Part shown: positions 1 through 64,000 of the stretch, piece after piece
How positions within the stretch are numbered: the first letter of the stretch is position 1
Layout: each line of letters starts with the position of its first letter
Source: Gluconacetobacter takamatsuzukensis
GTDB taxonomy: Bacteria > Pseudomonadota > Alphaproteobacteria > Acetobacterales > Acetobacteraceae
DNA: 64,000 bases
Assembly (NCBI RefSeq): GCF_014174275.1
Contig: NZ_JABEQK010000004.1
Span: forward strand, 186,001-250,000
Direction: 5' to 3'
The notes under the pieces: model-generated
What the model was told of the DNA's origin: nothing
Database searches by the model: none
Seen by the model: only the letters and a program-made list of their open reading frames with translations
Made by a program: the position numbers and the translations under genes

Positions 1-527
1 CCCTGGGCAATATCGGCCAGCGTTCGCCCCTGCCTGCCGCCACGCTTGGCGCGCTGATCGATTTCGTGCGCGGGCAGTTCCATTTCGTCATGACGGAAAT
101 GGACTGGAGCGAGGGAGAAATCTATTTCAGCCTGCTGGAACATGCGCGTTCGCTGGTGCTTGTCCTCGATCCTACCCTGGTGTCGGTGCGCGACACGCTT
201 CGCCTTCTGGCCGCGCTGCCGCGCGTTCGTCTGTCGGCCATGCCGATCCTGGTCCTGAACCAGTATGGGCGGCCGGGCACGCTTTCGATGGAAGAAATCA
301 GGAAAAGCCTGAATGCCGAACCGGATATCGTGATTCCGTACCTGCCGAAGGAATGTGGCGAGGCCGAGATCAACGGCGTTCCGATCATCAAGACCAGCAA
401 GCAGTATCGCGCCGCGATCCGCAAGCTGGCCTCCGATGGCCTGTCGCTGCACTTGGGCGCAGAAGGGAGTGGTGATGCCACGAACTGGCTGAACAGGGTC
501 CTGAAGGGCAATCTGAGGAGGCGGTAA
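1..527 (+). CDS. cpaE: CpaE/TadZ-like pilus assembly ATPase, C-terminal part (partial)
   Basis: The reading frame is open from the left edge of the window, so only the C-terminal part of the gene is present and its Walker motifs lie outside. The visible residues resemble the end of the MinD/ParA-like CpaE/TadZ proteins: a segment about a deviant Asp-containing strand (VLVLDPTLVSVRDT), a later LVLNQYG strand, and a C-terminal stretch with VIPYLPK and an AIRKLA helix. In the Tad system CpaE/TadZ localises the pilus machine at the cell pole. Its stop overlaps the next ATG by one base (TAATG), which implies translational coupling to cpaF. The identification rests as much on the following cpaF-tadB-tadC-tadD genes as on the fragment itself. 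Confidence 0.75.
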   Translation, partial: LGNIGQRSPLPAATLGALIDFVRGQFHFVMTEMDWSEGEIYFSLLEHARSLVLVLDPTLVSVRDTLRLLAALPRVRLSAMPILVLNQYGRPGTLSMEEIRKSLNAEPDIVIPYLPKECGEAEINGVPIIKTSKQYRAAIRKLASDGLSLHLGAEGSGDATNWLNRVLKGNLRRR

Positions 528-1984
528 TGGGAAATGGGGCAGAAAGCGAACGGGCCCTTCGTCTGAGACGCCTGCAATCTCTCAAGCCGATGCAGGGCGT
601 GCTCGTGACCTCCGACCAGCGGGACGGCAGCGTACCGGCGCCCGTCGCCGTGCCTGTGATCGTGCCGGTCGAGGATGGGAAATCCGGTGCCGAGCCCGCC
701 GAAAATGCGGAATCGCGCTTTTCCCGCGAACAGACTCTCGCCCTGAGGGCTGCCTGTCTTTCCCGGCTCGATCCGGCCTTTATCCTGTCGCTTACGCCGG
801 ACCAGCTTTCCGAGGCCGTCGAGCGGATGGTCGATCAGGTAGCGTCGGAGCAGCGCATCCATCTGAACCTGCGGGAGCAGAAAGAGCTTTCGGTCGAGCT
901 TGTCAACGATATCAATGGTCTGGGTCCGATTCAGCCGTTGCTGGATGATGAGGGCGTGAATGACATCCTGGTCAATGGGCCGACGCGCGTCTTTGTCGAA
1001 CGGAAGGGAAAGACGGTTCTGTCGCCCGTACGCTTTCGCGACCAGCGGCATCTGATCTCCGTCTGCCAGCGTATCGCGTCGGGGGTGGGGCGGCGTGTCG
1101 ACGAAGCCAGCCCGATGGTGGATGCGCGGCTGAAGGACGGCTCGCGCGTCAATATCGTCTTTCCGCCGCTGGCCCTCGATGGGCCGTATGTGTCCATCCG
1201 AAAATTTGCCAAGCACCGGATCGACATGGCCAAGCTGGTCGAGAACCGGGCCATGACCAAGTCCATGGCGAAAATCCTGGAAATCGCGTCTCGCGTCCGG
1301 CTGAATGTGATCATTTCGGGCGGAACCGGTTCGGGCAAGACGACGCTTTTGAACGCGCTTTCGAATTTCATCGATTTCAGCGAGCGCGTGATTACCGTCG
1401 AGGATGCGGCGGAACTGCAGCTTCAGCAGCCGCATGTGGTGCGCATGGAAACGCGCCCGTCATCCATCGAGGGCAAGGGCGAGGTCACGCAGCGCGATCT
1501 GGTCCGCAACGCGCTGCGTATGCGCCCCGACCGCATCATTATCGGCGAGGTACGTGGCGCCGAGGCCTTCGACATGCTGCAGGCCATGAATACCGGCCAT
1601 GACGGAAGCATGTCGACCATTCATGCCAATGCGACCAAGGATGCCATCACCCGTATCGAGAACATGGTGCAGATGGGCAGCCTGGGCCTGCCGACCAGTG
1701 CCATCCGGACCCAGATCGTGGGTGCGGTCGATCTGATCATCCAGATCGGCCGCCATCGCGACGGTGCGCGGCGGGTCGTGCAGATTACGGATGTGGCGGG
1801 CCTCGAAGGCGATGTGGTGGTTCTCAACGACCTGTTCCGGCTGGAATTCGACGGTGAGGACAGCAAGGGACGCCTGCTGACCCATTATGACATCTCGAAC
1901 GTGCGGCCGAGTTTTTTTGAGAAACTTCAGTATTACCAAATGGAGAGGCTCTGGAACGAGGCGTTGGCAGAGAGCAAGATATGA
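527..1984 (+). CDS. cpaF: CpaF/TadA secretion ATPase of the Tad pilus
   Basis: Hexameric type II/IV secretion ATPase that powers assembly and retraction of the Tad (Flp) pilus at the inner-membrane cytoplasmic face. The 485-residue protein has a variable N-terminal tail (about residues 1-95), the CpaF/TadA N-terminal domain with the typical DILVNGP motif, a Walker A GGTGSGKT at residues 265-272, a Walker B region RIIIGEVRG near residue 336 and the His-box STIHAN shortly after. Length is normal for the family. It starts at the ATG overlapping the cpaE stop and ends overlapping tadB by four bases (ATGA). This is a complete gene with all ATPase motifs intact. Confidence 0.95.
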
Positions 1985-2940
1985 ACCGCGGGTCCATCGC
2001 TGCGTTTGGCTTGGTCTATTTTGCCGGATGGGGCGCGTTGGCGTGGGGCGCCTACCGGATGGGTGTGGCGCAGAAAATGCGGCAGGCCCGCCTGGGGGAT
2101 GCCCTCAAGAAATTCCGCGAGCCGCTTCACCTGTCCGACCAGTATGGCCAGATGAGTGCCGATGTCCTGAATGAGATTCGGGACAGGGGGCGGAAAATCA
2201 TCTATTCGCTGGTCAATTACGGCCTGGCGGAGGCGGCGATCAAGAAGAACGACTATGTCGTGTTCGGCTCGCTCGCCGTGCTTCTGATCCTGGCCTGGCC
2301 GGTCTTTCATTTTTTCGGATTGCTGGGGTTTCCGCCGCTCGTGGTGGCGTGGGTCCTTTTGATCCGCATGTTCTATACCTATGTCGGCCGGCGCTACAAT
2401 GCCAAGCTGTATGAACAATTGCCCGATACGATCGGTATCATCGTCCGTTCGCTGAAGGTGGGCGTACCCTTGCAGCGCGCGCTGCTGCTGGTGCGTGATG
2501 AGGCGACTTATCCGACATCGCTGGAATTTTCACGCGTCATGCAGGACGTGTCGGTCGGTATTCCCCTGGCGCAGGCATTCCAGAACCTGGCCGGGCGGGT
2601 CACGCTGTCGGAATATATCTTCCTGGCGACCGTGGTCGATGTCCAGGCCCAGACCGGCGGCATGCTGGCGGACATCATGGCCAACCTGGAGTCCACGCTG
2701 CGGCGTCGCGCCGCGATGAAGAAGCAGGCCATCGCGGCGTCCAGCGAAGCCAGGCTGAGTTCCTATGTCCTGCTCAGCATTCCCTGGGCCGTCGTCGCTT
2801 TCATGGAAATCCAGAACCCGAGATATTTCAATATCCTGTTCACCTCGACCGAAGGGCACTATCTGCTGGCCGGGATCATCGGGCTCTGGCTGCTTGGGTT
2901 GGGTTCGATCAAGTACATCACCAACAAGGTTGTCAATTGA
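1981..2940 (+). CDS. tadB: TadB inner-membrane platform protein
   Basis: Polytopic T2SF/GspF-family protein, one of two platform subunits (with TadC) on which the CpaF ATPase acts during Tad pilus assembly. The 319 residues show an N-terminal membrane helix (about residues 8-25), a hydrophobic hairpin near residues 90-125, the cytoplasmic T2SF helical domain (about 140-265, containing DTIGIIVRSLKVGVPLQRAL) and two C-terminal membrane helices. The start overlaps the cpaF stop (ATGA), and the stop lies within three bases of the tadC start. Length is typical for TadB. Confidence 0.93.
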   Translation: MNRGSIAAFGLVYFAGWGALAWGAYRMGVAQKMRQARLGDALKKFREPLHLSDQYGQMSADVLNEIRDRGRKIIYSLVNYGLAEAAIKKNDYVVFGSLAVLLILAWPVFHFFGLLGFPPLVVAWVLLIRMFYTYVGRRYNAKLYEQLPDTIGIIVRSLKVGVPLQRALLLVRDEATYPTSLEFSRVMQDVSVGIPLAQAFQNLAGRVTLSEYIFLATVVDVQAQTGGMLADIMANLESTLRRRAAMKKQAIAASSEARLSSYVLLSIPWAVVAFMEIQNPRYFNILFTSTEGHYLLAGIIGLWLLGLGSIKYITNKVVN

Positions 2941-2942
2941 GC

Positions 2943-3860
2943 ATGATGATCCGCTATCTCCTGGCTGTGATGGTGGTGCTCCTGTTGGTCGGCTGTACCC
3001 TTTTATTGCATCTGTACAATAAAAAATGGAACCAGAGGCAGGAACGTCTCCTCCATCTGGAAAAATACAAGCCGGATGGGGAGAGGACGGTCAGCCGGAA
3101 AAAGCTGACGCTGAATGACCTGGTCCACGATGTCGGCTATTATATCGCCCAGCTCAACGTCATTCCCAAGAAGACCATCGATGAGATGTTCCAGTCCCTG
3201 TCGAGTTCGGGGGCTTCGCAATATCGTAATTTCTATATCTTCATCGGTGCGAAGATCATGCTGCTGGCGGGGGGCGTGGTTCTCGGGATCTATTTTTTCC
3301 TGGAGTTGGGAGATGGGTTTCTGACCCATCTGGTGCTTCCGGTCGCGATGCCGGTGGTCGGCCTGCTAGCGCCGGATTACGTGCTGAATTCGATGCACAA
3401 GAAATACCTCAAGGAGGTGGATGCCGGCATGGCCGACGCGCTGGACCTGCTGACGATCTGCGTGGATGCGGGCATGCCGATCGAGGCCGCGATCCAGCGT
3501 GTCGGGAAGGATATGGAGGCCATCAACAAGAGCGCGGCCAACGAGCTGAACCTGACGTCGCGGGACATGAGCGTGCTGCCCGACCGTTATGGGGTGTTCC
3601 GGCAGATGGCGCGACGGACCGGGCTTGCCGTCATGAACCAGCTGGCCACGGTCCTGATCCAGTCCTTCGAGGTCGGCGCGCCGCTGGCGCAGGCATTGCG
3701 CACGCTGTCGGAAGACGTCAAGAACGACACGATGCTGCGCTATCAGAGCCGCGTGGCCCAGCTTTCGGTGTATCTGACGCTGCCCATGGTGCTCTTTATC
3801 CTGCCGGTCATCTTCATCGTGGTCATCGGGCCGGCGCTTATCGCATTGAAGCTACGATAA
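2943..3860 (+). CDS. tadC: TadC inner-membrane platform protein
   Basis: Second T2SF-family platform protein of the Tad pilus, partner of TadB. It has an N-terminal membrane helix (about residues 3-24), a central membrane region, the T2SF domain with the hallmark ADALDLLTICVDAGMPIEAA helix pair, and a C-terminal hydrophobic segment (LPMVLFILPVIFIVVIGPAL). I place the start at the ATG just after the tadB stop. A TTG overlapping that stop, two codons upstream in the same frame, is possible and would give coupled translation. A second ATG follows immediately. Function is assigned from family and operon position. Confidence 0.92.
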   Translation: MMIRYLLAVMVVLLLVGCTLLLHLYNKKWNQRQERLLHLEKYKPDGERTVSRKKLTLNDLVHDVGYYIAQLNVIPKKTIDEMFQSLSSSGASQYRNFYIFIGAKIMLLAGGVVLGIYFFLELGDGFLTHLVLPVAMPVVGLLAPDYVLNSMHKKYLKEVDAGMADALDLLTICVDAGMPIEAAIQRVGKDMEAINKSAANELNLTSRDMSVLPDRYGVFRQMARRTGLAVMNQLATVLIQSFEVGAPLAQALRTLSEDVKNDTMLRYQSRVAQLSVYLTLPMVLFILPVIFIVVIGPALIALKLR

Positions 3861-3871
3861 AAAGGGACGGA

Positions 3872-4624
3872 ATGTCGGGATATAGGCAACGCATGGCGGG
3901 CCGGGCTGGATGGTGGGGGGCCGCGATCGTGCTCCTGGGGCTGGCCGCCTGCGCGGAGCAGAAGGCCGACCGGCAACTGGAAACCGCCCGCGTGGAGATG
4001 GATAACGGCGCGGCCATGGCGGCGCTGAAACTGTTGCAGCAGAGAATACACGACCATCCCGACGACGTGCCGACCCTGGTGGCGCTGGGGCGCGCCAATG
4101 CCCAGCTGGGGCGGAACCAGTCGGCGGTTCTGTTCTACCAGGATGCGCTGACGCACGACGGCAATTGCGTCGAGGCGGAGAAGGGGCTGGCGCGGATCGA
4201 CCTGCTACAGGACCCCCCGCGCGCGTTGCAGCGGCTGGAGGACATGAAGCGCCGGTTCCCGCAGGATGCGCAGATCTGGAACGATCTGGGGGTAGCGTAC
4301 GATTATGCCCGGCGTCACCAGGAGGCGCAGGCGGCCTATTACAGGGCTATGAAGCTGGACCCGCTGCTGGTGTCGGCCCAGAACAATCTGGGGCTTTCCT
4401 ACGCCGTCAGCGGCCAGCACGAGCAGGCCATGGCCATGCTGGTGCCCTTGGCATCTTCTGCCGATGCCACGTCGCGGATTCGTGCCAATCTGGCCTATGC
4501 GCAGTTCATGTCGGGAAACGAGGCGGGGGCACGCCAGACGCTGATGCACGACATGTCTCCCGAGCAGGCCGACAAGGTGCTGGGAACGTATAGTCAGCTG
4601 AAGGCGACGTCGCGCACACCGTAA
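3872..4624 (+). CDS. tadD: TadD TPR lipoprotein of the Tad pilus
   Basis: Predicted lipoprotein with tetratricopeptide repeats, the usual TadD pilotin-like component placed after tadC. The N-terminus has a basic stretch, a hydrophobic core and a lipobox LAAC with the lipidated Cys at about residue 27. Several TPR helices follow (for example NDLGVAYDYARRH and NNLGLSYAVSGQH). It starts 11 bases after the tadC stop with AAAAGGGACGGA upstream as ribosome-binding site. It is the last gene of the Tad cluster here; no pilin (flp) or tadE/F genes follow, so these must lie upstream or elsewhere. A weak TTCC-GTGA-GGAA hairpin plus a T-run downstream may be a terminator. Confidence 0.88.
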   Translation: MSGYRQRMAGRAGWWGAAIVLLGLAACAEQKADRQLETARVEMDNGAAMAALKLLQQRIHDHPDDVPTLVALGRANAQLGRNQSAVLFYQDALTHDGNCVEAEKGLARIDLLQDPPRALQRLEDMKRRFPQDAQIWNDLGVAYDYARRHQEAQAAYYRAMKLDPLLVSAQNNLGLSYAVSGQHEQAMAMLVPLASSADATSRIRANLAYAQFMSGNEAGARQTLMHDMSPEQADKVLGTYSQLKATSRTP

Positions 4625-4670
4625 CCGCGCGTTCCGTGAGGAAGACTGTATTTTTTGTGGAACGGTCGGG

Positions 4671-4744
4671 TGGAGGTCCGGGCGGGAATCGAACCCACAT
4701 ACGCGGATTTGCAGTCCGCTGCATCACCATTCTGCCACCGGACC
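4671..4744 (-). tRNA. tRNA-Cys (GCA)
   Basis: Read on the minus strand, the acceptor arm GGTCCGG pairs with CCGGACC, followed by discriminator T and an encoded CCA. The anticodon loop CTGCAAA gives anticodon GCA, and GGTTCGATTCC forms the T arm. The U73 discriminator is the usual one for tRNA-Cys. The gene is convergent with the Tad operon. Confidence 0.97.
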
Positions 4745-4761
4745 CGACATGGTGCGTTGGC

Positions 4762-4790
4762 TATATCCACGCTCTCGCGGCGCTGGTCAA
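4762..4790 (-). promoter_or_regulatory. Predicted sigma-70 promoter of tRNA-Cys
   Basis: On the minus strand a -35 TTGACC is followed by 17 bases and a -10-like GATATA. It sits about 18 bases upstream of the tRNA-Cys 5' end, in the right orientation. The -35 is strong and the -10 only moderate. Confidence 0.55.
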
Positions 4791-4921
4791 GCCGTTGTGT
4801 GCACGCGACCTGCTAGGCAGATGCCGCGTGGGGACATAAAACGGGCTCAGGCTAGGGAACTGCCCCTGGGAACCGTCGATGAAGGGGCCCGTGCCGTGGG
4901 TTACGTTGCGAAGGGAACGCC

Positions 4922-5602
4922 ATGAACCAGTCCGCGCCTGGAGATGCCATCCTCGATTACGATGCCGCGCGGCAGCGGATGGTGGATGCCCAGATCCGTC
5001 CCGTGCAGATCAACGATCCGCGAATCGTCGCGGCGATGCGCGTGCTGCCGCGCGAGGCCTGCGTGCCGGATTCGCTGCGGGCCATTGCCTATGCCGACCA
5101 GAGCCTGGAGCTGGGCCATGGGCGCGTGCTGACCGAGCCGCGCATTGCCGGCCGCATGGTCCAGATCGCGGAGCCCGAGGCCGGGCAGCGCGCGCTGGTG
5201 GTGGGGGCCGGGACGGGCTATGTCGCCGCCCTGCTGGCCCGGCTGGGCCTGAAGGTGGTGGCGCTGGAATCGGATGCGGCGCTGAGTGCGATCGGCAAGC
5301 GTTTCTGTGCCGTCGAGGCGCCGGATGTGGTGTGGCGGGACGGCAAGCTGGCGGCCGGTGCCGCGGGCGATTCGCCGTTCGACCTGATCATGATCGATGG
5401 CGCGGTGCGCGCGGTGCCGCCGGCCCTGGCAGGGCAGCTTGCGGCGCATGGCAGGGTTGTCTGCGTGATCTGGCCCGAAGGCGGTGTGGCGGCGGCCAGC
5501 ATCGGGGAGCCCTCCGCCACCGGGTTGGCGACGCGGCCCGTGTTCGATGTCGCGCTGCCGCTGCTGCCCGAACTGGAACCGGCGCCGGCCTTCGCGTTCT
5601 GA
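4922..5602 (+). CDS. pcm: Protein-L-isoaspartate O-methyltransferase family protein
   Basis: SAM-dependent methyltransferase of the PCMT family, which methylates isoaspartyl residues in aged proteins. The 226 residues include the family N-terminal segment (ARQRMVDAQIRPVQI), the PRE-like loop VLPREACVP, SAM-binding motif I VVGAGTGYV near residues 93-101, and the acidic strand end LESD. AAGGGA precedes the chosen ATG. It lies directly upstream of the tolC-type gene, a pairing I recall from other Rhodospirillales. True substrate may differ from classical Pcm because the family is broad. A dispersed repeat begins at its stop codon. Confidence 0.82.
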   Translation: MNQSAPGDAILDYDAARQRMVDAQIRPVQINDPRIVAAMRVLPREACVPDSLRAIAYADQSLELGHGRVLTEPRIAGRMVQIAEPEAGQRALVVGAGTGYVAALLARLGLKVVALESDAALSAIGKRFCAVEAPDVVWRDGKLAAGAAGDSPFDLIMIDGAVRAVPPALAGQLAAHGRVVCVIWPEGGVAAASIGEPSATGLATRPVFDVALPLLPELEPAPAFAF

Positions 5603-5722
5603 GGGCTTGGCCGGAATTGTGGGTGGGTGAGCGAGAGCGGCCCGCAGGGCCGCGCCCGGCCTGTGTCGGCGCGCGGCGGATGCGTGTCGGATCGTCACCG
5701 GCGCGCATTTACGATCAGGCTC
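5601..5722 (-). repeat. Family A dispersed repeat, ~122 bp, at the pcm 3' end
   Basis: The right end, read on the minus strand, is GAGCCTGATCGTAAATGCG and continues into a stretch nearly identical to the valS downstream element (CGCCGGTGACGATCCGACACGC). The left end (GAGGGCTTGGCCGGAATTG, then GTGAGCGAGAGCGGC) matches the other end of that element, including its inner hairpin GCGGCCCGCAGGGCCGC. It therefore has the same two-ended, inverted-repeat architecture and overlaps the pcm stop by two bases. Confidence 0.7.
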
Positions 5723-5802
5723 CGAGGCCTGACACCGTTTGATATATTCTTTACCCGGAAATGCGATACCCAACCCCGGGTAGCATTTCCGGGGAGGGGC
5801 GA

Positions 5803-7236
5803 ATGAAGCGCGGATGCGGAATCGGGGTCGGCATGGCCGCCCTGTTATGCAACGCGGCCGCGTGGGCGCAGCGCTATGATGGCAGCGGGTCGCCGAGCTT
5901 TGTCCCCCACACGTTGCAGGAGGCCATGGCGGCGGCCTACCTGACCAACCCCACCTTGCAGAAAGAGCGCGCGACCCTGCGCGCGACCGACGAACAGGTG
6001 CCCACCGCGCTGGCCGGCTGGCGGCCCACCGTCACCAGCAATGCCGGCATGACCTATTTTTCCGGCGTAAATACCGTGGCGCGGCAGGAAGGGTATGCCG
6101 GGTACGACCGCAAATACGACGTGCCCGGTTATACGGCCGGGGTCACGATCTCGCAGCCGCTCTATTCGGGGGGGCGGACCACCGCCAGCACCCACAAGGC
6201 CGTCAATGCCGTGATGGCCGAGCGGGCGCGGCTGATCGCGACCGAGCAGCAGGTCTTCAGCGATGTGGTCAGCGCCTATGTCGGCGTGATCGAGAACGAG
6301 CAGTTGCTTCAGCTCAACATCAACAACGAAAAAGTTTTGCAGGAGCAGCTTCGGGCGACGTCGGAGCGATTCCGCGTGGGCGAGATCACGCGGACCGACG
6401 TGGCCCAGGCCGAGGCGGCGCTGGCCAGCGCCCGGGCCTCGCGCCAGGAGGCGGAGGGCATCCTGCAGACGGCGCAGGCGACCTATGCCCAGGTGATCGG
6501 CATGTCGCCGCCGCCCAACCTGGTACCACCGCAGCCGCTGGTGCTGCCGGCGCATTCGCAGAACGAGGCGATTGCCCTGGCGGTGCAGAACAATCCGAAC
6601 GTGATCGGCGCCCTGTTTACCGAGGCATCGCAGAAGGATGCGGTGGGCGTCGCCATGGCGGCGATCATGCCCAAGATTTCGGCCGAGGCGACCTATGAGC
6701 GCGCGATCAACCAGAGCAGCGGCCGGTCGCTGATGGACGACAAATATGCGGCGGTGAACATCCAGTTTCCGCTCTATCAGGGCGGGTCGGAATATGCCGC
6801 CGTGCGGCAGGCGCGCCAGCAGGTGTCCGAGGCGCATCGCGCGGTGGATATCGAGCGCCGGGCGGCGATGCAGCTGGCCTCGTCGAACTGGCAGCAGCTT
6901 GTGGCCTATACGGCGGCGATCAAGAGCAACCGGATTGCCATTTCGTCGAACATCGTTGCTCTGGAGGGTGTCGAGCGCCAGGCGATCGTCGGCACCAGCA
7001 CGACGCTGGAAGTGCTGCAACAGCAGCAGACGCTGCTTCAGGCGCAGGTGGCGCTGGTGCAGAGCCTGAGCAACCTCGTGACCGCATCGTACGGCGTGGC
7101 CGCCGCCATCGGCCGGCTGACGGCGCAGGATCTGAAGCTGGACGTGCCGCGCTATGACGAGACCGCCTATTACAAGGCGGTGAAGGGTCGGCTATGGGGA
7201 ATCAGCGACCAGGCGGAGAACCAGCCGGGGCGCTGA
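5803..7236 (+). CDS. tolC: TolC-family outer-membrane efflux/secretion channel
   Basis: Trimeric outer-membrane channel that connects to type I secretion or RND pumps. The 477-residue protein begins with a Sec signal peptide (MKRGCGIGVG...AWAQ, cleavage near residue 23). It contains two repeats of the outer-membrane efflux domain with the expected long coiled-coil helices, including QQVFSDVVSAYVGVIENEQLL and a second repeat ending EVLQQQQTLLQAQVALV. The start is the ATG preceded by GGGGAGGGG, 14 codons downstream of an earlier in-frame ATG that would add residues before the signal peptide. No pump or membrane-fusion gene is adjacent, so its partner is unknown. Confidence 0.92.
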   Translation: MKRGCGIGVGMAALLCNAAAWAQRYDGSGSPSFVPHTLQEAMAAAYLTNPTLQKERATLRATDEQVPTALAGWRPTVTSNAGMTYFSGVNTVARQEGYAGYDRKYDVPGYTAGVTISQPLYSGGRTTASTHKAVNAVMAERARLIATEQQVFSDVVSAYVGVIENEQLLQLNINNEKVLQEQLRATSERFRVGEITRTDVAQAEAALASARASRQEAEGILQTAQATYAQVIGMSPPPNLVPPQPLVLPAHSQNEAIALAVQNNPNVIGALFTEASQKDAVGVAMAAIMPKISAEATYERAINQSSGRSLMDDKYAAVNIQFPLYQGGSEYAAVRQARQQVSEAHRAVDIERRAAMQLASSNWQQLVAYTAAIKSNRIAISSNIVALEGVERQAIVGTSTTLEVLQQQQTLLQAQVALVQSLSNLVTASYGVAAAIGRLTAQDLKLDVPRYDETAYYKAVKGRLWGISDQAENQPGR

Positions 7237-7284
7237 CGTCATCCCGTCCGGCCGGTGCCGGGCGCTGCTGGGCAAGGGGGCGAC

Positions 7285-7695
7285 ATGGCCATGACGGTGC
7301 GCCGGGGGATGATGCTGGTGTTGCTGACGATGCCGGTGGCCCTGTCGTCGGTCGCCGCGGCCCGGCCGGCTCGTCGGCCCATCGATACCAATGTCTATGT
7401 CGCCATTCCGTCGCAGGCAGCTGCGCCCTCTACCGCCGCCGCCGCGGCGTCGCCGGGAGGCGGAGCGGAGCAAGTGGAAGTGGTCGGCAGGCGGACGGCG
7501 TATGTGGCGGCACCGGTGCCCGACGAGCGGGCCCGGGCGCCGGCGGGGGACGGCGATTTCGGCATCCCGCTCGGCCCGCTGGGGACATTCCGCCTGGGCG
7601 GGAGTGCGGACCCGGATCATGATCCGGTGACGGGTACGTATCTGGCGCCGTTCGGCGAGGCGTATGAGGGGGCGAGCCCCCTGATGACCCGCTAG
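7285..7695 (+). CDS. Small exported protein of unknown function
   Basis: A 136-residue protein with an N-terminal signal peptide (basic MAMTVRRG, hydrophobic MMLVLLTMPVALSSV, Ala-rich cleavage site). The mature part is low in complexity, rich in Ala, Pro and Gly, with no domain I recognise. AAGGGGG precedes the chosen ATG by about five bases; an upstream in-frame GTG lacks a comparable site. It lies 48 bases after tolC on the same strand and could be co-transcribed with it. No function is inferred beyond likely periplasmic location. Confidence 0.65.
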   Translation: MAMTVRRGMMLVLLTMPVALSSVAAARPARRPIDTNVYVAIPSQAAAPSTAAAAASPGGGAEQVEVVGRRTAYVAAPVPDERARAPAGDGDFGIPLGPLGTFRLGGSADPDHDPVTGTYLAPFGEAYEGASPLMTR

Positions 7696-7867
7696 CGTTC
7701 TGTCTGCAAAGGGCCGCCGGCGGTTGTCGGGCGGCCGGTCCCGGCCGGTCTGGGGCCATTGCTGCCCGTGCGGCGTTTCTTTCGGGGCGAAGTTCGCTAT
7801 AAGCGGCGGACCGGCGGGGTTGGCCCTGTCCGGGCGATCTTCCTTCATGCTCAGGTCTGGTTTTGCG

Positions 7868-10564
7868 ATGCTGAACAAGTCTTTCTCGCCCGGCGAGATC
7901 GAACCCGCCCTCTATGCGGAATGGGAGCGCGAGGGCGCGTTCTCGGCCGTGCCGGGCAGCAGCGCGCAACCTTATACGATCATGATCCCGCCGCCCAACG
8001 TGACCGGCACGCTGCATGTCGGCCACGCGCTGACCATGACGTTGCAGGATACGCTGATCCGCTGGCGGCGGATGCAGGGCCGCGACACGCTGTGGCAGCC
8101 GGGGACCGACCATGCCGGCATCGCCACCCAGATGGTGGTGGAGCGGACCTTGCAGAAGGAAGGCACCAGCCGGCAGGCGCTGGGGCGCGAGGCCTTCGAG
8201 CAGCGCGTGTGGCAGTGGAAGGGTGAATCCGGGGGCGGGATCACGACCCAGCTTCGGCGCCTGGGGGCGTCGCTCGACTGGCCGCGCGAGCGCTTTACCA
8301 TGGATGAGGGCCTGTCCAGCGCGGTGCGGGAGGTGTTCGTCACCCTGTATCGCGAGGGGCTGATCTATCGCGACCGGCGGCTGGTGAACTGGGACCCGGC
8401 ATTCCGCTCGGCGATTTCCGACCTCGAGGTCGATAATCGCGAGGTGCAGGGCAGCCTGTGGTATATCCGCTATCCGGTTGCCGACGACGCGGAGGGGCGG
8501 ACCATCACGGTTGCGACCACGCGGCCGGAGACGCTGCTGGGCGACATGGCGGTGGCGGTGCATCCCGAGGACGAGCGCTATGCCGGGTTGGTTGGGCGCG
8601 CGGTCGTGCTGCCGCTGACCGGGCGGCGCATTCCCATCGTGGCCGACAGCTATTCCGACCCCGAGAAGGGCAGCGGCGCGGTCAAGATCACGCCCGCGCA
8701 TGATTTCAACGATTTCGAGGTCGGGCGGCGGCACGGGCTGGCGATGCCCAGCGTGCTGGACGAGGACGCGCGGGTGACGCTGGCGGACATCGCCGACGAG
8801 TTGCAGGCGGTCGAAGGGCTGGCCGACCCCGCCTTTACGCGCGGGCTGGAAGGGCTGGGCCGTGACGAGGCGCGCAAGGCCGTGGTGGCCGAGCTGGAGC
8901 GTCTGGGCTGGCTGGAAAAGATCGAGCCGCATCGCAACCAGGTGCCGCATGCCGAGCGCAGCGGCGCGGTGGTGGAACCGCGCCTGACCACGCAATGGTA
9001 TTGCGATGCCGCGACCCTGGCCGGGCCCGCCATCGCGGCCGTGGAGACCGGGCAGGTACGCTTCGTGCCGCAACAGTGGGAGAACACGTTCTTCGCCTGG
9101 ATGCGCGATATCCAGCCCTGGTGCATCAGCCGGCAGCTCTGGTGGGGGCATCGCATCCCCGCGTGGTACGGGCCGGACGGGCATGTCTTCGTGGCGCATG
9201 ACGAGGCCGGGGCCCAGGCCGAGGCCCGGGTGCATTACGGGCGGGACGAAGTGCTGACGCGCGACGATGACGTGCTGGATACCTGGTTCTCGTCCGCTCT
9301 ATGGCCGTTCTCGACCCTCGGCTGGCCGGAGAAGACGGCGGACCTGGCGCGCTATTATCCGACCGACGTGCTGGTGACGGGCTTCGACATCATCTTCTTC
9401 TGGGTGGCCCGGATGATGATGATGGGGCTGCATTTCATGAAGGATGTGCCGTTCCGCACCGTCTTCATCCACGGGCTGGTGCGCGACGAGCGCGGGCAGA
9501 AAATGTCCAAGAGCAAGGGCAACGGCATCGATCCGCTGGACATGGTCGACCAGTATGGCGCCGATGCCCTGCGCTTTACCGTCTGTGCGCTGACCGGGCT
9601 GGGCCGCGACGTGAAGCTGGGCCAGAAGCGGATCGAGGAATATCGGTCGTTCGTGACCAAGATCTGGAACGCCGCGCGCTTCTGCGAGATGAACGGCGTA
9701 GCCCCGGTCGCGGATTTCCGGCCCGAGAGCGTGACCTCGCCGCTGGGCCGCTGGCTGCTGGACGAGGCCGCCCGCGCGGTCGCCGACGCCGATGCGGCGC
9801 TGGAGGCCTATCGTTTCGACGAATATGCGGCCGTCTGCTACCGGTTTGTCTGGAACTGCTTCTGCGACTGGTTCCTGGAATTCGCCAAGCCGGTCTTTAC
9901 CGGTAGCGACGAGGCCTTGGCGGCCGAGATCCGTGCCGTGGCGGCGCATGTGCTGGGGCTGATCCTGCGCCTGTTGCAGCCGGTCATGCCGTTTGTCACC
10001 GACGAATTGTGGGTGCAGTTCGGCTTTGGCGCGCGTGGCAGCCTGATGGTGGCGCCGTGGCCGACGCCCGAGCGCCCGGCCGATGCGGCCGAGGCGGTGG
10101 CGGAGCTGGACTGGGTGGTGCGCTTCATCTCCGCGATCCGGACCGTGCGGGCGGAGATGAACGTGCCGCCCTCGCGTCTGGCACCGGTGCTGCTGCGCGA
10201 TGCCGATGCCCGGACCGTGGAGCGCGCGACGCGCTGGGCGGAGGCGATCGGCCGCATGGCGCGCGTGTCGGCGGTCGAGCCCCTGGCCGGCGAGATGCCG
10301 CGCGGGGCCGCGCAGCTTGTGGTGGACGAGGCGACGCTGGTGATTCCGCTGGCGGGCATCATCGACCTGGACCAGGAGCGGCAGCGGCTGGAGAAGGAGC
10401 GCGGCCGGCTGGACGGCGAGATCGTGAAGGTGGAGCGCAAGCTGGGCAACGAGGATTTCGTTGCCCGTGCCAAGCCCGAGGTGGTCGAGGAAAATCGTGA
10501 GCGCCTGGCGCAGTTTCGCGACGAGCGGGTGCGAGTGGAAGCCGCGCTGGGATACCTCGCCTGA
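7868..10564 (+). CDS. valS: Valyl-tRNA synthetase
   Basis: Class I aminoacyl-tRNA synthetase that charges tRNA-Val, with an editing domain that removes misacylated threonine. The 898-residue protein has the HVGH form of the HIGH motif at residues 50-53 within PPPNVTGTLHVGH, the KMSKS motif at about residues 545-549, the CP1 editing insertion between them, an anticodon-binding domain, and a C-terminal coiled coil (EERQRLEKERGRLDGEIVKVERKL-type heptads). I chose the ATG giving MLNKSFSP, since upstream in-frame sequence reads through intergenic DNA. CTATAA about 65 bases upstream is a possible -10 element. A family A repeat begins at its stop. Confidence 0.97.
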   Translation: MLNKSFSPGEIEPALYAEWEREGAFSAVPGSSAQPYTIMIPPPNVTGTLHVGHALTMTLQDTLIRWRRMQGRDTLWQPGTDHAGIATQMVVERTLQKEGTSRQALGREAFEQRVWQWKGESGGGITTQLRRLGASLDWPRERFTMDEGLSSAVREVFVTLYREGLIYRDRRLVNWDPAFRSAISDLEVDNREVQGSLWYIRYPVADDAEGRTITVATTRPETLLGDMAVAVHPEDERYAGLVGRAVVLPLTGRRIPIVADSYSDPEKGSGAVKITPAHDFNDFEVGRRHGLAMPSVLDEDARVTLADIADELQAVEGLADPAFTRGLEGLGRDEARKAVVAELERLGWLEKIEPHRNQVPHAERSGAVVEPRLTTQWYCDAATLAGPAIAAVETGQVRFVPQQWENTFFAWMRDIQPWCISRQLWWGHRIPAWYGPDGHVFVAHDEAGAQAEARVHYGRDEVLTRDDDVLDTWFSSALWPFSTLGWPEKTADLARYYPTDVLVTGFDIIFFWVARMMMMGLHFMKDVPFRTVFIHGLVRDERGQKMSKSKGNGIDPLDMVDQYGADALRFTVCALTGLGRDVKLGQKRIEEYRSFVTKIWNAARFCEMNGVAPVADFRPESVTSPLGRWLLDEAARAVADADAALEAYRFDEYAAVCYRFVWNCFCDWFLEFAKPVFTGSDEALAAEIRAVAAHVLGLILRLLQPVMPFVTDELWVQFGFGARGSLMVAPWPTPERPADAAEAVAELDWVVRFISAIRTVRAEMNVPPSRLAPVLLRDADARTVERATRWAEAIGRMARVSAVEPLAGEMPRGAAQLVVDEATLVIPLAGIIDLDQERQRLEKERGRLDGEIVKVERKLGNEDFVARAKPEVVEENRERLAQFRDERVRVEAALGYLA

Positions 10565-10565
10565 G

Positions 10566-10725
10566 GAGCCTGACCGAAATGCGCGCTGGTGGCGATCCGA
10601 CGCGCGTTTCCTGTGCTCCGATGCTCACGGCCTATCAGGCCGCTCCGCTTCGGTGCTCGGAAACGCACGACGGGCGCGCCGCTTTGCGGCGCTCTCGCTC
10701 ACCAGCCCACATTTCGGTCAGGCTC
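10566..10725 (+). repeat. Family A dispersed repeat with 16-bp perfect terminal inverted repeats
   Basis: The 160-bp element starts one base after the valS TGA with GAGCCTGACCGAAATG and ends with its exact reverse complement CATTTCGGTCAGGCTC. The similarity of the two ends continues inward imperfectly for about 10 further bases (GCGCTGGTGGCGA versus GGGCTGGTGAGCGA). Each end forms its own hairpin: GAAATGCGCG with CGCGCGTTTC on the left, GGCGCGCCGCTTTGCGGCGC on the right. No coding sequence is inside. The architecture resembles a REPIN or MITE. With the partial copy after it, it fills most of the valS-msrA gap; the rest holds nothing I recognise. Confidence 0.8.
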
Positions 10726-10734
10726 CGGACGGTT

Positions 10735-10774
10735 GAATGAAATGCGCGCTGGCGGCGATCAGGCGCGCGTTTCC
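10735..10774 (+). repeat. Family A repeat, partial copy (left end)
   Basis: GAAATGCGCGCTGGCGGCGA followed by TCAGGCGCGCGTTTCC repeats the left hairpin of the preceding element, with the same stem arms. The terminal GAGCCTGACC is degraded here (GTTGAAT). It is a tandem partial copy between valS and msrA. Confidence 0.65.
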
Positions 10775-10889
10775 GGGCGGGCTCCGGCAATGGTCACGTT
10801 CTCTCCATCACGAGTGCTTCTCTTTCAATCCATGTCGGGGCATCACATCTTCAGACGATGCGGTGCGAATCCGACGTGGGAGACATGAG

Positions 10890-11462
10890 ATGACAAACGG
10901 AACGAAAGAGCACGACCCGTCCTGGCAGACCGCCTATCTGGCGGGCGGGTGCTTCTGGTGCACCGAGGCGGCGTTGCGTGAGCTGGCGGGAATCGAGGAT
11001 GTGACGCCGGGTTATGCCGGTGGCGATGTGCCGAACCCGAGCTATGAGCAGGTGTGCACCGGGCAGACCGGCCATGCGGAGCTTGTGCGCGTGACGTTCG
11101 ACCCCGCCATACTGTCCTATGCCGACCTGCTGCGGATCTTCTTCACGATTCACGATCCGACGACGCTGAACCGGCAGGGGGAGGATGTGGGCACCCAATA
11201 TCGCTCGGTCATCTTCCACGCGACGCCGGAGCAGGAGCGGGTGGCGCAGGAGGTGCGGGACGAGATTGCGGCGGCGCAATTGTGGCCCGATCCGATCGTG
11301 ACCGAAATCCAGAAGCTGACGCAGTTCTACGAGGCCGAGGCCTATCATCACGATTATTTCGCCAAGCATCCGGAACGCGGCTATTGCGCAGCCGTGATCG
11401 CGCCCAAGGTGGCGAAGGTGCGGCGGGTGTTCTTCGACCGGCTGGCGCTGGCGCGCCAGTAA
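10890..11462 (+). CDS. msrA: Peptide methionine sulfoxide reductase MsrA
   Basis: Reduces methionine-S-sulfoxide in proteins using thioredoxin. The 190-residue protein has the catalytic GCFWC motif (about residues 22-26), the GYAGG and GHAE(L/V)V motifs of the substrate pocket and the ...HPERGYC... C-terminal region with a likely resolving Cys. The chosen ATG follows GGGAGACATGAG. A much earlier in-frame ATG would read through the repeat region and is rejected. It is monocistronic, lying between the repeat cluster and the convergent ABC transporter genes. Length is typical for a stand-alone MsrA without MsrB. Confidence 0.95.
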   Translation: MTNGTKEHDPSWQTAYLAGGCFWCTEAALRELAGIEDVTPGYAGGDVPNPSYEQVCTGQTGHAELVRVTFDPAILSYADLLRIFFTIHDPTTLNRQGEDVGTQYRSVIFHATPEQERVAQEVRDEIAAAQLWPDPIVTEIQKLTQFYEAEAYHHDYFAKHPERGYCAAVIAPKVAKVRRVFFDRLALARQ

Positions 11463-11481
11463 CCGCCGGGGTTGCGGCGGA

Positions 11482-12828
11482 TCACTCGGTCTCGTCGTCG
11501 AGAAAGAGCTGGTCCGCTTCCTCGTCATAATCGAACAGTTCGGCGTAGCGGGCCCAGCCGATCAGGGTTTGCAGGGTCTGCTTGGCGTAGTCGGGGGACA
11601 TGCTGTCTTCCAGTTCCGCCCGGAAACGCTCGGCGCTGGCGCGGTGGTTCGGCCGGTCGTCCAGCACCGCGCGGATCACGCGGACCAGCGGGACGTTGTG
11701 CAGCAGGCTGTGCCAGAGGATCTGCCGCCGTTCGTCGTGGCTGCTCTGGACGAAGCGTGCGCCCTCGGGCGTCAGCAGGATGTCGCCGTCTTCCAGTTCG
11801 GCGAATTCCAGCAATTGCAGCGATTCGCCCAATGGGAACAGGTCGTCCAGCGCCAGTTGCAGGCGCGAGGCCAGGAGCGGCAGGTCGGCCCGGCCGTCCA
11901 GCGGGTCGGCGGCCAGGGTTTCCATCATCCCCACCATCGTGTTCATCGGCAGGTCGGGCAGGGCGACCTGGATCGGGGTTGCCGGCTGCGGCGCGGCCTC
12001 GCCCACGGGGAGTTCGGCCTCGGACACGATCGGGGCCCGGCGCGTCATCAGCGCATAGATCTGGTCGACCAGCTGGCGGAAGGCCGGATCCTCGCGGTTG
12101 CGGGGGTGGGCGAAGGGGACGGCGAGTTCGTGCGCCACGCGGCCGGGATTGGAGGAAAAGACCAGGATGCGGTCGCACATCAGGACCGCTTCCTCGATAT
12201 TATGCGTGACCAGCAGCATGGATTTGACCGGCAGCTTGCGCTCGGCCCACAGCTCGATCAGGTCGGTGCGCAGGTTTTCCGCCGTCAGCACGTCCAGCGC
12301 CGAAAAGGGCTCGTCCATCAGCAGCAGGTCGGGCTGGACCACCAGGGCGCGGGCGAGACCCACGCGCTGGCGCATGCCGCCCGAGAGTTCCTTGGGGTAG
12401 GCGTTTTCGTAGCCGCCCAGGCCGATCAGGTCGATTGCGCCCTCGGCCAGCCGGTCGCGCTCGGCGGCGGCGATGCCCTTGGCTTCCAGCCCCAGCTCCA
12501 CGTTCTTCTGCACCGACAGCCACGGGAACAGGGCGAAGGACTGGAACACCATCGCGATGCCGGGCACCGGGCCCGAGACCGGGCGGCCCTTCCACAGGAT
12601 GCTGCCCTCGGTAGGGGGCAGCAGGCCGGCCACGATGCGCAGCAGCGTCGATTTGCCCGACCCCGACCGGCCCAGCAGGCCGACGATCTCGCCCGAGCGC
12701 AGGGTGAGGTTGACGTCGTCCAGCACGACCAGGTCGGCGGCGCCGCCCTTGTGGTAGGCCTGGCGGCAGTCGATGACGCGGATCAGGTCCTCCTGATCCT
12801 CGACCTGGGGGGTGGGGGGCAGGGTCAT
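11482..12828 (-). CDS. ABC importer ATPase with AAA-associated C-terminal domain
   Basis: Nucleotide-binding subunit of a nitrate/sulfonate/bicarbonate-type ABC importer. The 448-residue protein has Walker [11 protein letters not shown]-loop FQSFALFPW, signature [15 protein letters not shown] and Walker [13 protein letters not shown] in the first 250 residues. About 150 further residues form the acidic AAA-associated C-terminal domain (ends DDETE), a recognised but functionally unclear family. It begins 23 bases after the permease stop, so the two form an operon. No periplasmic binding protein is next to them, so the substrate is unknown. The same frame is open upstream through the permease gene in another phase; that is not a fusion. 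Confidence 0.9.
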
Positions 12829-12851
12829 GGCGGGGTCCCGGACGGTGAGTG

Positions 12852-14579
12852 TCAGACGAAGGCGAAGTGGCGGCGGGCGTAATCGGCCAGCGGGCGCCAT
12901 ACCGCGCGATTGAACAGCAGAACGAACACCGCCATGACCGTCATGCCCAGCCCGACATGGGCGGTGTCGCCCGCGACCGTGGCGCGGGCGATATAGGCCC
13001 CCAGCCCGTGGGCGGCCAGGTGGTCGTTGCCCCAGCTTGCGACCTCGGCGGCGATGGCGGCGTTCCATGCCCCGCCCGAAGCGGTGATCGCCCCGGTGAC
13101 GTAGTGGGGCAGGATGCCCGGCAGGGCGACCCGCAGCCACCAGAGCGGGCCGCGCACCTGAAGACTGCGCGCGACCTCCAGCAGGTCGGCGGGAAAGGAG
13201 GATGCGGCGGCCACCACGTTGAACAGGATATACCACTGGGTGCCGAGGATCATCAGCGGGGTCAGCCAGATATCGCTGCTGAGATGGAAATGGACGATCA
13301 GCACCACGAAGATCGGGAAGAACAGGTTGGCGGGGAAGGCGGCCATGAATTGCGCCACGAACTGGGTGCGCCGGGCGCGGACCGGATCGAGCCCCAGCCA
13401 GATCCCCGCCGGCACCCACACCAGCGAGGCCAGCAGCACCATCGCCATCACCCGCAGCAGGGTCAGCCCGCCCAGCCCCACGACATGCAGCAGCTCGGAC
13501 GGCGAGAAGGTGGCGCGCGCGTAGATCCAGACCTGCCACAGCGCGAGCAGGCTGAGGCCCGCCAGAAGGGCGCTCCACCCCAGGTCGAGCAGGCGGGAGG
13601 GCAGGACGGGGACCCTGCGGGCCTCGTGCGGGCGGCGGCCCAGGGGCAGGCCGCCGATGGCGGTCAGGCCCTCGCCGATGGCGTCGGTGATGCGGCGCAG
13701 CAGGGCGGTGCGGCGCAGCAGCACCAGCATCCACGGGTCGGAGGCCGGGGCGGCGTCGGACGAGGCGGTGCCGAAGCGCCCCGACCACGCGACCAGCGGC
13801 CGGAAGAGCAGCTGGTCATAGGCCAGGATCACCACCAGCATGGCCAGGATGGCGTAAAGCACCGCCCACAGATTGCGCTGCGCGATGGCGGTGCCGACAT
13901 AGGAGCCGATGCCGGGCAGCAGGATGTCGGTGTTCCCGACCGTGATCGTTTCGGAATAGACCACCATGAACCAGCCGCCGGACATCGAGACCATGGCGTT
14001 CCAGACCAGGCCCGGCACGGCGAAGGGGACGTCCAGCCGCCAGAATTTCTGCCATGCGGTCAGGCCGAAGCCGCGCGCGACTTCTTCCAGGTCCGGCGGG
14101 ACGGCGCGGAGGGACTGGTACATGCTGAAGGCCATGTTCCAGGCCTGGCTGGTGAAGATGGTGAAGATGGCCGCCAGTTCGGCGCCCAGGATGCGGCCGG
14201 GGAACAGGCCCATGAAGAAGACGACCGTGAAGGTCAGGAACCCCAGGATCGGCACCGATTGCAGCACGTCGAGCACCGGCACCAGGATCAGCGCGGCGCG
14301 GCGGCTCTTGGCGGCCCAGACGGCGTAGGTGAAGGTGAACAGCACAGACGCGCCCAGGGCCGCGAACATGCGCAGGGTGGTGCGCACCGCATAGCCGGGC
14401 AGCCAGGCGGGATCGAGATGGATCACCGCCGCATTCGGTGCCGTGATGGGGGCGAGCATGTGACGGCCGGCCGTGGCCAGCAGGACGGCCAGCCCCAGCA
14501 TGCACAGCAGGGCGGCCAGGTCGAACAGGTTGGGCCGGCTGTCGCGGGATAAAAAGGCGGGAAGCCAACGCGCCGTCAT
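12852..14579 (-). CDS. ABC importer permease with two fused membrane domains
   Basis: Inner-membrane permease of the binding-protein-dependent family. At 575 residues it is about twice normal size and contains two copies of the transport domain: the first around residues 80-250 and the second around 350-560, each with an EAA-like loop (EEVARGFGLTAWQKFWRLDVP and LEVARSLQVRGPLWWLRVALP, giving the Glu-Ala/Gly pattern). A single gene can therefore supply both halves of the pore. It starts 45 bases after the dut stop, and may be transcribed from the ubiE-coaBC-dut operon. Substrate unknown. Confidence 0.9.
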   Translation of the reverse strand: MTARWLPAFLSRDSRPNLFDLAALLCMLGLAVLLATAGRHMLAPITAPNAAVIHLDPAWLPGYAVRTTLRMFAALGASVLFTFTYAVWAAKSRRAALILVPVLDVLQSVPILGFLTFTVVFFMGLFPGRILGAELAAIFTIFTSQAWNMAFSMYQSLRAVPPDLEEVARGFGLTAWQKFWRLDVPFAVPGLVWNAMVSMSGGWFMVVYSETITVGNTDILLPGIGSYVGTAIAQRNLWAVLYAILAMLVVILAYDQLLFRPLVAWSGRFGTASSDAAPASDPWMLVLLRRTALLRRITDAIGEGLTAIGGLPLGRRPHEARRVPVLPSRLLDLGWSALLAGLSLLALWQVWIYARATFSPSELLHVVGLGGLTLLRVMAMVLLASLVWVPAGIWLGLDPVRARRTQFVAQFMAAFPANLFFPIFVVLIVHFHLSSDIWLTPLMILGTQWYILFNVVAAASSFPADLLEVARSLQVRGPLWWLRVALPGILPHYVTGAITASGGAWNAAIAAEVASWGNDHLAAHGLGAYIARATVAGDTAHVGLGMTVMAVFVLLFNRAVWRPLADYARRHFAFV

Positions 14580-14624
14580 GAACCTCTTTCCTGTCTGCCC
14601 GATGCTACCGGCCTGCCGGCAACG

Positions 14625-15083
14625 TCAGGCGGTGCCGGTGCTGCCGAAGCCGCCCGTTGCGCGGGTGGTCTCGTCCAGGCTGCCGGCCTCCTGCCACGCG
14701 ACGCGGACCACCGGGGCCAGCACGGCCTGCGCGATGCGCATGCCGCGCGTGATCGGCAGCGGCGTGTCGCCCGTGTTGAGCAGGATGATGCCGATTTCGC
14801 CGCGATAATCCTCGTCGATCGTGCCGGGGCTGTTGGGCAGGGTGATACCATGTTTCAGCGCCAGGCCCGAACGCGGGCGGATCTGCAATTCGTAGCCCGG
14901 GGGCAGGGCGATGCACAGGCCGGTGGGCACCAGCATGCGCGCGCCGGGTGCCAGTGCGACGGGATCGCGCACCGCCGCCAGCAGGTCCATGCCGGCGGCG
15001 CCGGCCGTGGCATAGCCGGGCAGGGGCAGGTCCGCCGCGTGGGGCAGGCGGCGGACGGCGACGGAAACGATGGGGGCGGTCAT
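14625..15083 (-). CDS. dut: dUTP diphosphatase
   Basis: Hydrolyses dUTP to dUMP and PPi, preventing uracil incorporation and feeding dTMP synthesis. All trimeric dUTPase motifs are present in 152 residues: AGMDLLA (motif 1), [11 protein letters not shown] (motif 2), [14 protein letters not shown] (motif 3), and the C-terminal Gly-rich FGSTG (motif 5). The start overlaps the coaBC stop by four bases (ATGA on the minus strand), so the genes are translationally coupled. Length is normal. Confidence 0.97.
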
Positions 15084-16336
15084 GAGGGGCTCCGGCCCGA
15101 AGGCATATCCGGGGTGAAGAAGGCGGCGATCCGGCCGGCCAGGCGCGTGGCCACCGCGTGCTTGTCCATGCGGGGCCAGGGCTCGGCGCCGGTATCGGTG
15201 ATGAGGATGATCTCGTTTTCCTGCCCGCCCATGATGCCGGTTTCCGGCCGTACGTCGTTGGCGACGATCCAGTCGCAGCCCTTGCGCTGGCGCTTGGCGG
15301 CCGCGTGCTGCCCGACCGTGTCGGTCTCTGCCGCGAAACCGACGACCAGGGCGGGGCGCGTGGGGCCGGGGGCGGACAGGTCGGCCAGGATGTCGGGGTT
15401 GGGTACCAGCGTCAGCACCGGGGGCGGGGCACCGGCGGTCTTCTTGATCTTGCTGGTGGCCTCCTGCGCCACGTGCCAGTCGGCGACGGCTGCGGCGCAG
15501 ATGGCGATGTCGCAGGGCAGGGCGTCGCGGCAGGCCGCCAGCATCTGCCGGGCGGTTTCGACCCGGTGCAGGGTGACGCCGGGGGGCGGGGGCAGGTCGA
15601 CCGGGCCGCTGACCAGGGTGACGCGCGCGCCGAGGGCGGCGAGGGCGGCTGCGATTTCATAGCCCTGGCGACCGGAGGAACGGTTGGCGAGGTAGCGGAC
15701 CGGGTCGATCGGCTCGTGCGTCGGGCCGGCCGTGACCAGTGCGTGGCGGCCGGTCAGGGAGCCGGAGGCGGCCGGCCCGGCGAGGTGGCGGAAAATCGCC
15801 TCGGCGATTGCGGGGGGCTCGGCCAGGCGGCCGGGGCCGGTCTCGTTGCAGGCCATCAGTCCGATTTCGGGCCCGACCACCGCGACGCCGCGGGCGCGCA
15901 GGGTGGCCAGGTTGGCCTGGGTGGCGGGATGGTCCCACATGCGGACATTCATGGCAGGCGCGATCAGGACCGGCTTGTCGGTGGCCAGCAGCAGCGTGCT
16001 GGCCAGGTCGTCGGCCAGCCCGGCGGCCATGCGGGCCATGATGTCGGCCGTGGCGGGGCAGACCACCAGCAGGTCGCCGGACCGGGAGAGGGCGATATGG
16101 CCCATCTCGTTCTCGTCGGTCAGCGAGAACAGGTCTTCGTACACTTTCTCGCCGGTCAGGGCCTGGAGGCTGAGGGGGGTGACGAACTGGCGGCCCGCCG
16201 CCGTCAGCACCGTGCGGACGCGCAGGCCCGCGCCCGTGAGCAGGCGGATCAGCTCCAGCGCCTTGTAGGCGGCGATGCCCCCGCAGACGATCAGCAGGAC
16301 CGTGCGGCCGCCGACCGGGGCCGGGGCGGCGGACAT
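15080..16336 (-). CDS. coaBC: Bifunctional phosphopantothenoylcysteine decarboxylase/synthetase
   Basis: Catalyses two consecutive steps of coenzyme A synthesis: ligation of cysteine to 4'-phosphopantothenate (CoaB) and decarboxylation (CoaC). The N-terminal flavin-binding half has [17 protein letters not shown] and the PAMNVRMW motif with the conserved Asn. The C-terminal half starts near residue 190 and has [20 protein letters not shown] and a GFAAETD motif. The chosen ATG gives [10 protein letters not shown], three bases after the ubiE stop. At 418 residues it is typical for the fused enzyme. Operon order is ubiE-coaBC-dut. Confidence 0.95.
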
Positions 16337-16338
16337 CG

Positions 16339-17133
16339 TCAGATCCGCCAGCCGGAATGGATGGCCGCGATGCCGCCCGACAGGTTGCGGACCGTCACAT
16401 GCTCCAGCCCCGCATTGCGCATCATGCCGGCCAGGGTTTCCTGGTCGGGGAACATGCGGATGCTCTCGGCCAGATACTGGTAGCTCTCGCGGTCGCCGGC
16501 GATGGCGGCACCCATGCGCGGCAGCACGTGGAACGACCAGGCATCGTAGATCGGCGACAGGGCCGCGACCTGCACGCGGGAGAATTCGAGGCACAGGAAG
16601 CGCCCGCCCGGGCGCAGCACGCGCCGGGCCTCGCGCAGCACCGCGTCCTTGTCGGTGCAGTTGCGCAGGCCGAAGGCGATGGTGACCCGATCGACCGAGC
16701 GGTCGGGCAGGGGAATCGCCTCGGCATCCATCACCGCGAAATTCAGGCTGGAGATCAGCCCGCGCTCCAGCGCCCGCCCGCGCCCGACGGAGAGCATGCT
16801 GGCGTTGATGTCGGACAGGATGGCCCGGCCGCCGCCCGCGCGCAGCCAGCCGAACGAGATGTCGCCCGTGCCGCCCGCCAGGTCCAGCAGCGTCAGGTCG
16901 GGGTGGGCGCCCATCTCGGTCACGAAGATTTTCTTCCATGCCCGGTGGATGCCCAGCGACATGACGTCGTTCATGATGTCGTAGCGGGTGGCGACGCTGT
17001 CGAACACGGCGCGCACCATCGGCTTCTTCTCGGCCAGGGGTACGTCGCGGAAGCCGAAATCGGTCGTCTCCGCGCCGGAGGGAGGGGCGACGGCGGCGGC
17101 GTCGAAGGCGGAGGGCTTGGTATTGTCGGTCAT
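16339..17133 (-). CDS. ubiE: Ubiquinone biosynthesis C-methyltransferase UbiE
   Basis: SAM-dependent C-methyltransferase of ubiquinone (or menaquinone) synthesis, expected to be soluble or peripheral at the inner membrane. The 264 residues contain the family signature [20 protein letters not shown] motif [10 protein letters not shown] and the second signature [20 protein letters not shown]. The first ATG is 29 bases from the divergently oriented mutM start, so promoters for both lie in or overlap that short gap. First gene of the minus-strand operon. Confidence 0.95.
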
Positions 17134-17162
17134 GGTTCAGGGATATAACCTCAGATCCACTC

Positions 17163-18035
17163 ATGCCGGAACTCCCTGAAGTCGAAACAGTGATGCGTGG
17201 GATGCGGTTGCATCTCGACGGGAAGACGATCGCGCGGGTGACGGTGCGGCGCGAGGGCATGCGCACGCCCTTTCCGCCCGACCTGGCCGCCCGGCTGGAA
17301 GGCGCGCGGATCTGCGGTTTTGCCCGCCGTGGCAAATATATCCTGATGCGGCTGGACCGGGGCGAGACCATGCTTCTGCACCTGGGCATGTCCGGCCGGG
17401 TGCTGCTGTCGCTGCCCGGGCAGGCGCCGGCGCCCGACCGGCACGAGCATCTGTCGTTCGAAACCGCCGACGGCATCCATTTCGGCCTGATCGACCCCAG
17501 GCGCTTCGGCACCGTGGACCTGATGGCGACGGCGGACGAGGAAAAGCACCGGCTGCTGGCCCGACTCGGGCCCGAGCCGCTGGGGAACGGATTTTCGCAG
17601 GATTGGCTGCACCGGGCGCTTGCGCGGCGGCGGACGTCGATCAAGGCGGCGCTGATGGACCAGTCGGTGGTGGCGGGCATCGGGAACATCTATGCCTCCG
17701 AGGCGCTGTTCCGCGCCGGGATCCATCCGGCGCGGATGGCCTGCGGGCTGGACGCGGCCGAGGAGGGGCGGCTGGTCGAGGCGATCCGCGCCGTGCTGGA
17801 GGAGGCGATCGCGGCCGGTGGATCAAGCCTGCGCGACTATGCCCAACCGGATGGGGAACTGGGCTATTTCCAGCATGCCTGGCGCGTCTACGGCCGGACT
17901 GGGCAGGGTTGCCCGGATTGCCCCGGCGGCAAGGCCTGCGGGGGTGTGGTGCGGATCGAGCAGGCGGGACGCGCGACGTTTTTCTGCCCGCTGCGGCAGG
18001 TGCTTCCGGCCGGTATGCCGGCGGCGGCCGGGTGA
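17163..18035 (+). CDS. mutM: Formamidopyrimidine-DNA glycosylase (atypical zinc finger)
   Basis: Bifunctional glycosylase/AP lyase that excises 8-oxoguanine and formamidopyrimidine. The N-terminus PELPEVE supplies the catalytic Pro and Glu, RRGKYI has the conserved Lys, and the helix-two-turn-helix region [11 protein letters not shown] is intact. The C-terminal finger is unusual: Cys at 250, 253, 259 and 275 are present, but the usual final C-x2-C ends as CPLRQ, with Arg278 where the fourth zinc ligand is expected. About 11 extra residues follow. A nearby one-base frameshift would restore a Cys, so an error or mutation cannot be excluded. 290 residues, near normal. Confidence 0.92.
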
Positions 18036-18072
18036 GGCATGGCGGTATTTCCTGCCGTGCAGAAGAGTTGTC

Positions 18073-18101
18073 TTGACGGAGGTGGAAGGCTTGGACTAGA
18101 T
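18073..18101 (+). promoter_or_regulatory. Predicted sigma-70 promoter of rpsT
   Basis: TTGACG, 17 bases, then CTAGAT about 70 bases upstream of the rpsT start. This is one of the best -35/-10 pairs in the window and is suitably placed for a strongly expressed ribosomal protein gene. Confidence 0.65.
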
Positions 18102-18174
18102 CGCCACCCTGATCTGGATGTCCGAGGCCTGCTGGCGACGGACCTCGTAACCATATTTTTTTGAACTGAGAACC

Positions 18175-18444
18175 ATGGCGAACACTGCTTCCGCGCGCAA
18201 GCGCATCCGTCAGAACGAGCGCCGCAACGCGCGCAACACGGCGCGCGTCTCGCGTATGCGCACCTTCGTGAAGAAGGTCGAGGCGGCGATTGCCTCGGGC
18301 AACAAGGAAGAGGCGACCAGCGCCCTGCGCGCCGCCCAGCCGGAAATGCAGCGCGCGTCGGGCAAGGGTGTGATCCATGCCAACACGGTTTCGCGCAAGA
18401 TTTCGCGCCTGTCGGCCCGTATCAAGGCGCTCGTCGCGGCTTGA
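18175..18444 (+). CDS. rpsT: 30S ribosomal protein S20
   Basis: Small basic primary 16S rRNA-binding protein of the 30S subunit. The 89 residues have the family pattern: [17 protein letters not shown], a central Ala/Lys-rich helix and a C-terminal helix ending [14 protein letters not shown]. Its position just upstream of dnaA is the standard alphaproteobacterial arrangement. It has its own promoter and is followed by a good hairpin terminator, so it is probably transcribed separately from dnaA. Confidence 0.97.
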
Positions 18445-18503
18445 TCGGCTGCGCCGGCCGGTATTGTTAAAAAACCGGCAAATAGACGCACAGAACTAGG
18501 CAT

Positions 18504-18548
18504 AAGGTCGTTTCTCTCGTCCAAGGAGAGGAGCGGCCTTTGTTTTTG
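18504..18548 (+). terminator. Rho-independent terminator of rpsT
   Basis: AAGGTCG pairs with CGGCCTT, extended inward by CTCTC/GAGAG, with a short loop and followed by TTTGTTTTT. It lies 60 bases after the rpsT stop. Confidence 0.75.
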
Positions 18549-18866
18549 GGGTGAAGTCCCGGCTGGCTGCTTCAGGTTTCGGTAACTGGTCGTGTTGTGC
18601 GCGCCGAGGGATTTTCCCGCCCCGCCGACCCAGTTTTCCGTTGCCTCTATCGGGCCGGTGACCTATCTTCGGCTTCTTCATTCCGTGACGACTGAGCAGG
18701 ACATGGTGGCCGCGCCTTTTTCGGTGTCGGGCAAGGGGAGACGTGTTTTCCTTGCGTGACGGCCGGCGGCTGATGGACTGCGCGGATGCGCGGTGTGACG
18801 GGGACGGAAAACGCAGGGACGGATCTTCCGTATAGCCGGAAGGGTACCGTCTCCAGGAGGCCGGGA
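18549..18866. other. rpsT-dnaA intergenic region, no gene
   Basis: About 320 bases without a convincing reading frame. It should contain the dnaA promoter, but I see no strong -35/-10 pair. I searched by eye for DnaA boxes of the TTATCCACA type on both strands and found none, so there is no direct sign of a replication origin here. Confidence 0.5.
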
Positions 18867-18872
18867 TTGGAC

Positions 18873-20315
18873 ATGACGGGCGAAGTGAGTGGATATGATG
18901 CCGTCGCGGAAGCCCGGTCGGTCCGGAACGTTCTGGACATCCACTGGTCGCGGATCTGTTCACGGCTTCAGACCGAGGTCGGCGAGGTCGAATATCGCAC
19001 CTGGCTGAAGCAGATCAGCATCGGCCCGGTCGATGGCGACGAGATCACGCTCCATCTGCCCACCCGCTTCCTGCGCGACTGGGTGCGTACCCAGTATGGC
19101 GACCGGCTGAGTGCGCTGTGGAATGCCGAGCTGCCCGCGATCCGCCGGGTGGAATTGCAGGTGGGCCGGCCCGATCCGGTCGCCGACCCGGCCGTGGCGC
19201 CGGGTGACGAGGCCCCGGCCGATGCGGCGCCCGTTGCGGGCGCGGTGGACGAGCGGGTGGCCGAGGCGCGCAGCGAGCTGAGCCGCCACGATCTGGCGGC
19301 GCCGCTGGACCCGCGCTTTACCTTCGATACGTTCGTGGTCGGCAAGCCCAACGAATTTGCCTATGCCTGCGCCCGCCGGGTGGCGGAGCGGCCGTCCAGC
19401 CCCGGGTTCAATCCGCTGTTCCTGTATGGCGGCGTCGGATTGGGCAAGACGCACCTGATGCATGCTATCGGTTCGGAGCTGACGCGGGGCGGCAAGGTCT
19501 CGGTGGCCTATATGTCGGCCGAGAAGTTCATGTACCGCTTCATTGCCGCCATCCGCTCGCAATCGACGATGGAGTTCAAGGAGCAGCTTCGGTCGGTCGA
19601 CGTGCTGATGATCGACGATCTGCAGTTCCTGATCGGCAAGGACAATACGCAGGAAGAATTCTTCCATACCTTCAACGCGCTGGTCGATGCCGGGCGGCAG
19701 ATCATCGTGTCGGCGGACAAGTCGCCCTCCGACCTGTCGGGGCTGGAGGACCGGCTGCGCACGCGCCTCGGGTGCGGCATGGTGGCCGATATCCATGCCA
19801 CGACCTTCGAGCTGCGGATCTCGATCCTGGAATCGAAGGCGGCGGCGTCGGGTGTGCCGGTGCCGGCCAAGGTGCTGGAATTCCTGGCGCACAAGATCAC
19901 CTCGAACGTGCGTGAGCTGGAAGGGGCGCTGAACCGGCTGATTGCGCATGCCAACCTGTTCGGCCGCCCGGTGACGCTGGAAGCGACGCAGGATGTGCTG
20001 CACGATATCCTCAAGGCCCACGACCGGCGGGTGACGATCGAGGAGATCCAGCGCAAGGTGGCCGAGCACTGGAACATCCGGCTGACCGACATGTCCTCGG
20101 CCCGGCGCGCGCGCGCGGTGGCGCGGCCCCGGCAGGTCGCGATGTATCTGGCCAAGCAGCTGACCAGTCGCTCGCTGCCGGAAATCGGCCGCAAGTTCGG
20201 CAATCGCGACCATACGACCGTCATGCATGCCGTCGCGCGCGTGACGGAACTGATGGAGCGGGATACCGCGTTTGCCGAGGATGTCGAGCTGTTGCGCCGC
20301 ATGCTCGAAAGCTGA
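18873..20315 (+). CDS. dnaA: Chromosomal replication initiator DnaA
   Basis: AAA+ initiator that binds DnaA boxes and opens the origin. Domain I (LQTEVGEVEYRTWLKQI) begins near residue 30, a Pro/Ala-rich domain II linker follows, then the AAA+ domain with Walker A GGVGLGKT at residues 186-193 and Walker B LMIDDLQFL, and domain IV with the DNA-binding signature RDHTTVMHA near the C-terminus. AGGAGG lies 12 bases before this ATG but only six before an in-frame TTG two codons upstream, so TTG initiation is a real alternative. 480 residues, normal length. Confidence 0.96.
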   Translation: MTGEVSGYDAVAEARSVRNVLDIHWSRICSRLQTEVGEVEYRTWLKQISIGPVDGDEITLHLPTRFLRDWVRTQYGDRLSALWNAELPAIRRVELQVGRPDPVADPAVAPGDEAPADAAPVAGAVDERVAEARSELSRHDLAAPLDPRFTFDTFVVGKPNEFAYACARRVAERPSSPGFNPLFLYGGVGLGKTHLMHAIGSELTRGGKVSVAYMSAEKFMYRFIAAIRSQSTMEFKEQLRSVDVLMIDDLQFLIGKDNTQEEFFHTFNALVDAGRQIIVSADKSPSDLSGLEDRLRTRLGCGMVADIHATTFELRISILESKAAASGVPVPAKVLEFLAHKITSNVRELEGALNRLIAHANLFGRPVTLEATQDVLHDILKAHDRRVTIEEIQRKVAEHWNIRLTDMSSARRARAVARPRQVAMYLAKQLTSRSLPEIGRKFGNRDHTTVMHAVARVTELMERDTAFAEDVELLRRMLES

Positions 20316-20367
20316 GAGGCGGCTTGCAAAGTCACCCTGCCGGCGATCCGATTTTTCAAGCCGCCTC
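20316..20367 (+). repeat. Family B structured repeat at the dnaA 3' end
   Basis: GAGGCGGCTTG and its exact reverse complement CAAGCCGCCTC bound a 52-bp unit that starts immediately after the dnaA TGA. The interior carries AAAGTCACCC and a T-run (ATTTTT) just before the second arm. The 51-bp unit downstream of gyrB aligns to it along its length. An 11-bp perfect stem beside a T-run suggests it works as a terminator. Confidence 0.7.
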
Positions 20368-20447
20368 CGGGGAGTGCCCCTGACTGCCGCCGTTGGGTAG
20401 CCGGCGCGTGTTTTTCGCCCTGAACGATGTTGCCGCCGGGTGGGTCT

Positions 20448-20475
20448 TTGCGCACCCGGCCGGGACTGCTAGAAT
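20448..20475 (+). promoter_or_regulatory. Predicted promoter of dnaN
   Basis: TTGCGC, 16 bases, then TAGAAT, about 90 bases upstream of the dnaN ATG. It is the only good pair in the dnaA-dnaN gap, which also has the family B hairpin upstream, so dnaN is probably transcribed independently. Confidence 0.5.
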
Positions 20476-20567
20476 CACGGGACCGAAGGTCATATCTGGC
20501 TGCCCGGGCGGATGGCCGGGGTGGCCATGATCCCGGTGGATGTGCCGGGCAAGGAGAGTCTGTACCT

Positions 20568-21692
20568 ATGAAGCTGAAGGCTGACCGCGCGACGTTGCTG
20601 AAAGCTCTGGCGCATATCCAGAGCGTCGCCGAGAAGCGGAATACCATTCCGATTCTGGCCAACGTCCTGATCAATGTCGCGGATGGTCGGCTGACGCTGA
20701 CGGCGACCGACATGGAAATCGCGGTGGTCGAGGAAATCGGCGCCGAGACCGCACGCAACGGGGCGGTGACGGCGCCCGCCGCCGTGCTGCACGAGATCGT
20801 CCGCAAGCTGCCCGACGGGGTGGCGGTGGAACTGGACCATGCGGGTGGGGACGCGCCGCTGGCGCTGCGGGCCGGGCGCTACACGACCAGCCTGAACGTG
20901 CTGGATGTGGACGATTTTCCGTCGATGACGGCGGGTTCGCTGCCCAACCATTTCACGGTGCCGGCTTCGGTGCTGCGCGGGCTGATCGACCGCACGCGCT
21001 TCGCGATCTCGACCGAGGAGACGCGCTACTACCTCAACGGTATCTACCTGCATGTCGCCCCCGGCGAGGCCGGGCCGATGCTGCGCGCGGTGGCGACCGA
21101 TGGCCACCGCCTGGCGCGGGTCGAGACCGAGGTGCCTTCGGGCGCCGAGGAGATGCCGGGCGTGATCGTGCCGCGCAAGACCATCGCCGAACTGCGCAAG
21201 CTGCTGGACGAGGGGGCCGAGGATGTGGTGGTGGGCCTGTCCGACACCCGCATCCAGTTCTCGGTCGGGCCCGTCACGCTGACCTCCAAGCTGATCGACG
21301 GCACGTTCCCCGAATATGACCGGGTGATCCCGCGCGGCAACGACCGGGTCCTGCGCGTGGGGAAGAAGGATTTCTCCGACGCGGTCGCGCGCGTCGCCGC
21401 GATCAGCCAGGAGCGTTCGCGCCCCGTGAAGCTGTCGATCGGGCACAACCTGCTGACGCTTTCGGCGGTCAGCCCCGACCAGGGCACGGCGAAGGAGGAA
21501 CTGGACGAGAACCATGTGACCTACGACGCCGAACCGATGGAGATCGGCTTCCAGGCCCGTTACCTGAACGACATTACCGACCAGATCGACCGCGACGTGG
21601 AGTTCCTGTTTTCGGACAGTTCCGCCCCGACCATCGTGCGTGATGTCGCCAGCCCGTCGGCGCTGTACGTGCTGATGCCGATGCGGGTCTGA
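20568..21692 (+). CDS. dnaN: DNA polymerase III beta sliding clamp
   Basis: Ring-shaped processivity clamp of the replicase. The 374 residues carry the three-domain beta-clamp pattern: MKLKADRATLLKALAHIQSVAEKR-type first helix and NTIPILAN, the middle domain around FAISTEETRYYLNGIYLH, and the C-terminal LYVLMPMRV strand that is the near-invariant end of the family. GGCAAGGAGAG precedes the ATG. It lies between dnaA and recF, the classic order, with 22 bases to recF. Confidence 0.97.
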   Translation: MKLKADRATLLKALAHIQSVAEKRNTIPILANVLINVADGRLTLTATDMEIAVVEEIGAETARNGAVTAPAAVLHEIVRKLPDGVAVELDHAGGDAPLALRAGRYTTSLNVLDVDDFPSMTAGSLPNHFTVPASVLRGLIDRTRFAISTEETRYYLNGIYLHVAPGEAGPMLRAVATDGHRLARVETEVPSGAEEMPGVIVPRKTIAELRKLLDEGAEDVVVGLSDTRIQFSVGPVTLTSKLIDGTFPEYDRVIPRGNDRVLRVGKKDFSDAVARVAAISQERSRPVKLSIGHNLLTLSAVSPDQGTAKEELDENHVTYDAEPMEIGFQARYLNDITDQIDRDVEFLFSDSSAPTIVRDVASPSALYVLMPMRV

Positions 21693-21714
21693 TCGCGGGG
21701 GCGCTGGCCGCATC

Positions 21715-25394
<3,680 letters not shown>

Positions 25395-25505
25395 GAGAAG
25401 CGGTTTGCACATTCTGCGCTTCGCGGCGGGCGGCCATCCGAGCCGTTCCGCTCCGAGGCCTGAAAAGTCACGCCCGCCCGGCGGGCCGTTTTTTCAAATC
25501 GTCTC
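25395..25505 (+). repeat. Family B structured repeat at the gyrB 3' end
   Basis: The outer arms GAGAAGCGGTTTG and CAAATCGTCTC are imperfect inverted repeats starting right after the gyrB TGA. The right 51 bases (GAGGCCTGAAAAGTCACGCC through GTTTTTTCAAATCGTCTC) align with the whole dnaA downstream unit. A G/C-rich hairpin CGCCCGCCCGGCGGGCCG followed by six Ts lies inside and looks like a terminator. Confidence 0.7.
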
Positions 25506-25551
25506 TGAAAGACTGATGGGCTGGTTTGGTCCTGTTTCGTGGAGAGCCGTG

Positions 25552-26346
25552 ATGCGTCTGTCACGTAAGGTCCCGGCGCTGGTGCTGGCGGCCATGCTGG
25601 GGGTCTGGGCGCCCGGCGCCCGGGCGGCGAACGATCCCGCGCAGATCGTGCATGTCTATGGTGTGTATAATCACGGGTTCCGGGCGCTGACGATTGCCGC
25701 GCGCTATGCGGTGACGCCAGACGGCTATGCCGTGCGTTCGACGATCCGCAGCGGCGGGTTGCTGGGGCTGCTGGTGCACATGAACATCACGTCGCAGGCG
25801 ACGGGGCAGTTCGTGGCCGATGGGGTGCGGCCGCTGACCTATGACAGCGCGGGCTATTCGCGCGGGGCGGACCGGCATGTCGTGCTGGATTACAGCGGCG
25901 GGCAGACGCATATCGCGCTCCAGACCCCGCCCGAGCCCAATCGGGACCCGATTCCCGCCACCGATCTGGCGCCGGCGATGGATTCGCTCAGCGCGCTGAT
26001 GCGGCTGCAGCAGACCGTGCGGGCGCATCACCAGTGCGACGGGTCGGCCACCGTGTTCGACGGGGCGCGCCTGTTGCGGATGGATGCCCATACGGTCGGC
26101 ACGCAGGACATGGCGACGGATTCGCACCAGCCCTATCAGGGGGCGGCGTTGCGGTGTGATTTCAGCGACGTGCAGGTTGCCGGATTCCGGAAGACCGACG
26201 GGCCGGATTCGGCGGCGCGCAAGCCGGTCAACGGTTCGGTCTGGTTTCAGGAGGTGCCGGGGGATGGGCTGACGATCGTGCGCATCGCCTTCGACCATCC
26301 CAAGCTTGGGCACCTGACGGTGCTGCTGCTGCCCGATACCGTGTAG
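25552..26346 (+). CDS. DUF3108-family exported protein
   Basis: A 264-residue protein with a clear signal peptide (MRLSRKVPALVLAAMLGVWAPGARA, cleavage near residue 25). The mature part starts like DUF3108 proteins (VYGVYNHGFRALTIAARYAV), an uncharacterised periplasmic or surface family with beta-rich structure. No catalytic motif is recognised. GGAGAG precedes the chosen ATG; another in-frame ATG 12 codons upstream is possible but separates the signal peptide from the N-terminus. It is convergent with gph and has its own upstream gap after the gyrB repeat. Confidence 0.75.
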   Translation: MRLSRKVPALVLAAMLGVWAPGARAANDPAQIVHVYGVYNHGFRALTIAARYAVTPDGYAVRSTIRSGGLLGLLVHMNITSQATGQFVADGVRPLTYDSAGYSRGADRHVVLDYSGGQTHIALQTPPEPNRDPIPATDLAPAMDSLSALMRLQQTVRAHHQCDGSATVFDGARLLRMDAHTVGTQDMATDSHQPYQGAALRCDFSDVQVAGFRKTDGPDSAARKPVNGSVWFQEVPGDGLTIVRIAFDHPKLGHLTVLLLPDTV

Positions 26347-26361
26347 GGCGTTCTCAGGGTT

Positions 26362-27042
26362 TCAACTGGGGATAAGCTCGGCGGCGAGATGGGGGATTTC
26401 GGTGATCGAATCGCCTCCGGCGGTGGCACCGGCTTCCATGTCTGGGCGGCCATAGCCCCAGCGGGCGAAGATTGCGCGGACGCCGGCCCCTTCGGCCACA
26501 GCAATATCGTTGTGATGGTCGCCGACCATGACGGCGCGGTGTGGCGTGCCCCGTGCCTGTTCGATCGTGCCGAGCAGATGGATGGGGTTGGGCTTGCGGG
26601 CGGGGAAACTGTCGCCGCCGCCGATGGCGTCGAACATGCCCTCCAGCCCCAGTGCCGCGATGATGCGCGTGGCGGCGGCGACCGGCTTGTTGGTGCAGAC
26701 CGCCAGCCGCCAGCCCTGCGTGCGCAGGGTGTCGAGCGCGTAGTCGGTGCCGGGGAACAGGCGGGATTGTTCGGTGGAGCGGGGCGTGTAGTCGGCCATG
26801 TAGCGATCCACGGCCTGCTGCGCGTCGATTGCCGCCGCGGCTTCGCCGGCATGGGCCAGCAGGCGGCGCACCAGGGCGGCCACGCCGTCGCCCACCATGG
26901 CGCGTACCAGGTCCGGCGCGATGCCGGGCAGGCCGTAGCTCTTCAGCAGCCGGTCGGCGCTGGCGGCGAGGTCCGGCAGGCTGTCCAGGAGCGTGCCGTC
27001 CATGTCGAAGACGGCGAGGCGGGGTGGGGTCTGTGAGGGCAT
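26362..27042 (-). CDS. gph: Phosphoglycolate phosphatase (HAD family)
   Basis: HAD-superfamily hydrolase likely to dephosphorylate 2-phosphoglycolate, a by-product of DNA repair of 3'-phosphoglycolate ends. Motif I FDMDGTLLDS has both catalytic Asp residues, motif II is VCTNKP (Thr), and motif III/IV lies around KPNPIHLLGTIE and VGDHHNDI. The chosen ATG follows GGGAGAAG on the minus strand. An upstream in-frame ATG would add 24 residues without a family match. 226 residues, normal for Gph. Substrate specificity among HAD phosphatases cannot be read from sequence alone. Confidence 0.85.
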   Translation of the reverse strand: MPSQTPPRLAVFDMDGTLLDSLPDLAASADRLLKSYGLPGIAPDLVRAMVGDGVAALVRRLLAHAGEAAAAIDAQQAVDRYMADYTPRSTEQSRLFPGTDYALDTLRTQGWRLAVCTNKPVAAATRIIAALGLEGMFDAIGGGDSFPARKPNPIHLLGTIEQARGTPHRAVMVGDHHNDIAVAEGAGVRAIFARWGYGRPDMEAGATAGGDSITEIPHLAAELIPS

Positions 27043-27158
27043 GGGCTTCTCCCGGGGCGGGGCTGTCGGGCTGGATGCAGTAATTCGTAAACCTAAGTGA
27101 TGGGCCGCGATCACCCCTTTATTTGACAGGGCCGATCCCCGCCCGCTACCCGCAAGAC

Positions 27159-28535
27159 ATGAATGCCCCGCCTCTGTCCGCGACGCCAGCGGACCTGTCC
27201 GCCCGTCATCCCGCCACCGCCGTCATCCTGGCGGCGGGGATGGGGACGCGTATGAAATCCGCCCAGCCGAAGGTGATGCATCCGCTCGCAGGGCGGCCGA
27301 TGCTGCGCTACCTGCTGGATCATGCGGCCACGGTTTTCGACCGGATCGTCGTCGTCGTCGGGCCGGGCATGGAGCAGGTGGCCGCCCTTGCCGCGCCGCA
27401 CGCCGTGGTGGTGCAGGCGGATCGGCTGGGCACGGCCCATGCCGCAGCCCAGGCGGCCGACCTGTTCGGCGATGGCGATGTCGCGGTGCTGTATGGCGAC
27501 AATCCGCTGATCACGCCCGAGAGCATGCGCAACCTGCTGGCCTGCCGGGCGACCCCCGGCGTGGGGCTGGCCCTGATGGCGATGCGGCCGCGCGATCCGG
27601 GCCGGTATGGGCGGATCGTCAGCGAGGACGGGCTGGTGCGGCGGATCGTGGAATGGGCTGACGCGAGCGAGCAGGAACGCGCGATCGGCCTGTGCAATGC
27701 CGGCGTGCTGTGTGCCGAGGCCGGGACCTTCCGCCGCTGGCTGTCGATGGTGCGCAACGACAATGCGCAGGGCGAATATTATCTGGGCGACGTGGTGGCG
27801 CTGGCGGTGGCCGAAGGGCAGCAGGTGCGTGCCGTGGAGGCGCCCGAGGACGAATTGCGCGGCATCAATTCCCGCGCCGAGCTGGCCGAGGCCGAGGCCT
27901 GCGTCCAGAAGCGGCTGCGCGCGGCGGCGATGGATGCGGGCGTGACGCTGGTGGCGCCGGAGACGGTCTTTCTGTCGGTCGATACCGTTTTCGAGCCTGA
28001 CGTGCTGGTCCAGCCGCATGTGGTGTTCGGGCCGGGGGTGCGGGTGCTGGGTGGGGCGGAGATCCGCGCCTTCAGCCATCTGGAGGGCTGCATGGTGGGG
28101 CCGGGGGCGCTGATCGGGCCCTATGCGCGGCTGCGGCCGGGCAGCGATGTGGGAGCGGCCGCGCATGTCGGCAATTTCGTCGAATTGAAGGGTACGACGC
28201 TGGGCGCGGGCGCGAAGGCCAACCATCTGACCTATCTGGGGGATGCGGCGATCGGGGCCGGAACCAATGTCGGGGCCGGCACGATTACCTGCAATTACGA
28301 CGGCGTGTTCAAGCACCGTACCGAGATCGGGGCGGACTGCTTCATTGGGTCGGATGCGATCCTGGTCGCGCCGGTGGCCATCGGTGACGGTGCGCTGGTC
28401 GCGGCGGGCAGCGTGGTGACGGAAGACGTGCCGGCAGGGGCCCTGGCCTTCGGCCGGGCGCGGCAGGAAAACAAGGACGGACGGGGGGCGGCGCTGCGCG
28501 ACGCCCTGCGCCGCAAAAAGAAGGAGCAGGGGTGA
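27159..28535 (+). CDS. glmU: Bifunctional GlmU (GlcN-1-P acetyltransferase / GlcNAc-1-P uridylyltransferase)
   Basis: Makes UDP-N-acetylglucosamine for peptidoglycan and LPS. The N-terminal uridylyltransferase domain carries LAAGMGTRMKS and PKVMHPLAGRPM. The C-terminal half is a left-handed beta-helix of hexapeptide repeats (for example AHVGNFVELKGTTLGAGAK and NVGAGTITCNYDGVFKH), the acetyltransferase. The chosen ATG gives MNAPPLSA; an in-frame TTG 12 codons upstream is an alternative. The stop overlaps glmS (TGATG), coupling two enzymes of one pathway. 458 residues, normal length. Confidence 0.96.
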   Translation: MNAPPLSATPADLSARHPATAVILAAGMGTRMKSAQPKVMHPLAGRPMLRYLLDHAATVFDRIVVVVGPGMEQVAALAAPHAVVVQADRLGTAHAAAQAADLFGDGDVAVLYGDNPLITPESMRNLLACRATPGVGLALMAMRPRDPGRYGRIVSEDGLVRRIVEWADASEQERAIGLCNAGVLCAEAGTFRRWLSMVRNDNAQGEYYLGDVVALAVAEGQQVRAVEAPEDELRGINSRAELAEAEACVQKRLRAAAMDAGVTLVAPETVFLSVDTVFEPDVLVQPHVVFGPGVRVLGGAEIRAFSHLEGCMVGPGALIGPYARLRPGSDVGAAAHVGNFVELKGTTLGAGAKANHLTYLGDAAIGAGTNVGAGTITCNYDGVFKHRTEIGADCFIGSDAILVAPVAIGDGALVAAGSVVTEDVPAGALAFGRARQENKDGRGAALRDALRRKKKEQG

Positions 28536-30358
28536 TGTGCGGCATAGTCGGCGTCGTCGGCGGCAGGGATGCCACACCGATCATCTTCGACGCCCTGCGG
28601 CGGCTGGAATATCGCGGATACGATTCCGCCGGCATCGCGACGCTGGTGGACGGGCGGATCGAGCGGCGTCGGGCGGCGGGCAAGCTGGACAATCTGGCTG
28701 CCGTGCTGGCGCGCGCGCCGCTGGCGGGGGTGACGGGCATCGGCCATACGCGCTGGGCCACCCATGGCGCGCCGACCGAGAACAACGCCCATCCGCACGG
28801 CACGCCCCGCGTGTCGGTGGTGCATAACGGCATCATCGAGAATTTCGAGACCCTGCGGCGGGAGCTGGAGCAGGCCGGGCACGTCTTCGTGACCGAGACC
28901 GACAGCGAGACCGTGGCGCAACTGGTCGATTTCCATCTGGCGCGCGGCCTGTCGCCGCGCGAGGCGGCGTTTGCGACGCTGCGCCGGCTGGAAGGGGCCT
29001 ATGCGCTGGCGATGATCTTTGCCGGGCACGACAACCTGCTGATCGGCGCGCGGCATGGGGCGCCGCTGGTGGTGGGGTATGGCGAGAACGAGATGTTCCT
29101 CGGGTCCGACAGCCTTGCCCTTGCGCCGCTGACGCGCCGCATCGCCTATCTGGACGATGGCGACTGGGTGATGGTGACGCCGGACGGCGCGGAATTCTTC
29201 GACGCGTCGGGCGAGCGGGTGGAGCGCGCGGTGCGCACCACCGCGCTGATCGCCGGTTCGGTCGGCAAGGACGGCTATCGGCATTTCATGGACAAGGAGT
29301 TGCACGAGCACCCGGTGGTGATCGGGCAGACGCTCCAGCGGCTGATCGACCCCGCGACCCGGCGGGTCATGCTGCCGGACCTGCCGTTCGACCTGGCCGG
29401 GCTGCCGCGCGCGGCGATCACGGCGTGCGGGTCGGCCTTCTATGCCGGGCTGATCGGCCGTTACTGGCTGGAGGGCATGGCGGGGCTGCCGGTCGATATC
29501 GATGTGGCCAGCGAACTGCGCTACCGCGATCCGCCGCTGACGCCCGGCGGGCTGGGCCTGCTGATCTCGCAGTCCGGCGAGACGGCGGACACGCTGGCGG
29601 CGCTGCGCGGGATGCGGGCGCGGGGGCAGCATATCCTGTCGGTACTGAACGTGGAACAGAGCACGATGGCGCGCGAGAGCGACGTCGTGCTGGGGACCGT
29701 GGCCGGGCCCGAGATCTCGGTGGCCAGCACCAAGGCCTTTACCGCGCAGCTTTCGGTGCTGGCGTGCCTGACGATCGCGATCGGGCGGGCGCGGGGCACG
29801 CTGACGGCGGCGCAGGAGCAGGATCTGGTGGCCGAACTGCTGGACCTGCCCAGCCGTGCGAACGAGGTCTTCGACCAGGCGCCCGCGATCCGCGAGATGG
29901 CGGCGGTCGTCGCCGAGGCGCGCGACGTGCTGTATCTGGGGCGCGGATCGTCCTTTCCGGTGGCCATGGAGGGGGCGCTGAAGCTGAAGGAGGTCTCGTA
30001 TATCCATGCCGAGGCCTATGCGGCGGGCGAGATGAAGCATGGGCCGATCTCGCTGATCGACAGCACGGTGCCGATCGTGGCCACGCTGCCTTCGGGCCGG
30101 CTGTTCGAGAAGACGCTCTCCAACCTCCAGGAAGCGCGGGCGCGGGGCGGGCGGCTGCTGGTCTTTACCGATACCGAGGGGGAAGCGCGCCTGCGCGGGC
30201 TGGCCGAAATCGTGGTCGCTCTGCCCACGGTGAGCGAATTCACCGCCCCGGTGATCCAGACGATTCCGGTGCAGATGCTGGCCTATGAGGTCGCGCTGCT
30301 GAAGGGGACGGATGTGGACCAGCCGCGCAACCTGGCCAAGTCGGTAACGGTGGAGTAG
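28535..30358 (+). CDS. glmS: Glucosamine-6-phosphate synthase (glutamine-hydrolysing)
   Basis: Converts fructose-6-phosphate and glutamine to glucosamine-6-phosphate, the first step feeding GlmU. The start is fixed by mechanism: Cys must be residue 2 as the N-terminal nucleophile, and this ATG gives MCGIVG. A GTG one codon earlier would give an extra residue in front. The glutaminase domain (about 1-220) has RWATHG and the HNG motif. Two SIS sugar-isomerase domains follow (SQSGETADTLAALR and a second near GRGSSFPVAMEGALKLKE). The C-terminus ends DQPRNLAKSVTVE as in the family. No glmS ribozyme is expected or seen. Confidence 0.97.
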   Translation: MCGIVGVVGGRDATPIIFDALRRLEYRGYDSAGIATLVDGRIERRRAAGKLDNLAAVLARAPLAGVTGIGHTRWATHGAPTENNAHPHGTPRVSVVHNGIIENFETLRRELEQAGHVFVTETDSETVAQLVDFHLARGLSPREAAFATLRRLEGAYALAMIFAGHDNLLIGARHGAPLVVGYGENEMFLGSDSLALAPLTRRIAYLDDGDWVMVTPDGAEFFDASGERVERAVRTTALIAGSVGKDGYRHFMDKELHEHPVVIGQTLQRLIDPATRRVMLPDLPFDLAGLPRAAITACGSAFYAGLIGRYWLEGMAGLPVDIDVASELRYRDPPLTPGGLGLLISQSGETADTLAALRGMRARGQHILSVLNVEQSTMARESDVVLGTVAGPEISVASTKAFTAQLSVLACLTIAIGRARGTLTAAQEQDLVAELLDLPSRANEVFDQAPAIREMAAVVAEARDVLYLGRGSSFPVAMEGALKLKEVSYIHAEAYAAGEMKHGPISLIDSTVPIVATLPSGRLFEKTLSNLQEARARGGRLLVFTDTEGEARLRGLAEIVVALPTVSEFTAPVIQTIPVQMLAYEVALLKGTDVDQPRNLAKSVTVE

Positions 30359-30442
30359 CCGGGCGCCCACGGGCGGTCTGGCCTGGCCTGTCGCCCCGGG
30401 CTGTTGTCTTCGTCGGCTGGAGGAAACATCCTCGCACCGCGA

Positions 30443-30464
30443 ACCGCCGGGCCGGCCCGGCGGT
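30443..30464. promoter_or_regulatory. 22-bp perfect palindrome in the thiO leader
   Basis: ACCGCCGGGCC followed by its exact reverse complement GGCCCGGCGGT, directly before the GGGAAGGGAG ribosome-binding site and 18 bases before the thiO ATG. It could be an operator or an mRNA hairpin. I find no TPP riboswitch in this gap. Confidence 0.4.
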
Positions 30465-30482
30465 GGGAAGGGAGCGATATCC

Positions 30483-31493
30483 ATGACGAAGGTGGAATCC
30501 GGCGCGCGGCCGCGGGTACTGGTGCGCGGGGCCGGGGTGGCGGGGCTGACCAGCGCGGTGACGCTGGCCGAACGCGGCGCCGACGTGGTGCTGGCCGAGA
30601 TCGGCGGGCGGGAAGGGTCCGGGGCGTCATGGATGGCGGGCGGCATGCTCGCGCCGTGGTGCGAGGCCGAATCCGCGCCGCCGGAGGTCACGCGCGATTC
30701 GCTCGAATCGGTCGATTGGTGGGCGGCCCATGTGCCCGACGTGGCGCGCAACGGTACGCTGGTTCTGGCACCGCCGCGCGATGTTGCGGATATCGCGCGG
30801 TTTGCCCGGCGGACCAGCCATTTCCAGACCGTGGACGGTGCCGCGATCGCAGCACTGGAGCCCGATCTGGAAGGGCGGTTCGACAAGGGGCTGTTCTTTC
30901 CCGAGGAGGGGCATCTCGACCCGCGCAAGGCCCTGGCGGCGTTGCGGGCCCGGCTGGTGGCGCTGGGGGGGAGGATCAGCGTCAATGCGCCGGCCGACAG
31001 CATGCCCGACGACCCGTGGCATGGCGCGCGGCCCGACTGGGTGGTGGACTGCACCGGGATTTCGGCCGAAAACCGGCTGACCGGATTGCGCGGGGTGCGG
31101 GGCGAGATGGTGCTGCTGCGCTGCCAGGACGTGACGCTGAGCCGCCCGGTCCGCATGCTGCATCCGCGCATCCCGGTTTACATCGTGCCCCGGGCGGACC
31201 ATCTGTTCATGGTGGGGGCCACGATGGTGGAGAGCGAGAGCCTTGCCAGCATGACCTTGCGCTCGATGGTGGAGTTGCTGACTGCCGCCTATGTGCTGCA
31301 TCCGGCCTTCGGGGAGGCCGAAATCGTCGAGACCGGGGTCGGCGTGCGGCCTGCCTATCCGGACAATGTGCCGGCCGTGACCGTCCACGGGCATACGGTC
31401 TATGTGAACGGGATGTATCGCCACGGTTTCCTGCTGTCGCCCTCGCGGGCGCGGCGGGTGGGCGACATCGTGTTCGGCGGCTCTGCCGCCTGA
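30483..31493 (+). CDS. thiO: ThiO-type FAD-dependent glycine/amino-acid oxidase
   Basis: DAAO-family flavoenzyme likely to oxidise glycine to iminoglycine for thiazole synthesis. The N-terminal Rossmann fold is VLVRGAGVAGLTSAVTLAERGADVVLAE with an ending acidic residue. A C-terminal segment GVGVRPAYPDNVP and HGFLLSPS match ThiO/DAAO. GGGAAGGGAGCGATATCC precedes the ATG. It begins a four-gene run thiO-thiS-thiG-thiE, and this context is the main reason for calling ThiO rather than a general D-amino acid oxidase. 336 residues. Confidence 0.88.
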   Translation: MTKVESGARPRVLVRGAGVAGLTSAVTLAERGADVVLAEIGGREGSGASWMAGGMLAPWCEAESAPPEVTRDSLESVDWWAAHVPDVARNGTLVLAPPRDVADIARFARRTSHFQTVDGAAIAALEPDLEGRFDKGLFFPEEGHLDPRKALAALRARLVALGGRISVNAPADSMPDDPWHGARPDWVVDCTGISAENRLTGLRGVRGEMVLLRCQDVTLSRPVRMLHPRIPVYIVPRADHLFMVGATMVESESLASMTLRSMVELLTAAYVLHPAFGEAEIVETGVGVRPAYPDNVPAVTVHGHTVYVNGMYRHGFLLSPSRARRVGDIVFGGSAA

Positions 31494-31531
31494 CGCCCCG
31501 CCGGGCGCCGTGCGGGGCAGGGAGGAATGAC

Positions 31532-31729
31532 GTGAGGATACTGGTGAACGAGGAGCCGCGCGAGATCGCGACGGCGACCCTGGCCGGCCTGCTGGACGAA
31601 CTGGGCTATGGCGACGCCAGGGTGGCGACGGCGGTGGACGGGGCGTTCGTGCCCGCATCGCGTCGCGCTTCATGGACGCTGGACGAGGGTGCGCGGATCG
31701 AGATCCTCGCGCCCATGCAGGGGGGATAG
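31532..31729 (+). CDS. thiS: ThiS sulfur carrier protein
   Basis: Ubiquitin-like sulfur carrier whose C-terminal Gly-Gly is thiocarboxylated and donates sulfur to ThiG. The 65 residues begin [11 protein letters not shown] and end in PMQGG, with the diagnostic terminal GG. It starts at GTG, chosen because GGGAGGA lies just upstream and the nearby ATG is out of frame and stops at once. It is separated by four bases from thiG. Easily missed by length-filtered gene calling. Confidence 0.93.
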
Positions 31730-31733
31730 GCCC

Positions 31734-32504
31734 ATGCTGTTCTATGGTACCGAACTGTCGTCGCGCCTGATGCTGGGCACGGCGCAATATCCGTCGCCCG
31801 AGATCCTGGCCGACTCGGTGCGGGCGGCGCAGGCCGGGGTGGTGACGGTGTCGCTGCGGCGCGAATCGGTCGGCAGCCGTGCCGGGCAGGCGTTCTGGTC
31901 GCTGATTCGCGACCTCGGCGTGCCCGTGCTGCCCAACACCGCCGGCTGCCACACGGTGAAGGAGGCGGTGACGACCGCCCACATGGCGCGCGAGGTGTTC
32001 GAGACCGACTGGATCAAGCTGGAGGTCATCGGCGAATCGGACACGCTGCAACCCGACATGTTCGCGTTGGTCGAGGCGGCCCGGATCCTGAGCGAGGACG
32101 GGTTCAACGTCTTTCCCTACATGACCGAGGACCTGGTGGGCGCCGAGCGCCTGTTGCGGGCGGGCTGCAGGGTGCTGATGCCCTGGGGGGCGCCGATCGG
32201 ATCGGGCAAGGGGCTGAACAACGTGTTCGGCCTGCGCGCGCTGCGGGCGCATTTTCCCGATGTGCCGCTGGTGGTGGATGCGGGGATCGGCCTGCCGTCG
32301 CACGCGGCACAGGCGATGGAGCTGGGCTATGACGCCGTGCTGATCAATACCGCCGTGGCGCAGGCGGGCGATCCGGCGCGAATGGCGGCGGCGTTTCGGC
32401 TGGCGGTCGAGGCCGGGCTGATCGCCCGCACGGCCGACCCGATGGAGCAGCGCGACATGGCAGCACCCTCCACCCCCGTCCTTGGCCAAGCGGTGCTGGC
32501 ATGA
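31734..32504 (+). CDS. thiG: Thiazole synthase ThiG
   Basis: Forms the thiazole phosphate of thiamine from DXP, iminoglycine (from ThiO) and ThiS thiocarboxylate. The TIM-barrel protein of 256 residues has [14 protein letters not shown], the Schiff-base Lys in WIKLEVIGE, and the phosphate-binding PWGAPIGSG and [10 protein letters not shown] segments. The ATG follows GGGGGATAGGCCC. The stop overlaps thiE (ATGA). Confidence 0.96.
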
Positions 32505-33133
32505 GCCTGCCCTCGCGGATCTATCCGGTCGTCGACCGGGCGGCGTGGATCGACCGGCTGGGCGGGGCGGGGGCGCGGCTGATCCAGCTGCGCGTCAAGG
32601 ACCTGGAGGGCGCGGCCCTACTGGCGGAAATCCGCGCCGCGCGTGCCCACGCCGCGCGGCATGGCGTGTGTCTGGTGCTGAACGATTACTGGCGGCTGGC
32701 GCTGGATGAGGGGATCGATTTCATCCATCTGGGCCAGGAGGATCTGGACGAGGCCGACCTGCCGGCGATCCGGGCCGGGGGGCTGAAGCTGGGCGTGAGC
32801 ACCCATTCCACGGGCGAGCTGGACCGGGCGCTTTCGGTCGGCCCGGATTATGTCGCCCTTGGGCCGGTCTGGCCGACGAAGCTGAAGCAGATGCCCTGGG
32901 GGCCGCAGGGCGTCGAACGGCTGGCGGAGTGGAAGCGGCTGGTGGGCGCGGTGCCGCTGGTGGCCATCGGCGGGATTACGCTGGCGCGGGCCGCGTCGTG
33001 CATTGCGGCGGGGGCGGATTGCGTTTCGGCGGTGTCGGACTTTATCGGCCAGCCGGACCCCGAGGCCCAGGTCCGGGCGTGGCTGGCGGCCACGGCCGAG
33101 GGGGCCGTGTTTCAGCATGGCAGCATAACGTGA
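32501..33133 (+). CDS. thiE: Thiamine-phosphate synthase ThiE
   Basis: Couples the thiazole phosphate with HMP-PP to make thiamine monophosphate. TIM-barrel protein of 210 residues with [30 protein letters not shown] and a terminal AIGGI phosphate loop. The Asp/Asn of the usual LINDR motif appears as LNDYW. ATGA overlap with thiG shows coupling. The HMP branch (thiC, thiD) and adenylation of ThiS (thiF) are not in the window. Confidence 0.92.
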
Positions 33134-33294
33134 CCGGCCGGGGCCGTTGCCGCTAATCATCCGGTATGCTTTTTCGGGGCAGGTGCGCGGGCGAAGGTAC
33201 GGTGCCGTGTCGAGCGGCCCCGGGCCATCGGAATGTCATACTTTCATGCCACGATGGACAGGCTGGGCGTGAGGCGACAGGGAGGTGTTGACGG

Positions 33295-35916
33295 ATGGCG
33301 GTGACGGGTCTGGCTGCGGTTCTTCTGGCGATCGCCGCGCTTCTGGTGGTCGTCAGCGCGGTACAGCCGGTCGCCCGACGCCTGGAGATCTCGGAGACGG
33401 TGCTGCTGGCGCTGGCGGGAATCGTGCTGGGCGGCAGCGCCGACCTGGTGCTGCGCTCGTCCTATACCGAACTGTTCAACGGTGCCGCCGAGACGCTGCT
33501 AGATTTTCCGCTGAACAGCGAGGCGTTTCTGCTGATCTTCCTGCCCGCTTTGGTGTTCCAGGGCGCGCTGGCCATCGATGTCCGCCGTCTGGCGCATGAG
33601 ACGGCGACCGTGCTGCTGCTGGCGGTGGTGGCGGTGGTGGTGTCGACCGCGACCATCGGGCTGGCGCTGTTTCCCTTCGCCGGGCTGCCGCTTTCGGTCT
33701 GCCTGCTGCTGGGGGCGATCGTGGCGACCACCGATCCATCGGCGGTGGCGGGGATTTTCCGCGATATCGGGGCCAGCAGCCGGCTGACCCGGCTGGTCGA
33801 GGGCGAGGCGCTGCTGAACGACGCGGCGGCGATCTCGATCTTCTCGCTGCTGCTGGCGGCCGTGACGTCGCATCACCGGATCGCGCCGGGCAGCGCGCTG
33901 CTGGAATTCCTGGTCTCGTTCATCGGCGCCATCGTCATGGGCGTGCTGTTCGGGCGGCTGACGCTGCTGATGATCACCACCATCGGCGCGGCGCCGGCGG
34001 CGGAGATCACGCTGACGGTGGCGCTGCCCTATATCGTCTATATCCTCTGCGACGAATTCCTGGGCTTTTCGGGCGTCGTGGCCGCCGCGTCGGCGGGGCT
34101 GACCATGTCGGTCTATGGGCCCTCGACCTTTCGGCCGCAGACCTGGCGGTTTCTCAATGAACTCTGGCAGCAGCTGGTATTCTGGGCCGGGTCGCTGGTG
34201 TTCGTGCTGGCGTCTATGCTGGTGCCGCGGCTGCTGGTGGGCATGACGCGCTGGGACTGCGTGCTGATCCTGCTGGCGACGGGGGCCGGGCTGCTGGCGC
34301 GCGGGGCCGTGGTGTTCGGCCTGCTGCCACTGCTGGCGGCCACGCGCCTGTCGCCGCCGGTGCCCACGCCCTTCAAGGTGACGATGGTCTGGGGCGGGCT
34401 GCGCGGGGCGATCACGCTGGCGCTGGCGCTGGCCGTGACCGAGAACCGGCATGTCTCGACCCCCGTCGCGCATTTCATCGGGATCATCGCCACCGGGTTC
34501 GTGCTGATCACGCTGTTCGTCAACGGGACCACGCTGCGCTATCTGGTCCTGTTCCTGAAGCTGGACCAGCTTTCGCCCATCGACCAGGCGCTGCGCCACC
34601 AGGTGCTGGGGATCGGCCTGGGGGAGGTGCGGGACCGCACCAGCGAGGTGGCCGAGGAGCTGGGCTTCTCCCGCGCCGTGTCCGACACCGTCATCAGCCA
34701 GCTTGGCCGGCAGGTGGAGGAGGAAGAGCAGGCCAATACATTCGATACCGCGCTGGGCGACCGGCAGAGGGTGACGCTGGCGCTGATCGTGATTGCCAAC
34801 CGCGAGCGTTCGATCCTGCTGGACCTGTTCCGTATCCAGGGGCTGTCGCGCCCGGTGATGGAGACGCTGCTGCGCTCGGCCGAGGCGATGGTCGACGGGG
34901 CCCGGCTGGAAGGGCGCTTCGGCTATGTCCGGGCGCTGCGCCGGCGGCTGCGGCCGTCGCTGCGGTTCCGGATCGCGCAGGCGATCCATCATCGCTTCCA
35001 TTTCGACCAGCCGCTGATGTCGTGCATGAGCGAGCGGTTCGAGATGCTGATGATCAGTTATTTCGTCTCGCTGTCGCTGATCCGATTCATGCGTACCCGC
35101 ATGGAGCCGACGCTGGGCAGCCGCATCGGCGAGATCGTCGGCGAGGTGCTGGAGCGGCAGCGCAAGCTGCTGAACGAGGCGTTGCAGACGCTGCGGCTGC
35201 ATTACCAGGGCTATTCGGAGGCGCTGGAGATGCGCCTGCTGCAACAGGTCTCGCTGCGGCTGGAGGGCGAGGAATATGATTCGCTGTTGTCCGAATCGCT
35301 GATCAGCGACGAGCTGCATCGCGAGCTGCATCGGGATGTCGAACGGCGGCGGGGGCATCTGGGCGCGCCCCTGACCTTCAATATCAAGGCCGGGATCGAG
35401 GCCAGGATGCGGGCGCTGCCGGTGTTCCGGGGCCTGTCGGACGAGGTGCTGCATACGCTCGCGCCGCAATTGTCGATCCATTTTACCTCGCCGGGCGAGC
35501 GGCTGTACCGGCGCGGGCGGCGGGTGCGCACCGTCTATTTCATCAGCGCGGGGCTGGCCGAGACCCATTTCCCCGAGCATGACGTGCGGTTCGGGGCCGG
35601 GGATGTGATCGGCGCGGACGATGCGCTGTCGCGCATGCCGGCGCGGGCGGTCACGCGGTCGTTGCAGTTCGGGCAGTTCCTGAGCATGAGCACGCGCCGT
35701 TTCCGCCGGCTGGTGGCCGAGTATCCGGACATCCTGGCCAATCTCGATGAGCTGACGCGGGCGCGGCATACGACCGAACGGTCGGGGGTGACGCTGCTGG
35801 CGGGCGACAGCGCGGTGCTGACGCCCTCGGACGATGCGATCGCGCTGGCGACGGCCGACCTGTCGGATGCGCTGCCTGCATCGGCCGACGAGCCGGGGCA
35901 TCGGCCGCCGCCCTGA
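33295..35916 (+). CDS. CPA1-family Na+/H+ antiporter with cyclic-nucleotide-binding-like C-terminus
   Basis: Large 873-residue membrane protein. The first 420 residues form the antiporter: about 12 hydrophobic segments, with ATTDPSAVAGIF and EGEALLNDAAAI matching the TDP and ND ion-binding motifs of CPA1 exchangers. A long cytoplasmic helical region follows (about 430-690). The end (about 700-820) resembles a cNMP-binding/CAP-like fold: FRGLSDEVLHTLAPQLS, then GERLYRRGRRVRTVYFISAGLAE. The architecture recalls plant SOS1. GGGAGGTG precedes the ATG. Likely role is pH or Na+ homeostasis, perhaps gated by a ligand. Whether it binds a nucleotide is unknown. Confidence 0.88.
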   Translation: MAVTGLAAVLLAIAALLVVVSAVQPVARRLEISETVLLALAGIVLGGSADLVLRSSYTELFNGAAETLLDFPLNSEAFLLIFLPALVFQGALAIDVRRLAHETATVLLLAVVAVVVSTATIGLALFPFAGLPLSVCLLLGAIVATTDPSAVAGIFRDIGASSRLTRLVEGEALLNDAAAISIFSLLLAAVTSHHRIAPGSALLEFLVSFIGAIVMGVLFGRLTLLMITTIGAAPAAEITLTVALPYIVYILCDEFLGFSGVVAAASAGLTMSVYGPSTFRPQTWRFLNELWQQLVFWAGSLVFVLASMLVPRLLVGMTRWDCVLILLATGAGLLARGAVVFGLLPLLAATRLSPPVPTPFKVTMVWGGLRGAITLALALAVTENRHVSTPVAHFIGIIATGFVLITLFVNGTTLRYLVLFLKLDQLSPIDQALRHQVLGIGLGEVRDRTSEVAEELGFSRAVSDTVISQLGRQVEEEEQANTFDTALGDRQRVTLALIVIANRERSILLDLFRIQGLSRPVMETLLRSAEAMVDGARLEGRFGYVRALRRRLRPSLRFRIAQAIHHRFHFDQPLMSCMSERFEMLMISYFVSLSLIRFMRTRMEPTLGSRIGEIVGEVLERQRKLLNEALQTLRLHYQGYSEALEMRLLQQVSLRLEGEEYDSLLSESLISDELHRELHRDVERRRGHLGAPLTFNIKAGIEARMRALPVFRGLSDEVLHTLAPQLSIHFTSPGERLYRRGRRVRTVYFISAGLAETHFPEHDVRFGAGDVIGADDALSRMPARAVTRSLQFGQFLSMSTRRFRRLVAEYPDILANLDELTRARHTTERSGVTLLAGDSAVLTPSDDAIALATADLSDALPASADEPGHRPPP

Positions 35917-36029
35917 CGACAGGGGTGGCCATCGGGCGTGGTCGGTTCGATACTGTTCGGATATCGGTACGGCGGGCCGGCGGGTGATCGCCGGTCCGCG
36001 ACCCGGTTTGTCTGGTCCGGAGGATTTGT

Positions 36030-36485
36030 ATGCTGACATTGCAGGTAAACGGCGCGGCGCATCAGGTGGATGTTCCCGATGACATGCCGCTGCTGTGGGT
36101 CCTGCGGGATGTCATGGGGCTTCCGGGCACGAAATTCGGCTGCGGCATCGGCCAATGCGGGGCGTGCACGGTGCATGTCGACGGCAAGGCGGTGCGGGCC
36201 TGTTCGCTGCCGGTCTCGCTGGTGGGCAACCGGCCCGTAACCACCATCGAGGGGCTGGCCGACGACCAGGTGGCGGCGGCGGTGACGAAGGCGTGGCTGG
36301 ATATCGACGTGGTGCAGTGCGGCTATTGCCAGCCTGGCCAGATCATGGCGGCCGTGGCCCTGCTGAAGGGCAACCTGCATCCTTCGGATGACGAGATCGA
36401 CCAGGCGATGTCGGGCAATATCTGCCGCTGCGGGACCTATCGCCGGATCCGCGCGGCCATCCGTAACGTGGCTGGAGTGGTCTGA
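36030..36485 (+). CDS. 2Fe-2S subunit of molybdopterin aldehyde dehydrogenase complex (IorA/AldF-like)
   Basis: Small iron-sulfur subunit of the xanthine-oxidase family that carries electrons from the molybdopterin to the cytochrome. The 151 residues hold two [2Fe-2S] sets: Cys38, 43, 46, 58 in a plant-ferredoxin-type fold, and Cys97, 100, 132, 134 in the helical domain (CGYCQPGQ and ICRCGTY). All eight ligands are present. There is no signal peptide, which fits hitch-hiker export with a TAT-carrying partner. The stop overlaps the next gene by one base. Together with the next two genes it matches acetic-acid-bacterial aldehyde dehydrogenase; isoquinoline oxidoreductase is the other family choice. 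Confidence 0.9.
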
Positions 36486-38638
36486 TGGCGGTCGGAACGA
36501 TCGGGATTTCGCGCCGCGGCGCCCTGGCCGGGGCGGGCGGGTTGCTGATGGCGGCGATGCTGCCGCGCGGGCGGGCGCGAGCGGCGACGCGGATTGTCGA
36601 GGATCAGACCGGGCCGTTCGCGCCCAATGCTTTCGTGCGGATCGCGCCGGATGGGAGCATCACCCTGATCCTGCCGAATGTCGAAATGGGGCAGGGGATC
36701 TATACCGGCGAGGCGATGCTGATCGCCGAGGAGCTGGATGTGGGGCTGGACCAGATCCAGATCGAGCCCGCGCCGCCGGACGAGGCGTATGTGACCAAGG
36801 AACTGGGGACCGAGGCCACCGGCGGCTCGACCTCGACGATTGCGACCTGGACCAGCCTGCGCGAGGCCGGTGCCGTGGCCCGCACCCTGCTGGTTCGCGC
36901 CGCCGCCGACCGCTGGGTGGTCGATCCGGCCTCGTGCCAGACCGGGGGCGGGGTGGTGCGGCATGTGCCCACCGGGCGGACCCTGACCTATGGCGAGCTG
37001 GCGGTCGAGGCGGCGGCCCTCCCGGTGCCCGCCAGCCCCGTCGCGTTGCGCGACCCATCGGCCTTTCGCCTGATCGGCCATGCCCAGCACCGGCTGGATG
37101 GGCCGGCCAAGGTGGCCGGCACCGCGACCTTCGGCATCGACGTCCAGCAGCCGGACATGAAGATCGGCACCGTCGCGGCCTGCCCGGTCATGGGCGGGGT
37201 GCTGCTGCATGTCGACGACAGCGCGGCGCGGCAGGTGCCCGGCGTGCGCGACGTGCTGACCATCGGCAATGCGGTCTGCGTGGTCGGGGACCATTACTGG
37301 GCCGCGCGCAAGGGGCTGGAGGCCCTGGCGATTTCCTGGGACGAGGGGGTGAATGCCACCGTCTCCACGGACACGGTCTATCGCGAACTGCATGAGGCGT
37401 TGCAGGGGCCTGCCATCGTCGCCCACACCAAGGGCAATGCGAAGGGGGCCATTGCCGGCGCGGCGACGCGGGTGGAGGCGGTCTACCAGCAGCCCTTGCT
37501 GGCGCATGCGCCGATGGAGCCGATCAACTGCACCGTGCATGTGACGCCCGAGCGATGCGACGTGTGGGTCGGGACCCAGGTGCCGATGCGGGCGCGCGAT
37601 GCGGCGGCCGAGGTGACGGGGCTGCCGAAGGAGAAGGTCTTTCTGCACAACCAGTATATCGGCGGCGGGTTCGGCCGGCGGCTGGAGCATGAATATGTCA
37701 CGCAGGCGGTGCAGTTTGCCCGCCAGGTCGGCTATCCGCTCAAGATCGTCTGGAGCCGCGAGGAGGACCTGACGATGGACCGGTATCGTCCGGCCTATGT
37801 CGACCATCTGGTCGGCGGGCTGGATGCGCATGGCAATCTGGTCGGGTTGTCGCACCGTATCGTCGGGCCGGCGGTGGTTGCCCGCTGGGCGCCCGAGGCG
37901 CTGCTGCCCAACGGTGTCGATGACGACCTGCTGGTGGCCACGGTCGAGACGCCCTATGCCATCCCCGCGATGTTCCTGGACTATGCGCGGCGCGAGGCGC
38001 CGGGCGTGGTGACGGCCTGGTGGCGCGGGGTCGGCGGCACGCGCGGGGTCTTTGTCATCGAGAGCTTTATCGACGAGCTGGCGGCCAAAGCGAAGGTCGA
38101 CCCTGTGGCGTTCCGCCGCCGCATGACGACGGACCATCCGCGTGCCCGCGCGGTGCTGGACCTGGCGGCCGAGAAGGCGGAATGGGGCACCAAGCTGCCG
38201 GACGGGGTGGGGCGCGGGGTGGCGCTGCAATATGTCTTCGGCTCGTACCTCGCCACCGTGATGGAGGTCGAGATGTCCGCGATGGACACCGTGCGCGTTC
38301 GCCGGGCCGTCGTTGCCGTCGATTGCGGGCGGGTGGTCAATCCCGACCAGGTTATCTCGCAGATCGAGGGCGGGCTGATCTTCGGGCTGAGTGCCGCCCT
38401 GTTCAACGAGGTGACGCTGGAGAAGGGACGCGTGCAGGAGAAGAATTTCAACACGTACAGGATCCTGCGCATGAACGAATCCCCGGCCATCGAGGTGCAT
38501 CTGATCGACAGCACCGAGGACCCGGGCGGCATCGGCGAGACCGGGACGGCCGCCGCCGCCGCCGCCGTTGCCAATGCGATGGCCGCCGCCACCGGCCGCC
38601 GCTATCGGCGCCTGCCCCTGACGGGGCCGCAGGCATGA
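36485..38638 (+). CDS. Molybdopterin-binding large subunit of aldehyde/isoquinoline-type dehydrogenase
   Basis: Catalytic subunit, 717 residues, with a twin-arginine leader (SRRGALAGAGGLLMAAML) that would export the folded complex to the periplasm. Family features include GGGFGRRLEHEY in the middle and the C-terminal GIGETGTAA containing the essential Glu. The first domain and the large C-terminal domain of the xanthine-oxidase family are both complete. The gene overlaps its Fe-S partner upstream and the cytochrome downstream (ATGA). Aldehyde oxidation to acid is the best guess from the three-subunit layout; N-heterocycle hydroxylation (IorB) cannot be excluded. Confidence 0.88.
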   Translation: MAVGTIGISRRGALAGAGGLLMAAMLPRGRARAATRIVEDQTGPFAPNAFVRIAPDGSITLILPNVEMGQGIYTGEAMLIAEELDVGLDQIQIEPAPPDEAYVTKELGTEATGGSTSTIATWTSLREAGAVARTLLVRAAADRWVVDPASCQTGGGVVRHVPTGRTLTYGELAVEAAALPVPASPVALRDPSAFRLIGHAQHRLDGPAKVAGTATFGIDVQQPDMKIGTVAACPVMGGVLLHVDDSAARQVPGVRDVLTIGNAVCVVGDHYWAARKGLEALAISWDEGVNATVSTDTVYRELHEALQGPAIVAHTKGNAKGAIAGAATRVEAVYQQPLLAHAPMEPINCTVHVTPERCDVWVGTQVPMRARDAAAEVTGLPKEKVFLHNQYIGGGFGRRLEHEYVTQAVQFARQVGYPLKIVWSREEDLTMDRYRPAYVDHLVGGLDAHGNLVGLSHRIVGPAVVARWAPEALLPNGVDDDLLVATVETPYAIPAMFLDYARREAPGVVTAWWRGVGGTRGVFVIESFIDELAAKAKVDPVAFRRRMTTDHPRARAVLDLAAEKAEWGTKLPDGVGRGVALQYVFGSYLATVMEVEMSAMDTVRVRRAVVAVDCGRVVNPDQVISQIEGGLIFGLSAALFNEVTLEKGRVQEKNFNTYRILRMNESPAIEVHLIDSTEDPGGIGETGTAAAAAAVANAMAAATGRRYRRLPLTGPQA

Positions 38639-39897
38639 GCGGCGCGACCATGCGGCGCCTCGGGCGCCGGGCGGCGGGCATGGCCGTCCTGGCCGGAATC
38701 GTGCTGACGGGCAGTGTAGCGCGGGCGCAGGATGCCGACCTGGTGCGGCGCGGCGCCTATCTGGAACAGGCGGCGGATTGCGAGGTCTGCCATACCAAGC
38801 AGGGGGGCGTGCCCTATGCCGGGGGGCGGGCGTTCGACCTGCCGGGGATCGGCACCATCTATGCCCCCAACATCACCCCCGATCCGGAAACCGGGATCGG
38901 GCGCTATAGCGACGCGCAGTTCGATTCCGCCGTTCGGCGCGGCGTGGGGCCGGGCTGGCGGCATCTCTATCCCGTCATGCCCTATGCGTCGTACGCGAAG
39001 ATGACGGAAGAGGATGTGCGCGCCATTCGTGCCTATCTGATGAGCCTGCGGCCGGTCCATGCGCCGGCACCGGCCAACCAGGTGCGCTTTCCCTATAATA
39101 TCCGGCTCGCGATGATCGGGTGGAACCTGCTCTATCGCCCGTCGGGCCCGCTGGCGGACGAGCCGGGGCGGTCGGCGGCGTGGAACCGGGGGCGCTATCT
39201 GGTCGATGCGGCCGGGCATTGCGGGGAGTGCCATTCGCCCCGGAACATGCTCCAGGCGCTGTCGGTGACGAAATCCTATGCCGGGGCCACGATCGATGGC
39301 TGGCTGGCGTATAATATCTCGTCGGATGTCGATAGCGGCATTGGCGCGTGGAGCGACCCGCAACTGGCAGCCTACCTGTCCACCGGCCATGCCGACGGGC
39401 GCGGGACGGCCGTGGGGCCGATGGCGGAAGTGGTCAGCCACAGCCTGCGCTACCTGACGCCGGAGGATGTCGCGGCGATGGTGACGTATCTGCGCAGCCT
39501 GCCGGCCCGGCGCTCGGACGAAACCATCGCGGTCGTCTCGCCCGAGGCCCTGGCCCAGGCGGGACCCAACCACAGCAATGGCGGGCGGCTGTTCGCCGGT
39601 GCCTGCGCCGGGTGCCATCTGACGGACGGGCAGGGGCGGCAGGTCGACTTCGCCACCGTGTGGGGCGCACGCAGCTTGGGCGAGACCGACGGGCGGAACC
39701 TGGTGCGGACCATGGTGGAGGGTGCGACGCTGCAAAGCGCGCATGGTGCGATGGTCATGCCGGGGTTCGGGCCCGAATATCGCAACCAGGACCTGGCCGA
39801 CATCGCGAACTATGCCATTGGGCATTTCGGGAATCGGGTCGGGCATGTGACGGCGCAGGACGTGGCCGCCGCCCGGGGTGCCGTTCCGCCGTCCTGA
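38635..39897 (+). CDS. Triheme c-type cytochrome subunit of the aldehyde dehydrogenase complex
   Basis: Periplasmic membrane-associated cytochrome, 420 residues with a Sec signal peptide (Arg-rich start, hydrophobic MAVLAGIVLTGSVARA). It has three heme sites: CEVCH at 49-53, CGECH at 196-200 and CAGCH at 324-328. The layout matches the cytochrome subunits of acetic acid bacterial alcohol, gluconate and aldehyde dehydrogenases, which pass electrons to ubiquinone. ATGA overlap with the catalytic subunit supports one complex. A strong hairpin lies 28 bases downstream. Confidence 0.93.
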   Translation: MSGATMRRLGRRAAGMAVLAGIVLTGSVARAQDADLVRRGAYLEQAADCEVCHTKQGGVPYAGGRAFDLPGIGTIYAPNITPDPETGIGRYSDAQFDSAVRRGVGPGWRHLYPVMPYASYAKMTEEDVRAIRAYLMSLRPVHAPAPANQVRFPYNIRLAMIGWNLLYRPSGPLADEPGRSAAWNRGRYLVDAAGHCGECHSPRNMLQALSVTKSYAGATIDGWLAYNISSDVDSGIGAWSDPQLAAYLSTGHADGRGTAVGPMAEVVSHSLRYLTPEDVAAMVTYLRSLPARRSDETIAVVSPEALAQAGPNHSNGGRLFAGACAGCHLTDGQGRQVDFATVWGARSLGETDGRNLVRTMVEGATLQSAHGAMVMPGFGPEYRNQDLADIANYAIGHFGNRVGHVTAQDVAAARGAVPPS

Positions 39898-39924
39898 GCG
39901 GGACGCATGTGACGGTCGTGCGCG

Positions 39925-39947
39925 CGGGCCCGCCATGGGTGGGCCCG
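39925..39947 (+). terminator. Hairpin after the aldehyde dehydrogenase operon
   Basis: CGGGCCCGCC pairs with GGTGGGCCCG (one G-T pair) around an ATG loop, 27 bases after the cytochrome stop. There is no T-run, so it may be an mRNA 3' stabiliser instead of a terminator. Confidence 0.4.
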
Positions 39948-40080
39948 CCGGTCTGGACGGTTATGCGGATTGTCTGCGTTTCGGGGGCGGGCAAAGGCAC
40001 GCCGGGCGTAAAGCGGCGCTGCGGGTTCGCCCCGGAGGCCGGCTTTGCAAACACAGGCGAAGAATGGGAAAACCGACCGA

Positions 40081-40155
40081 TGGTAGCGGCGGACGGATTT
40101 GAACCGCCGACCAAGGGATTATGATTCCCCTGCTCTACCGCTGAGCTACGCCGCC
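40081..40155 (-). tRNA. tRNA-Met (CAT), elongator type
   Basis: Minus-strand cloverleaf: acceptor GGCGGCG with CGCCGCT, encoded CCA, D arm AGCTCAGCGGTAGAGC, anticodon stem-loop GGGGAATCATAATCCCT giving anticodon CAT, and T arm GGTTCAAATCC. The G1-U72 pair and AATCATAATCC loop match alphaproteobacterial elongator tRNA-Met as I recall it. tRNA-Ile2, which also has CAT in the gene, is less likely. Confidence 0.92.
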
Positions 40156-40173
40156 ATCGCGTCGGTGAAGTGG

Positions 40174-40202
40174 GAGATATCGCCCCGTCCGGGTAAAGTC
40201 AA
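40174..40202 (-). promoter_or_regulatory. Predicted sigma-70 promoter of tRNA-Met
   Basis: On the minus strand TTGACT, 17 bases, TATCTC, ending about 18 bases upstream of the tRNA 5' end. Spacing and position are ideal. Confidence 0.65.
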
Positions 40203-40329
40203 CCCACGGATGGCGTTTGGAGGGAGGCTTCCCATCATGGTTAAAGAAGCACCTCGTCCTTATTGATTTGACGCCATTCATGCCGTCGGCAGAGCGCGTC
40301 GCCCCTACGGAAAGAGTGAACCCGGATTC

Positions 40330-41499
40330 GTGAAAAACGCCTTTATCGACCTTCTGACCCAGATTCGTATCTCCTTCGACTGGCTGCCTGGCACCATGGC
40401 CTCGGTGCTGGTGCTGTGCGCGGCGGCGCTGATGGCCGAGATCTGCAGCCGGATCATGACCAAGCTGGTCCTGCGGATTCCGGGGCAGAAGAGGGGGGCG
40501 TTCGTCCGGTCGTTCACGACGGCGATGCAGCGCCCGGCGCGGGTGATGCTGGCGATCGTCTTCGTCGCGACCGCGCTGCCGGCCTCGGGCTTTTCCTACC
40601 GCACGATGCAGCTGGGCGGTCACGGATTGCTGGTGCTGTTCGTGCTGATGGTGGGGTATGCGGCGATCGTGGCCATGCGGATCCTGTCCGATGCTTATCT
40701 GGCGCGGATTACCGGCAAGGACGACCGCGACGATATCCTGCTGCGCACCCACATGACGCAGGTACGGGTGCTGCGGCGGATGGCCGACATCCTGGTGGGG
40801 CTGCTGACGGTGGGTTCGGCGCTGATGACGTTCGAATCGGTGCGGGAATACGGACTGAGCCTGTTTGCGTCGGCCGGTGCGGCTTCGGTGGTGGTGGGTC
40901 TTGCGGCGCGGCCGCTGCTGACCAACCTGATCGCGGGCATGCAGATTGCGATGACGCAGCCGATCCGCATGGAAGACCTGATCATCATCAACGGCGACTG
41001 GGCGTGGGTGGAGGAGATCACCGCCACCTATGTCGTGCTGCGGGTGTGGGACTGGCGGCGGCATATCGTGCCGATTTCGTGGTTCCTGGAAAATCCGTTC
41101 CAGAACTGGACCCATAATTCGGCGGCGCTGATCGGGGTCGTGTTCCTCTACGTCGATTTCCACGCGCCCATGGACCGTATCCGCGTCCGGCTGCGCGAGA
41201 TCGTGCATGGCAGCGCGCTGTGGGACGGCAAGGTGTTCGACGTGCAGGTGGCCGATTGCAGCGCCCATGTCATGACCGTGCGGATCATCGCCAGCGCGCG
41301 TACGGCCATGCGGAGCTGGGACCTGCGCTGCGAGATCCGCGAGCAGATCATCGTGTTTCTGCGCGATGAGTGCCCCGAGGCCCTGCCGCGCGAGCGGCTG
41401 GCCCATGTCTCGTCGCTTGCCGGCCACGAGGCGCTGATGGTGGCGCCGCCGATCGATCGGCCGCCGCCGGGGGCCTATACCGGCCCGGCCGGGCCGTAG
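40330..41499 (+). CDS. MscS-family mechanosensitive channel
   Basis: Inner-membrane channel expected to open on hypo-osmotic shock. The 389 residues have an N-terminal helix plus four further membrane segments (to about residue 210), the pore-lining segment with LFASAGAASVVVGLAARPLLTNLIAG (Ala/Gly-rich as in MscS), and the cytoplasmic beta domain (QPIRMEDLIIINGDWAWVEEI). GTG is used as the start; it is the first start-like codon before the sequence becomes homologous. It does not carry extra domains at the C-terminus. Upstream gap holds the divergent tRNA-Met promoter. Confidence 0.9.
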   Translation: MKNAFIDLLTQIRISFDWLPGTMASVLVLCAAALMAEICSRIMTKLVLRIPGQKRGAFVRSFTTAMQRPARVMLAIVFVATALPASGFSYRTMQLGGHGLLVLFVLMVGYAAIVAMRILSDAYLARITGKDDRDDILLRTHMTQVRVLRRMADILVGLLTVGSALMTFESVREYGLSLFASAGAASVVVGLAARPLLTNLIAGMQIAMTQPIRMEDLIIINGDWAWVEEITATYVVLRVWDWRRHIVPISWFLENPFQNWTHNSAALIGVVFLYVDFHAPMDRIRVRLREIVHGSALWDGKVFDVQVADCSAHVMTVRIIASARTAMRSWDLRCEIREQIIVFLRDECPEALPRERLAHVSSLAGHEALMVAPPIDRPPPGAYTGPAGP

Positions 41500-41547
41500 C
41501 CGGCCGGTTGGACATGCGCGCCGGACAGGTGCCGGCGCGCATGTGTT

Positions 41548-43086
41548 TCAGACGATGGCCGTGCTGTCCTCGCGGCCCAGGCGCGAGTGGGAATGGCCGT
41601 AGAAGACATAGCTGAGGATGCCCAGCACCACGTAGGTGCCCAGCAGGATCATCGGGAGCGGGTTGCCGTTGAACAGGGCGCGGATCATGTCCACGAACAG
41701 GGGGCCCGCCATGATCAGGCAGAACAGGATGCCCAGCGCCGGGGCCACGCCGATCCAGACCCCCGCGATCCGGATGCCGCCCAGCGGCACGCTGAAGGGG
41801 CGCGGCAGGTCGGGCCGCGCGTTGCGCTGCCAGATGACGGTGAAGCAGACGATGCCGAAGGCGGCCGCCGTGCCCAGGCTGACCAGGTCGCTGATGATGT
41901 CGATCGGCAGGGTGGCGGTGGCGACCGCCACCAGCGCGCCCAGCACCATGGTGCCGACCCACGGCGTACGGAAGGTGGGGTGCAGGCGGCAGAAGATCGG
42001 CGGCAGCAGCCCGTCGCGGGCGATGGTGAAGAAGACGCGGGTCTGGCCGTAGAGCAGGCCCAGGATCACCGAACACAGGCCGACCACGGCGCCGACCTTG
42101 ACCAGCAGTGCCAGCCAGGGCTGGCCGATGGCGTCGACCGCGATGGCCAGCGGGTCGGCTACGCCCAACTGGCGGAAGGGAACGACCCCGATCAGCACCG
42201 TGGCCACGCACATATAGACCAGCGTGCAGAACAGCAGCGAGCCGATGATACCCAGCGGCACGTCCCGCCTGGGGTTGCGGGCCTCGGAGGATGCGGTCGA
42301 TACCGTTTCGAACCCCACATAGGCGAAGAAGATCACCGAGGCGGCGCGGAAGATGCCGGGAACCCCGAAATGAAACCCGCCCTCGCTGGGTGGGATGAAG
42401 GGCAGCAGGTTCCCGGGGTGGACGTAGCGGATGCCGAAGAACAGGAAGAGCATCAGCACGCCGACCTTGATGAACACGATCAGCGTGTTGATCCGTGCCG
42501 ATTCCTCGATGCCGAGGACCAGCAGCGCCGTGACCACGACCACCGACAGCGCGCCCACCAGGTCGATCCGGGGCGCCACCAGCAGGCTGGCGCCATGGGC
42601 GGTGGGCAGTGTCTGGACCAGGGTGGTGCTGAGGAAGGTGGGGACATGGACGCCCAGATCGTGCAGCAGGCTGGTGGCGTAGCCGGAGAACCCGGCCGCC
42701 ACCCCGGCGCAGGACACGCCATATTCCAGCAGCAGCAGCCACCCGACCGCCCACGCGACGCCCTCGCCCATCGAGACATAGGCGTAGCTGTAGGCCGAAC
42801 CGGAGACGGGCATGGTCGAGGCCAACTCGCCGTACGACAGGGCGGTGAACAGGCAGGCCATGCCGGCGACGAGGAAGGAGAGCAGGATGGCCGGACCCGC
42901 GTAATTGGCGGCGGCGGTCCCTGTCATGACGTAGATGCCGGCGCCGATGGTCGAGCCCACGCCCAGCATCATGAGCTGGATCGGGCCAAGCGTGCGCCGT
43001 AACCCGTGGTTCTGGCTTTCGGATTCGATTTGCTGGATGGTCTTGCGAAGCCGTAGGCGACTGGTAGCAGCTGGAGGGAGAGACAT
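41548..43086 (-). CDS. APC-superfamily amino acid permease (cationic amino acid transporter type)
   Basis: Polytopic secondary transporter with 12-14 predicted membrane helices in 512 residues. The first helix motif MLGVGSTIGAGIYVMTGTAAANYAGPA is the APC substrate/backbone-binding region, and the SYGELASTMPVSGSAYSYAYV stretch is typical of the YfnA/CAT subgroup. The start is placed at MSLPPAAT; an in-frame GTG four codons upstream is possible. No strong ribosome-binding site is visible. It is convergent with the MscS gene. Substrate is not determinable here beyond amino acids. Confidence 0.87.
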   Translation of the reverse strand: MSLPPAATSRLRLRKTIQQIESESQNHGLRRTLGPIQLMMLGVGSTIGAGIYVMTGTAAANYAGPAILLSFLVAGMACLFTALSYGELASTMPVSGSAYSYAYVSMGEGVAWAVGWLLLLEYGVSCAGVAAGFSGYATSLLHDLGVHVPTFLSTTLVQTLPTAHGASLLVAPRIDLVGALSVVVVTALLVLGIEESARINTLIVFIKVGVLMLFLFFGIRYVHPGNLLPFIPPSEGGFHFGVPGIFRAASVIFFAYVGFETVSTASSEARNPRRDVPLGIIGSLLFCTLVYMCVATVLIGVVPFRQLGVADPLAIAVDAIGQPWLALLVKVGAVVGLCSVILGLLYGQTRVFFTIARDGLLPPIFCRLHPTFRTPWVGTMVLGALVAVATATLPIDIISDLVSLGTAAAFGIVCFTVIWQRNARPDLPRPFSVPLGGIRIAGVWIGVAPALGILFCLIMAGPLFVDMIRALFNGNPLPMILLGTYVVLGILSYVFYGHSHSRLGREDSTAIV

Positions 43087-43189
43087 AAATTTCACAATAT
43101 CATATCGGGGAAAGCCTGTATCGTTGCAAAAGGTGTTCCCGCGCAAGACCACAGGCCGCGCCGGCACTGCCGCATGGGTCGTGAGGGAC

Positions 43190-43230
43190 GCGCGTCGGAT
43201 CGCCACCAGCGCACATTTCCGGTCAGGCTT
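43190..43230 (-). repeat. Family A repeat, partial copy at the SGNH gene 3' end
   Basis: Read on the minus strand, AAGCCTGACCGGAAATGTGC followed by GCTGGTGGCGATCCGACGCGCGTCCC starts immediately after the TAA of the minus-strand SGNH hydrolase gene. It matches the left end of the valS element almost base for base. Confidence 0.7.
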
Positions 43231-44040
43231 TTAATGGCGATGGTCGCCCAGGATCGCCGCCACCGTGGGCTCGATCATTCGCGCGATGTCCTGCTGTGCC
43301 GCGGCGGTGGGGTGGAGTGGCGGGTCGGGCGGGGTGAGGTGCGGGTCGAGGAAGCGTGACCGGTCGGGCGCGCCGGGGCCGCCGACGGCCGCGCCGACAT
43401 CCTGCACGTGCAGCCACGGGCGGCCCCGGCGGATGTCGGATTCCAGCATGCCGTTCAGCTGGCTTGTGTTCGCGCTGATCCAGGCCGAGCGGATGGAGGG
43501 CAGGACCTCCAGCAGCAGGACCTGCGTGGTGGGGAAGCGGGCATGGATCGCATCGACGATGCGGGCGATGCCCGGATAGGTCTGGACCGCGTCGGTGTGG
43601 ACATGGCCGAAATTATTGGCCCCGATCATGACCACGAACAGGCGCGGGGGCTTGCGGAAATCCAGCTCGCCATGGGCCAGGCGCCACAGGACATGGCAGG
43701 TGCTGTCGCCCTTGAAGCCCAGGTTGATGGCGTGGCGGTCGCCGTAATAATGCTGCCAGACCGGTGCGAAATCGCGCCACGGCTCCGGCCCGGTGCGCTC
43801 CCAGTTCTGGGTGATCGAATCGCCCAGCCACACCACGTCGTACTGCCCGGCGGCAATTTCGGCCTGCTTGTCGGCGAAGCGCCGGTGCCACCAGGGCGTG
43901 TCCATGCGCGAGACCTGCGCGATGGCCAGGTTGGGGGCCGCTTTGGGTTTGGGGGCGGCGGCCGATGCGACGGCGGAGGCGGCGAGGGCGAGCAGGGTAC
44001 TGATCGCCAGCAGGGGGCGAAGGCGGGCGGAGCGTGTCAT
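43231..44040 (-). CDS. SGNH/GDSL-type hydrolase, exported
   Basis: Predicted periplasmic lipase/esterase-like hydrolase of 269 residues. A signal peptide is present (MTRSARLRPLLAISTLLALAASAVASA). Block I is WLGDSITQN with the catalytic Ser, block II GFKGDST gives the Gly, block III MIGANNFG gives the Asn. The final His is in PLHPTAAA, but the preceding Asp is four residues before it (DPPLH) instead of the usual three (DxxH). Natural substrate is unknown; PAF-acetylhydrolase-like members act on esters or carbohydrate acetyl groups. It follows uppP on the same strand by 32 bases. Confidence 0.85.
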   Translation of the reverse strand: MTRSARLRPLLAISTLLALAASAVASAAAPKPKAAPNLAIAQVSRMDTPWWHRRFADKQAEIAAGQYDVVWLGDSITQNWERTGPEPWRDFAPVWQHYYGDRHAINLGFKGDSTCHVLWRLAHGELDFRKPPRLFVVMIGANNFGHVHTDAVQTYPGIARIVDAIHARFPTTQVLLLEVLPSIRSAWISANTSQLNGMLESDIRRGRPWLHVQDVGAAVGGPGAPDRSRFLDPHLTPPDPPLHPTAAAQQDIARMIEPTVAAILGDHRH

Positions 44041-44072
44041 GGTATCCGGAATGCAGGGGGCCGGGTGGCCGG

Positions 44073-44930
44073 TCAATGGCCCAGGACGATGTAGGCGACG
44101 GCGCCGGCGGCGATGCAGTAATAGCCGAACGGGCGCAGGGCCCATTGCTCGTGCTTGCGGAAATAGCGCATCAGGAAGGCGGTGCTGGCCAGCGCGGTGA
44201 TGGCGGCCACCACGGCGGCCAGCGTGGCCAGCTGCATCTGCCCGGGCGGGATGGCGACGTGGCGCATGTGCGCGGCCTCGCGCACCGCGGCCCCGATGAT
44301 GACCGGCTGGGCCATCAGGAACGAGAAATGGGCCGCGCCCTCGTGATTGAGCTTGCGGAACAGGCCGCCGACCATCGTGGCGCCCGAGCGCGAGATGCCG
44401 GGGAAGAAGGCGAGGCATTGCCACAGGCCGATGATCAGGGCGTCGGCATAGGTGAGCGACGCGATGGGGCGGCCGAGCTGGACGGACTGGCTGCCGCGCA
44501 GCCGGTCGGCGATGAGCAGCAGGAAACCGTTGAGGACGAGGAAGATCGCGGCATAGCGGGCGCTGCCGAACAGGGCGCGTAGCCAGTGTTCCAGCAGCCC
44601 GCCGATGATGACCGCAGGAATGGTGGCCACGACCAGCAGGGCCAGGATGTGGATGCTCTCCGCCTGGCGCTGGCTGCCGTTGCGGCCGGTGATGCCCTGG
44701 AAGATGGCGATCCAGTCGCTGCGGAAGAAATAGAGCAGCGCCACCGCCGTTCCCAGATGCAGCATGACCAGGAAGGGCAGGAAGATTTCCCCCTGCGCGT
44801 CGAACACCCAGCCCAGCAGGGCGGGGACAATGACGGCGTGGCCCAGGCTGCTGACCGGGAAGAGTTCGGTCGCCCCCTGGAGGATCGCGATCATGATGGC
44901 TTGGAAAACTGTCATTGTCCGGCTGTCCAT
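44073..44930 (-). CDS. uppP: Undecaprenyl-diphosphatase UppP (BacA)
   Basis: Integral membrane phosphatase that recycles undecaprenyl diphosphate to the lipid carrier for peptidoglycan and surface polysaccharides, and gives bacitracin resistance. The 285-residue protein has the family motif as GATELFPVSSLGH (usually EGLTEFLPVSSTGH) and the second motif PGISRSGATMVGGL. Seven to eight membrane segments are predicted. A second in-frame ATG at residue 6 could be used. Divergent from the MCE gene, about 100 bases apart. Confidence 0.93.
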   Translation of the reverse strand: MDSRTMTVFQAIMIAILQGATELFPVSSLGHAVIVPALLGWVFDAQGEIFLPFLVMLHLGTAVALLYFFRSDWIAIFQGITGRNGSQRQAESIHILALLVVATIPAVIIGGLLEHWLRALFGSARYAAIFLVLNGFLLLIADRLRGSQSVQLGRPIASLTYADALIIGLWQCLAFFPGISRSGATMVGGLFRKLNHEGAAHFSFLMAQPVIIGAAVREAAHMRHVAIPPGQMQLATLAAVVAAITALASTAFLMRYFRKHEQWALRPFGYYCIAAGAVAYIVLGH

Positions 44931-45034
44931 GGCGATTTAGACTGGCGTGGTGCCCATTTTTCACCAGCTCGGCAAGCACTTGCCTGAGAGTATGGCGAAA
45001 TCCGGGCCGAGGGAAACGGGGAGTGGGGCATTTG

Positions 45035-45499
45035 GTGCGGGAAAAAGGGAGCGCGATCGTCTTCAGCAGTCTGGTGCTGCTGGTTGCGGTCGTATTCTAC
45101 GGCTATGCCCGGGCCTCGCTGACCGATCCGAGTCACGATCGCTATCCGCTGACGGCGCGGTTCATTTCGGCCAACGGGCTGCATGTGGGCGCGGACGTGC
45201 AGTTGGCCGGCGTGCCCGTGGGGCGCGTGACCGACATTGTCCTCGACCCGGTGATGGCGGTGGCGAATGTGCGCTTTACGGTGGATCGGGCGCTGTCGCT
45301 GCCGGCGGATAGCGGGGTGATGATCGGCAGCGCGACCATGACCAGCGACGATTCGCTGATGATCCAGCCGGGCACGGCGAAGGACAGGCTGGCCCCCGGC
45401 GCGGTGATTACCAATGCGCAGGAAGCCGTCAGCCTGGAGCAGCAGGTCAGTAACTATATCTTCGGGAATGGTGGCCTGCCCTCCGATTCGGCGCCGTAG
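45035..45499 (+). CDS. mlaD: MCE/MlaD-family lipid-transport protein
   Basis: Periplasmic, membrane-anchored MCE-domain protein of the type that forms the hexameric ring of the Mla phospholipid transporter. The 154 residues have one N-terminal membrane helix (GSAIVFSSLVLLVAVVFYGYA), then the MCE domain with YPLTARFISANGLHVGADVQLAGVPVGRV. GTG is used as the start, chosen because it lies just before the membrane helix and follows a GGGGAG site; another in-frame GTG four codons upstream is possible. No mlaE, mlaF, mlaC or mlaB is adjacent, so it is an orphan at this locus. Confidence 0.85.
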   Translation: MREKGSAIVFSSLVLLVAVVFYGYARASLTDPSHDRYPLTARFISANGLHVGADVQLAGVPVGRVTDIVLDPVMAVANVRFTVDRALSLPADSGVMIGSATMTSDDSLMIQPGTAKDRLAPGAVITNAQEAVSLEQQVSNYIFGNGGLPSDSAP

Positions 45500-45539
45500 C
45501 CCCGCGCCGGATTGCCGGGCAGCGATAACGGACGGCCGC

Positions 45540-46637
45540 TCAGTCGTTAAGCGGATAGGAGGCCAGGAGTTTCTTCTGGTGGCGCCAGTAACGCAGCATC
45601 GTGAAGGCGCCCGACGACCGCCAGCCTGCCTTTTTCTTCTTTGCGCCGATGCGGAACGTTTCGCGGTAATGCAGGAACTGCGCGGCATAGGCCTCGCGCA
45701 GCGTGGTGCGGGAGTCCCAGATATGGGTCGCCTCGGACCCCACGCCGTTGATTTCGATGATCTCGAACCCCCGGCCGAGGCGCAGGGCGGCCAGCGATTC
45801 GAATTTCAGGTCGATTCGGCCGAAATGGAAATCGGGGATGTCGCGCATGATCCGGTCGATCTGCTCGGTCAGGGCCGGGGTGATGTCGTCGGCGCCGTTG
45901 CGGAAGATCGAGCCCTTGCAGTGATTGCCGGCGAAGACCAGGCGCATCGTCTCGCCCGCCGCCAGCACGTCGTGGACCCGCGCGCCGAGCCGGGGCAGGT
46001 AGAGATGCGGCACCAGGCGGGTGCGGGCGTCGGCGTCGATCAGCTGGCGGACGGTCGAGCGGCCGTCGCCGACCAGGACCGGGGCTTCCTTGTAGGTCAG
46101 GGACGTGATCCGGCCGCGTTCTTCGTCTGGGTGGCGGATGTAGAACACGCCGGCCTCGTGCTCGAAGGGGATCAGGCGTTGCAACACCAGCCGGATGCCG
46201 GCCGGGAACAGGGCCAGTGCCCGCGCCAGCTCGTCGGGGGTGGTGACCAGCTTCACGCCCGTGCCGTTGCATCCGATATCGGGCTTTACCACCACCGGCA
46301 GCGCCAGCCCGGCGCGGGCGAGGGCCGTGGTCGCGGCGGCGGCGTCGTCGGCCGAGCCGGTGGTGACGGTGGTGTAGGGGGCGATCCATTCGCGAGCCAC
46401 GTCGCCCGCCATGTCCAGGATATCGGTCTTGCTTTCGCCGCACAGACCGCCGGTCTCGATACGGGGATTGGCGGCGGTGGGCAGGCTGAGGTCGCCGTGG
46501 CGCAGGCCCATCGCGATCCAGTACAGCACGATGGGCGTGTAGAAGGCCCAGCCCGGCCAGAATTCGAACATCGACAGCGGCGACGGCGTCCGGGACGCAT
46601 CGGCCGGGCGCGTGGTTGCGGTGGAGACATGGGTCAT
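45540..46637 (-). CDS. ATP-grasp domain protein of unknown substrate
   Basis: ATP-dependent carboxylate-amine or thiol ligase fold, 365 residues. A short N-terminal part includes one hydrophobic segment (FEFWPGWAFYTPIVLYWIAMGL), then the ATP-grasp domain with the nucleotide-binding VVVKPDIGCNGTGVKLV and the metal-binding FEIIEINGVGSEATHIWD. Its C-terminus is basic (KKKKAG and RYWRHQKK), perhaps a membrane or nucleic acid contact. It overlaps the DedA gene by four bases (minus-strand ATGA), so the two are coupled. Function unknown; a role in envelope modification is suggested only by neighbours. Confidence 0.78.
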   Translation of the reverse strand: MTHVSTATTRPADASRTPSPLSMFEFWPGWAFYTPIVLYWIAMGLRHGDLSLPTAANPRIETGGLCGESKTDILDMAGDVAREWIAPYTTVTTGSADDAAAATTALARAGLALPVVVKPDIGCNGTGVKLVTTPDELARALALFPAGIRLVLQRLIPFEHEAGVFYIRHPDEERGRITSLTYKEAPVLVGDGRSTVRQLIDADARTRLVPHLYLPRLGARVHDVLAAGETMRLVFAGNHCKGSIFRNGADDITPALTEQIDRIMRDIPDFHFGRIDLKFESLAALRLGRGFEIIEINGVGSEATHIWDSRTTLREAYAAQFLHYRETFRIGAKKKKAGWRSSGAFTMLRYWRHQKKLLASYPLND

Positions 46638-47209
46638 CGGGACGGACTCCGCACATTGGCCACGATCCGGCCGACGAGAAGGATGGTCAGGGCGAATCCT
46701 CCCATTCCGGCCCATTTCCATGCACCCAGATGCGTGATGAGGAAATGGCCGACCTGTAGCGACAGGGCGAAGAGCAGTGTTGTCCAGATCAGGGTTGCCA
46801 GCACCGCCGCCAGGGCAAAGCGCCGCAGCGACGCGCCGAAGAACCCGCAGGCGGTATAGAGCGGCAGCCGCGCGCCGGGGATGAAACGGCTGATGAACAC
46901 GATACGGAACACGTTGCGGCCGAACCAGTTTTCTCCGCCCTCGTCGCCGGGGACCTTGACCCAGCGCCGGGCCGCCGGCCACAGGGCAGCCAGCCTGCCC
47001 AGGCCGTACAGCCCCAGGTCGCCCGCCACGATCCCGACATAAAGTGCGAGTAGGGCAACAGGGAGGGCGACTTGGCCGGTCTGGACCTCCATCGCGGTCA
47101 GGATGGTCGCGGCGTCCTCGAGGATGAAGGTGCCGATGATGATGACCAGCGCCTGGACGGCGGGTGCGGCGCCGGCCTTGGCGAACAGGGCGGAGAGCGA
47201 GGGAAACAT
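46634..47209 (-). CDS. DedA-family membrane protein
   Basis: Small polytopic inner-membrane protein, 191 residues. The DedA/SNARE-associated hallmark is FISRFIPGARLPLYTACGFFG, with the conserved Arg and Gly residues, and an acidic re-entrant helix near FILEDAATILTAM. Recent work links DedA proteins to undecaprenyl phosphate and phospholipid flipping, which fits nearby uppP and the MCE protein. The chosen ATG gives MFPSLSALF. Start of an operon with the ATP-grasp gene. The 228 bases upstream up to mltB contain no gene and no clear promoter. Confidence 0.87.
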   Translation of the reverse strand: MFPSLSALFAKAGAAPAVQALVIIIGTFILEDAATILTAMEVQTGQVALPVALLALYVGIVAGDLGLYGLGRLAALWPAARRWVKVPGDEGGENWFGRNVFRIVFISRFIPGARLPLYTACGFFGASLRRFALAAVLATLIWTTLLFALSLQVGHFLITHLGAWKWAGMGGFALTILLVGRIVANVRSPSR

Positions 47210-47437
47210 GACCGGGGTGCTGCCGTTCAGTCCCGGAACGGCAGAAAGAATCGGGTCGGAATCCGCACGTTGTGAACCTCTTGCCCATGGAACCCGTTCC
47301 GCGCGGTGGCCGGGCGAACCGGCCGGGGCCGTGCCCGGATTGGGGACCTTGTGGCACGCTTCGCCATCACCGCCAAATCGCCTGCCGCCAGCGGCGAGGA
47401 TTGAAAGGCGCCAGCGGATTGTGGCACAGCTTCGGTC

Positions 47438-48409
47438 ATGATCGGACGCCGTGATTTCCTGCTGTCGGCCTCGGCCGCTTTCGCCGCCGGCGTGCCCACG
47501 GCGCGCGCGGCGCAGCAATCCTATTCCGCCTTCCTGGCCGGGGTACGGGCCGAGGCCGTGAGCCATGGCCTGGCGGCCGCGACCGTCGACCGGGCGCTGG
47601 CATTGCAGGCGCCCAATGCGCGGGTGCTGGAGCTGGATCGCCACCAGCCCGAATTTACCCTGACCTGGGCGCAATATCGCCAGAAGGTGCTGACGCCGAA
47701 GAAGATTGCCGACGGGCGCGCGGCGGCGGCGGCCCGCGCCGCGCTGCTGGCGGATGTGAGCGCGCATTACGGCGTCGACCGCCAGCCGCTGGTGGGGATC
47801 TGGGGGCTGGAATCGGCCTATGGCACGCGGATGGGGACGTTTCATGTCGCCGATGCGCTGGCCACGCTGGCCTATGACGGACGGCGGGCGTCGTTCTTCC
47901 GCGGCGAGCTGATGAACGCGCTGCGGATTCTGGACCATGGGGATGTCGAACCCGATTCGATGCTGGGCAGCTACGCCGGCGCGATGGGGCAGCCGCAGTT
48001 CATGCCCAGTGCCTATCTGCACTATGCCGTCGATTATACCGGCAGCGGCCGCCGGGATATCTGGAGCAGCGAGCCGGATGTCATGGCCTCGATCGCCAAT
48101 TACCTGTCGGGCTGCGGCTGGGTTGCGGGCGAGCCCTGGGGGCAGGAGGTCTCGGTGCCCGCGACGCTGGCGCAGGGCGAGCTGGGGCGTGCCAATGTCC
48201 GCACCCTGGAAGAGTGGATGGGACAGGGCGTGCGCCGGGCCGATGGCAGCGCGTTTTCGCGCACCGATATTCGCGGGGCGGTGATCCGCCCGGATGGGCC
48301 CGGAGGGGAGGCCTTCATGGTCTATCGCAATTTCTCGGTCATCCGGCGCTACAACCCATCGGATTTCTATGCGCTGGCCGTCGGCCTGCTGGGTCGCGAC
48401 GTCACGTGA
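47438..48409 (+). CDS. mltB: Lytic murein transglycosylase MltB family, TAT-exported
   Basis: Cleaves peptidoglycan glycan strands, forming 1,6-anhydroMurNAc ends. The 323 residues begin with a twin-arginine signal (GRRDFLLSASAAFAAGVPTARA), and the catalytic Glu is in GIWGLESAYGT. GAMGQPQFMPS and the DIWSSEPDVMASIANYL segment are MltB-type. There is no lipobox, so the protein should be soluble in the periplasm, unlike E. coli MltB. It heads an eight-gene overlapping run; its stop overlaps rlpA (TGATG). Confidence 0.93.
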   Translation: MIGRRDFLLSASAAFAAGVPTARAAQQSYSAFLAGVRAEAVSHGLAAATVDRALALQAPNARVLELDRHQPEFTLTWAQYRQKVLTPKKIADGRAAAAARAALLADVSAHYGVDRQPLVGIWGLESAYGTRMGTFHVADALATLAYDGRRASFFRGELMNALRILDHGDVEPDSMLGSYAGAMGQPQFMPSAYLHYAVDYTGSGRRDIWSSEPDVMASIANYLSGCGWVAGEPWGQEVSVPATLAQGELGRANVRTLEEWMGQGVRRADGSAFSRTDIRGAVIRPDGPGGEAFMVYRNFSVIRRYNPSDFYALAVGLLGRDVT

Positions 48410-49272
48410 TGCGGCGTGCCTTGCCCGCGACGCTGGCCGTGCTGGGACTTGCGGGCTGTCATCGGGCCGAACCACCGCTGCCACCGGCCGATCCGCATTA
48501 TGTGGTGGGCGCGCCCTACCAGATGGACGGGGTGTGGCACTATCCGCGCGAGGATTTCGGCTATCGGCAGACCGGGCTGGCGGTCGCCGACCCCGACCAG
48601 ACGCCCTATGTCACCGCCGATGGCGAGCATTACGACCCGCAATCGCTGACCGGCCGCCATGCCACCCTGCAACTGCCGGCCATCGTGACCGTGCGCAACC
48701 TGGAGAACGGGCGGGAGCTGACCATCCGCCTGAATGACCGGGGGCCGGAAGAGCCCGGGCGCCTGATCGGCCTGACCCCGCGCGTGGCCGCGCTGCTGGG
48801 GGTTGGTGCCAATCCGGTGCAGGTCGAGGTCATCGGGCACGAGGCCGAGAACGAGCAATTGGCCGAGGCCCTGCCGGGCGGCCAGCATCTGGACGTTTCG
48901 GCCGCGCCGGTCGACCAGATCCGCGCGGAGTCGCTGGATCGGCCCGGCAGCGGGGGCACCATCGTTTCGGCGCCCACCGGTGCGGTCGGGACCACCGATG
49001 TCTCGGCCCTGATGCGCGACCTGCCGCCTGCGCTGCGGCAGGGATATGTGCAGGGCGGGATGTTGTGGGTGGATGCCGGGACCTTTTCCACCTTGCGCTA
49101 TGCCCAGGTGGCCGCCGCGCGGACCGGCGGCCGGGTGATCCCGGTGCAGGAACGCGGCCGGGCGGCCTGGAGGGTCCATGTCGGGCCCTTCATGAATGTC
49201 TCCGGGGCGGACAGGGCGCTGGACCAGCTTTTGGGTGCCGGGATGACCGGCGCCCGGATCGTCGTCGAATAG
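48409..49272 (+). CDS. rlpA: RlpA-family septal lipoprotein with SPOR domain
   Basis: RlpA proteins are outer-membrane lipoproteins with a double-psi beta-barrel that act on denuded septal glycan. The 287 residues have a signal with lipobox GLAGC (Cys at about residue 17), the barrel signature TVRNLENGRELTIRLNDRGP, and a C-terminal SPOR domain ending WRVHVGPFMNVSGADRALDQLL with ARIVVE. In Pseudomonas RlpA is a lytic transglycosylase; in E. coli the activity is lost. The Asp-Arg-Gly-Pro motif is kept here. Two bases separate it from the next gene. Confidence 0.9.
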   Translation: MRRALPATLAVLGLAGCHRAEPPLPPADPHYVVGAPYQMDGVWHYPREDFGYRQTGLAVADPDQTPYVTADGEHYDPQSLTGRHATLQLPAIVTVRNLENGRELTIRLNDRGPEEPGRLIGLTPRVAALLGVGANPVQVEVIGHEAENEQLAEALPGGQHLDVSAAPVDQIRAESLDRPGSGGTIVSAPTGAVGTTDVSALMRDLPPALRQGYVQGGMLWVDAGTFSTLRYAQVAAARTGGRVIPVQERGRAAWRVHVGPFMNVSGADRALDQLLGAGMTGARIVVE

Positions 49273-49274
49273 GG

Positions 49275-50534
49275 ATGAACGTGCAAACCCGAAGGTTTCT
49301 TCTGGCCGGGACGGCCTTGCTGGCCGCCACCGGTTCTCTGGCTGCCGTGGCCGCGCCGCGCCGGCGCCATGCGCATGGGGCCGAAGGTGCCCCGGCCGCC
49401 GCGCAATCGGATGACGAATCCGGCCCGGACCAGGCCGCCGCCCCCGCCGGGCCGCCGGCCGCCAGCCTGATCGGGCCGGTCGATACCGTCGCCCGCTGGG
49501 CCTGCATCGTGGATGTCACGACCGGCACGGTGCTGCTGGAGAAGGCGGCCGACGAGCGCATGCCGCCCTCGTCGCTGACCAAGATGATGACGGCCTATAT
49601 CGTCTTCAGCATGCTGAAATCGGGCCGCCTGAAGCTGGACCAGGCGCTGCCGGTCAGCGAGAAGGCGTGGCGCATGCAGGGTTCGAAGATGTTCGTGCCG
49701 CTGGGCGAGAGCATTCCGGTGCAGGACCTGATCCAGGGCATGGTCATCCAGTCCGGCAACGATGCCTGCATCGTGCTGGCCGAAGGGATCTCGGGCTCCG
49801 AGGAGCAGTTCGTCGCCCAGATGAACGAGGTGGGCGGCAAGATCGGCCTGGTCAATTCGCATTTCGTGAATGCCACCGGCTGGCCGGGGGACAACCATTA
49901 TATGTGCGCCCGCGACGTGGCGACCGTGGCGGTGCGGCTGATCCGCGATTTTCCGGAATATTATCACTTCTTCTCGGAGAAGGATTTCCGCTTCAACAAG
50001 ATCTCGCAGGGCAACCGCAACGTGCTGGTGGACAAGGGGCTGGCCGACGGGCTGAAGACCGGCCACACCGATGCCGGCGGGTTCGGCCTGTGCGCCAGCG
50101 CCGACCGGGGCGGCAACCGCGTGGTGCTGGCGCTGAACGGCATGCCGTCGAGCAATGCGCGCGCGCATGAGGGCGAGCGGCTGCTGGAATGGGCGTTCGC
50201 GAATTTCGAGAACGCCACCCTGTTCCGCAAGGGCGATGTGGTGGAGCAGGCCTCGGTCTGGCTGGGTACCCAGCCGACCGTGCCGCTGGTGGCCACGCGG
50301 GATGTCGTGATGACGCTGCCGCACGGGTGGCGGACACGGGTGCATGTCGGGGTGGATTACCAGGCGCCGGTCGCGGCGCCGGTGGTGGCGGGGCAGGTGC
50401 TGGGCGACCTGGTGCTGACGAACCCCGGCCTGCCCGACATCCGGATGCAGCTTGTGGCCGGGCAGTCGGTGCCGAGGTTGGGCCTGCTGGCCCGGGCCTC
50501 GACAGTGCTGGGCCAGAAACTGAGCCGGCACTGA
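49275..50534 (+). CDS. D-alanyl-D-alanine carboxypeptidase (PBP5/6-like)
   Basis: Serine DD-carboxypeptidase trimming peptidoglycan stem pentapeptides. The 419 residues have an N-terminal leader with paired Arg (TRRFLLAG), the SxxK motif SLTK at residues 100-103, SGN near 160 and KTG near 261; all three penicillin-binding motifs are intact. After the catalytic domain is the PBP5-type C-terminal domain. No clear amphipathic anchor is visible at the end. The upstream gap is two bases, so it is translated with rlpA. The stop is five bases from the tmk GTG. Confidence 0.93.
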   Translation: MNVQTRRFLLAGTALLAATGSLAAVAAPRRRHAHGAEGAPAAAQSDDESGPDQAAAPAGPPAASLIGPVDTVARWACIVDVTTGTVLLEKAADERMPPSSLTKMMTAYIVFSMLKSGRLKLDQALPVSEKAWRMQGSKMFVPLGESIPVQDLIQGMVIQSGNDACIVLAEGISGSEEQFVAQMNEVGGKIGLVNSHFVNATGWPGDNHYMCARDVATVAVRLIRDFPEYYHFFSEKDFRFNKISQGNRNVLVDKGLADGLKTGHTDAGGFGLCASADRGGNRVVLALNGMPSSNARAHEGERLLEWAFANFENATLFRKGDVVEQASVWLGTQPTVPLVATRDVVMTLPHGWRTRVHVGVDYQAPVAAPVVAGQVLGDLVLTNPGLPDIRMQLVAGQSVPRLGLLARASTVLGQKLSRH

Positions 50535-50539
50535 AAGCG

Positions 50540-51175
50540 GTGCCGGGTCTGTTCATTACCTTCGAGGGCGGCGAGGGCGCCGGCAAATCCACCCAGGCCG
50601 CGCTGCTGGAGGCGCATCTGCGTGCCGGCGGGCACGAGGTGGTGCGCACGCGCGAGCCGGGTGGCACGCCGGGGGCCGAGGCGCTGCGCGACTTCCTGCT
50701 GTTCGGCGGGCACGACCTGTCGCTCCGCGCCGAGATCCTGACCCATTTCGCGGCGCGGTGCGAGCATGTGGACCGGCTGATCCGGCCGGCTTTGGCGCGC
50801 GGGGCGGTGGTGATCTGCGACCGGTTTGCGGATTCGACCATGGCCTATCAGGGATACGGGATCGGGCGGGGCGACGCTGCCACGATCGGGCTGATCGACG
50901 TGCTGGCCGGGCAGGTGGGGCTGGTGCCCGACCTGACGCTGGTGCTGACCCTGGACCGGGCGCGGGCGCTGGAACGCCTGCATGCGCGCGGCGGCCGCGC
51001 CGACCGGTACGAAGTGGCGGACGAGGCGTTTCATGCCCGGGTGGCGGAGGGGTTCGAGACCATTGCCCGCGCCCATGCCGGGCGCTGCGTGCGCCTGTCG
51101 GCCGACCGGGCGGCGGAGGCGATCGCGCGGGATGTCGCGCAACTGGTGGATGCGCGGCTGGCGGGACCCGCCTGA
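50540..51175 (+). CDS. tmk: Thymidylate kinase
   Basis: Phosphorylates dTMP to dTDP. The P-loop EGGEGAGKST is near the N-terminus, with the DR(Y/F) motif as DRFADSTMAYQG, and LID residues around ARGGRADRYE. I chose GTG as start because it is the only start-like codon between the carboxypeptidase stop and the P-loop, apart from CTG and GTG/CTG codons inside the beta strand. 211 residues, normal. It directly precedes holB with one base overlap of stop and start zones (TGAATG). Confidence 0.92.
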   Translation: MPGLFITFEGGEGAGKSTQAALLEAHLRAGGHEVVRTREPGGTPGAEALRDFLLFGGHDLSLRAEILTHFAARCEHVDRLIRPALARGAVVICDRFADSTMAYQGYGIGRGDAATIGLIDVLAGQVGLVPDLTLVLTLDRARALERLHARGGRADRYEVADEAFHARVAEGFETIARAHAGRCVRLSADRAAEAIARDVAQLVDARLAGPA

Positions 51176-52153
51176 ATGGTGGGCACTACGCCACGCGACG
51201 GGCAGGAGCCGGTGGGGCATGACGAGGCCCGCCGGGCGTTCGAGGAAGCATTAAGTGCCGGGCGGCTGCATCATGCCTGGCTGCTGACGGGGCCCGAGGG
51301 GATCGGCAAGGCCAGCTTCGCCTTCTGGATGGCGCGGGTGCTGCTGAAGGCGACGGCACCGGACAGTACCGCCGCGCGGCGGATTGCCGCCGGCAGCCAT
51401 GCCGACCTGCTGTACATCGCCCGGGGGATGGACGAGAAGCGCCAGCGGATGCGGGCCGAGATCGTGGCCGACGATGTGCGCCCGATCGGCCAGTTCCTGC
51501 ACCGCACGGCGGCCGAGGATGGATGGCGGGTCGTGATCGTGGACGGCGCGGATTTCATGAACCGCAGTGCCGCCAATGCGATCCTGAAAATTCTGGAGGA
51601 GCCGCCGCCCCGCGCGATCCTGATCCTGACCTGCGCCGCGCCGGGGCGCCTGTTGCCGACCATTCGCAGCCGCTGCCGCACGCTGCGGCTGGAGCCGCTG
51701 TTGCCGGCGCAGATGCAGGCGGTGCTGGCCCGCGTGGCGGCGGACGTGCCGCCCGAGGATATCGCGCGGGTGGCGCCGCTGGCCCATGGCTCGCCCGGGC
51801 GCGCGCTGGCGCTGCTGGCCGGCGACGGGGCGGCGCTGGGCGCGCTGGTGGCGCGGGTGCTGGAAACCCCGCCGGATGCCGGGGCGATGTACGAGATTGC
51901 CGAGAGCGTGCTGAAGCGGGAAAATGGCTTTCCGGTCTTCTTCGATCTGCTGTGTGATGCCATATCGAAGCATGCGCGCGCGCTTGCCCTGGGGGATGGG
52001 CGCGGGGAAGGAAACGCGGACGGATCGCTGTCGGCGCACCGCATGGCGGAGCTGTGGCGGCGCCTGACCGACCTGCGGGTCGAGACGGAGCGGTTCAATC
52101 TGGATAAACAACAGGCCCTGCTGAGTGGCCTGACTTTGGTGAGTGGAAGATGA
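51176..52153 (+). CDS. holB: DNA polymerase III delta' subunit
   Basis: Clamp-loader subunit of the replicase. The 325 residues have an AAA+ fold with a degenerate P-loop GPEGIGKAS, a sensor-like SRC motif in TIRSRCRTLRLEP, and a long C-terminal helical region. The first Cys-rich zinc site of many delta' proteins is not visible. The order tmk-holB is common in bacteria. Its stop overlaps metG (ATGA). Confidence 0.9.
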   Translation: MVGTTPRDGQEPVGHDEARRAFEEALSAGRLHHAWLLTGPEGIGKASFAFWMARVLLKATAPDSTAARRIAAGSHADLLYIARGMDEKRQRMRAEIVADDVRPIGQFLHRTAAEDGWRVVIVDGADFMNRSAANAILKILEEPPPRAILILTCAAPGRLLPTIRSRCRTLRLEPLLPAQMQAVLARVAADVPPEDIARVAPLAHGSPGRALALLAGDGAALGALVARVLETPPDAGAMYEIAESVLKRENGFPVFFDLLCDAISKHARALALGDGRGEGNADGSLSAHRMAELWRRLTDLRVETERFNLDKQQALLSGLTLVSGR

Positions 52154-53688
52154 CAGGGCGCTATTACGTCACGACACCGATCTATTATGTGAACGGGGCG
52201 CCGCATATCGGTCATGCCTATACCTCGGTCGCCGCCGACGTCATGGCGCGCTTCAAGCGGCTGGCGGGGCATGATGTCTTCTTCCTGACCGGTACCGACG
52301 AGCATGGGCAGAAGGTCGAGCAGGCCGCCCAGGCCGCCGGGGTGGCGCCGATTGCGTTCGCCGACCAGGTCTCGGCCGATTTCCGTGCGATGTACGACGT
52401 GATGAATGTCTCGTACGACGATTTCATCCGCACCACGGAGCCCCGGCACATTGCCGGCGCCACCGCGCTGTGGGAGCGGATCGCGGCGAACGGGCATATC
52501 TATCTGGGGGCGTACGAGGGCTGGTACGCGCTGCGGGACGAGAGCTTCTACAACGAGGACGAGCTGGTTACCCGCCCGGACGGCACGAAGGTGGCGCCGA
52601 CGGGGGCGCCGGTGGAGTGGGTGCGCGAGCCGTCCTATTTCTTCAAGCTGTCGGCTTTCGCCGACCGGCTGCTGGAGCTGTACGAGACGCGGCCGGGCTT
52701 TATCGAGCCCGCGTCGCGGCGCAACGAGGTGGCCAGTTTCGTCCGCCAGGGGCTGCGCGACCTGTCGATCAGCCGCACCAGCTTCCGCTGGGGCATCCCG
52801 GTGCCGGGCGACCCGGACCATGTGATGTATGTGTGGGTGGATGCGCTGGCCAATTACCTGTCGGCCATCGGCTTTCCCGATGCCGACAATCCGCGCGCCG
52901 GGTTCTGGCCCGCCAACCTGCATCTGGTCGGCAAGGATATCGTCCGCTTCCACGCGGTCTACTGGCCCGCGCTGCTGATGGCCGCCGGGCTGGAACTGCC
53001 GGAATGCGTGTTCTCGCATGGGTGGTGGACCATCGAGGGCGAGAAGATGAGCAAGTCGCTGGGCAATGTCGTCGACCCGCGCGACCTGGTGGGGCAGTTC
53101 GGCGTCGATCCGGTGCGCTTCTTCCTGATGCGCGAGATGCCGTTCGGCGGCGACAGCGACCTGAGCCGCCGGGCCATCATCAACCGGCTGAATGTCGAGC
53201 TGGCGAACGATCTGGGCAATCTGGCCCAGCGGACGCTGACGCAGGTGGCGCGGAATTGCGGCGGGGTGCTGCCCGCGCAGGGGGTGCGGATCGAGGCCGA
53301 TGACGCGCTGCTGGCGCAGGCCGCGCTGCTGCCGACGCTGATGCAGGGGCATCTCGACCGTCATGCGCTGACCGATGCGCTGGAGGATGTGTGGCGGGTG
53401 ATCCGGGCCTGCAACGCCTATATCGACCATCAGGCCCCCTGGGCGCTGCGCAAGACCGACCCCGAGCGGATGGCGGTGGTGCTGCGCGTGCTGGTGGATG
53501 CGCTGCGCGTGATCGGTACCATGCTCCAGCCTTACATGCCCGGGAGCATGGATGCGATGCTGACCCAGCTGGGCGTGGCGGAGGACGAGCGCGATTTCGC
53601 GGCGCTGGAACGTCCGCTGCCCGAGGGGCGCGCGCTGCCCGCGCCGCAGGGGATCTTTCCGCGTCATGTGGAGGAAGCGGTGCAATGA
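52150..53688 (+). CDS. metG: Methionyl-tRNA synthetase (short form)
   Basis: Charges tRNA-Met. The 512-residue protein has HIGH at residues 19-22 (GAPHIGHAY) and KMSKS at about 299-303, with the anticodon-binding helical domain afterwards. It lacks the C-terminal tRNA-binding appendix of the long MetG form, which is normal for alphaproteobacteria. ATGA overlaps on both sides (holB and tatD) show tight operon coupling. Confidence 0.96.
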   Translation: MTGRYYVTTPIYYVNGAPHIGHAYTSVAADVMARFKRLAGHDVFFLTGTDEHGQKVEQAAQAAGVAPIAFADQVSADFRAMYDVMNVSYDDFIRTTEPRHIAGATALWERIAANGHIYLGAYEGWYALRDESFYNEDELVTRPDGTKVAPTGAPVEWVREPSYFFKLSAFADRLLELYETRPGFIEPASRRNEVASFVRQGLRDLSISRTSFRWGIPVPGDPDHVMYVWVDALANYLSAIGFPDADNPRAGFWPANLHLVGKDIVRFHAVYWPALLMAAGLELPECVFSHGWWTIEGEKMSKSLGNVVDPRDLVGQFGVDPVRFFLMREMPFGGDSDLSRRAIINRLNVELANDLGNLAQRTLTQVARNCGGVLPAQGVRIEADDALLAQAALLPTLMQGHLDRHALTDALEDVWRVIRACNAYIDHQAPWALRKTDPERMAVVLRVLVDALRVIGTMLQPYMPGSMDAMLTQLGVAEDERDFAALERPLPEGRALPAPQGIFPRHVEEAVQ

Positions 53689-54488
53689 GCGGGGCCGCGA
53701 CCGGGCTGATCGATTCGCACTGTCATCTCGACCATTTCACCGACGAGGAGATCCCGGAGCTGCTGGACCGGGCGCGCGCGGCCGGTGTCGACGGGATGGT
53801 GACGATCGGCACCCGCCTGTCGCGGGCGCAGCAGCAGAAGGACCTGACGCGCTTCGACCGGCCGGATGTGCGGGTGTGGTGCACGGTCGGCACCCATCCC
53901 GACCATGTCGAGGAATGCGCGGTGGCCGATGCCGAGGGCATTATCGCGCTGGCCGACGACCGGCGCGTGGTGGGCATCGGGGAGAGCGGCCTGGATTATT
54001 TCCACGGTGCCGAGGCGGTGCGTCCGTTGCAGCAGGCGCGCTTTCGCGCCCACATCGCGGCGGCGCGGCGGATGGACCTGCCGCTGGTGATCCATGCGCG
54101 CGAGGCCGATGCGGATGTGGCCGCGATCCTGCGCGAGGAGGTGGAGGCCCATGGGCGGTTCCGTTTCCTGCTGCACTGCTTTGCCTCGGGGCCCGAGCTG
54201 GCGCGGGTGGGGCTGGAACTGGGCGGGTATATCAGCTTCTCGGGCATCCTGACCTTTCCGCGCTCCGACGCGCTGCGGGCGGTCGCGCGGGATGTGCCGG
54301 CGGACCGGCTGCTGGTCGAAACCGATTCGCCCTACCTGGCGCCGGTGCCGCGGCGCGGCAAGCGCAACGAGCCGGCGCTGGTGGCCCATACCGCGCAGCG
54401 CCTGGCCGAAGAGCGCGGGATGACGCCCGGGCATCTGGCGGAGCAGACCACGACCAATTTCCGCCGCCTGTTCAGCCGGGCGATCTGA
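53685..54488 (+). CDS. tatD: TatD-family metal-dependent hydrolase (DNase)
   Basis: TIM-barrel hydrolase with two metal ions, related to TatD/YcfH 3'-5' DNases. The N-terminal HCHLDH has the metal ligands, later motifs are GESGLDY, VIHAREA and TDSPYL. The 267-residue length is normal. The start is the ATG overlapping the metG stop (ATGA). The metG-tatD-MBL order is widespread. Confidence 0.93.
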   Translation: MSGAATGLIDSHCHLDHFTDEEIPELLDRARAAGVDGMVTIGTRLSRAQQQKDLTRFDRPDVRVWCTVGTHPDHVEECAVADAEGIIALADDRRVVGIGESGLDYFHGAEAVRPLQQARFRAHIAAARRMDLPLVIHAREADADVAAILREEVEAHGRFRFLLHCFASGPELARVGLELGGYISFSGILTFPRSDALRAVARDVPADRLLVETDSPYLAPVPRRGKRNEPALVAHTAQRLAEERGMTPGHLAEQTTTNFRRLFSRAI

Positions 54489-54491
54489 GCG

Positions 54492-55283
54492 ATGGAGCTG
54501 GTCGTCCTGGGATGTGGCGGGTCTGCCGGGGTGCCGATGATCGGCGGGCCGGACGGACGGGGCGACTGGGGGCTGTGCGACCCGGCGGAACCGCGCAATT
54601 GCCGGACCCGGGCCTCGGTCCTGCTGCGGGGCGATGACGGGCAGGCGGTGCTGATCGATACCGGGCCCGACCTGCGCGAACAGTTGCTGGCGCAGGGCAT
54701 CGGGCGGTTTGATGCGATTCTCTACACCCATGCCCATGCCGACCATATCGCGGGACTGGACGAGGTGCGGGCGATCAACCGGGCGATCGACCGCCCCCTG
54801 CCGCTCTATGCCACGCCGCCTGTGCTGGGGGAGCTGGAAGCGCGGTTCAATTACGCGTTCCGCCCGTGGTCGCCGCCCGGTTTCTATCGGCCGGTCGTGG
54901 TGCCGCATGCGGTGCATGCCGGCCAGACGCTTGAGATCGCCGGGCTGCGGCTGACCCTGTTCGAGCAGATACACGGCCGCACCCTGTCGCTGGGCGTGCG
55001 GTGCGGGACGATTGCCTATTCCACCGATGTGATGGACCTGGCCGACGAGGCATTTGCCGCGCTGGAAGGGGTCGAGACCTGGCTGGTGGATTGTTTCCAG
55101 CGTTCCGGGCCCCACAATGCCCATGCCTGGCTGGAGCAGGTGCTGGAATGGCGCGCCCGGCTGGAACCGCGCCGCGTGATCCTGACCCATATGGGGCCGG
55201 ACATGGATTGGGCCTGGATGCGCGACAACCTGCCGGAGGGAGTCGAAGCGGCCTTCGACGGGATGCGAATCGGCTTTCGCTGA
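54492..55283 (+). CDS. Metallo-beta-lactamase-fold hydrolase (PhnP-like)
   Basis: MBL-fold metal-dependent hydrolase, 263 residues, with the metal-binding YTHAHADHIAGLDEVR motif and the downstream Asp in the YSTDV strand. Similar proteins include PhnP-type cyclic phosphodiesterases. No phn genes are near, so a general phosphodiesterase role is more likely. It starts three bases after tatD and ends the overlapping run begun by mltB. Confidence 0.87.
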   Translation: MELVVLGCGGSAGVPMIGGPDGRGDWGLCDPAEPRNCRTRASVLLRGDDGQAVLIDTGPDLREQLLAQGIGRFDAILYTHAHADHIAGLDEVRAINRAIDRPLPLYATPPVLGELEARFNYAFRPWSPPGFYRPVVVPHAVHAGQTLEIAGLRLTLFEQIHGRTLSLGVRCGTIAYSTDVMDLADEAFAALEGVETWLVDCFQRSGPHNAHAWLEQVLEWRARLEPRRVILTHMGPDMDWAWMRDNLPEGVEAAFDGMRIGFR

Positions 55284-55671
55284 GGCGTGACCGGCCCGGG
55301 GCGGGCAGCGGGTCGTTTCGAAAACCCCTGCTGTCCGGGTGTGTGTTTCCGGAGTGCACGCGATTTAGGTTGAATCCCGAACGCGGGGAGCGATAGCCTC
55401 GGCGGTGACGGCCCAGGATTTCGCAGCGCGATACCTGACTGCGATTCCGCCATCTGCCGGCCGCCCTTGTCTGGGGCGGCAGCGTGCCTATCTGCCTGTA
55501 AATGGGCCAGACAGCAAGGGGGATTGTGTATTGACCACCCGATTGCAGAGCGAACGGAACTGACGGTTCTTCCGTCTCCGGGGCCCGCTCCCCGGAGGAA
55601 ATGCGTATCCATGGTGCATGGTCGTCCAGACAGAGTGACGGATTCTGGCGCCGGTTCGGAGACTTCCCAGG
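55284..55671. other. Gap before prkA with a leader hairpin
   Basis: About 390 bases without a supportable gene. The only clear structure is CTCCGGGG/CCCCGGAG with a six-base loop at 55576-55597, followed by GAGGAA, about 75 bases before the prkA ATG. TTGACC at about 55535 may be a -35 without a good -10. Confidence 0.45.
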
Positions 55672-57618
55672 ATGGTTTCTGATTTCAATGTGTTTTCTCT
55701 GGCTACCGCGATGCGCGATCAGCGTCGCGAAATCGAGATGAGCCTGTCTGACTATCTTGAAGCCTGCCGTACCGATCCGTCCTGCTATGCAACCGCGGCG
55801 GAGCGGATGCTGAAGGCCATCGGCGAACCGAGGAGCGTCGATACCTCGCGCGATCCACGCCTGTCGCGCATCTTCATGAACCGTACCCTGCGCATCTATC
55901 CGGCGTTCTCGGACTTCTTCGGCATGGAGGAGACGATCGAGCAGATCGTGGGCTTCTTCCGCCATGCGGCGCAGGGGCTCGAGGAGCGCAAGCAGATCCT
56001 CTACCTGCTCGGCCCGGTGGGGGGCGGCAAATCGTCCCTGGGCGAGCGGCTGAAGGCGCTGATGGAGAAGGAGCCGATCTATGTGCTCAAGGCCGGGCGG
56101 CATGTCAGCCCGGTCTTCGAAAGCCCGCTGGGCCTGTTCGACCCCGACCGGATGGGGGAGGCGCTGGAGGAACGGTACGGCATTCCGCGCCGGCTGCTGG
56201 GCGGCGTTGCCAGCCCGTGGGCGCTGAAGCGGCTGGAGGAATTCGACGGCGACCTGTCGCGCTTTTCCGTCATCAAGGTGCATCCGTCGCGGTTGCGCCA
56301 GATCGCGATCGCCAAGACCGAGCCGGGCGACGACAACAACCAGGACGTATCGGCGCTGGTGGGCAAGGTCGATATCCGCCAGCTGGAGCATTTCAGCCAG
56401 AACGATCCGGATGCCTACAGCTTCTCGGGCGGGCTGAACCGCGCGAACCAGGGACTGCTGGAATTCGTCGAGATGTTCAAGGCGCCGATCAAGATGCTGC
56501 ATCCGCTGCTGACGGCGACGCAGGAGGGCAATTATGTCGGCACCGAGAATATCGGCAGCATTCCCTTTACCGGCGTGATCCTGGCCCATTCGAACGAGGC
56601 CGAGTGGCAGACCTTCCGCAACAACCGCACCAACGAGGCCTTTCTGGACCGCGTATGCGTCATCAAGGTGCCCTATTGCCTGCGGGTGGCGGAGGAGACG
56701 AAGATCTACGAGAAGCTGGTGCAGTCCTCCAGCCTGGCGAATGCGCCCTGCGCGCCCAACACGCTGGAAATGCTGGCCCGTTTCGCGGTGCTGTCCCGGC
56801 TGAAGCCGCATCCGAACTCCACCCAGTTTGCCAAGATGCGCGTCTATGACGGCGAGAACATTCGCGAGACCGACCCCAAGGCCCGCACGATGCAGGAATA
56901 TCGCGATGCCGCCGGGGTGGATGAGGGGATGGACGGGGTCTCCACCCGCTTTGCCTACAAGGTGCTGTCTGCCACCTTCAACCATGATTCGGCGGAGATT
57001 TCGGCCGATCCGGTGCATCTGATGTATGTGCTGGAACAGGCGGTGCGGCGCGAGCAGTTTCCGGCGGAAGTCGAGGCGAACTATCTGGCGACCCTGAAAT
57101 CGGAACTGGCGGGCCGTTATGCCGAATTCTTGGGCCATGAGATCCAGAAGGCGTATCTGGAGAGCTATAACGATTATGGCCAGAACCTGTTCGACCGTTA
57201 TCTGGACTATGCCGATGCCTGGATCGAGGACCAGGATTTCAAGGACCCCGATACCGGGCAGATGCTCAATCGCGAGTTGCTGAACGCGGAGCTGACCAAG
57301 ATCGAAAAGCCCGCGGGCATCGCCAACCCCAAGGATTTCCGTAACGAGGTGGTGAAGTTCTCGCTGCGCGCGCGGGCCGGCAATGGGGGGCGCAATCCGT
57401 CCTGGACATCCTACGAGAAGATCCGCGACGTGATCGAGAAGCGGATGTTCAGCCAGGTCGAGGATCTGCTGCCGGTCATCAGCTTCGGGTCCAAGAAGGA
57501 CGGCGAGACCGAGCGCAAGCATGACGAGTTCGTCGAGCGGATGGTCTCGCGGGGATATACGGAACGTCAGGTCCGCCGGCTCGTTGAATGGTACATGCGG
57601 GTGAAGCAATCCGCCTGA
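55672..57618 (+). CDS. prkA: PrkA-family serine protein kinase / AAA+ protein (YeaG-like)
   Basis: Stress-linked AAA+ ATPase fused to a kinase-like C-terminal domain, similar in length (648 residues) to E. coli YeaG and Bacillus PrkA. Walker A is GPVGGGKS at residues 114-121; the PrkA N-terminal AAA domain spans about 15-370 and the C-terminal PrkA domain about 380-640. It begins the conserved prkA-DUF444-spoVR set, which in enterobacteria is active in stationary phase and nitrogen starvation. A family B repeat starts at its stop codon and separates it from the next gene. Confidence 0.95.
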   Translation: MVSDFNVFSLATAMRDQRREIEMSLSDYLEACRTDPSCYATAAERMLKAIGEPRSVDTSRDPRLSRIFMNRTLRIYPAFSDFFGMEETIEQIVGFFRHAAQGLEERKQILYLLGPVGGGKSSLGERLKALMEKEPIYVLKAGRHVSPVFESPLGLFDPDRMGEALEERYGIPRRLLGGVASPWALKRLEEFDGDLSRFSVIKVHPSRLRQIAIAKTEPGDDNNQDVSALVGKVDIRQLEHFSQNDPDAYSFSGGLNRANQGLLEFVEMFKAPIKMLHPLLTATQEGNYVGTENIGSIPFTGVILAHSNEAEWQTFRNNRTNEAFLDRVCVIKVPYCLRVAEETKIYEKLVQSSSLANAPCAPNTLEMLARFAVLSRLKPHPNSTQFAKMRVYDGENIRETDPKARTMQEYRDAAGVDEGMDGVSTRFAYKVLSATFNHDSAEISADPVHLMYVLEQAVRREQFPAEVEANYLATLKSELAGRYAEFLGHEIQKAYLESYNDYGQNLFDRYLDYADAWIEDQDFKDPDTGQMLNRELLNAELTKIEKPAGIANPKDFRNEVVKFSLRARAGNGGRNPSWTSYEKIRDVIEKRMFSQVEDLLPVISFGSKKDGETERKHDEFVERMVSRGYTERQVRRLVEWYMRVKQSA

Positions 57619-57782
57619 GGCGCTGTTGCCCCGGCGCCGCTGCCGGCCAGTCCCTGCCTGTGTTTCGCGCCTCGCGGCGGCCGGCCCGGAAAGGCCGTCC
57701 GGCTGCGAGGCGCAAAACCCGCAAGGACGTAGCCCCAGGCGGCCCGCTGCCGACGCAGCATCAGCATTTTCGAAACAGCCTC
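57617..57782 (+). repeat. Family B structured repeat at the prkA 3' end
   Basis: The outer arms GAGGCGCTGTT and AACAGCCTC are an imperfect inverted repeat that begins inside the prkA stop codon. An inner perfect hairpin GCGCCTCGC/GCGAGGCGC lies in the middle. The right end ATTTTCGAAACAGCCTCTGA resembles the right ends after gyrB and dnaA. It lies inside the prkA-DUF444 gap, so it may attenuate but does not necessarily end transcription. Confidence 0.6.
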
Positions 57783-57804
57783 TGAACGGGAATGGTGCCG
57801 GCCA

Positions 57805-59112
57805 GTGGATATCATTGACAGACGTCCCAATCCCCATGGGAAAAACCTCGAGAACCGGCGGCGCGTGCTGCAACGCGCCCGCTCGGCCGTGCAGACGGCG
57901 GTGCGGGACGCGGTGGCGCGCGGCAAGATCCGGGAAGTGGGGCAGGGCAACGCGATTTCGGTCCCGGCGGATGCGCTGCATGAACCTTCGCTGCATCGTG
58001 TCTTCTCGGAGGGCATGCGCGAGATCGTGCTGACGGGTAACCGCGAGTTTTCGCGCGGCGACCGGCTGCAACGGCCGCCGAGCGGCGGGGCGGGGCAGGG
58101 TTCGGGGGCCGGGCAGGCCGGCGAGCAGGGGGGCGGCGAGGATTCCTTCCGCTTCGTGCTAAGCCGGGACGAATTCCTGGACCTGTTCTTCGACGATCTG
58201 GAATTGCCCGACCTGCTCAAACGCGAGATTTCGACCACCGAAAACGGCGTGCCGGCCCGCGCGGGCCTGAGCAACGAGGGAGCGCCGTCGCATCTGGACC
58301 TGGGGCGGACGATGCGGCGCTCGATCGCGCGGCGTCTGGGGCTGGGGCGGCCCAAGCCCGTGGAACTGCAGGAGGTCGAGGAACGGATCGCGGCACTGGA
58401 GGCCCTGCGGCCGGCCTCGGCCGAGGAACTGGAGGAGCTGGAAGGGCTGCGCGAACGGCGCGGCATGCTGCGCCAGCGTCTGGCGCGGATTCCGTGGGTC
58501 GATCCGGTGGACCTGCGCTTTCGGCGCTATACCATCACGCCGCAGCCGGCGACGCGGGCGGTGATGTTCTGCATCATGGATGTCTCGGGCTCGATGACCG
58601 AGCGGATGAAGGATCTGGCGAAGCAGTTCTTCCTGCTGCTGCATGTGTTTCTGGAGCGGCGGTACAAGAAGGTCGAAATCGTCTTCATTCGCCATGCCGA
58701 GAGCGCCGAGGAGGTGGACGAGGACACGTTCTTCCACGATCCGCGAACCGGCGGCACTATCGTCTCGTCTGCGCTGGAACTGATGCATACCATCCAGCGG
58801 GAGCGCTTTCCCTCGGCCAACTGGAACATCTATGTCGCCCAGGCGTCGGACGGGGACAATGCGTCGTCGGACACCACGCGCACCGCCACCCTGTTGCGGG
58901 ACGATATCCTGCCGGCGGTGCAATATTATGCCTATATCGAAATCACGGGATCGGGGGCGGTGATCCGTGGCGAGACCGATCTGTGGCGCAGCTATCGTGC
59001 CATCGCCGATGAGAACGATCATCTGGCGATCCGCCAGGTCGGCGACCGCAAGGAGATTTTCCCGGTCTTCCGCGACCTGTTTTCCCGTCAGCGCGATACG
59101 GCGGAGGCTTGA
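57805..59112 (+). CDS. DUF444 / YeaH-YhbH family protein
   Basis: Partner of PrkA in the prkA-yeaH-spoVR set, 435 residues. A vWA-like region carries a MIDAS-type DVSGS at residues 259-263 followed by a Thr/Asp-containing helix, and the N-terminal part is basic and Gly-rich with the typical DIIDRRPNPHGKN start. GTG is the start codon, supported by where the family homology begins. Function is not known biochemically. The stop overlaps the next ATG (TGATG). Confidence 0.92.
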   Translation: MDIIDRRPNPHGKNLENRRRVLQRARSAVQTAVRDAVARGKIREVGQGNAISVPADALHEPSLHRVFSEGMREIVLTGNREFSRGDRLQRPPSGGAGQGSGAGQAGEQGGGEDSFRFVLSRDEFLDLFFDDLELPDLLKREISTTENGVPARAGLSNEGAPSHLDLGRTMRRSIARRLGLGRPKPVELQEVEERIAALEALRPASAEELEELEGLRERRGMLRQRLARIPWVDPVDLRFRRYTITPQPATRAVMFCIMDVSGSMTERMKDLAKQFFLLLHVFLERRYKKVEIVFIRHAESAEEVDEDTFFHDPRTGGTIVSSALELMHTIQRERFPSANWNIYVAQASDGDNASSDTTRTATLLRDDILPAVQYYAYIEITGSGAVIRGETDLWRSYRAIADENDHLAIRQVGDRKEIFPVFRDLFSRQRDTAEA

Positions 59113-60671
59113 TGGATCAGATCATATCAGGGGGCGGCACGCCGGCCCGGTCCGGGGGGCTGCTCTATTCCGGCAATGACTGGAATTTCCAGATCATCCG
59201 CGACTGCTACGACGCGATCGAGGAGATCGCGCACGGCGAGCTGGGGCTGGAGACCTATACCAACCGGGTGGAGATCATCACTTCCGAGCAGATGCTGGAT
59301 GTCTATACCGCGCACGGCATGCCGGTGGGCTACAAGCACTGGTCGTTCGGCAAGCGCTTTATCGGCCATGAGAATGCCTATCGGCGCGGGCTGATGGGAC
59401 TGGCCTATGAGGTCGTCATCAATTCCGATCCCTGCATCAGCTATCTCATGGAGGAGAATTCGGCGACGATGCAGGCGCTGGTAATCGCGCATGCGGCGTT
59501 CGGGCATAATCACTTCTTCCGCAATAACAGGCTGTTCCGGGAATGGACGGACCCGTCCGACATCCTGGATTACCTGGAGTTCGCCCGTGGCTATATCGCC
59601 CGGTGCGAGGAGCGGCATGGCCATCGGGCGGTGGAGCGTGTGCTCGATGCCGCGCATGCCTTGCAGAACCAGGGGGTCAACCGCCATTCCGGCGCTCGCA
59701 AGCTGGACCTGAAGGCCGAGCAGCAGCGCGCCAAGGAGCGGCGGGCCTATGAGGACAGCGTCTTCAACGATCTGTGGCGGACCCTGCCGACCGAGGCGGG
59801 CGATGCGGCGGGGGCGGCCGAGGGGGCCCATGCGCGCCGCCTGTTGGGGCTTCCCGAGGAGAACCTGCTGTATTTCCTGGAGAAGAATGCCCCGCGCCTG
59901 GCCCCGTGGGAGCGGGAGATCATCCGTATCGTGCGGATGATCGCACAATATTTCTATCCGCAGCCCCAGGTGAAGATGATGAACGAGGGCTGCGCCACCT
60001 GGGTGCATGTCTACATCATGCGGCGCCTGCACGAATTGGGGCGGATCGACGACGCAGCCTATCTGGAAGTCATCCATTCGACGTCGAACGTGATCAACCA
60101 GCCTGGATTCGACATGGGGGGAGGGGCGTCGTTCAATCCCTATGCGCTGGGTTATGCGATGATGACCGATATTGCGCGCATCTGCACCGAGCCGACCGCC
60201 GAGGACCGGGAATGGTTTCCCGATATCGCGGGCAACGGGGATGCGATCGGCACGCTGCGCCATGCCTGGGCGGAATATCGGGACGAGAGCTTCATCCAGC
60301 AATTTCTGTCGCCGAAAGTGATCCGCGATTTTCGCATGTTCCGCCTCAGCGACGATACGGCCCAGCCCTATCTGCTGGTCGATGCCATTCATGACGAGGC
60401 GGGATATCGTGATATCCGCCGCAGTCTGGCGCGCGTCTATGATCCCGGCACGTTCTATACCGAGATCGAGATCGTCGATGTGGACCTGCTGGGCGACCGC
60501 ACCCTGAAGCTGGAGCACCGGACCCGGACCGGCCAGTTGCTCCAGGCCCGCGATGCGCGGCAGACGCTCGATTACCTCGCCGCCCTGTGGGGGTATGGCG
60601 TGGTTCTGAACGAGGTGGATACCCAGACGGGCGCCGTGCTGGCCACCCACACGGCGGAGCCCGCGCCGTAG
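59112..60671 (+). CDS. spoVR: SpoVR family protein (YcgB-like)
   Basis: SpoVR-family protein of unknown biochemical role, 519 residues. Characteristic parts are WNFQIIRDCYDAIEEIA, GYKHWSFGKRF near the N-terminus, and INPYALGYAMM-like FNPYALGYAMM late in the protein. The ATG overlaps the DUF444 stop; an in-frame TTG one codon earlier is possible. It is third in the prkA set and ends just before a strong terminator. Confidence 0.94.
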   Translation: MDQIISGGGTPARSGGLLYSGNDWNFQIIRDCYDAIEEIAHGELGLETYTNRVEIITSEQMLDVYTAHGMPVGYKHWSFGKRFIGHENAYRRGLMGLAYEVVINSDPCISYLMEENSATMQALVIAHAAFGHNHFFRNNRLFREWTDPSDILDYLEFARGYIARCEERHGHRAVERVLDAAHALQNQGVNRHSGARKLDLKAEQQRAKERRAYEDSVFNDLWRTLPTEAGDAAGAAEGAHARRLLGLPEENLLYFLEKNAPRLAPWEREIIRIVRMIAQYFYPQPQVKMMNEGCATWVHVYIMRRLHELGRIDDAAYLEVIHSTSNVINQPGFDMGGGASFNPYALGYAMMTDIARICTEPTAEDREWFPDIAGNGDAIGTLRHAWAEYRDESFIQQFLSPKVIRDFRMFRLSDDTAQPYLLVDAIHDEAGYRDIRRSLARVYDPGTFYTEIEIVDVDLLGDRTLKLEHRTRTGQLLQARDARQTLDYLAALWGYGVVLNEVDTQTGAVLATHTAEPAP

Positions 60672-60722
60672 GGGGCTTTTGGGAAACGCGCGCCGGCGGT
60701 GATCCGGTGCGCGTTTTTTTTG
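60672..60722 (+). terminator. Rho-independent terminator after spoVR (family A-like)
   Basis: AAACGCGCGCCGG pairs with CCGGTGCGCGTTT (one G-T pair) and is followed by eight Ts. It begins beside the spoVR stop and aligns with family A hairpins (GAAATGCGCGC...GCGCGTTTCC), which suggests those repeats are also terminators. Confidence 0.8.
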
Positions 60723-60989
60723 GCAGGCGCATGCGGAATATGTCTGTTATTCGCGTCCGTTCGTAACAATATTTTGTTGGTAATGAAAATTATGAAATTC
60801 ACTTGCGATTTTTGGAAAGTGGAAGACTAGCCAGCCCGGCCGAAAATTTGTATCGAAAGAACATCAAACTGGATAGCGGGCGGTGTCCGCCCGGTCTTCG
60901 GGCGTCCGAATCGTGGTTCGGGTGTGGTGGGGCGAACAGCAGGGTTGGCGGGATGAACATGATATTTCCTTCGTGGGTCCGACGGTCGC
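60723..60989. promoter_or_regulatory. AT-rich regulatory region upstream of the amine dehydrogenase
   Basis: About 270 bases without a gene. The first half is the most AT-rich DNA in the window and contains AACAA-TATT-TTGTT, a perfect 5-bp inverted repeat at 60765-60778. TTGCGA with a weak ACTAGC 17 bases later is the best promoter-like pair. No regulator gene is adjacent. Confidence 0.4.
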
Positions 60990-62201
60990 ATGTTGGCTGA
61001 TCGGCGGTCTCGCGTTGCGCGGCGTATTTCGCGCTCCCTAGCGGTCGCCTCGGTTCTGACGGCGATCGCGGCACATGGGCCGGCGCATGCCGCCGAGCCG
61101 ATCCTGCAGACCGAGGAAAGCGACATCGTCACCCTGCCTCCCGGCGGCCCGCATCGGGTGCTGGTCGAGGACGGGGTGTATCGCCACAGCAAGGACGGGC
61201 GGGTCTATGTCGTGGACCTGGACACCGGGCGGCTGCTGGGCATGGTGCAGGCGGCCTATAACGCCAACATGGTGGCCGATCCGGCGGGCAAGGCGTTCTA
61301 TGTCGCCGAGACGACGTGGGAGCGCGGCAATCGCGGCAAGCGCCACGACATCCTGGCGGCCTACGATCCGCGCACGCTGGAACAGGTCGCGGATATCGAC
61401 CTGCCGGGCCGGGCGCTGATCACGCCCAAGAAGCCCGACATGGCGATCGGCGCCGATGGGCATTATGTCTATGTCTACGATTCCAGCCCGACCAATGCGG
61501 TCCATGTCTATGACACCGGCCTGAAATCGGTTGTGCGGACGGTGGACGTGCCGGGCTGCGGGCTGATCTTTCCGTGGGGCAATGCCGGATTTTCGTCGAT
61601 CTGCGGCGACGGGTCGCTGGCGAACGTGCAGATGGACGCCAAAGGCGCGCCGACTCTGACGCGGACCCCGCCGTTTTTCGTGCCCGATCGCGACCCGGTC
61701 TTCGAGCACAGCCCGGAGGTCGCGGCCAGCGGGCATGTCTGGTTTATTTCATACAGCGGTCTGATCTATGAGACGACACTGGGCGCGCAGTCCAGCGTCG
61801 CCAAGCCGTGGTCGATCCAGGAAGCTGCCGGCCTGAAGGCAGCGTCGGATACCCGCGCCCCGTTCGAGGTGACGTGGCGGCCCGGCGGCTGGCAGCTTGC
61901 GGCGCTGCGGGCGCGCGATTCGCATCTGTTCGTGCTGATGCATAAGGGTACGTTCTGGACCCACAAGGACGCGGGCTCCGAACTGTGGGAGCTGGACCTG
62001 AAGACGCACCGGCTGGTGCGGCGCATTCCGCTGGCCGCCCGCAGCATGATGGTCGGCGTGACGCAGGATGCGCAGTCGCGCATCATGCTGACGGATGAAG
62101 CCGGCGACCTGATGGTGCTGGACGGTGCCGACGGCAAGCCCGTGCGCAAGATTGGGGCGCTGGGCGATGCGCTGATCTTTACGGCGGCGCCTGGAGAATG
62201 A
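60990..62201 (+). CDS. mauB: Amine dehydrogenase heavy subunit (MauB/AauB-like)
   Basis: Periplasmic large subunit of a TTQ-dependent amine dehydrogenase (methylamine or aralkylamine type), a seven-bladed beta-propeller that holds the light subunit. The 403 residues start with a Sec signal peptide (RRISRSLAVASVLTAIAAHGPAHA). Family patterns include VDVPGCGLIFPWG, WRPGGWQ and FVLMHKGTFWTHKD, the last closer to aralkylamine dehydrogenase as I recall it. The start is the first ATG; no good ribosome-binding site is seen. The light-subunit gene follows after 36 bases with no mauE or mauD between. Confidence 0.88.
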   Translation: MLADRRSRVARRISRSLAVASVLTAIAAHGPAHAAEPILQTEESDIVTLPPGGPHRVLVEDGVYRHSKDGRVYVVDLDTGRLLGMVQAAYNANMVADPAGKAFYVAETTWERGNRGKRHDILAAYDPRTLEQVADIDLPGRALITPKKPDMAIGADGHYVYVYDSSPTNAVHVYDTGLKSVVRTVDVPGCGLIFPWGNAGFSSICGDGSLANVQMDAKGAPTLTRTPPFFVPDRDPVFEHSPEVAASGHVWFISYSGLIYETTLGAQSSVAKPWSIQEAAGLKAASDTRAPFEVTWRPGGWQLAALRARDSHLFVLMHKGTFWTHKDAGSELWELDLKTHRLVRRIPLAARSMMVGVTQDAQSRIMLTDEAGDLMVLDGADGKPVRKIGALGDALIFTAAPGE

Positions 62202-62237
62202 GCCCCCGGAATGATCCCCGCGTGACGGAGAAACGAT

Positions 62238-62810
62238 ATGCCCAATCCTGAAGACAGGGGGGCCGTCGGCGTGACGCGGAACGGCCTCGACACCATGGCC
62301 GAACGGCTTGCCCGCCATCTTGCCGGCCGTTCCTCCCGCCGCAGCGCGCTTGCGCGGCTGGGCGGGTGGGCCGCCGCGATTCCGGCCTTTCCGCTGTTGC
62401 CGGTCTGGCGGCGCGACGCGCGGGCCGCAGCGCCTGCTGCGCCGTCGCCCTTTGCCGCCAAGGCGCAGGCCAAGGACGATACGAAGTGCGATTACTGGCG
62501 TTATTGCGCCATTGACGGCAATCTGTGCACCACCTGCGGCGGTGGCGTTCATAGCTGCCCGCCGGGGACGCATCCGTCGCCGACCTCGTGGATCGGCACT
62601 TGTTTCAACCCGCAGGACCGTCGCGCGTACCTGATCGCCTATCGCGATTGCTGCGGGCAGGATGCCTGCAACGAGCAGAATTGCCTGGGCACCGATGGCG
62701 ACCTGCCGACCTATCGTCCGCAGGCCAATAACGACATCATCTGGTGTTTCGGGACCGGCTCGCTGCTTTATAATTGTTCGACCGCCGTGATTGTAGGAAC
62801 TGCCGAATGA
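62238..62810 (+). CDS. mauA: Amine dehydrogenase light subunit with TTQ tryptophans (MauA/AauA-like)
   Basis: Catalytic light subunit whose two Trp residues are post-translationally made into tryptophan tryptophylquinone. The long N-terminal leader has a twin-arginine-like SRRSALARLGGW, typical of MauA. The mature part has CDYWRYCAIDGN, SWIGTC with Trp118, and IIWCFG with Trp169; the 51-residue spacing equals that of the known TTQ pair. Asp137 in YRDCCG is the conserved catalytic acid, and there are 12 Cys as needed for six disulfides. TPSPTSWIGTC resembles aralkylamine dehydrogenase. The stop overlaps the next cytochrome gene (ATGA). Confidence 0.92.
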   Translation: MPNPEDRGAVGVTRNGLDTMAERLARHLAGRSSRRSALARLGGWAAAIPAFPLLPVWRRDARAAAPAAPSPFAAKAQAKDDTKCDYWRYCAIDGNLCTTCGGGVHSCPPGTHPSPTSWIGTCFNPQDRRAYLIAYRDCCGQDACNEQNCLGTDGDLPTYRPQANNDIIWCFGTGSLLYNCSTAVIVGTAE

Positions 62811-63262
62811 AGAAAATCCTTACCCTGGCCCTGTGTCTGGGTGCCGCGACCCCGGCTTTTGCCGCGCCGGATGGCCAGGCGCTCTACGGTGCCAATTGCG
62901 GCATCTGCCACCAGGGCGGTGGTGTCGGCGCGCCGGGGCAGTTTCCGCCGCTGGCCAACCGAATCGACAAGATCGTCTCGACGCCCGAAGGCAAGAAATA
63001 CGTGACCGAAGTGCTGATGAACGGTCTGGCCGGCTCGATCGACGTGGCCGGCATGACCTATGTCGGCTTCATGCCCAGCTTCAAGAGCCTGTCGGATGAC
63101 GACGTGGCGGCGATCCTGAGCTATCTGTCGTCGCTGGGTGGCACCAAGCCCGCGCCCGTGGTCACGCCGGCGGATGTGGCGGCCGCGCGCGCCGCGCCGA
63201 TGGCCTCCTCGGCCGTGGCGGCGGCCCGCAAGGAGCTGAACGCGGCGCATCCGCTGCCATAA
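62807..63262 (+). CDS. Monoheme c-type cytochrome, coupled to the amine dehydrogenase
   Basis: Exported cytochrome c, 151 residues, with a Sec signal peptide (MKKILTLALCLGAATPAFA) and one heme site CGICH at residues 31-35. A Met ligand is plausible at GFMPSF. The C-terminal tail is Ala/Pro-rich. It overlaps the light-subunit stop by four bases, so it is translated with it and is the likely electron acceptor, taking the place of amicyanin in classical mau clusters. A family A repeat begins two bases after its stop. Confidence 0.9.
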   Translation: MKKILTLALCLGAATPAFAAPDGQALYGANCGICHQGGGVGAPGQFPPLANRIDKIVSTPEGKKYVTEVLMNGLAGSIDVAGMTYVGFMPSFKSLSDDDVAAILSYLSSLGGTKPAPVVTPADVAAARAAPMASSAVAAARKELNAAHPLP

Positions 63263-63310
63263 GAGCCTGACTGGAAATGCGCGCGGGCGGCGAGCCTGCG
63301 CGTATTTGCA
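63263..63310 (+). repeat. Family A repeat, partial copy after the cytochrome gene
   Basis: GAGCCTGACTGGAAATGCGC followed by GCGGGCGGCGAGCCTGCGCGTATTTGC starts one or two bases after the TAA. The left end is nearly the same as at valS, with stem arms GAAATGCGCG/TGCGCGTATTT. Confidence 0.65.
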
Positions 63311-63385
63311 CGTTACCCTGCCGCCGGTACCAATGCGCATTTCCTGCGCCTTCGGGTCGGTGGCGATGAAGGCCATGCGACTTCG

Positions 63386-63928
63386 ATGTTCAAGAATACA
63401 CGCCTTGCGTGCCGCTATGGGGTGCGCTTGCTCGGCCGATCGATTTTTCAGGTGTGTTCAAGGTCCGGTGGGCGTTTTGCGCGCGTGACGCGGTCGGGCG
63501 TGGTGATGGCCGCCATGGCCGGGCTGATGATGTCGGGGCAGGCTGCGCTGGCGCTGGACCAGGTGCGCACCACCTATCTGGAAAAATGCGGCGGTTGCCA
63601 TGGGATCGAGGGGCTATCCGGGCAGACCTATATTCCGACGCTGCGCGACCGGATCGGGACGTTGAGCTGCACGCCGGAGGGCCGGGCCTATCTGCTGACC
63701 GTGCCCGGCGTTTCGATGTCGTTGATTCGCGACGATGCGCTGATGGCGCAGGTGATGAATTTTGTGCTGTTCGATCTCGGCGGCCACAGCACGCCGGCCG
63801 GCACGCGCCCCTTCACGGCGGAAGAGGTTCATACCCAGCGCGGCCACCCGTTGAGCACCACCGACCTGCCGGCGGTAAGGGCCCAGGTCTGGGCACGGGC
63901 TACCGCATGTGCGGCAGGCCACCGGTAA
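63386..63928 (+). CDS. Second monoheme c-type cytochrome
   Basis: Small cytochrome c-like protein, one heme site CGGCH at residues 68-72 with this start. The first 40 residues are Arg-rich and a hydrophobic segment VVMAAMAGLMMSGQAALA acts as signal peptide, so initiation at an in-frame GTG (63485) or ATG (63506) would give a more standard leader. The rest has no recognised domain beyond c-type cytochrome and no second CxxCH, so it is not MauG. It follows the amine dehydrogenase cytochrome by 120 bases and could be a further electron carrier or a maturation factor. Confidence 0.75.
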   Translation: MFKNTRLACRYGVRLLGRSIFQVCSRSGGRFARVTRSGVVMAAMAGLMMSGQAALALDQVRTTYLEKCGGCHGIEGLSGQTYIPTLRDRIGTLSCTPEGRAYLLTVPGVSMSLIRDDALMAQVMNFVLFDLGGHSTPAGTRPFTAEEVHTQRGHPLSTTDLPAVRAQVWARATACAAGHR

Positions 63929-63955
63929 AAAACGCCACGTGGGCTAAAGAAGGCG

Positions 63956-64000
63956 GAGCCGGTCCGGAAATGCGCGCTGGTGGGCGAGAGCGGCCCTGAG
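63956..64000 (+). repeat. Family A repeat, cut by the window edge
   Basis: GAGCCGGTCCGGAAATGCGC followed by GCTGGTGGGCGAGAGCGGCC combines the terminal sequence and the GAGCGAGAGCG segment of the other element end. It begins 27 bases after the last gene; the rest is beyond the window. Confidence 0.55.

Follow-up and report, generated by a model that had tools for sequence, protein, structure and literature searches.

The window is a 64,000-nucleotide stretch of the 3.78-Mb Gluconacetobacter takamatsuzukensis genome, corresponding to positions 186001-250000 of contig C4. Close to its 3' end lies a compact locus for a TTQ amine dehydrogenase, with the following features:

60990..62201, forward strand: TTQ amine dehydrogenase heavy (alpha) chain (PF06433, 167 bits)
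62202..62237, no strand: 36-base gap between the subunit genes, the position of mauE-mauD in relatives
62238..62810, forward strand: TTQ amine dehydrogenase light (beta) chain (PF02975, 173 bits)
62589..62591, forward strand: codon of TTQ Trp118, from the light-chain sequence and alignment
62742..62744, forward strand: codon of TTQ Trp169, from the light-chain sequence and alignment
62807..63262, forward strand: cytA, a monohaem cytochrome c (PF00034, 45.6 bits) with the Met of an M-P motif
63386..63928, forward strand: cytB, a monohaem c-type cytochrome with no Pfam match (start uncertain; alternative ATG at 63506)

Both chains of the TTQ-dependent amine dehydrogenase family (PF06433 and PF02975) are present with their characteristic residues. 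The heavy chain scores alike against the PDB heavy chains of methylamine dehydrogenase (MADH, 139 bits) and aromatic amine dehydrogenase (AADH, 137 bits), and its 175.7 bits to TIGR02658 fall below the MADH equivalog cut-off of 454.45 bits. The light chain passes the TIGR02659 equivalog cut-off by a narrow margin (198.5 versus 196.85 bits) and scores 116-140 bits against mature MADH chains (181 against one that keeps its leader) versus about 120-122 bits against AADH. It holds 12 Cys, D93 and D137, and W118 and W169 (51 apart); the YRDCCG motif and both Trp align with those of methylamine dehydrogenase light chains in the PDB (3c75_L and others). Trp118 and Trp169 correspond to MADH Trp57 and Trp108, and the window light chain is predicted to carry TTQ. 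The cytA ATG overlaps the light-chain stop. A preliminary description of this DNA had reported the heavy chain, the light chain (Trp 51 apart, 12 Cys, the catalytic Asp) and a cytochrome c at 60990-63262, with 36 bases (62202-62237) between the subunit genes, all of which family profiles and alignments bear out. Its account of a minimal locus is right for these three genes but missed a fourth, cytB (63386-63928).

A PF02975 light chain occurs in 19 of 299 family genomes (18 over the cut-off) and in all 14 genomes of the genus. We read the 47 loci over the cut-off with profile HMMs, leaving out a weak match with stops (G122, 22 bits). The minimal order heavy-light-cytA-cytB is found at 13 of the 47, one in each of 13 genus genomes. 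Named relatives whose light chains are 94-98% identical identify the genus as Gluconacetobacter; one strain with a minimal locus (L108) is Gluconacetobacter diazotrophicus PAl5, to which a second cluster (L097) is also assigned. The fourteenth genome (87% complete, 1310 contigs) yielded a third type alone. The PrkA, DUF444 and SpoVR genes lie 5' of the locus, and past the window on the 3' side are a 253-residue ORF (orf253), IMPDH, RsmB, an antiporter and genes of other families or none; SpoVR on one side and orf253-IMPDH-RsmB on the other, as well as cytB itself, are present at all 13 minimal loci. The minimal locus as an assembly artefact was rejected, the identical arrangement and flanks recurring in 13 genomes.

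The minimal-locus genes are under purifying selection, with dN/dS of 0.19 for heavy, 0.08 for light, 0.15 for cytA and 0.23 for cytB (28 pairs from eight of the 13 loci). Because 13 of the 14 genus genomes share the arrangement and dN/dS is low over these eight loci, we do not regard the arrangement as due to chance. The locus could instead be decaying and encode no active enzyme, as the absence of two genes reportedly required in described systems might indicate. Its retention across the genus, dN/dS of 0.08-0.23 for all four genes at the eight loci, and the intact 12 Cys and two Trp of the window copy make decay very improbable.

Whole-genome profile searches located the accessory families on other contigs, with no MauE over the cut-off, MauD-like or CCP_MauG/PF03150 match on C4. 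MauE exceeds its Pfam cut-off once in the genome, on contig C7 (86 bits; another match, at 21.5 bits, is below it). The two MauD-like genes are also on C7; each scores about 130 bits, short of the TIGR02661 equivalog cut-off (188.6). Three CCP_MauG matches lie on C3, C6 and C8. The search of the remaining genome that the preliminary description had proposed thus confirms that mauE, mauD and mauG are missing from the window and finds homologues elsewhere. Its suggestion that they might be encoded just past position 64000 fails: no mau gene occurs among the ten ORFs from 63386 on (nine past the window, to about 11 kb beyond it), in agreement with the genome-wide searches.

The MauE and MauD-like genes adjoin the second PF02975 light chain of the genome, in a cluster ordered heavy-D-light-cytB-E-D (locus L004 on C7, coordinates within the locus):

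7730-8905: heavy chain
about 8904-9519: first MauD-like gene, between the subunit genes
9559-10110: light chain
about 10149-10667: cytB
10737-11276: MauE
about 11273-11839: second MauD-like gene

Its heavy and light chains are 44.2% and 63.5% identical to those of the window, and cytB is common to both clusters. Unlike the window locus, the C7 cluster has its own D between the subunit genes, an E-D pair at its 3' end, no cytA match and a TonB-dependent receptor gene upstream. The same 13 genus genomes that carry the minimal locus each hold a second cluster of this type with E and two D genes (one profile, from a single second-cluster D, was used for both). The absence of maturation genes from the minimal locus is probably explained by their position next to a second, related enzyme of the genus.

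Neighborhood comparison among acetic acid bacteria, which had also been proposed, indicates how this distribution may have come about. At loci outside the genus, E and D are both near the light chain in 13 of 14, with D only at L059 (Ameyamaea). In a midpoint-rooted tree of joined heavy and light chains from the 47 loci, a single branch (SH-aLRT 100) separates the 13 minimal loci from all the rest; the enclosing set of 21 (99) adds eight clusters from other acetic acid bacteria, ordered heavy-E-D-light. In Ameyamaea chiangmaiensis (L060), heavy-E-D-light-cytA-cytB is followed by orf253-IMPDH-RsmB, as at all 13 minimal loci; this comparison is of the downstream flank, since the contig extends just 722 bases 5' of the heavy-chain frame. 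Most simply, the E-D pair would have left exactly the position of the 36-base gap.

Trees of the maturation proteins, built from loci chosen among 172 and midpoint-rooted, suggest a destination. In the D tree (69 genes of 44 loci), the MauE-adjacent D of the second cluster groups (99, 27 rows) with the D found between the subunit genes in window-type clusters. The other second-cluster D groups (99, 26 rows) with the D of the Ameyamaea second cluster and with isolated D genes located near clusters in Acetobacter, Gluconobacter, Asaia and Komagataeibacter. Agreement from the E tree is weaker (90, 20 rows), and there the E of Gluconobacter and Asaia falls outside the group. In the joined E+D tree (35 loci), the second-cluster pairs, from eight of the 13 loci, fall inside the window-type clade (100/100), whose 23 rows comprise 14 window-type pairs, 8 second-cluster pairs and 1 from G037. 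An approximately unbiased (AU) test of a clade of window-type plus second-cluster E-D alone (p 0.147) neither rejects nor shows that clade, as the long-branched G037 pair sits inside; the best tree likewise places it there, leaving the donor lineage of the E-D pair inexact. G037 itself carries E-D on the upstream side of a second-type cluster (L061), apparently a further relocation of the pair.

The placement of the second-cluster E-D inside the window-type clade, together with the Ameyamaea synteny, indicates a probable relocation of mauE-mauD, whose products would act in trans. The preliminary description had offered supply in trans among its explanations, and for mauE and mauD this is well supported by the presence of the genes in the second TTQ cluster and by the E-D trees. 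Most likely, then, the disulfide helpers of the window enzyme were not lost but lie beside its paralogue. General periplasmic disulfide enzymes might conceivably mature the window light chain instead, with the second-cluster mauE and mauD serving their own enzyme only. This we judge quite unlikely, because the second-cluster E-D pair belongs with the window-type pairs and that cluster has another D besides.

Related arrangements occur elsewhere. Bacterium HR40 holds a minimal locus (L178) and a full cluster (L181), as does G536, and Acetobacter okinawensis and A. syzygii each have a full cluster accompanied by a heavy-light-cytB copy (L127 and L129; the region farther upstream of the copy is outside the locus). 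A metagenome-assembled locus of 12 kb (L179) is minimal with no known partner cluster and counts against supply in trans.

We compared the window with two known systems. The aau cluster on a Pseudomonas aeruginosa plasmid (L247), annotated as aauB-mauE-mauD-aauA with two cytochrome genes, resembles the window locus in its heavy and light chains, in having cytA and cytB (by HMM) right after the light chain, and in giving no mauG, mauF or mauJ match. The window locus shares the aau-type feature of small c-type cytochromes, cytA and cytB, following the light chain, but unlike the aau order (BEDA) its mauE-mauD are not between the subunit genes, as they are in Ameyamaea, but in another cluster. 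Work on Alcaligenes faecalis reportedly described an aau cluster without mauG and with a small monohaem cytochrome. The mau cluster of Paracoccus denitrificans PD1222 (L246) shares the two subunit families and the TTQ residues, whereas the window locus lacks counterparts of its mauF, mauE, mauD, mauC, mauJ, mauG, mauM and mauN and has two small cytochromes in place of these accessory genes.

We detected mauG with an HMM trained on the Paracoccus MauG and its matches, since TIGR03791 is unfit for spotting it (its cut-off is 443.85, and even the MauG of Paracoccus reaches 96.8). This HMM found no mauG beside the window or C7 cluster and no match at any locus numbered below L197, L003 included. 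HMMs run over 172 loci covered 174 light chains, a count that includes near copies and repeat records of the same strains: cytB is near 163, mauG near 8, neither near 3 and both near none. With near copies removed, the 106 representatives used for a tree divide into 98 with cytB, 6 with mauG and 2 with neither. Thus, cytB is near 163 of the 166 light chains that have no mauG nearby. The three with neither are the minimal copy of HR40, counted twice, and L179; the short light-chain-like genes of a divergent Thermomicrobium locus (L249) fall under the score cut and are left out of the count. The eight mauG loci, from Paracoccus (five), Methylobacterium, Indioceanicola and one of the two G618 loci, all have mauF and mauJ as well. 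For plasmid mauG clusters, about 16 kb per record was examined, so the absence of cytB applies to those segments and not to the whole strains, and 20 of 31 plasmid matches were analysed.

The premise of a need for MauG, taken from the methylamine system, does not transfer to these clusters. At the genome level, PF03150 (MauG/CcP) is matched in 34 of 45 other TTQ-positive genomes and has no match in 11 (G178, G219, G314, G447, G505, G536, G541, G573, G733, G851 and G918); the fraction without is 9 of 41 when completeness of 90% or more and contamination of 5% or less are required. G314, G733 and G851 are single contigs, the same search did find the mauG of G618, and cytB adjoins a light chain in all 11. 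The idea in the preliminary description that a different set of proteins is at work fits the TTQ-forming step, given the absence of mauG near 166 of 174 light chains and of PF03150 in 11 of 45 genomes. Overall, its interpretation is partly supported.

A MauG-like diheme enzyme encoded elsewhere in the genome might still form TTQ. The CCP_MauG protein on C3 contains three CXXCH motifs and is related to cytochrome c peroxidase (428 bits to 9qdt). The one on C8 is nearest 6nx0 (205.7 bits), which we take to be BthA, and then MauG (127 bits), and the one on C6 resembles it in family scores. Three such proteins in one genome, the ranking of the C8 protein, and the stable bis-Fe(IV) state described for BthA (PMC6405878) make C8 or C6 conceivable candidates. 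The few neighbors scanned are PqiA, PqiB and an aldehyde dehydrogenase for the C8 gene, the last in favor of the idea, and a phosphoesterase for the C6 gene; no amine-oxidation gene was recognised among them. Together with the absence of PF03150 from 11 of the 45 TTQ-positive genomes, including three that consist of a single contig, this renders an unlinked diheme enzyme unlikely.

In two broader genome draws, cytB marks TTQ loci. The 80 further loci were the best 80 of 566 and are biased toward window-like chains, whereas the class and phylum draws are free of that bias. In the class draw of 385 genomes, 12 have a light chain over the cut-off; cytB exceeds 90 bits in exactly those 12, and the next score is 33 bits. 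The phylum draw of 398 genomes also gave 12, including a marginal case (G923, 25.1 bits), and cytB exceeds 80 bits in the 11 with a non-marginal light chain and in no others. The next best there, G743 and G836 (48-49 bits), match in the C-terminal half only and have no light-chain match. In these figures the window genome is part of both draws and, with HR40 (G536), contributed rows to the cytB profile; among the loci read, neither draw holds a genome with a mauG cluster alone (G618 has both kinds).

On the light-chain tree, the mauG group forms one side of a branch (99), and midpoint rooting sets it among cytB types. The mutual exclusion of cytB and mauG thus reflects a single switch and not many, with a direction that depends on the root. 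Such a single change suits a reading in which cytB is an electron carrier only and TTQ arises by autocatalysis or through an unlinked enzyme, exclusion then being one event. In character, too, cytB is a small c-type cytochrome with one CXXCH, not the two haem sites of MauG. Its profile and fold (comparing the chains ranked by Foldseek) are nearest Thermus c552 and agree with a class I cytochrome, with a weak Foldseek E-value, and clusters of this kind normally include an electron acceptor.

The haem site itself is harder to reconcile with a dedicated carrier. The cytB profile match to Thermus thermophilus cytochrome c552 (1c52, 1dt1) skips c552 residues 52-72, a segment that presumably holds the axial Met. 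None of the 103 non-redundant cytB (103 of 103 examined) has the corresponding 20-residue segment that would end in the axial Met, and they therefore lack this ligand of the c552 type, whereas the Met of the M-P motif is kept in 46 of 46 non-redundant cytA. These counts were made on ORFs with exactly one CXXCH (160 cytB and 77 cytA before redundancy was cut to 103 and 46) and took in cytA matches not adjacent to a light chain. In addition, two mauG clusters with no amicyanin match, L202 and L245, also have no cytB; the absence of cytB thus goes with mauG and not with amicyanin (n = 2), although L245 has another c-type cytochrome gene upstream.

Recombinant aromatic amine dehydrogenase has reportedly been made in Paracoccus from aauBEDA plus one cytochrome gene, which would count against cytB if that gene was cytA and the host lacked MauG. 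The carrier reading also gains from MADH, in which formation of the first hydroxy-Trp is considered autocatalytic (PMC7876137). Weighing both sides, we give a carrier-only role a little less than an even chance. We tentatively put forward, as a possible but less favored role, that cytB is a candidate TTQ-forming factor of MauG-less amine dehydrogenases, whose single haem, left open by the loss of the axial-Met segment, might react with peroxide or O2 and oxidise the light-chain Trp, much like diheme MauG in the mau branch. If so, cytB and mauG (with mauF and mauJ) would be alternatives to each other, separated by one switch on the light-chain tree. Our literature searches, with subscription aau papers outside their scope, brought up no report that we recognised on cytB, on the missing Met segment, or on Gluconacetobacter TTQ loci or mauE-mauD acting in trans.

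Drawing on gene presence and absence, downstream synteny, tree placement and co-occurrence, we consider it probable that these bacteria make two TTQ enzymes, that mauE-mauD were relocated and act in trans, and that TTQ forms without MauG, with cytB the most likely partner. The ancestral order would have been heavy-mauE-mauD-light-cytA-cytB, as in other acetic acid bacteria, and in the ancestor of the genus mauE-mauD would have left this position for the 3' end of the second TTQ cluster. MauE and MauD from that cluster would make the light-chain disulfides in trans. TTQ would then be formed without MauG, as in other mauG-less clusters, and cytB, encoded in both clusters, would be the most likely cluster-encoded redox partner in this step.

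The relocated mauE-mauD would represent a natural case of maturation genes shared by two paralogous enzymes, and a caution that a missing accessory gene need not mean a new pathway. To our knowledge, how TTQ forms without MauG in aromatic amine dehydrogenase is an open question. The MauG question, which leads to cytB, is thus a more interesting lead than the missing disulfide helpers, and the comparison singles out one gene and one haem site on which the formation of TTQ may turn.

The minimal TTQ locus of the window lies beside a row of consecutive genes encoding a PrkA kinase, a DUF444 protein and SpoVR (window 55672-60671), and this row adjoins the locus in all 13 Gluconacetobacter genomes that carry it. 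The second TTQ cluster of the same genome (L004) is immediately preceded by a TonB-dependent receptor gene (4858-7665); two clusters on Novosphingobium plasmids (L260, L264) likewise have such a gene upstream.

Elsewhere in the window genome, two CCP_MauG-family diheme proteins are encoded (L013, 4054-5469; L014, 4607-6070). A PDB comparison, covering the L013 protein only, places it closer to 6nx0, the entry taken as BthA, than to MauG. The pqiAB genes adjoin its gene.

Some Gluconacetobacter carry a third TTQ cluster type (L073-L079), ordered heavy-mauE-mauD-light-cytA-cytB or the same without cytA, and positioned apart from the window type in the tree. Bacterium HR40 has a heavy-light pair (L178/L199; 6547-8339 of L178) with no mauE, mauD or cytB match within ~8 kb, and a full cluster (L181/L200) in the same genome. 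In G618, a mau-type cluster with mauF, mauJ and mauG coexists with a separate cytB-type cluster (L202, L205). A Thermomicrobium roseum plasmid (L249, 1929-10660) encodes four short, Cys-rich light-chain-like proteins along with MauE-like and MauD-like proteins, and no heavy-chain or cytB match was found at this locus.

The second-cluster cytB of G215 (L084, 8153-8860) lacks an in-frame CXXCH, unlike the near-identical copy in G174 (L097), and the missing motif is possibly a sequencing error. In G169 (L064, 9710-10947), one split heavy-chain gene spans two reading frames.

In G037 (L061, 7456-11523), a heavy-mauD-light-cytB cluster has a mauE-mauD pair upstream, and this pair clusters with the window-type pairs that lie between the subunit genes in relatives. 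Judged from sequence, this appears to be another relocation of the pair, the second such case.
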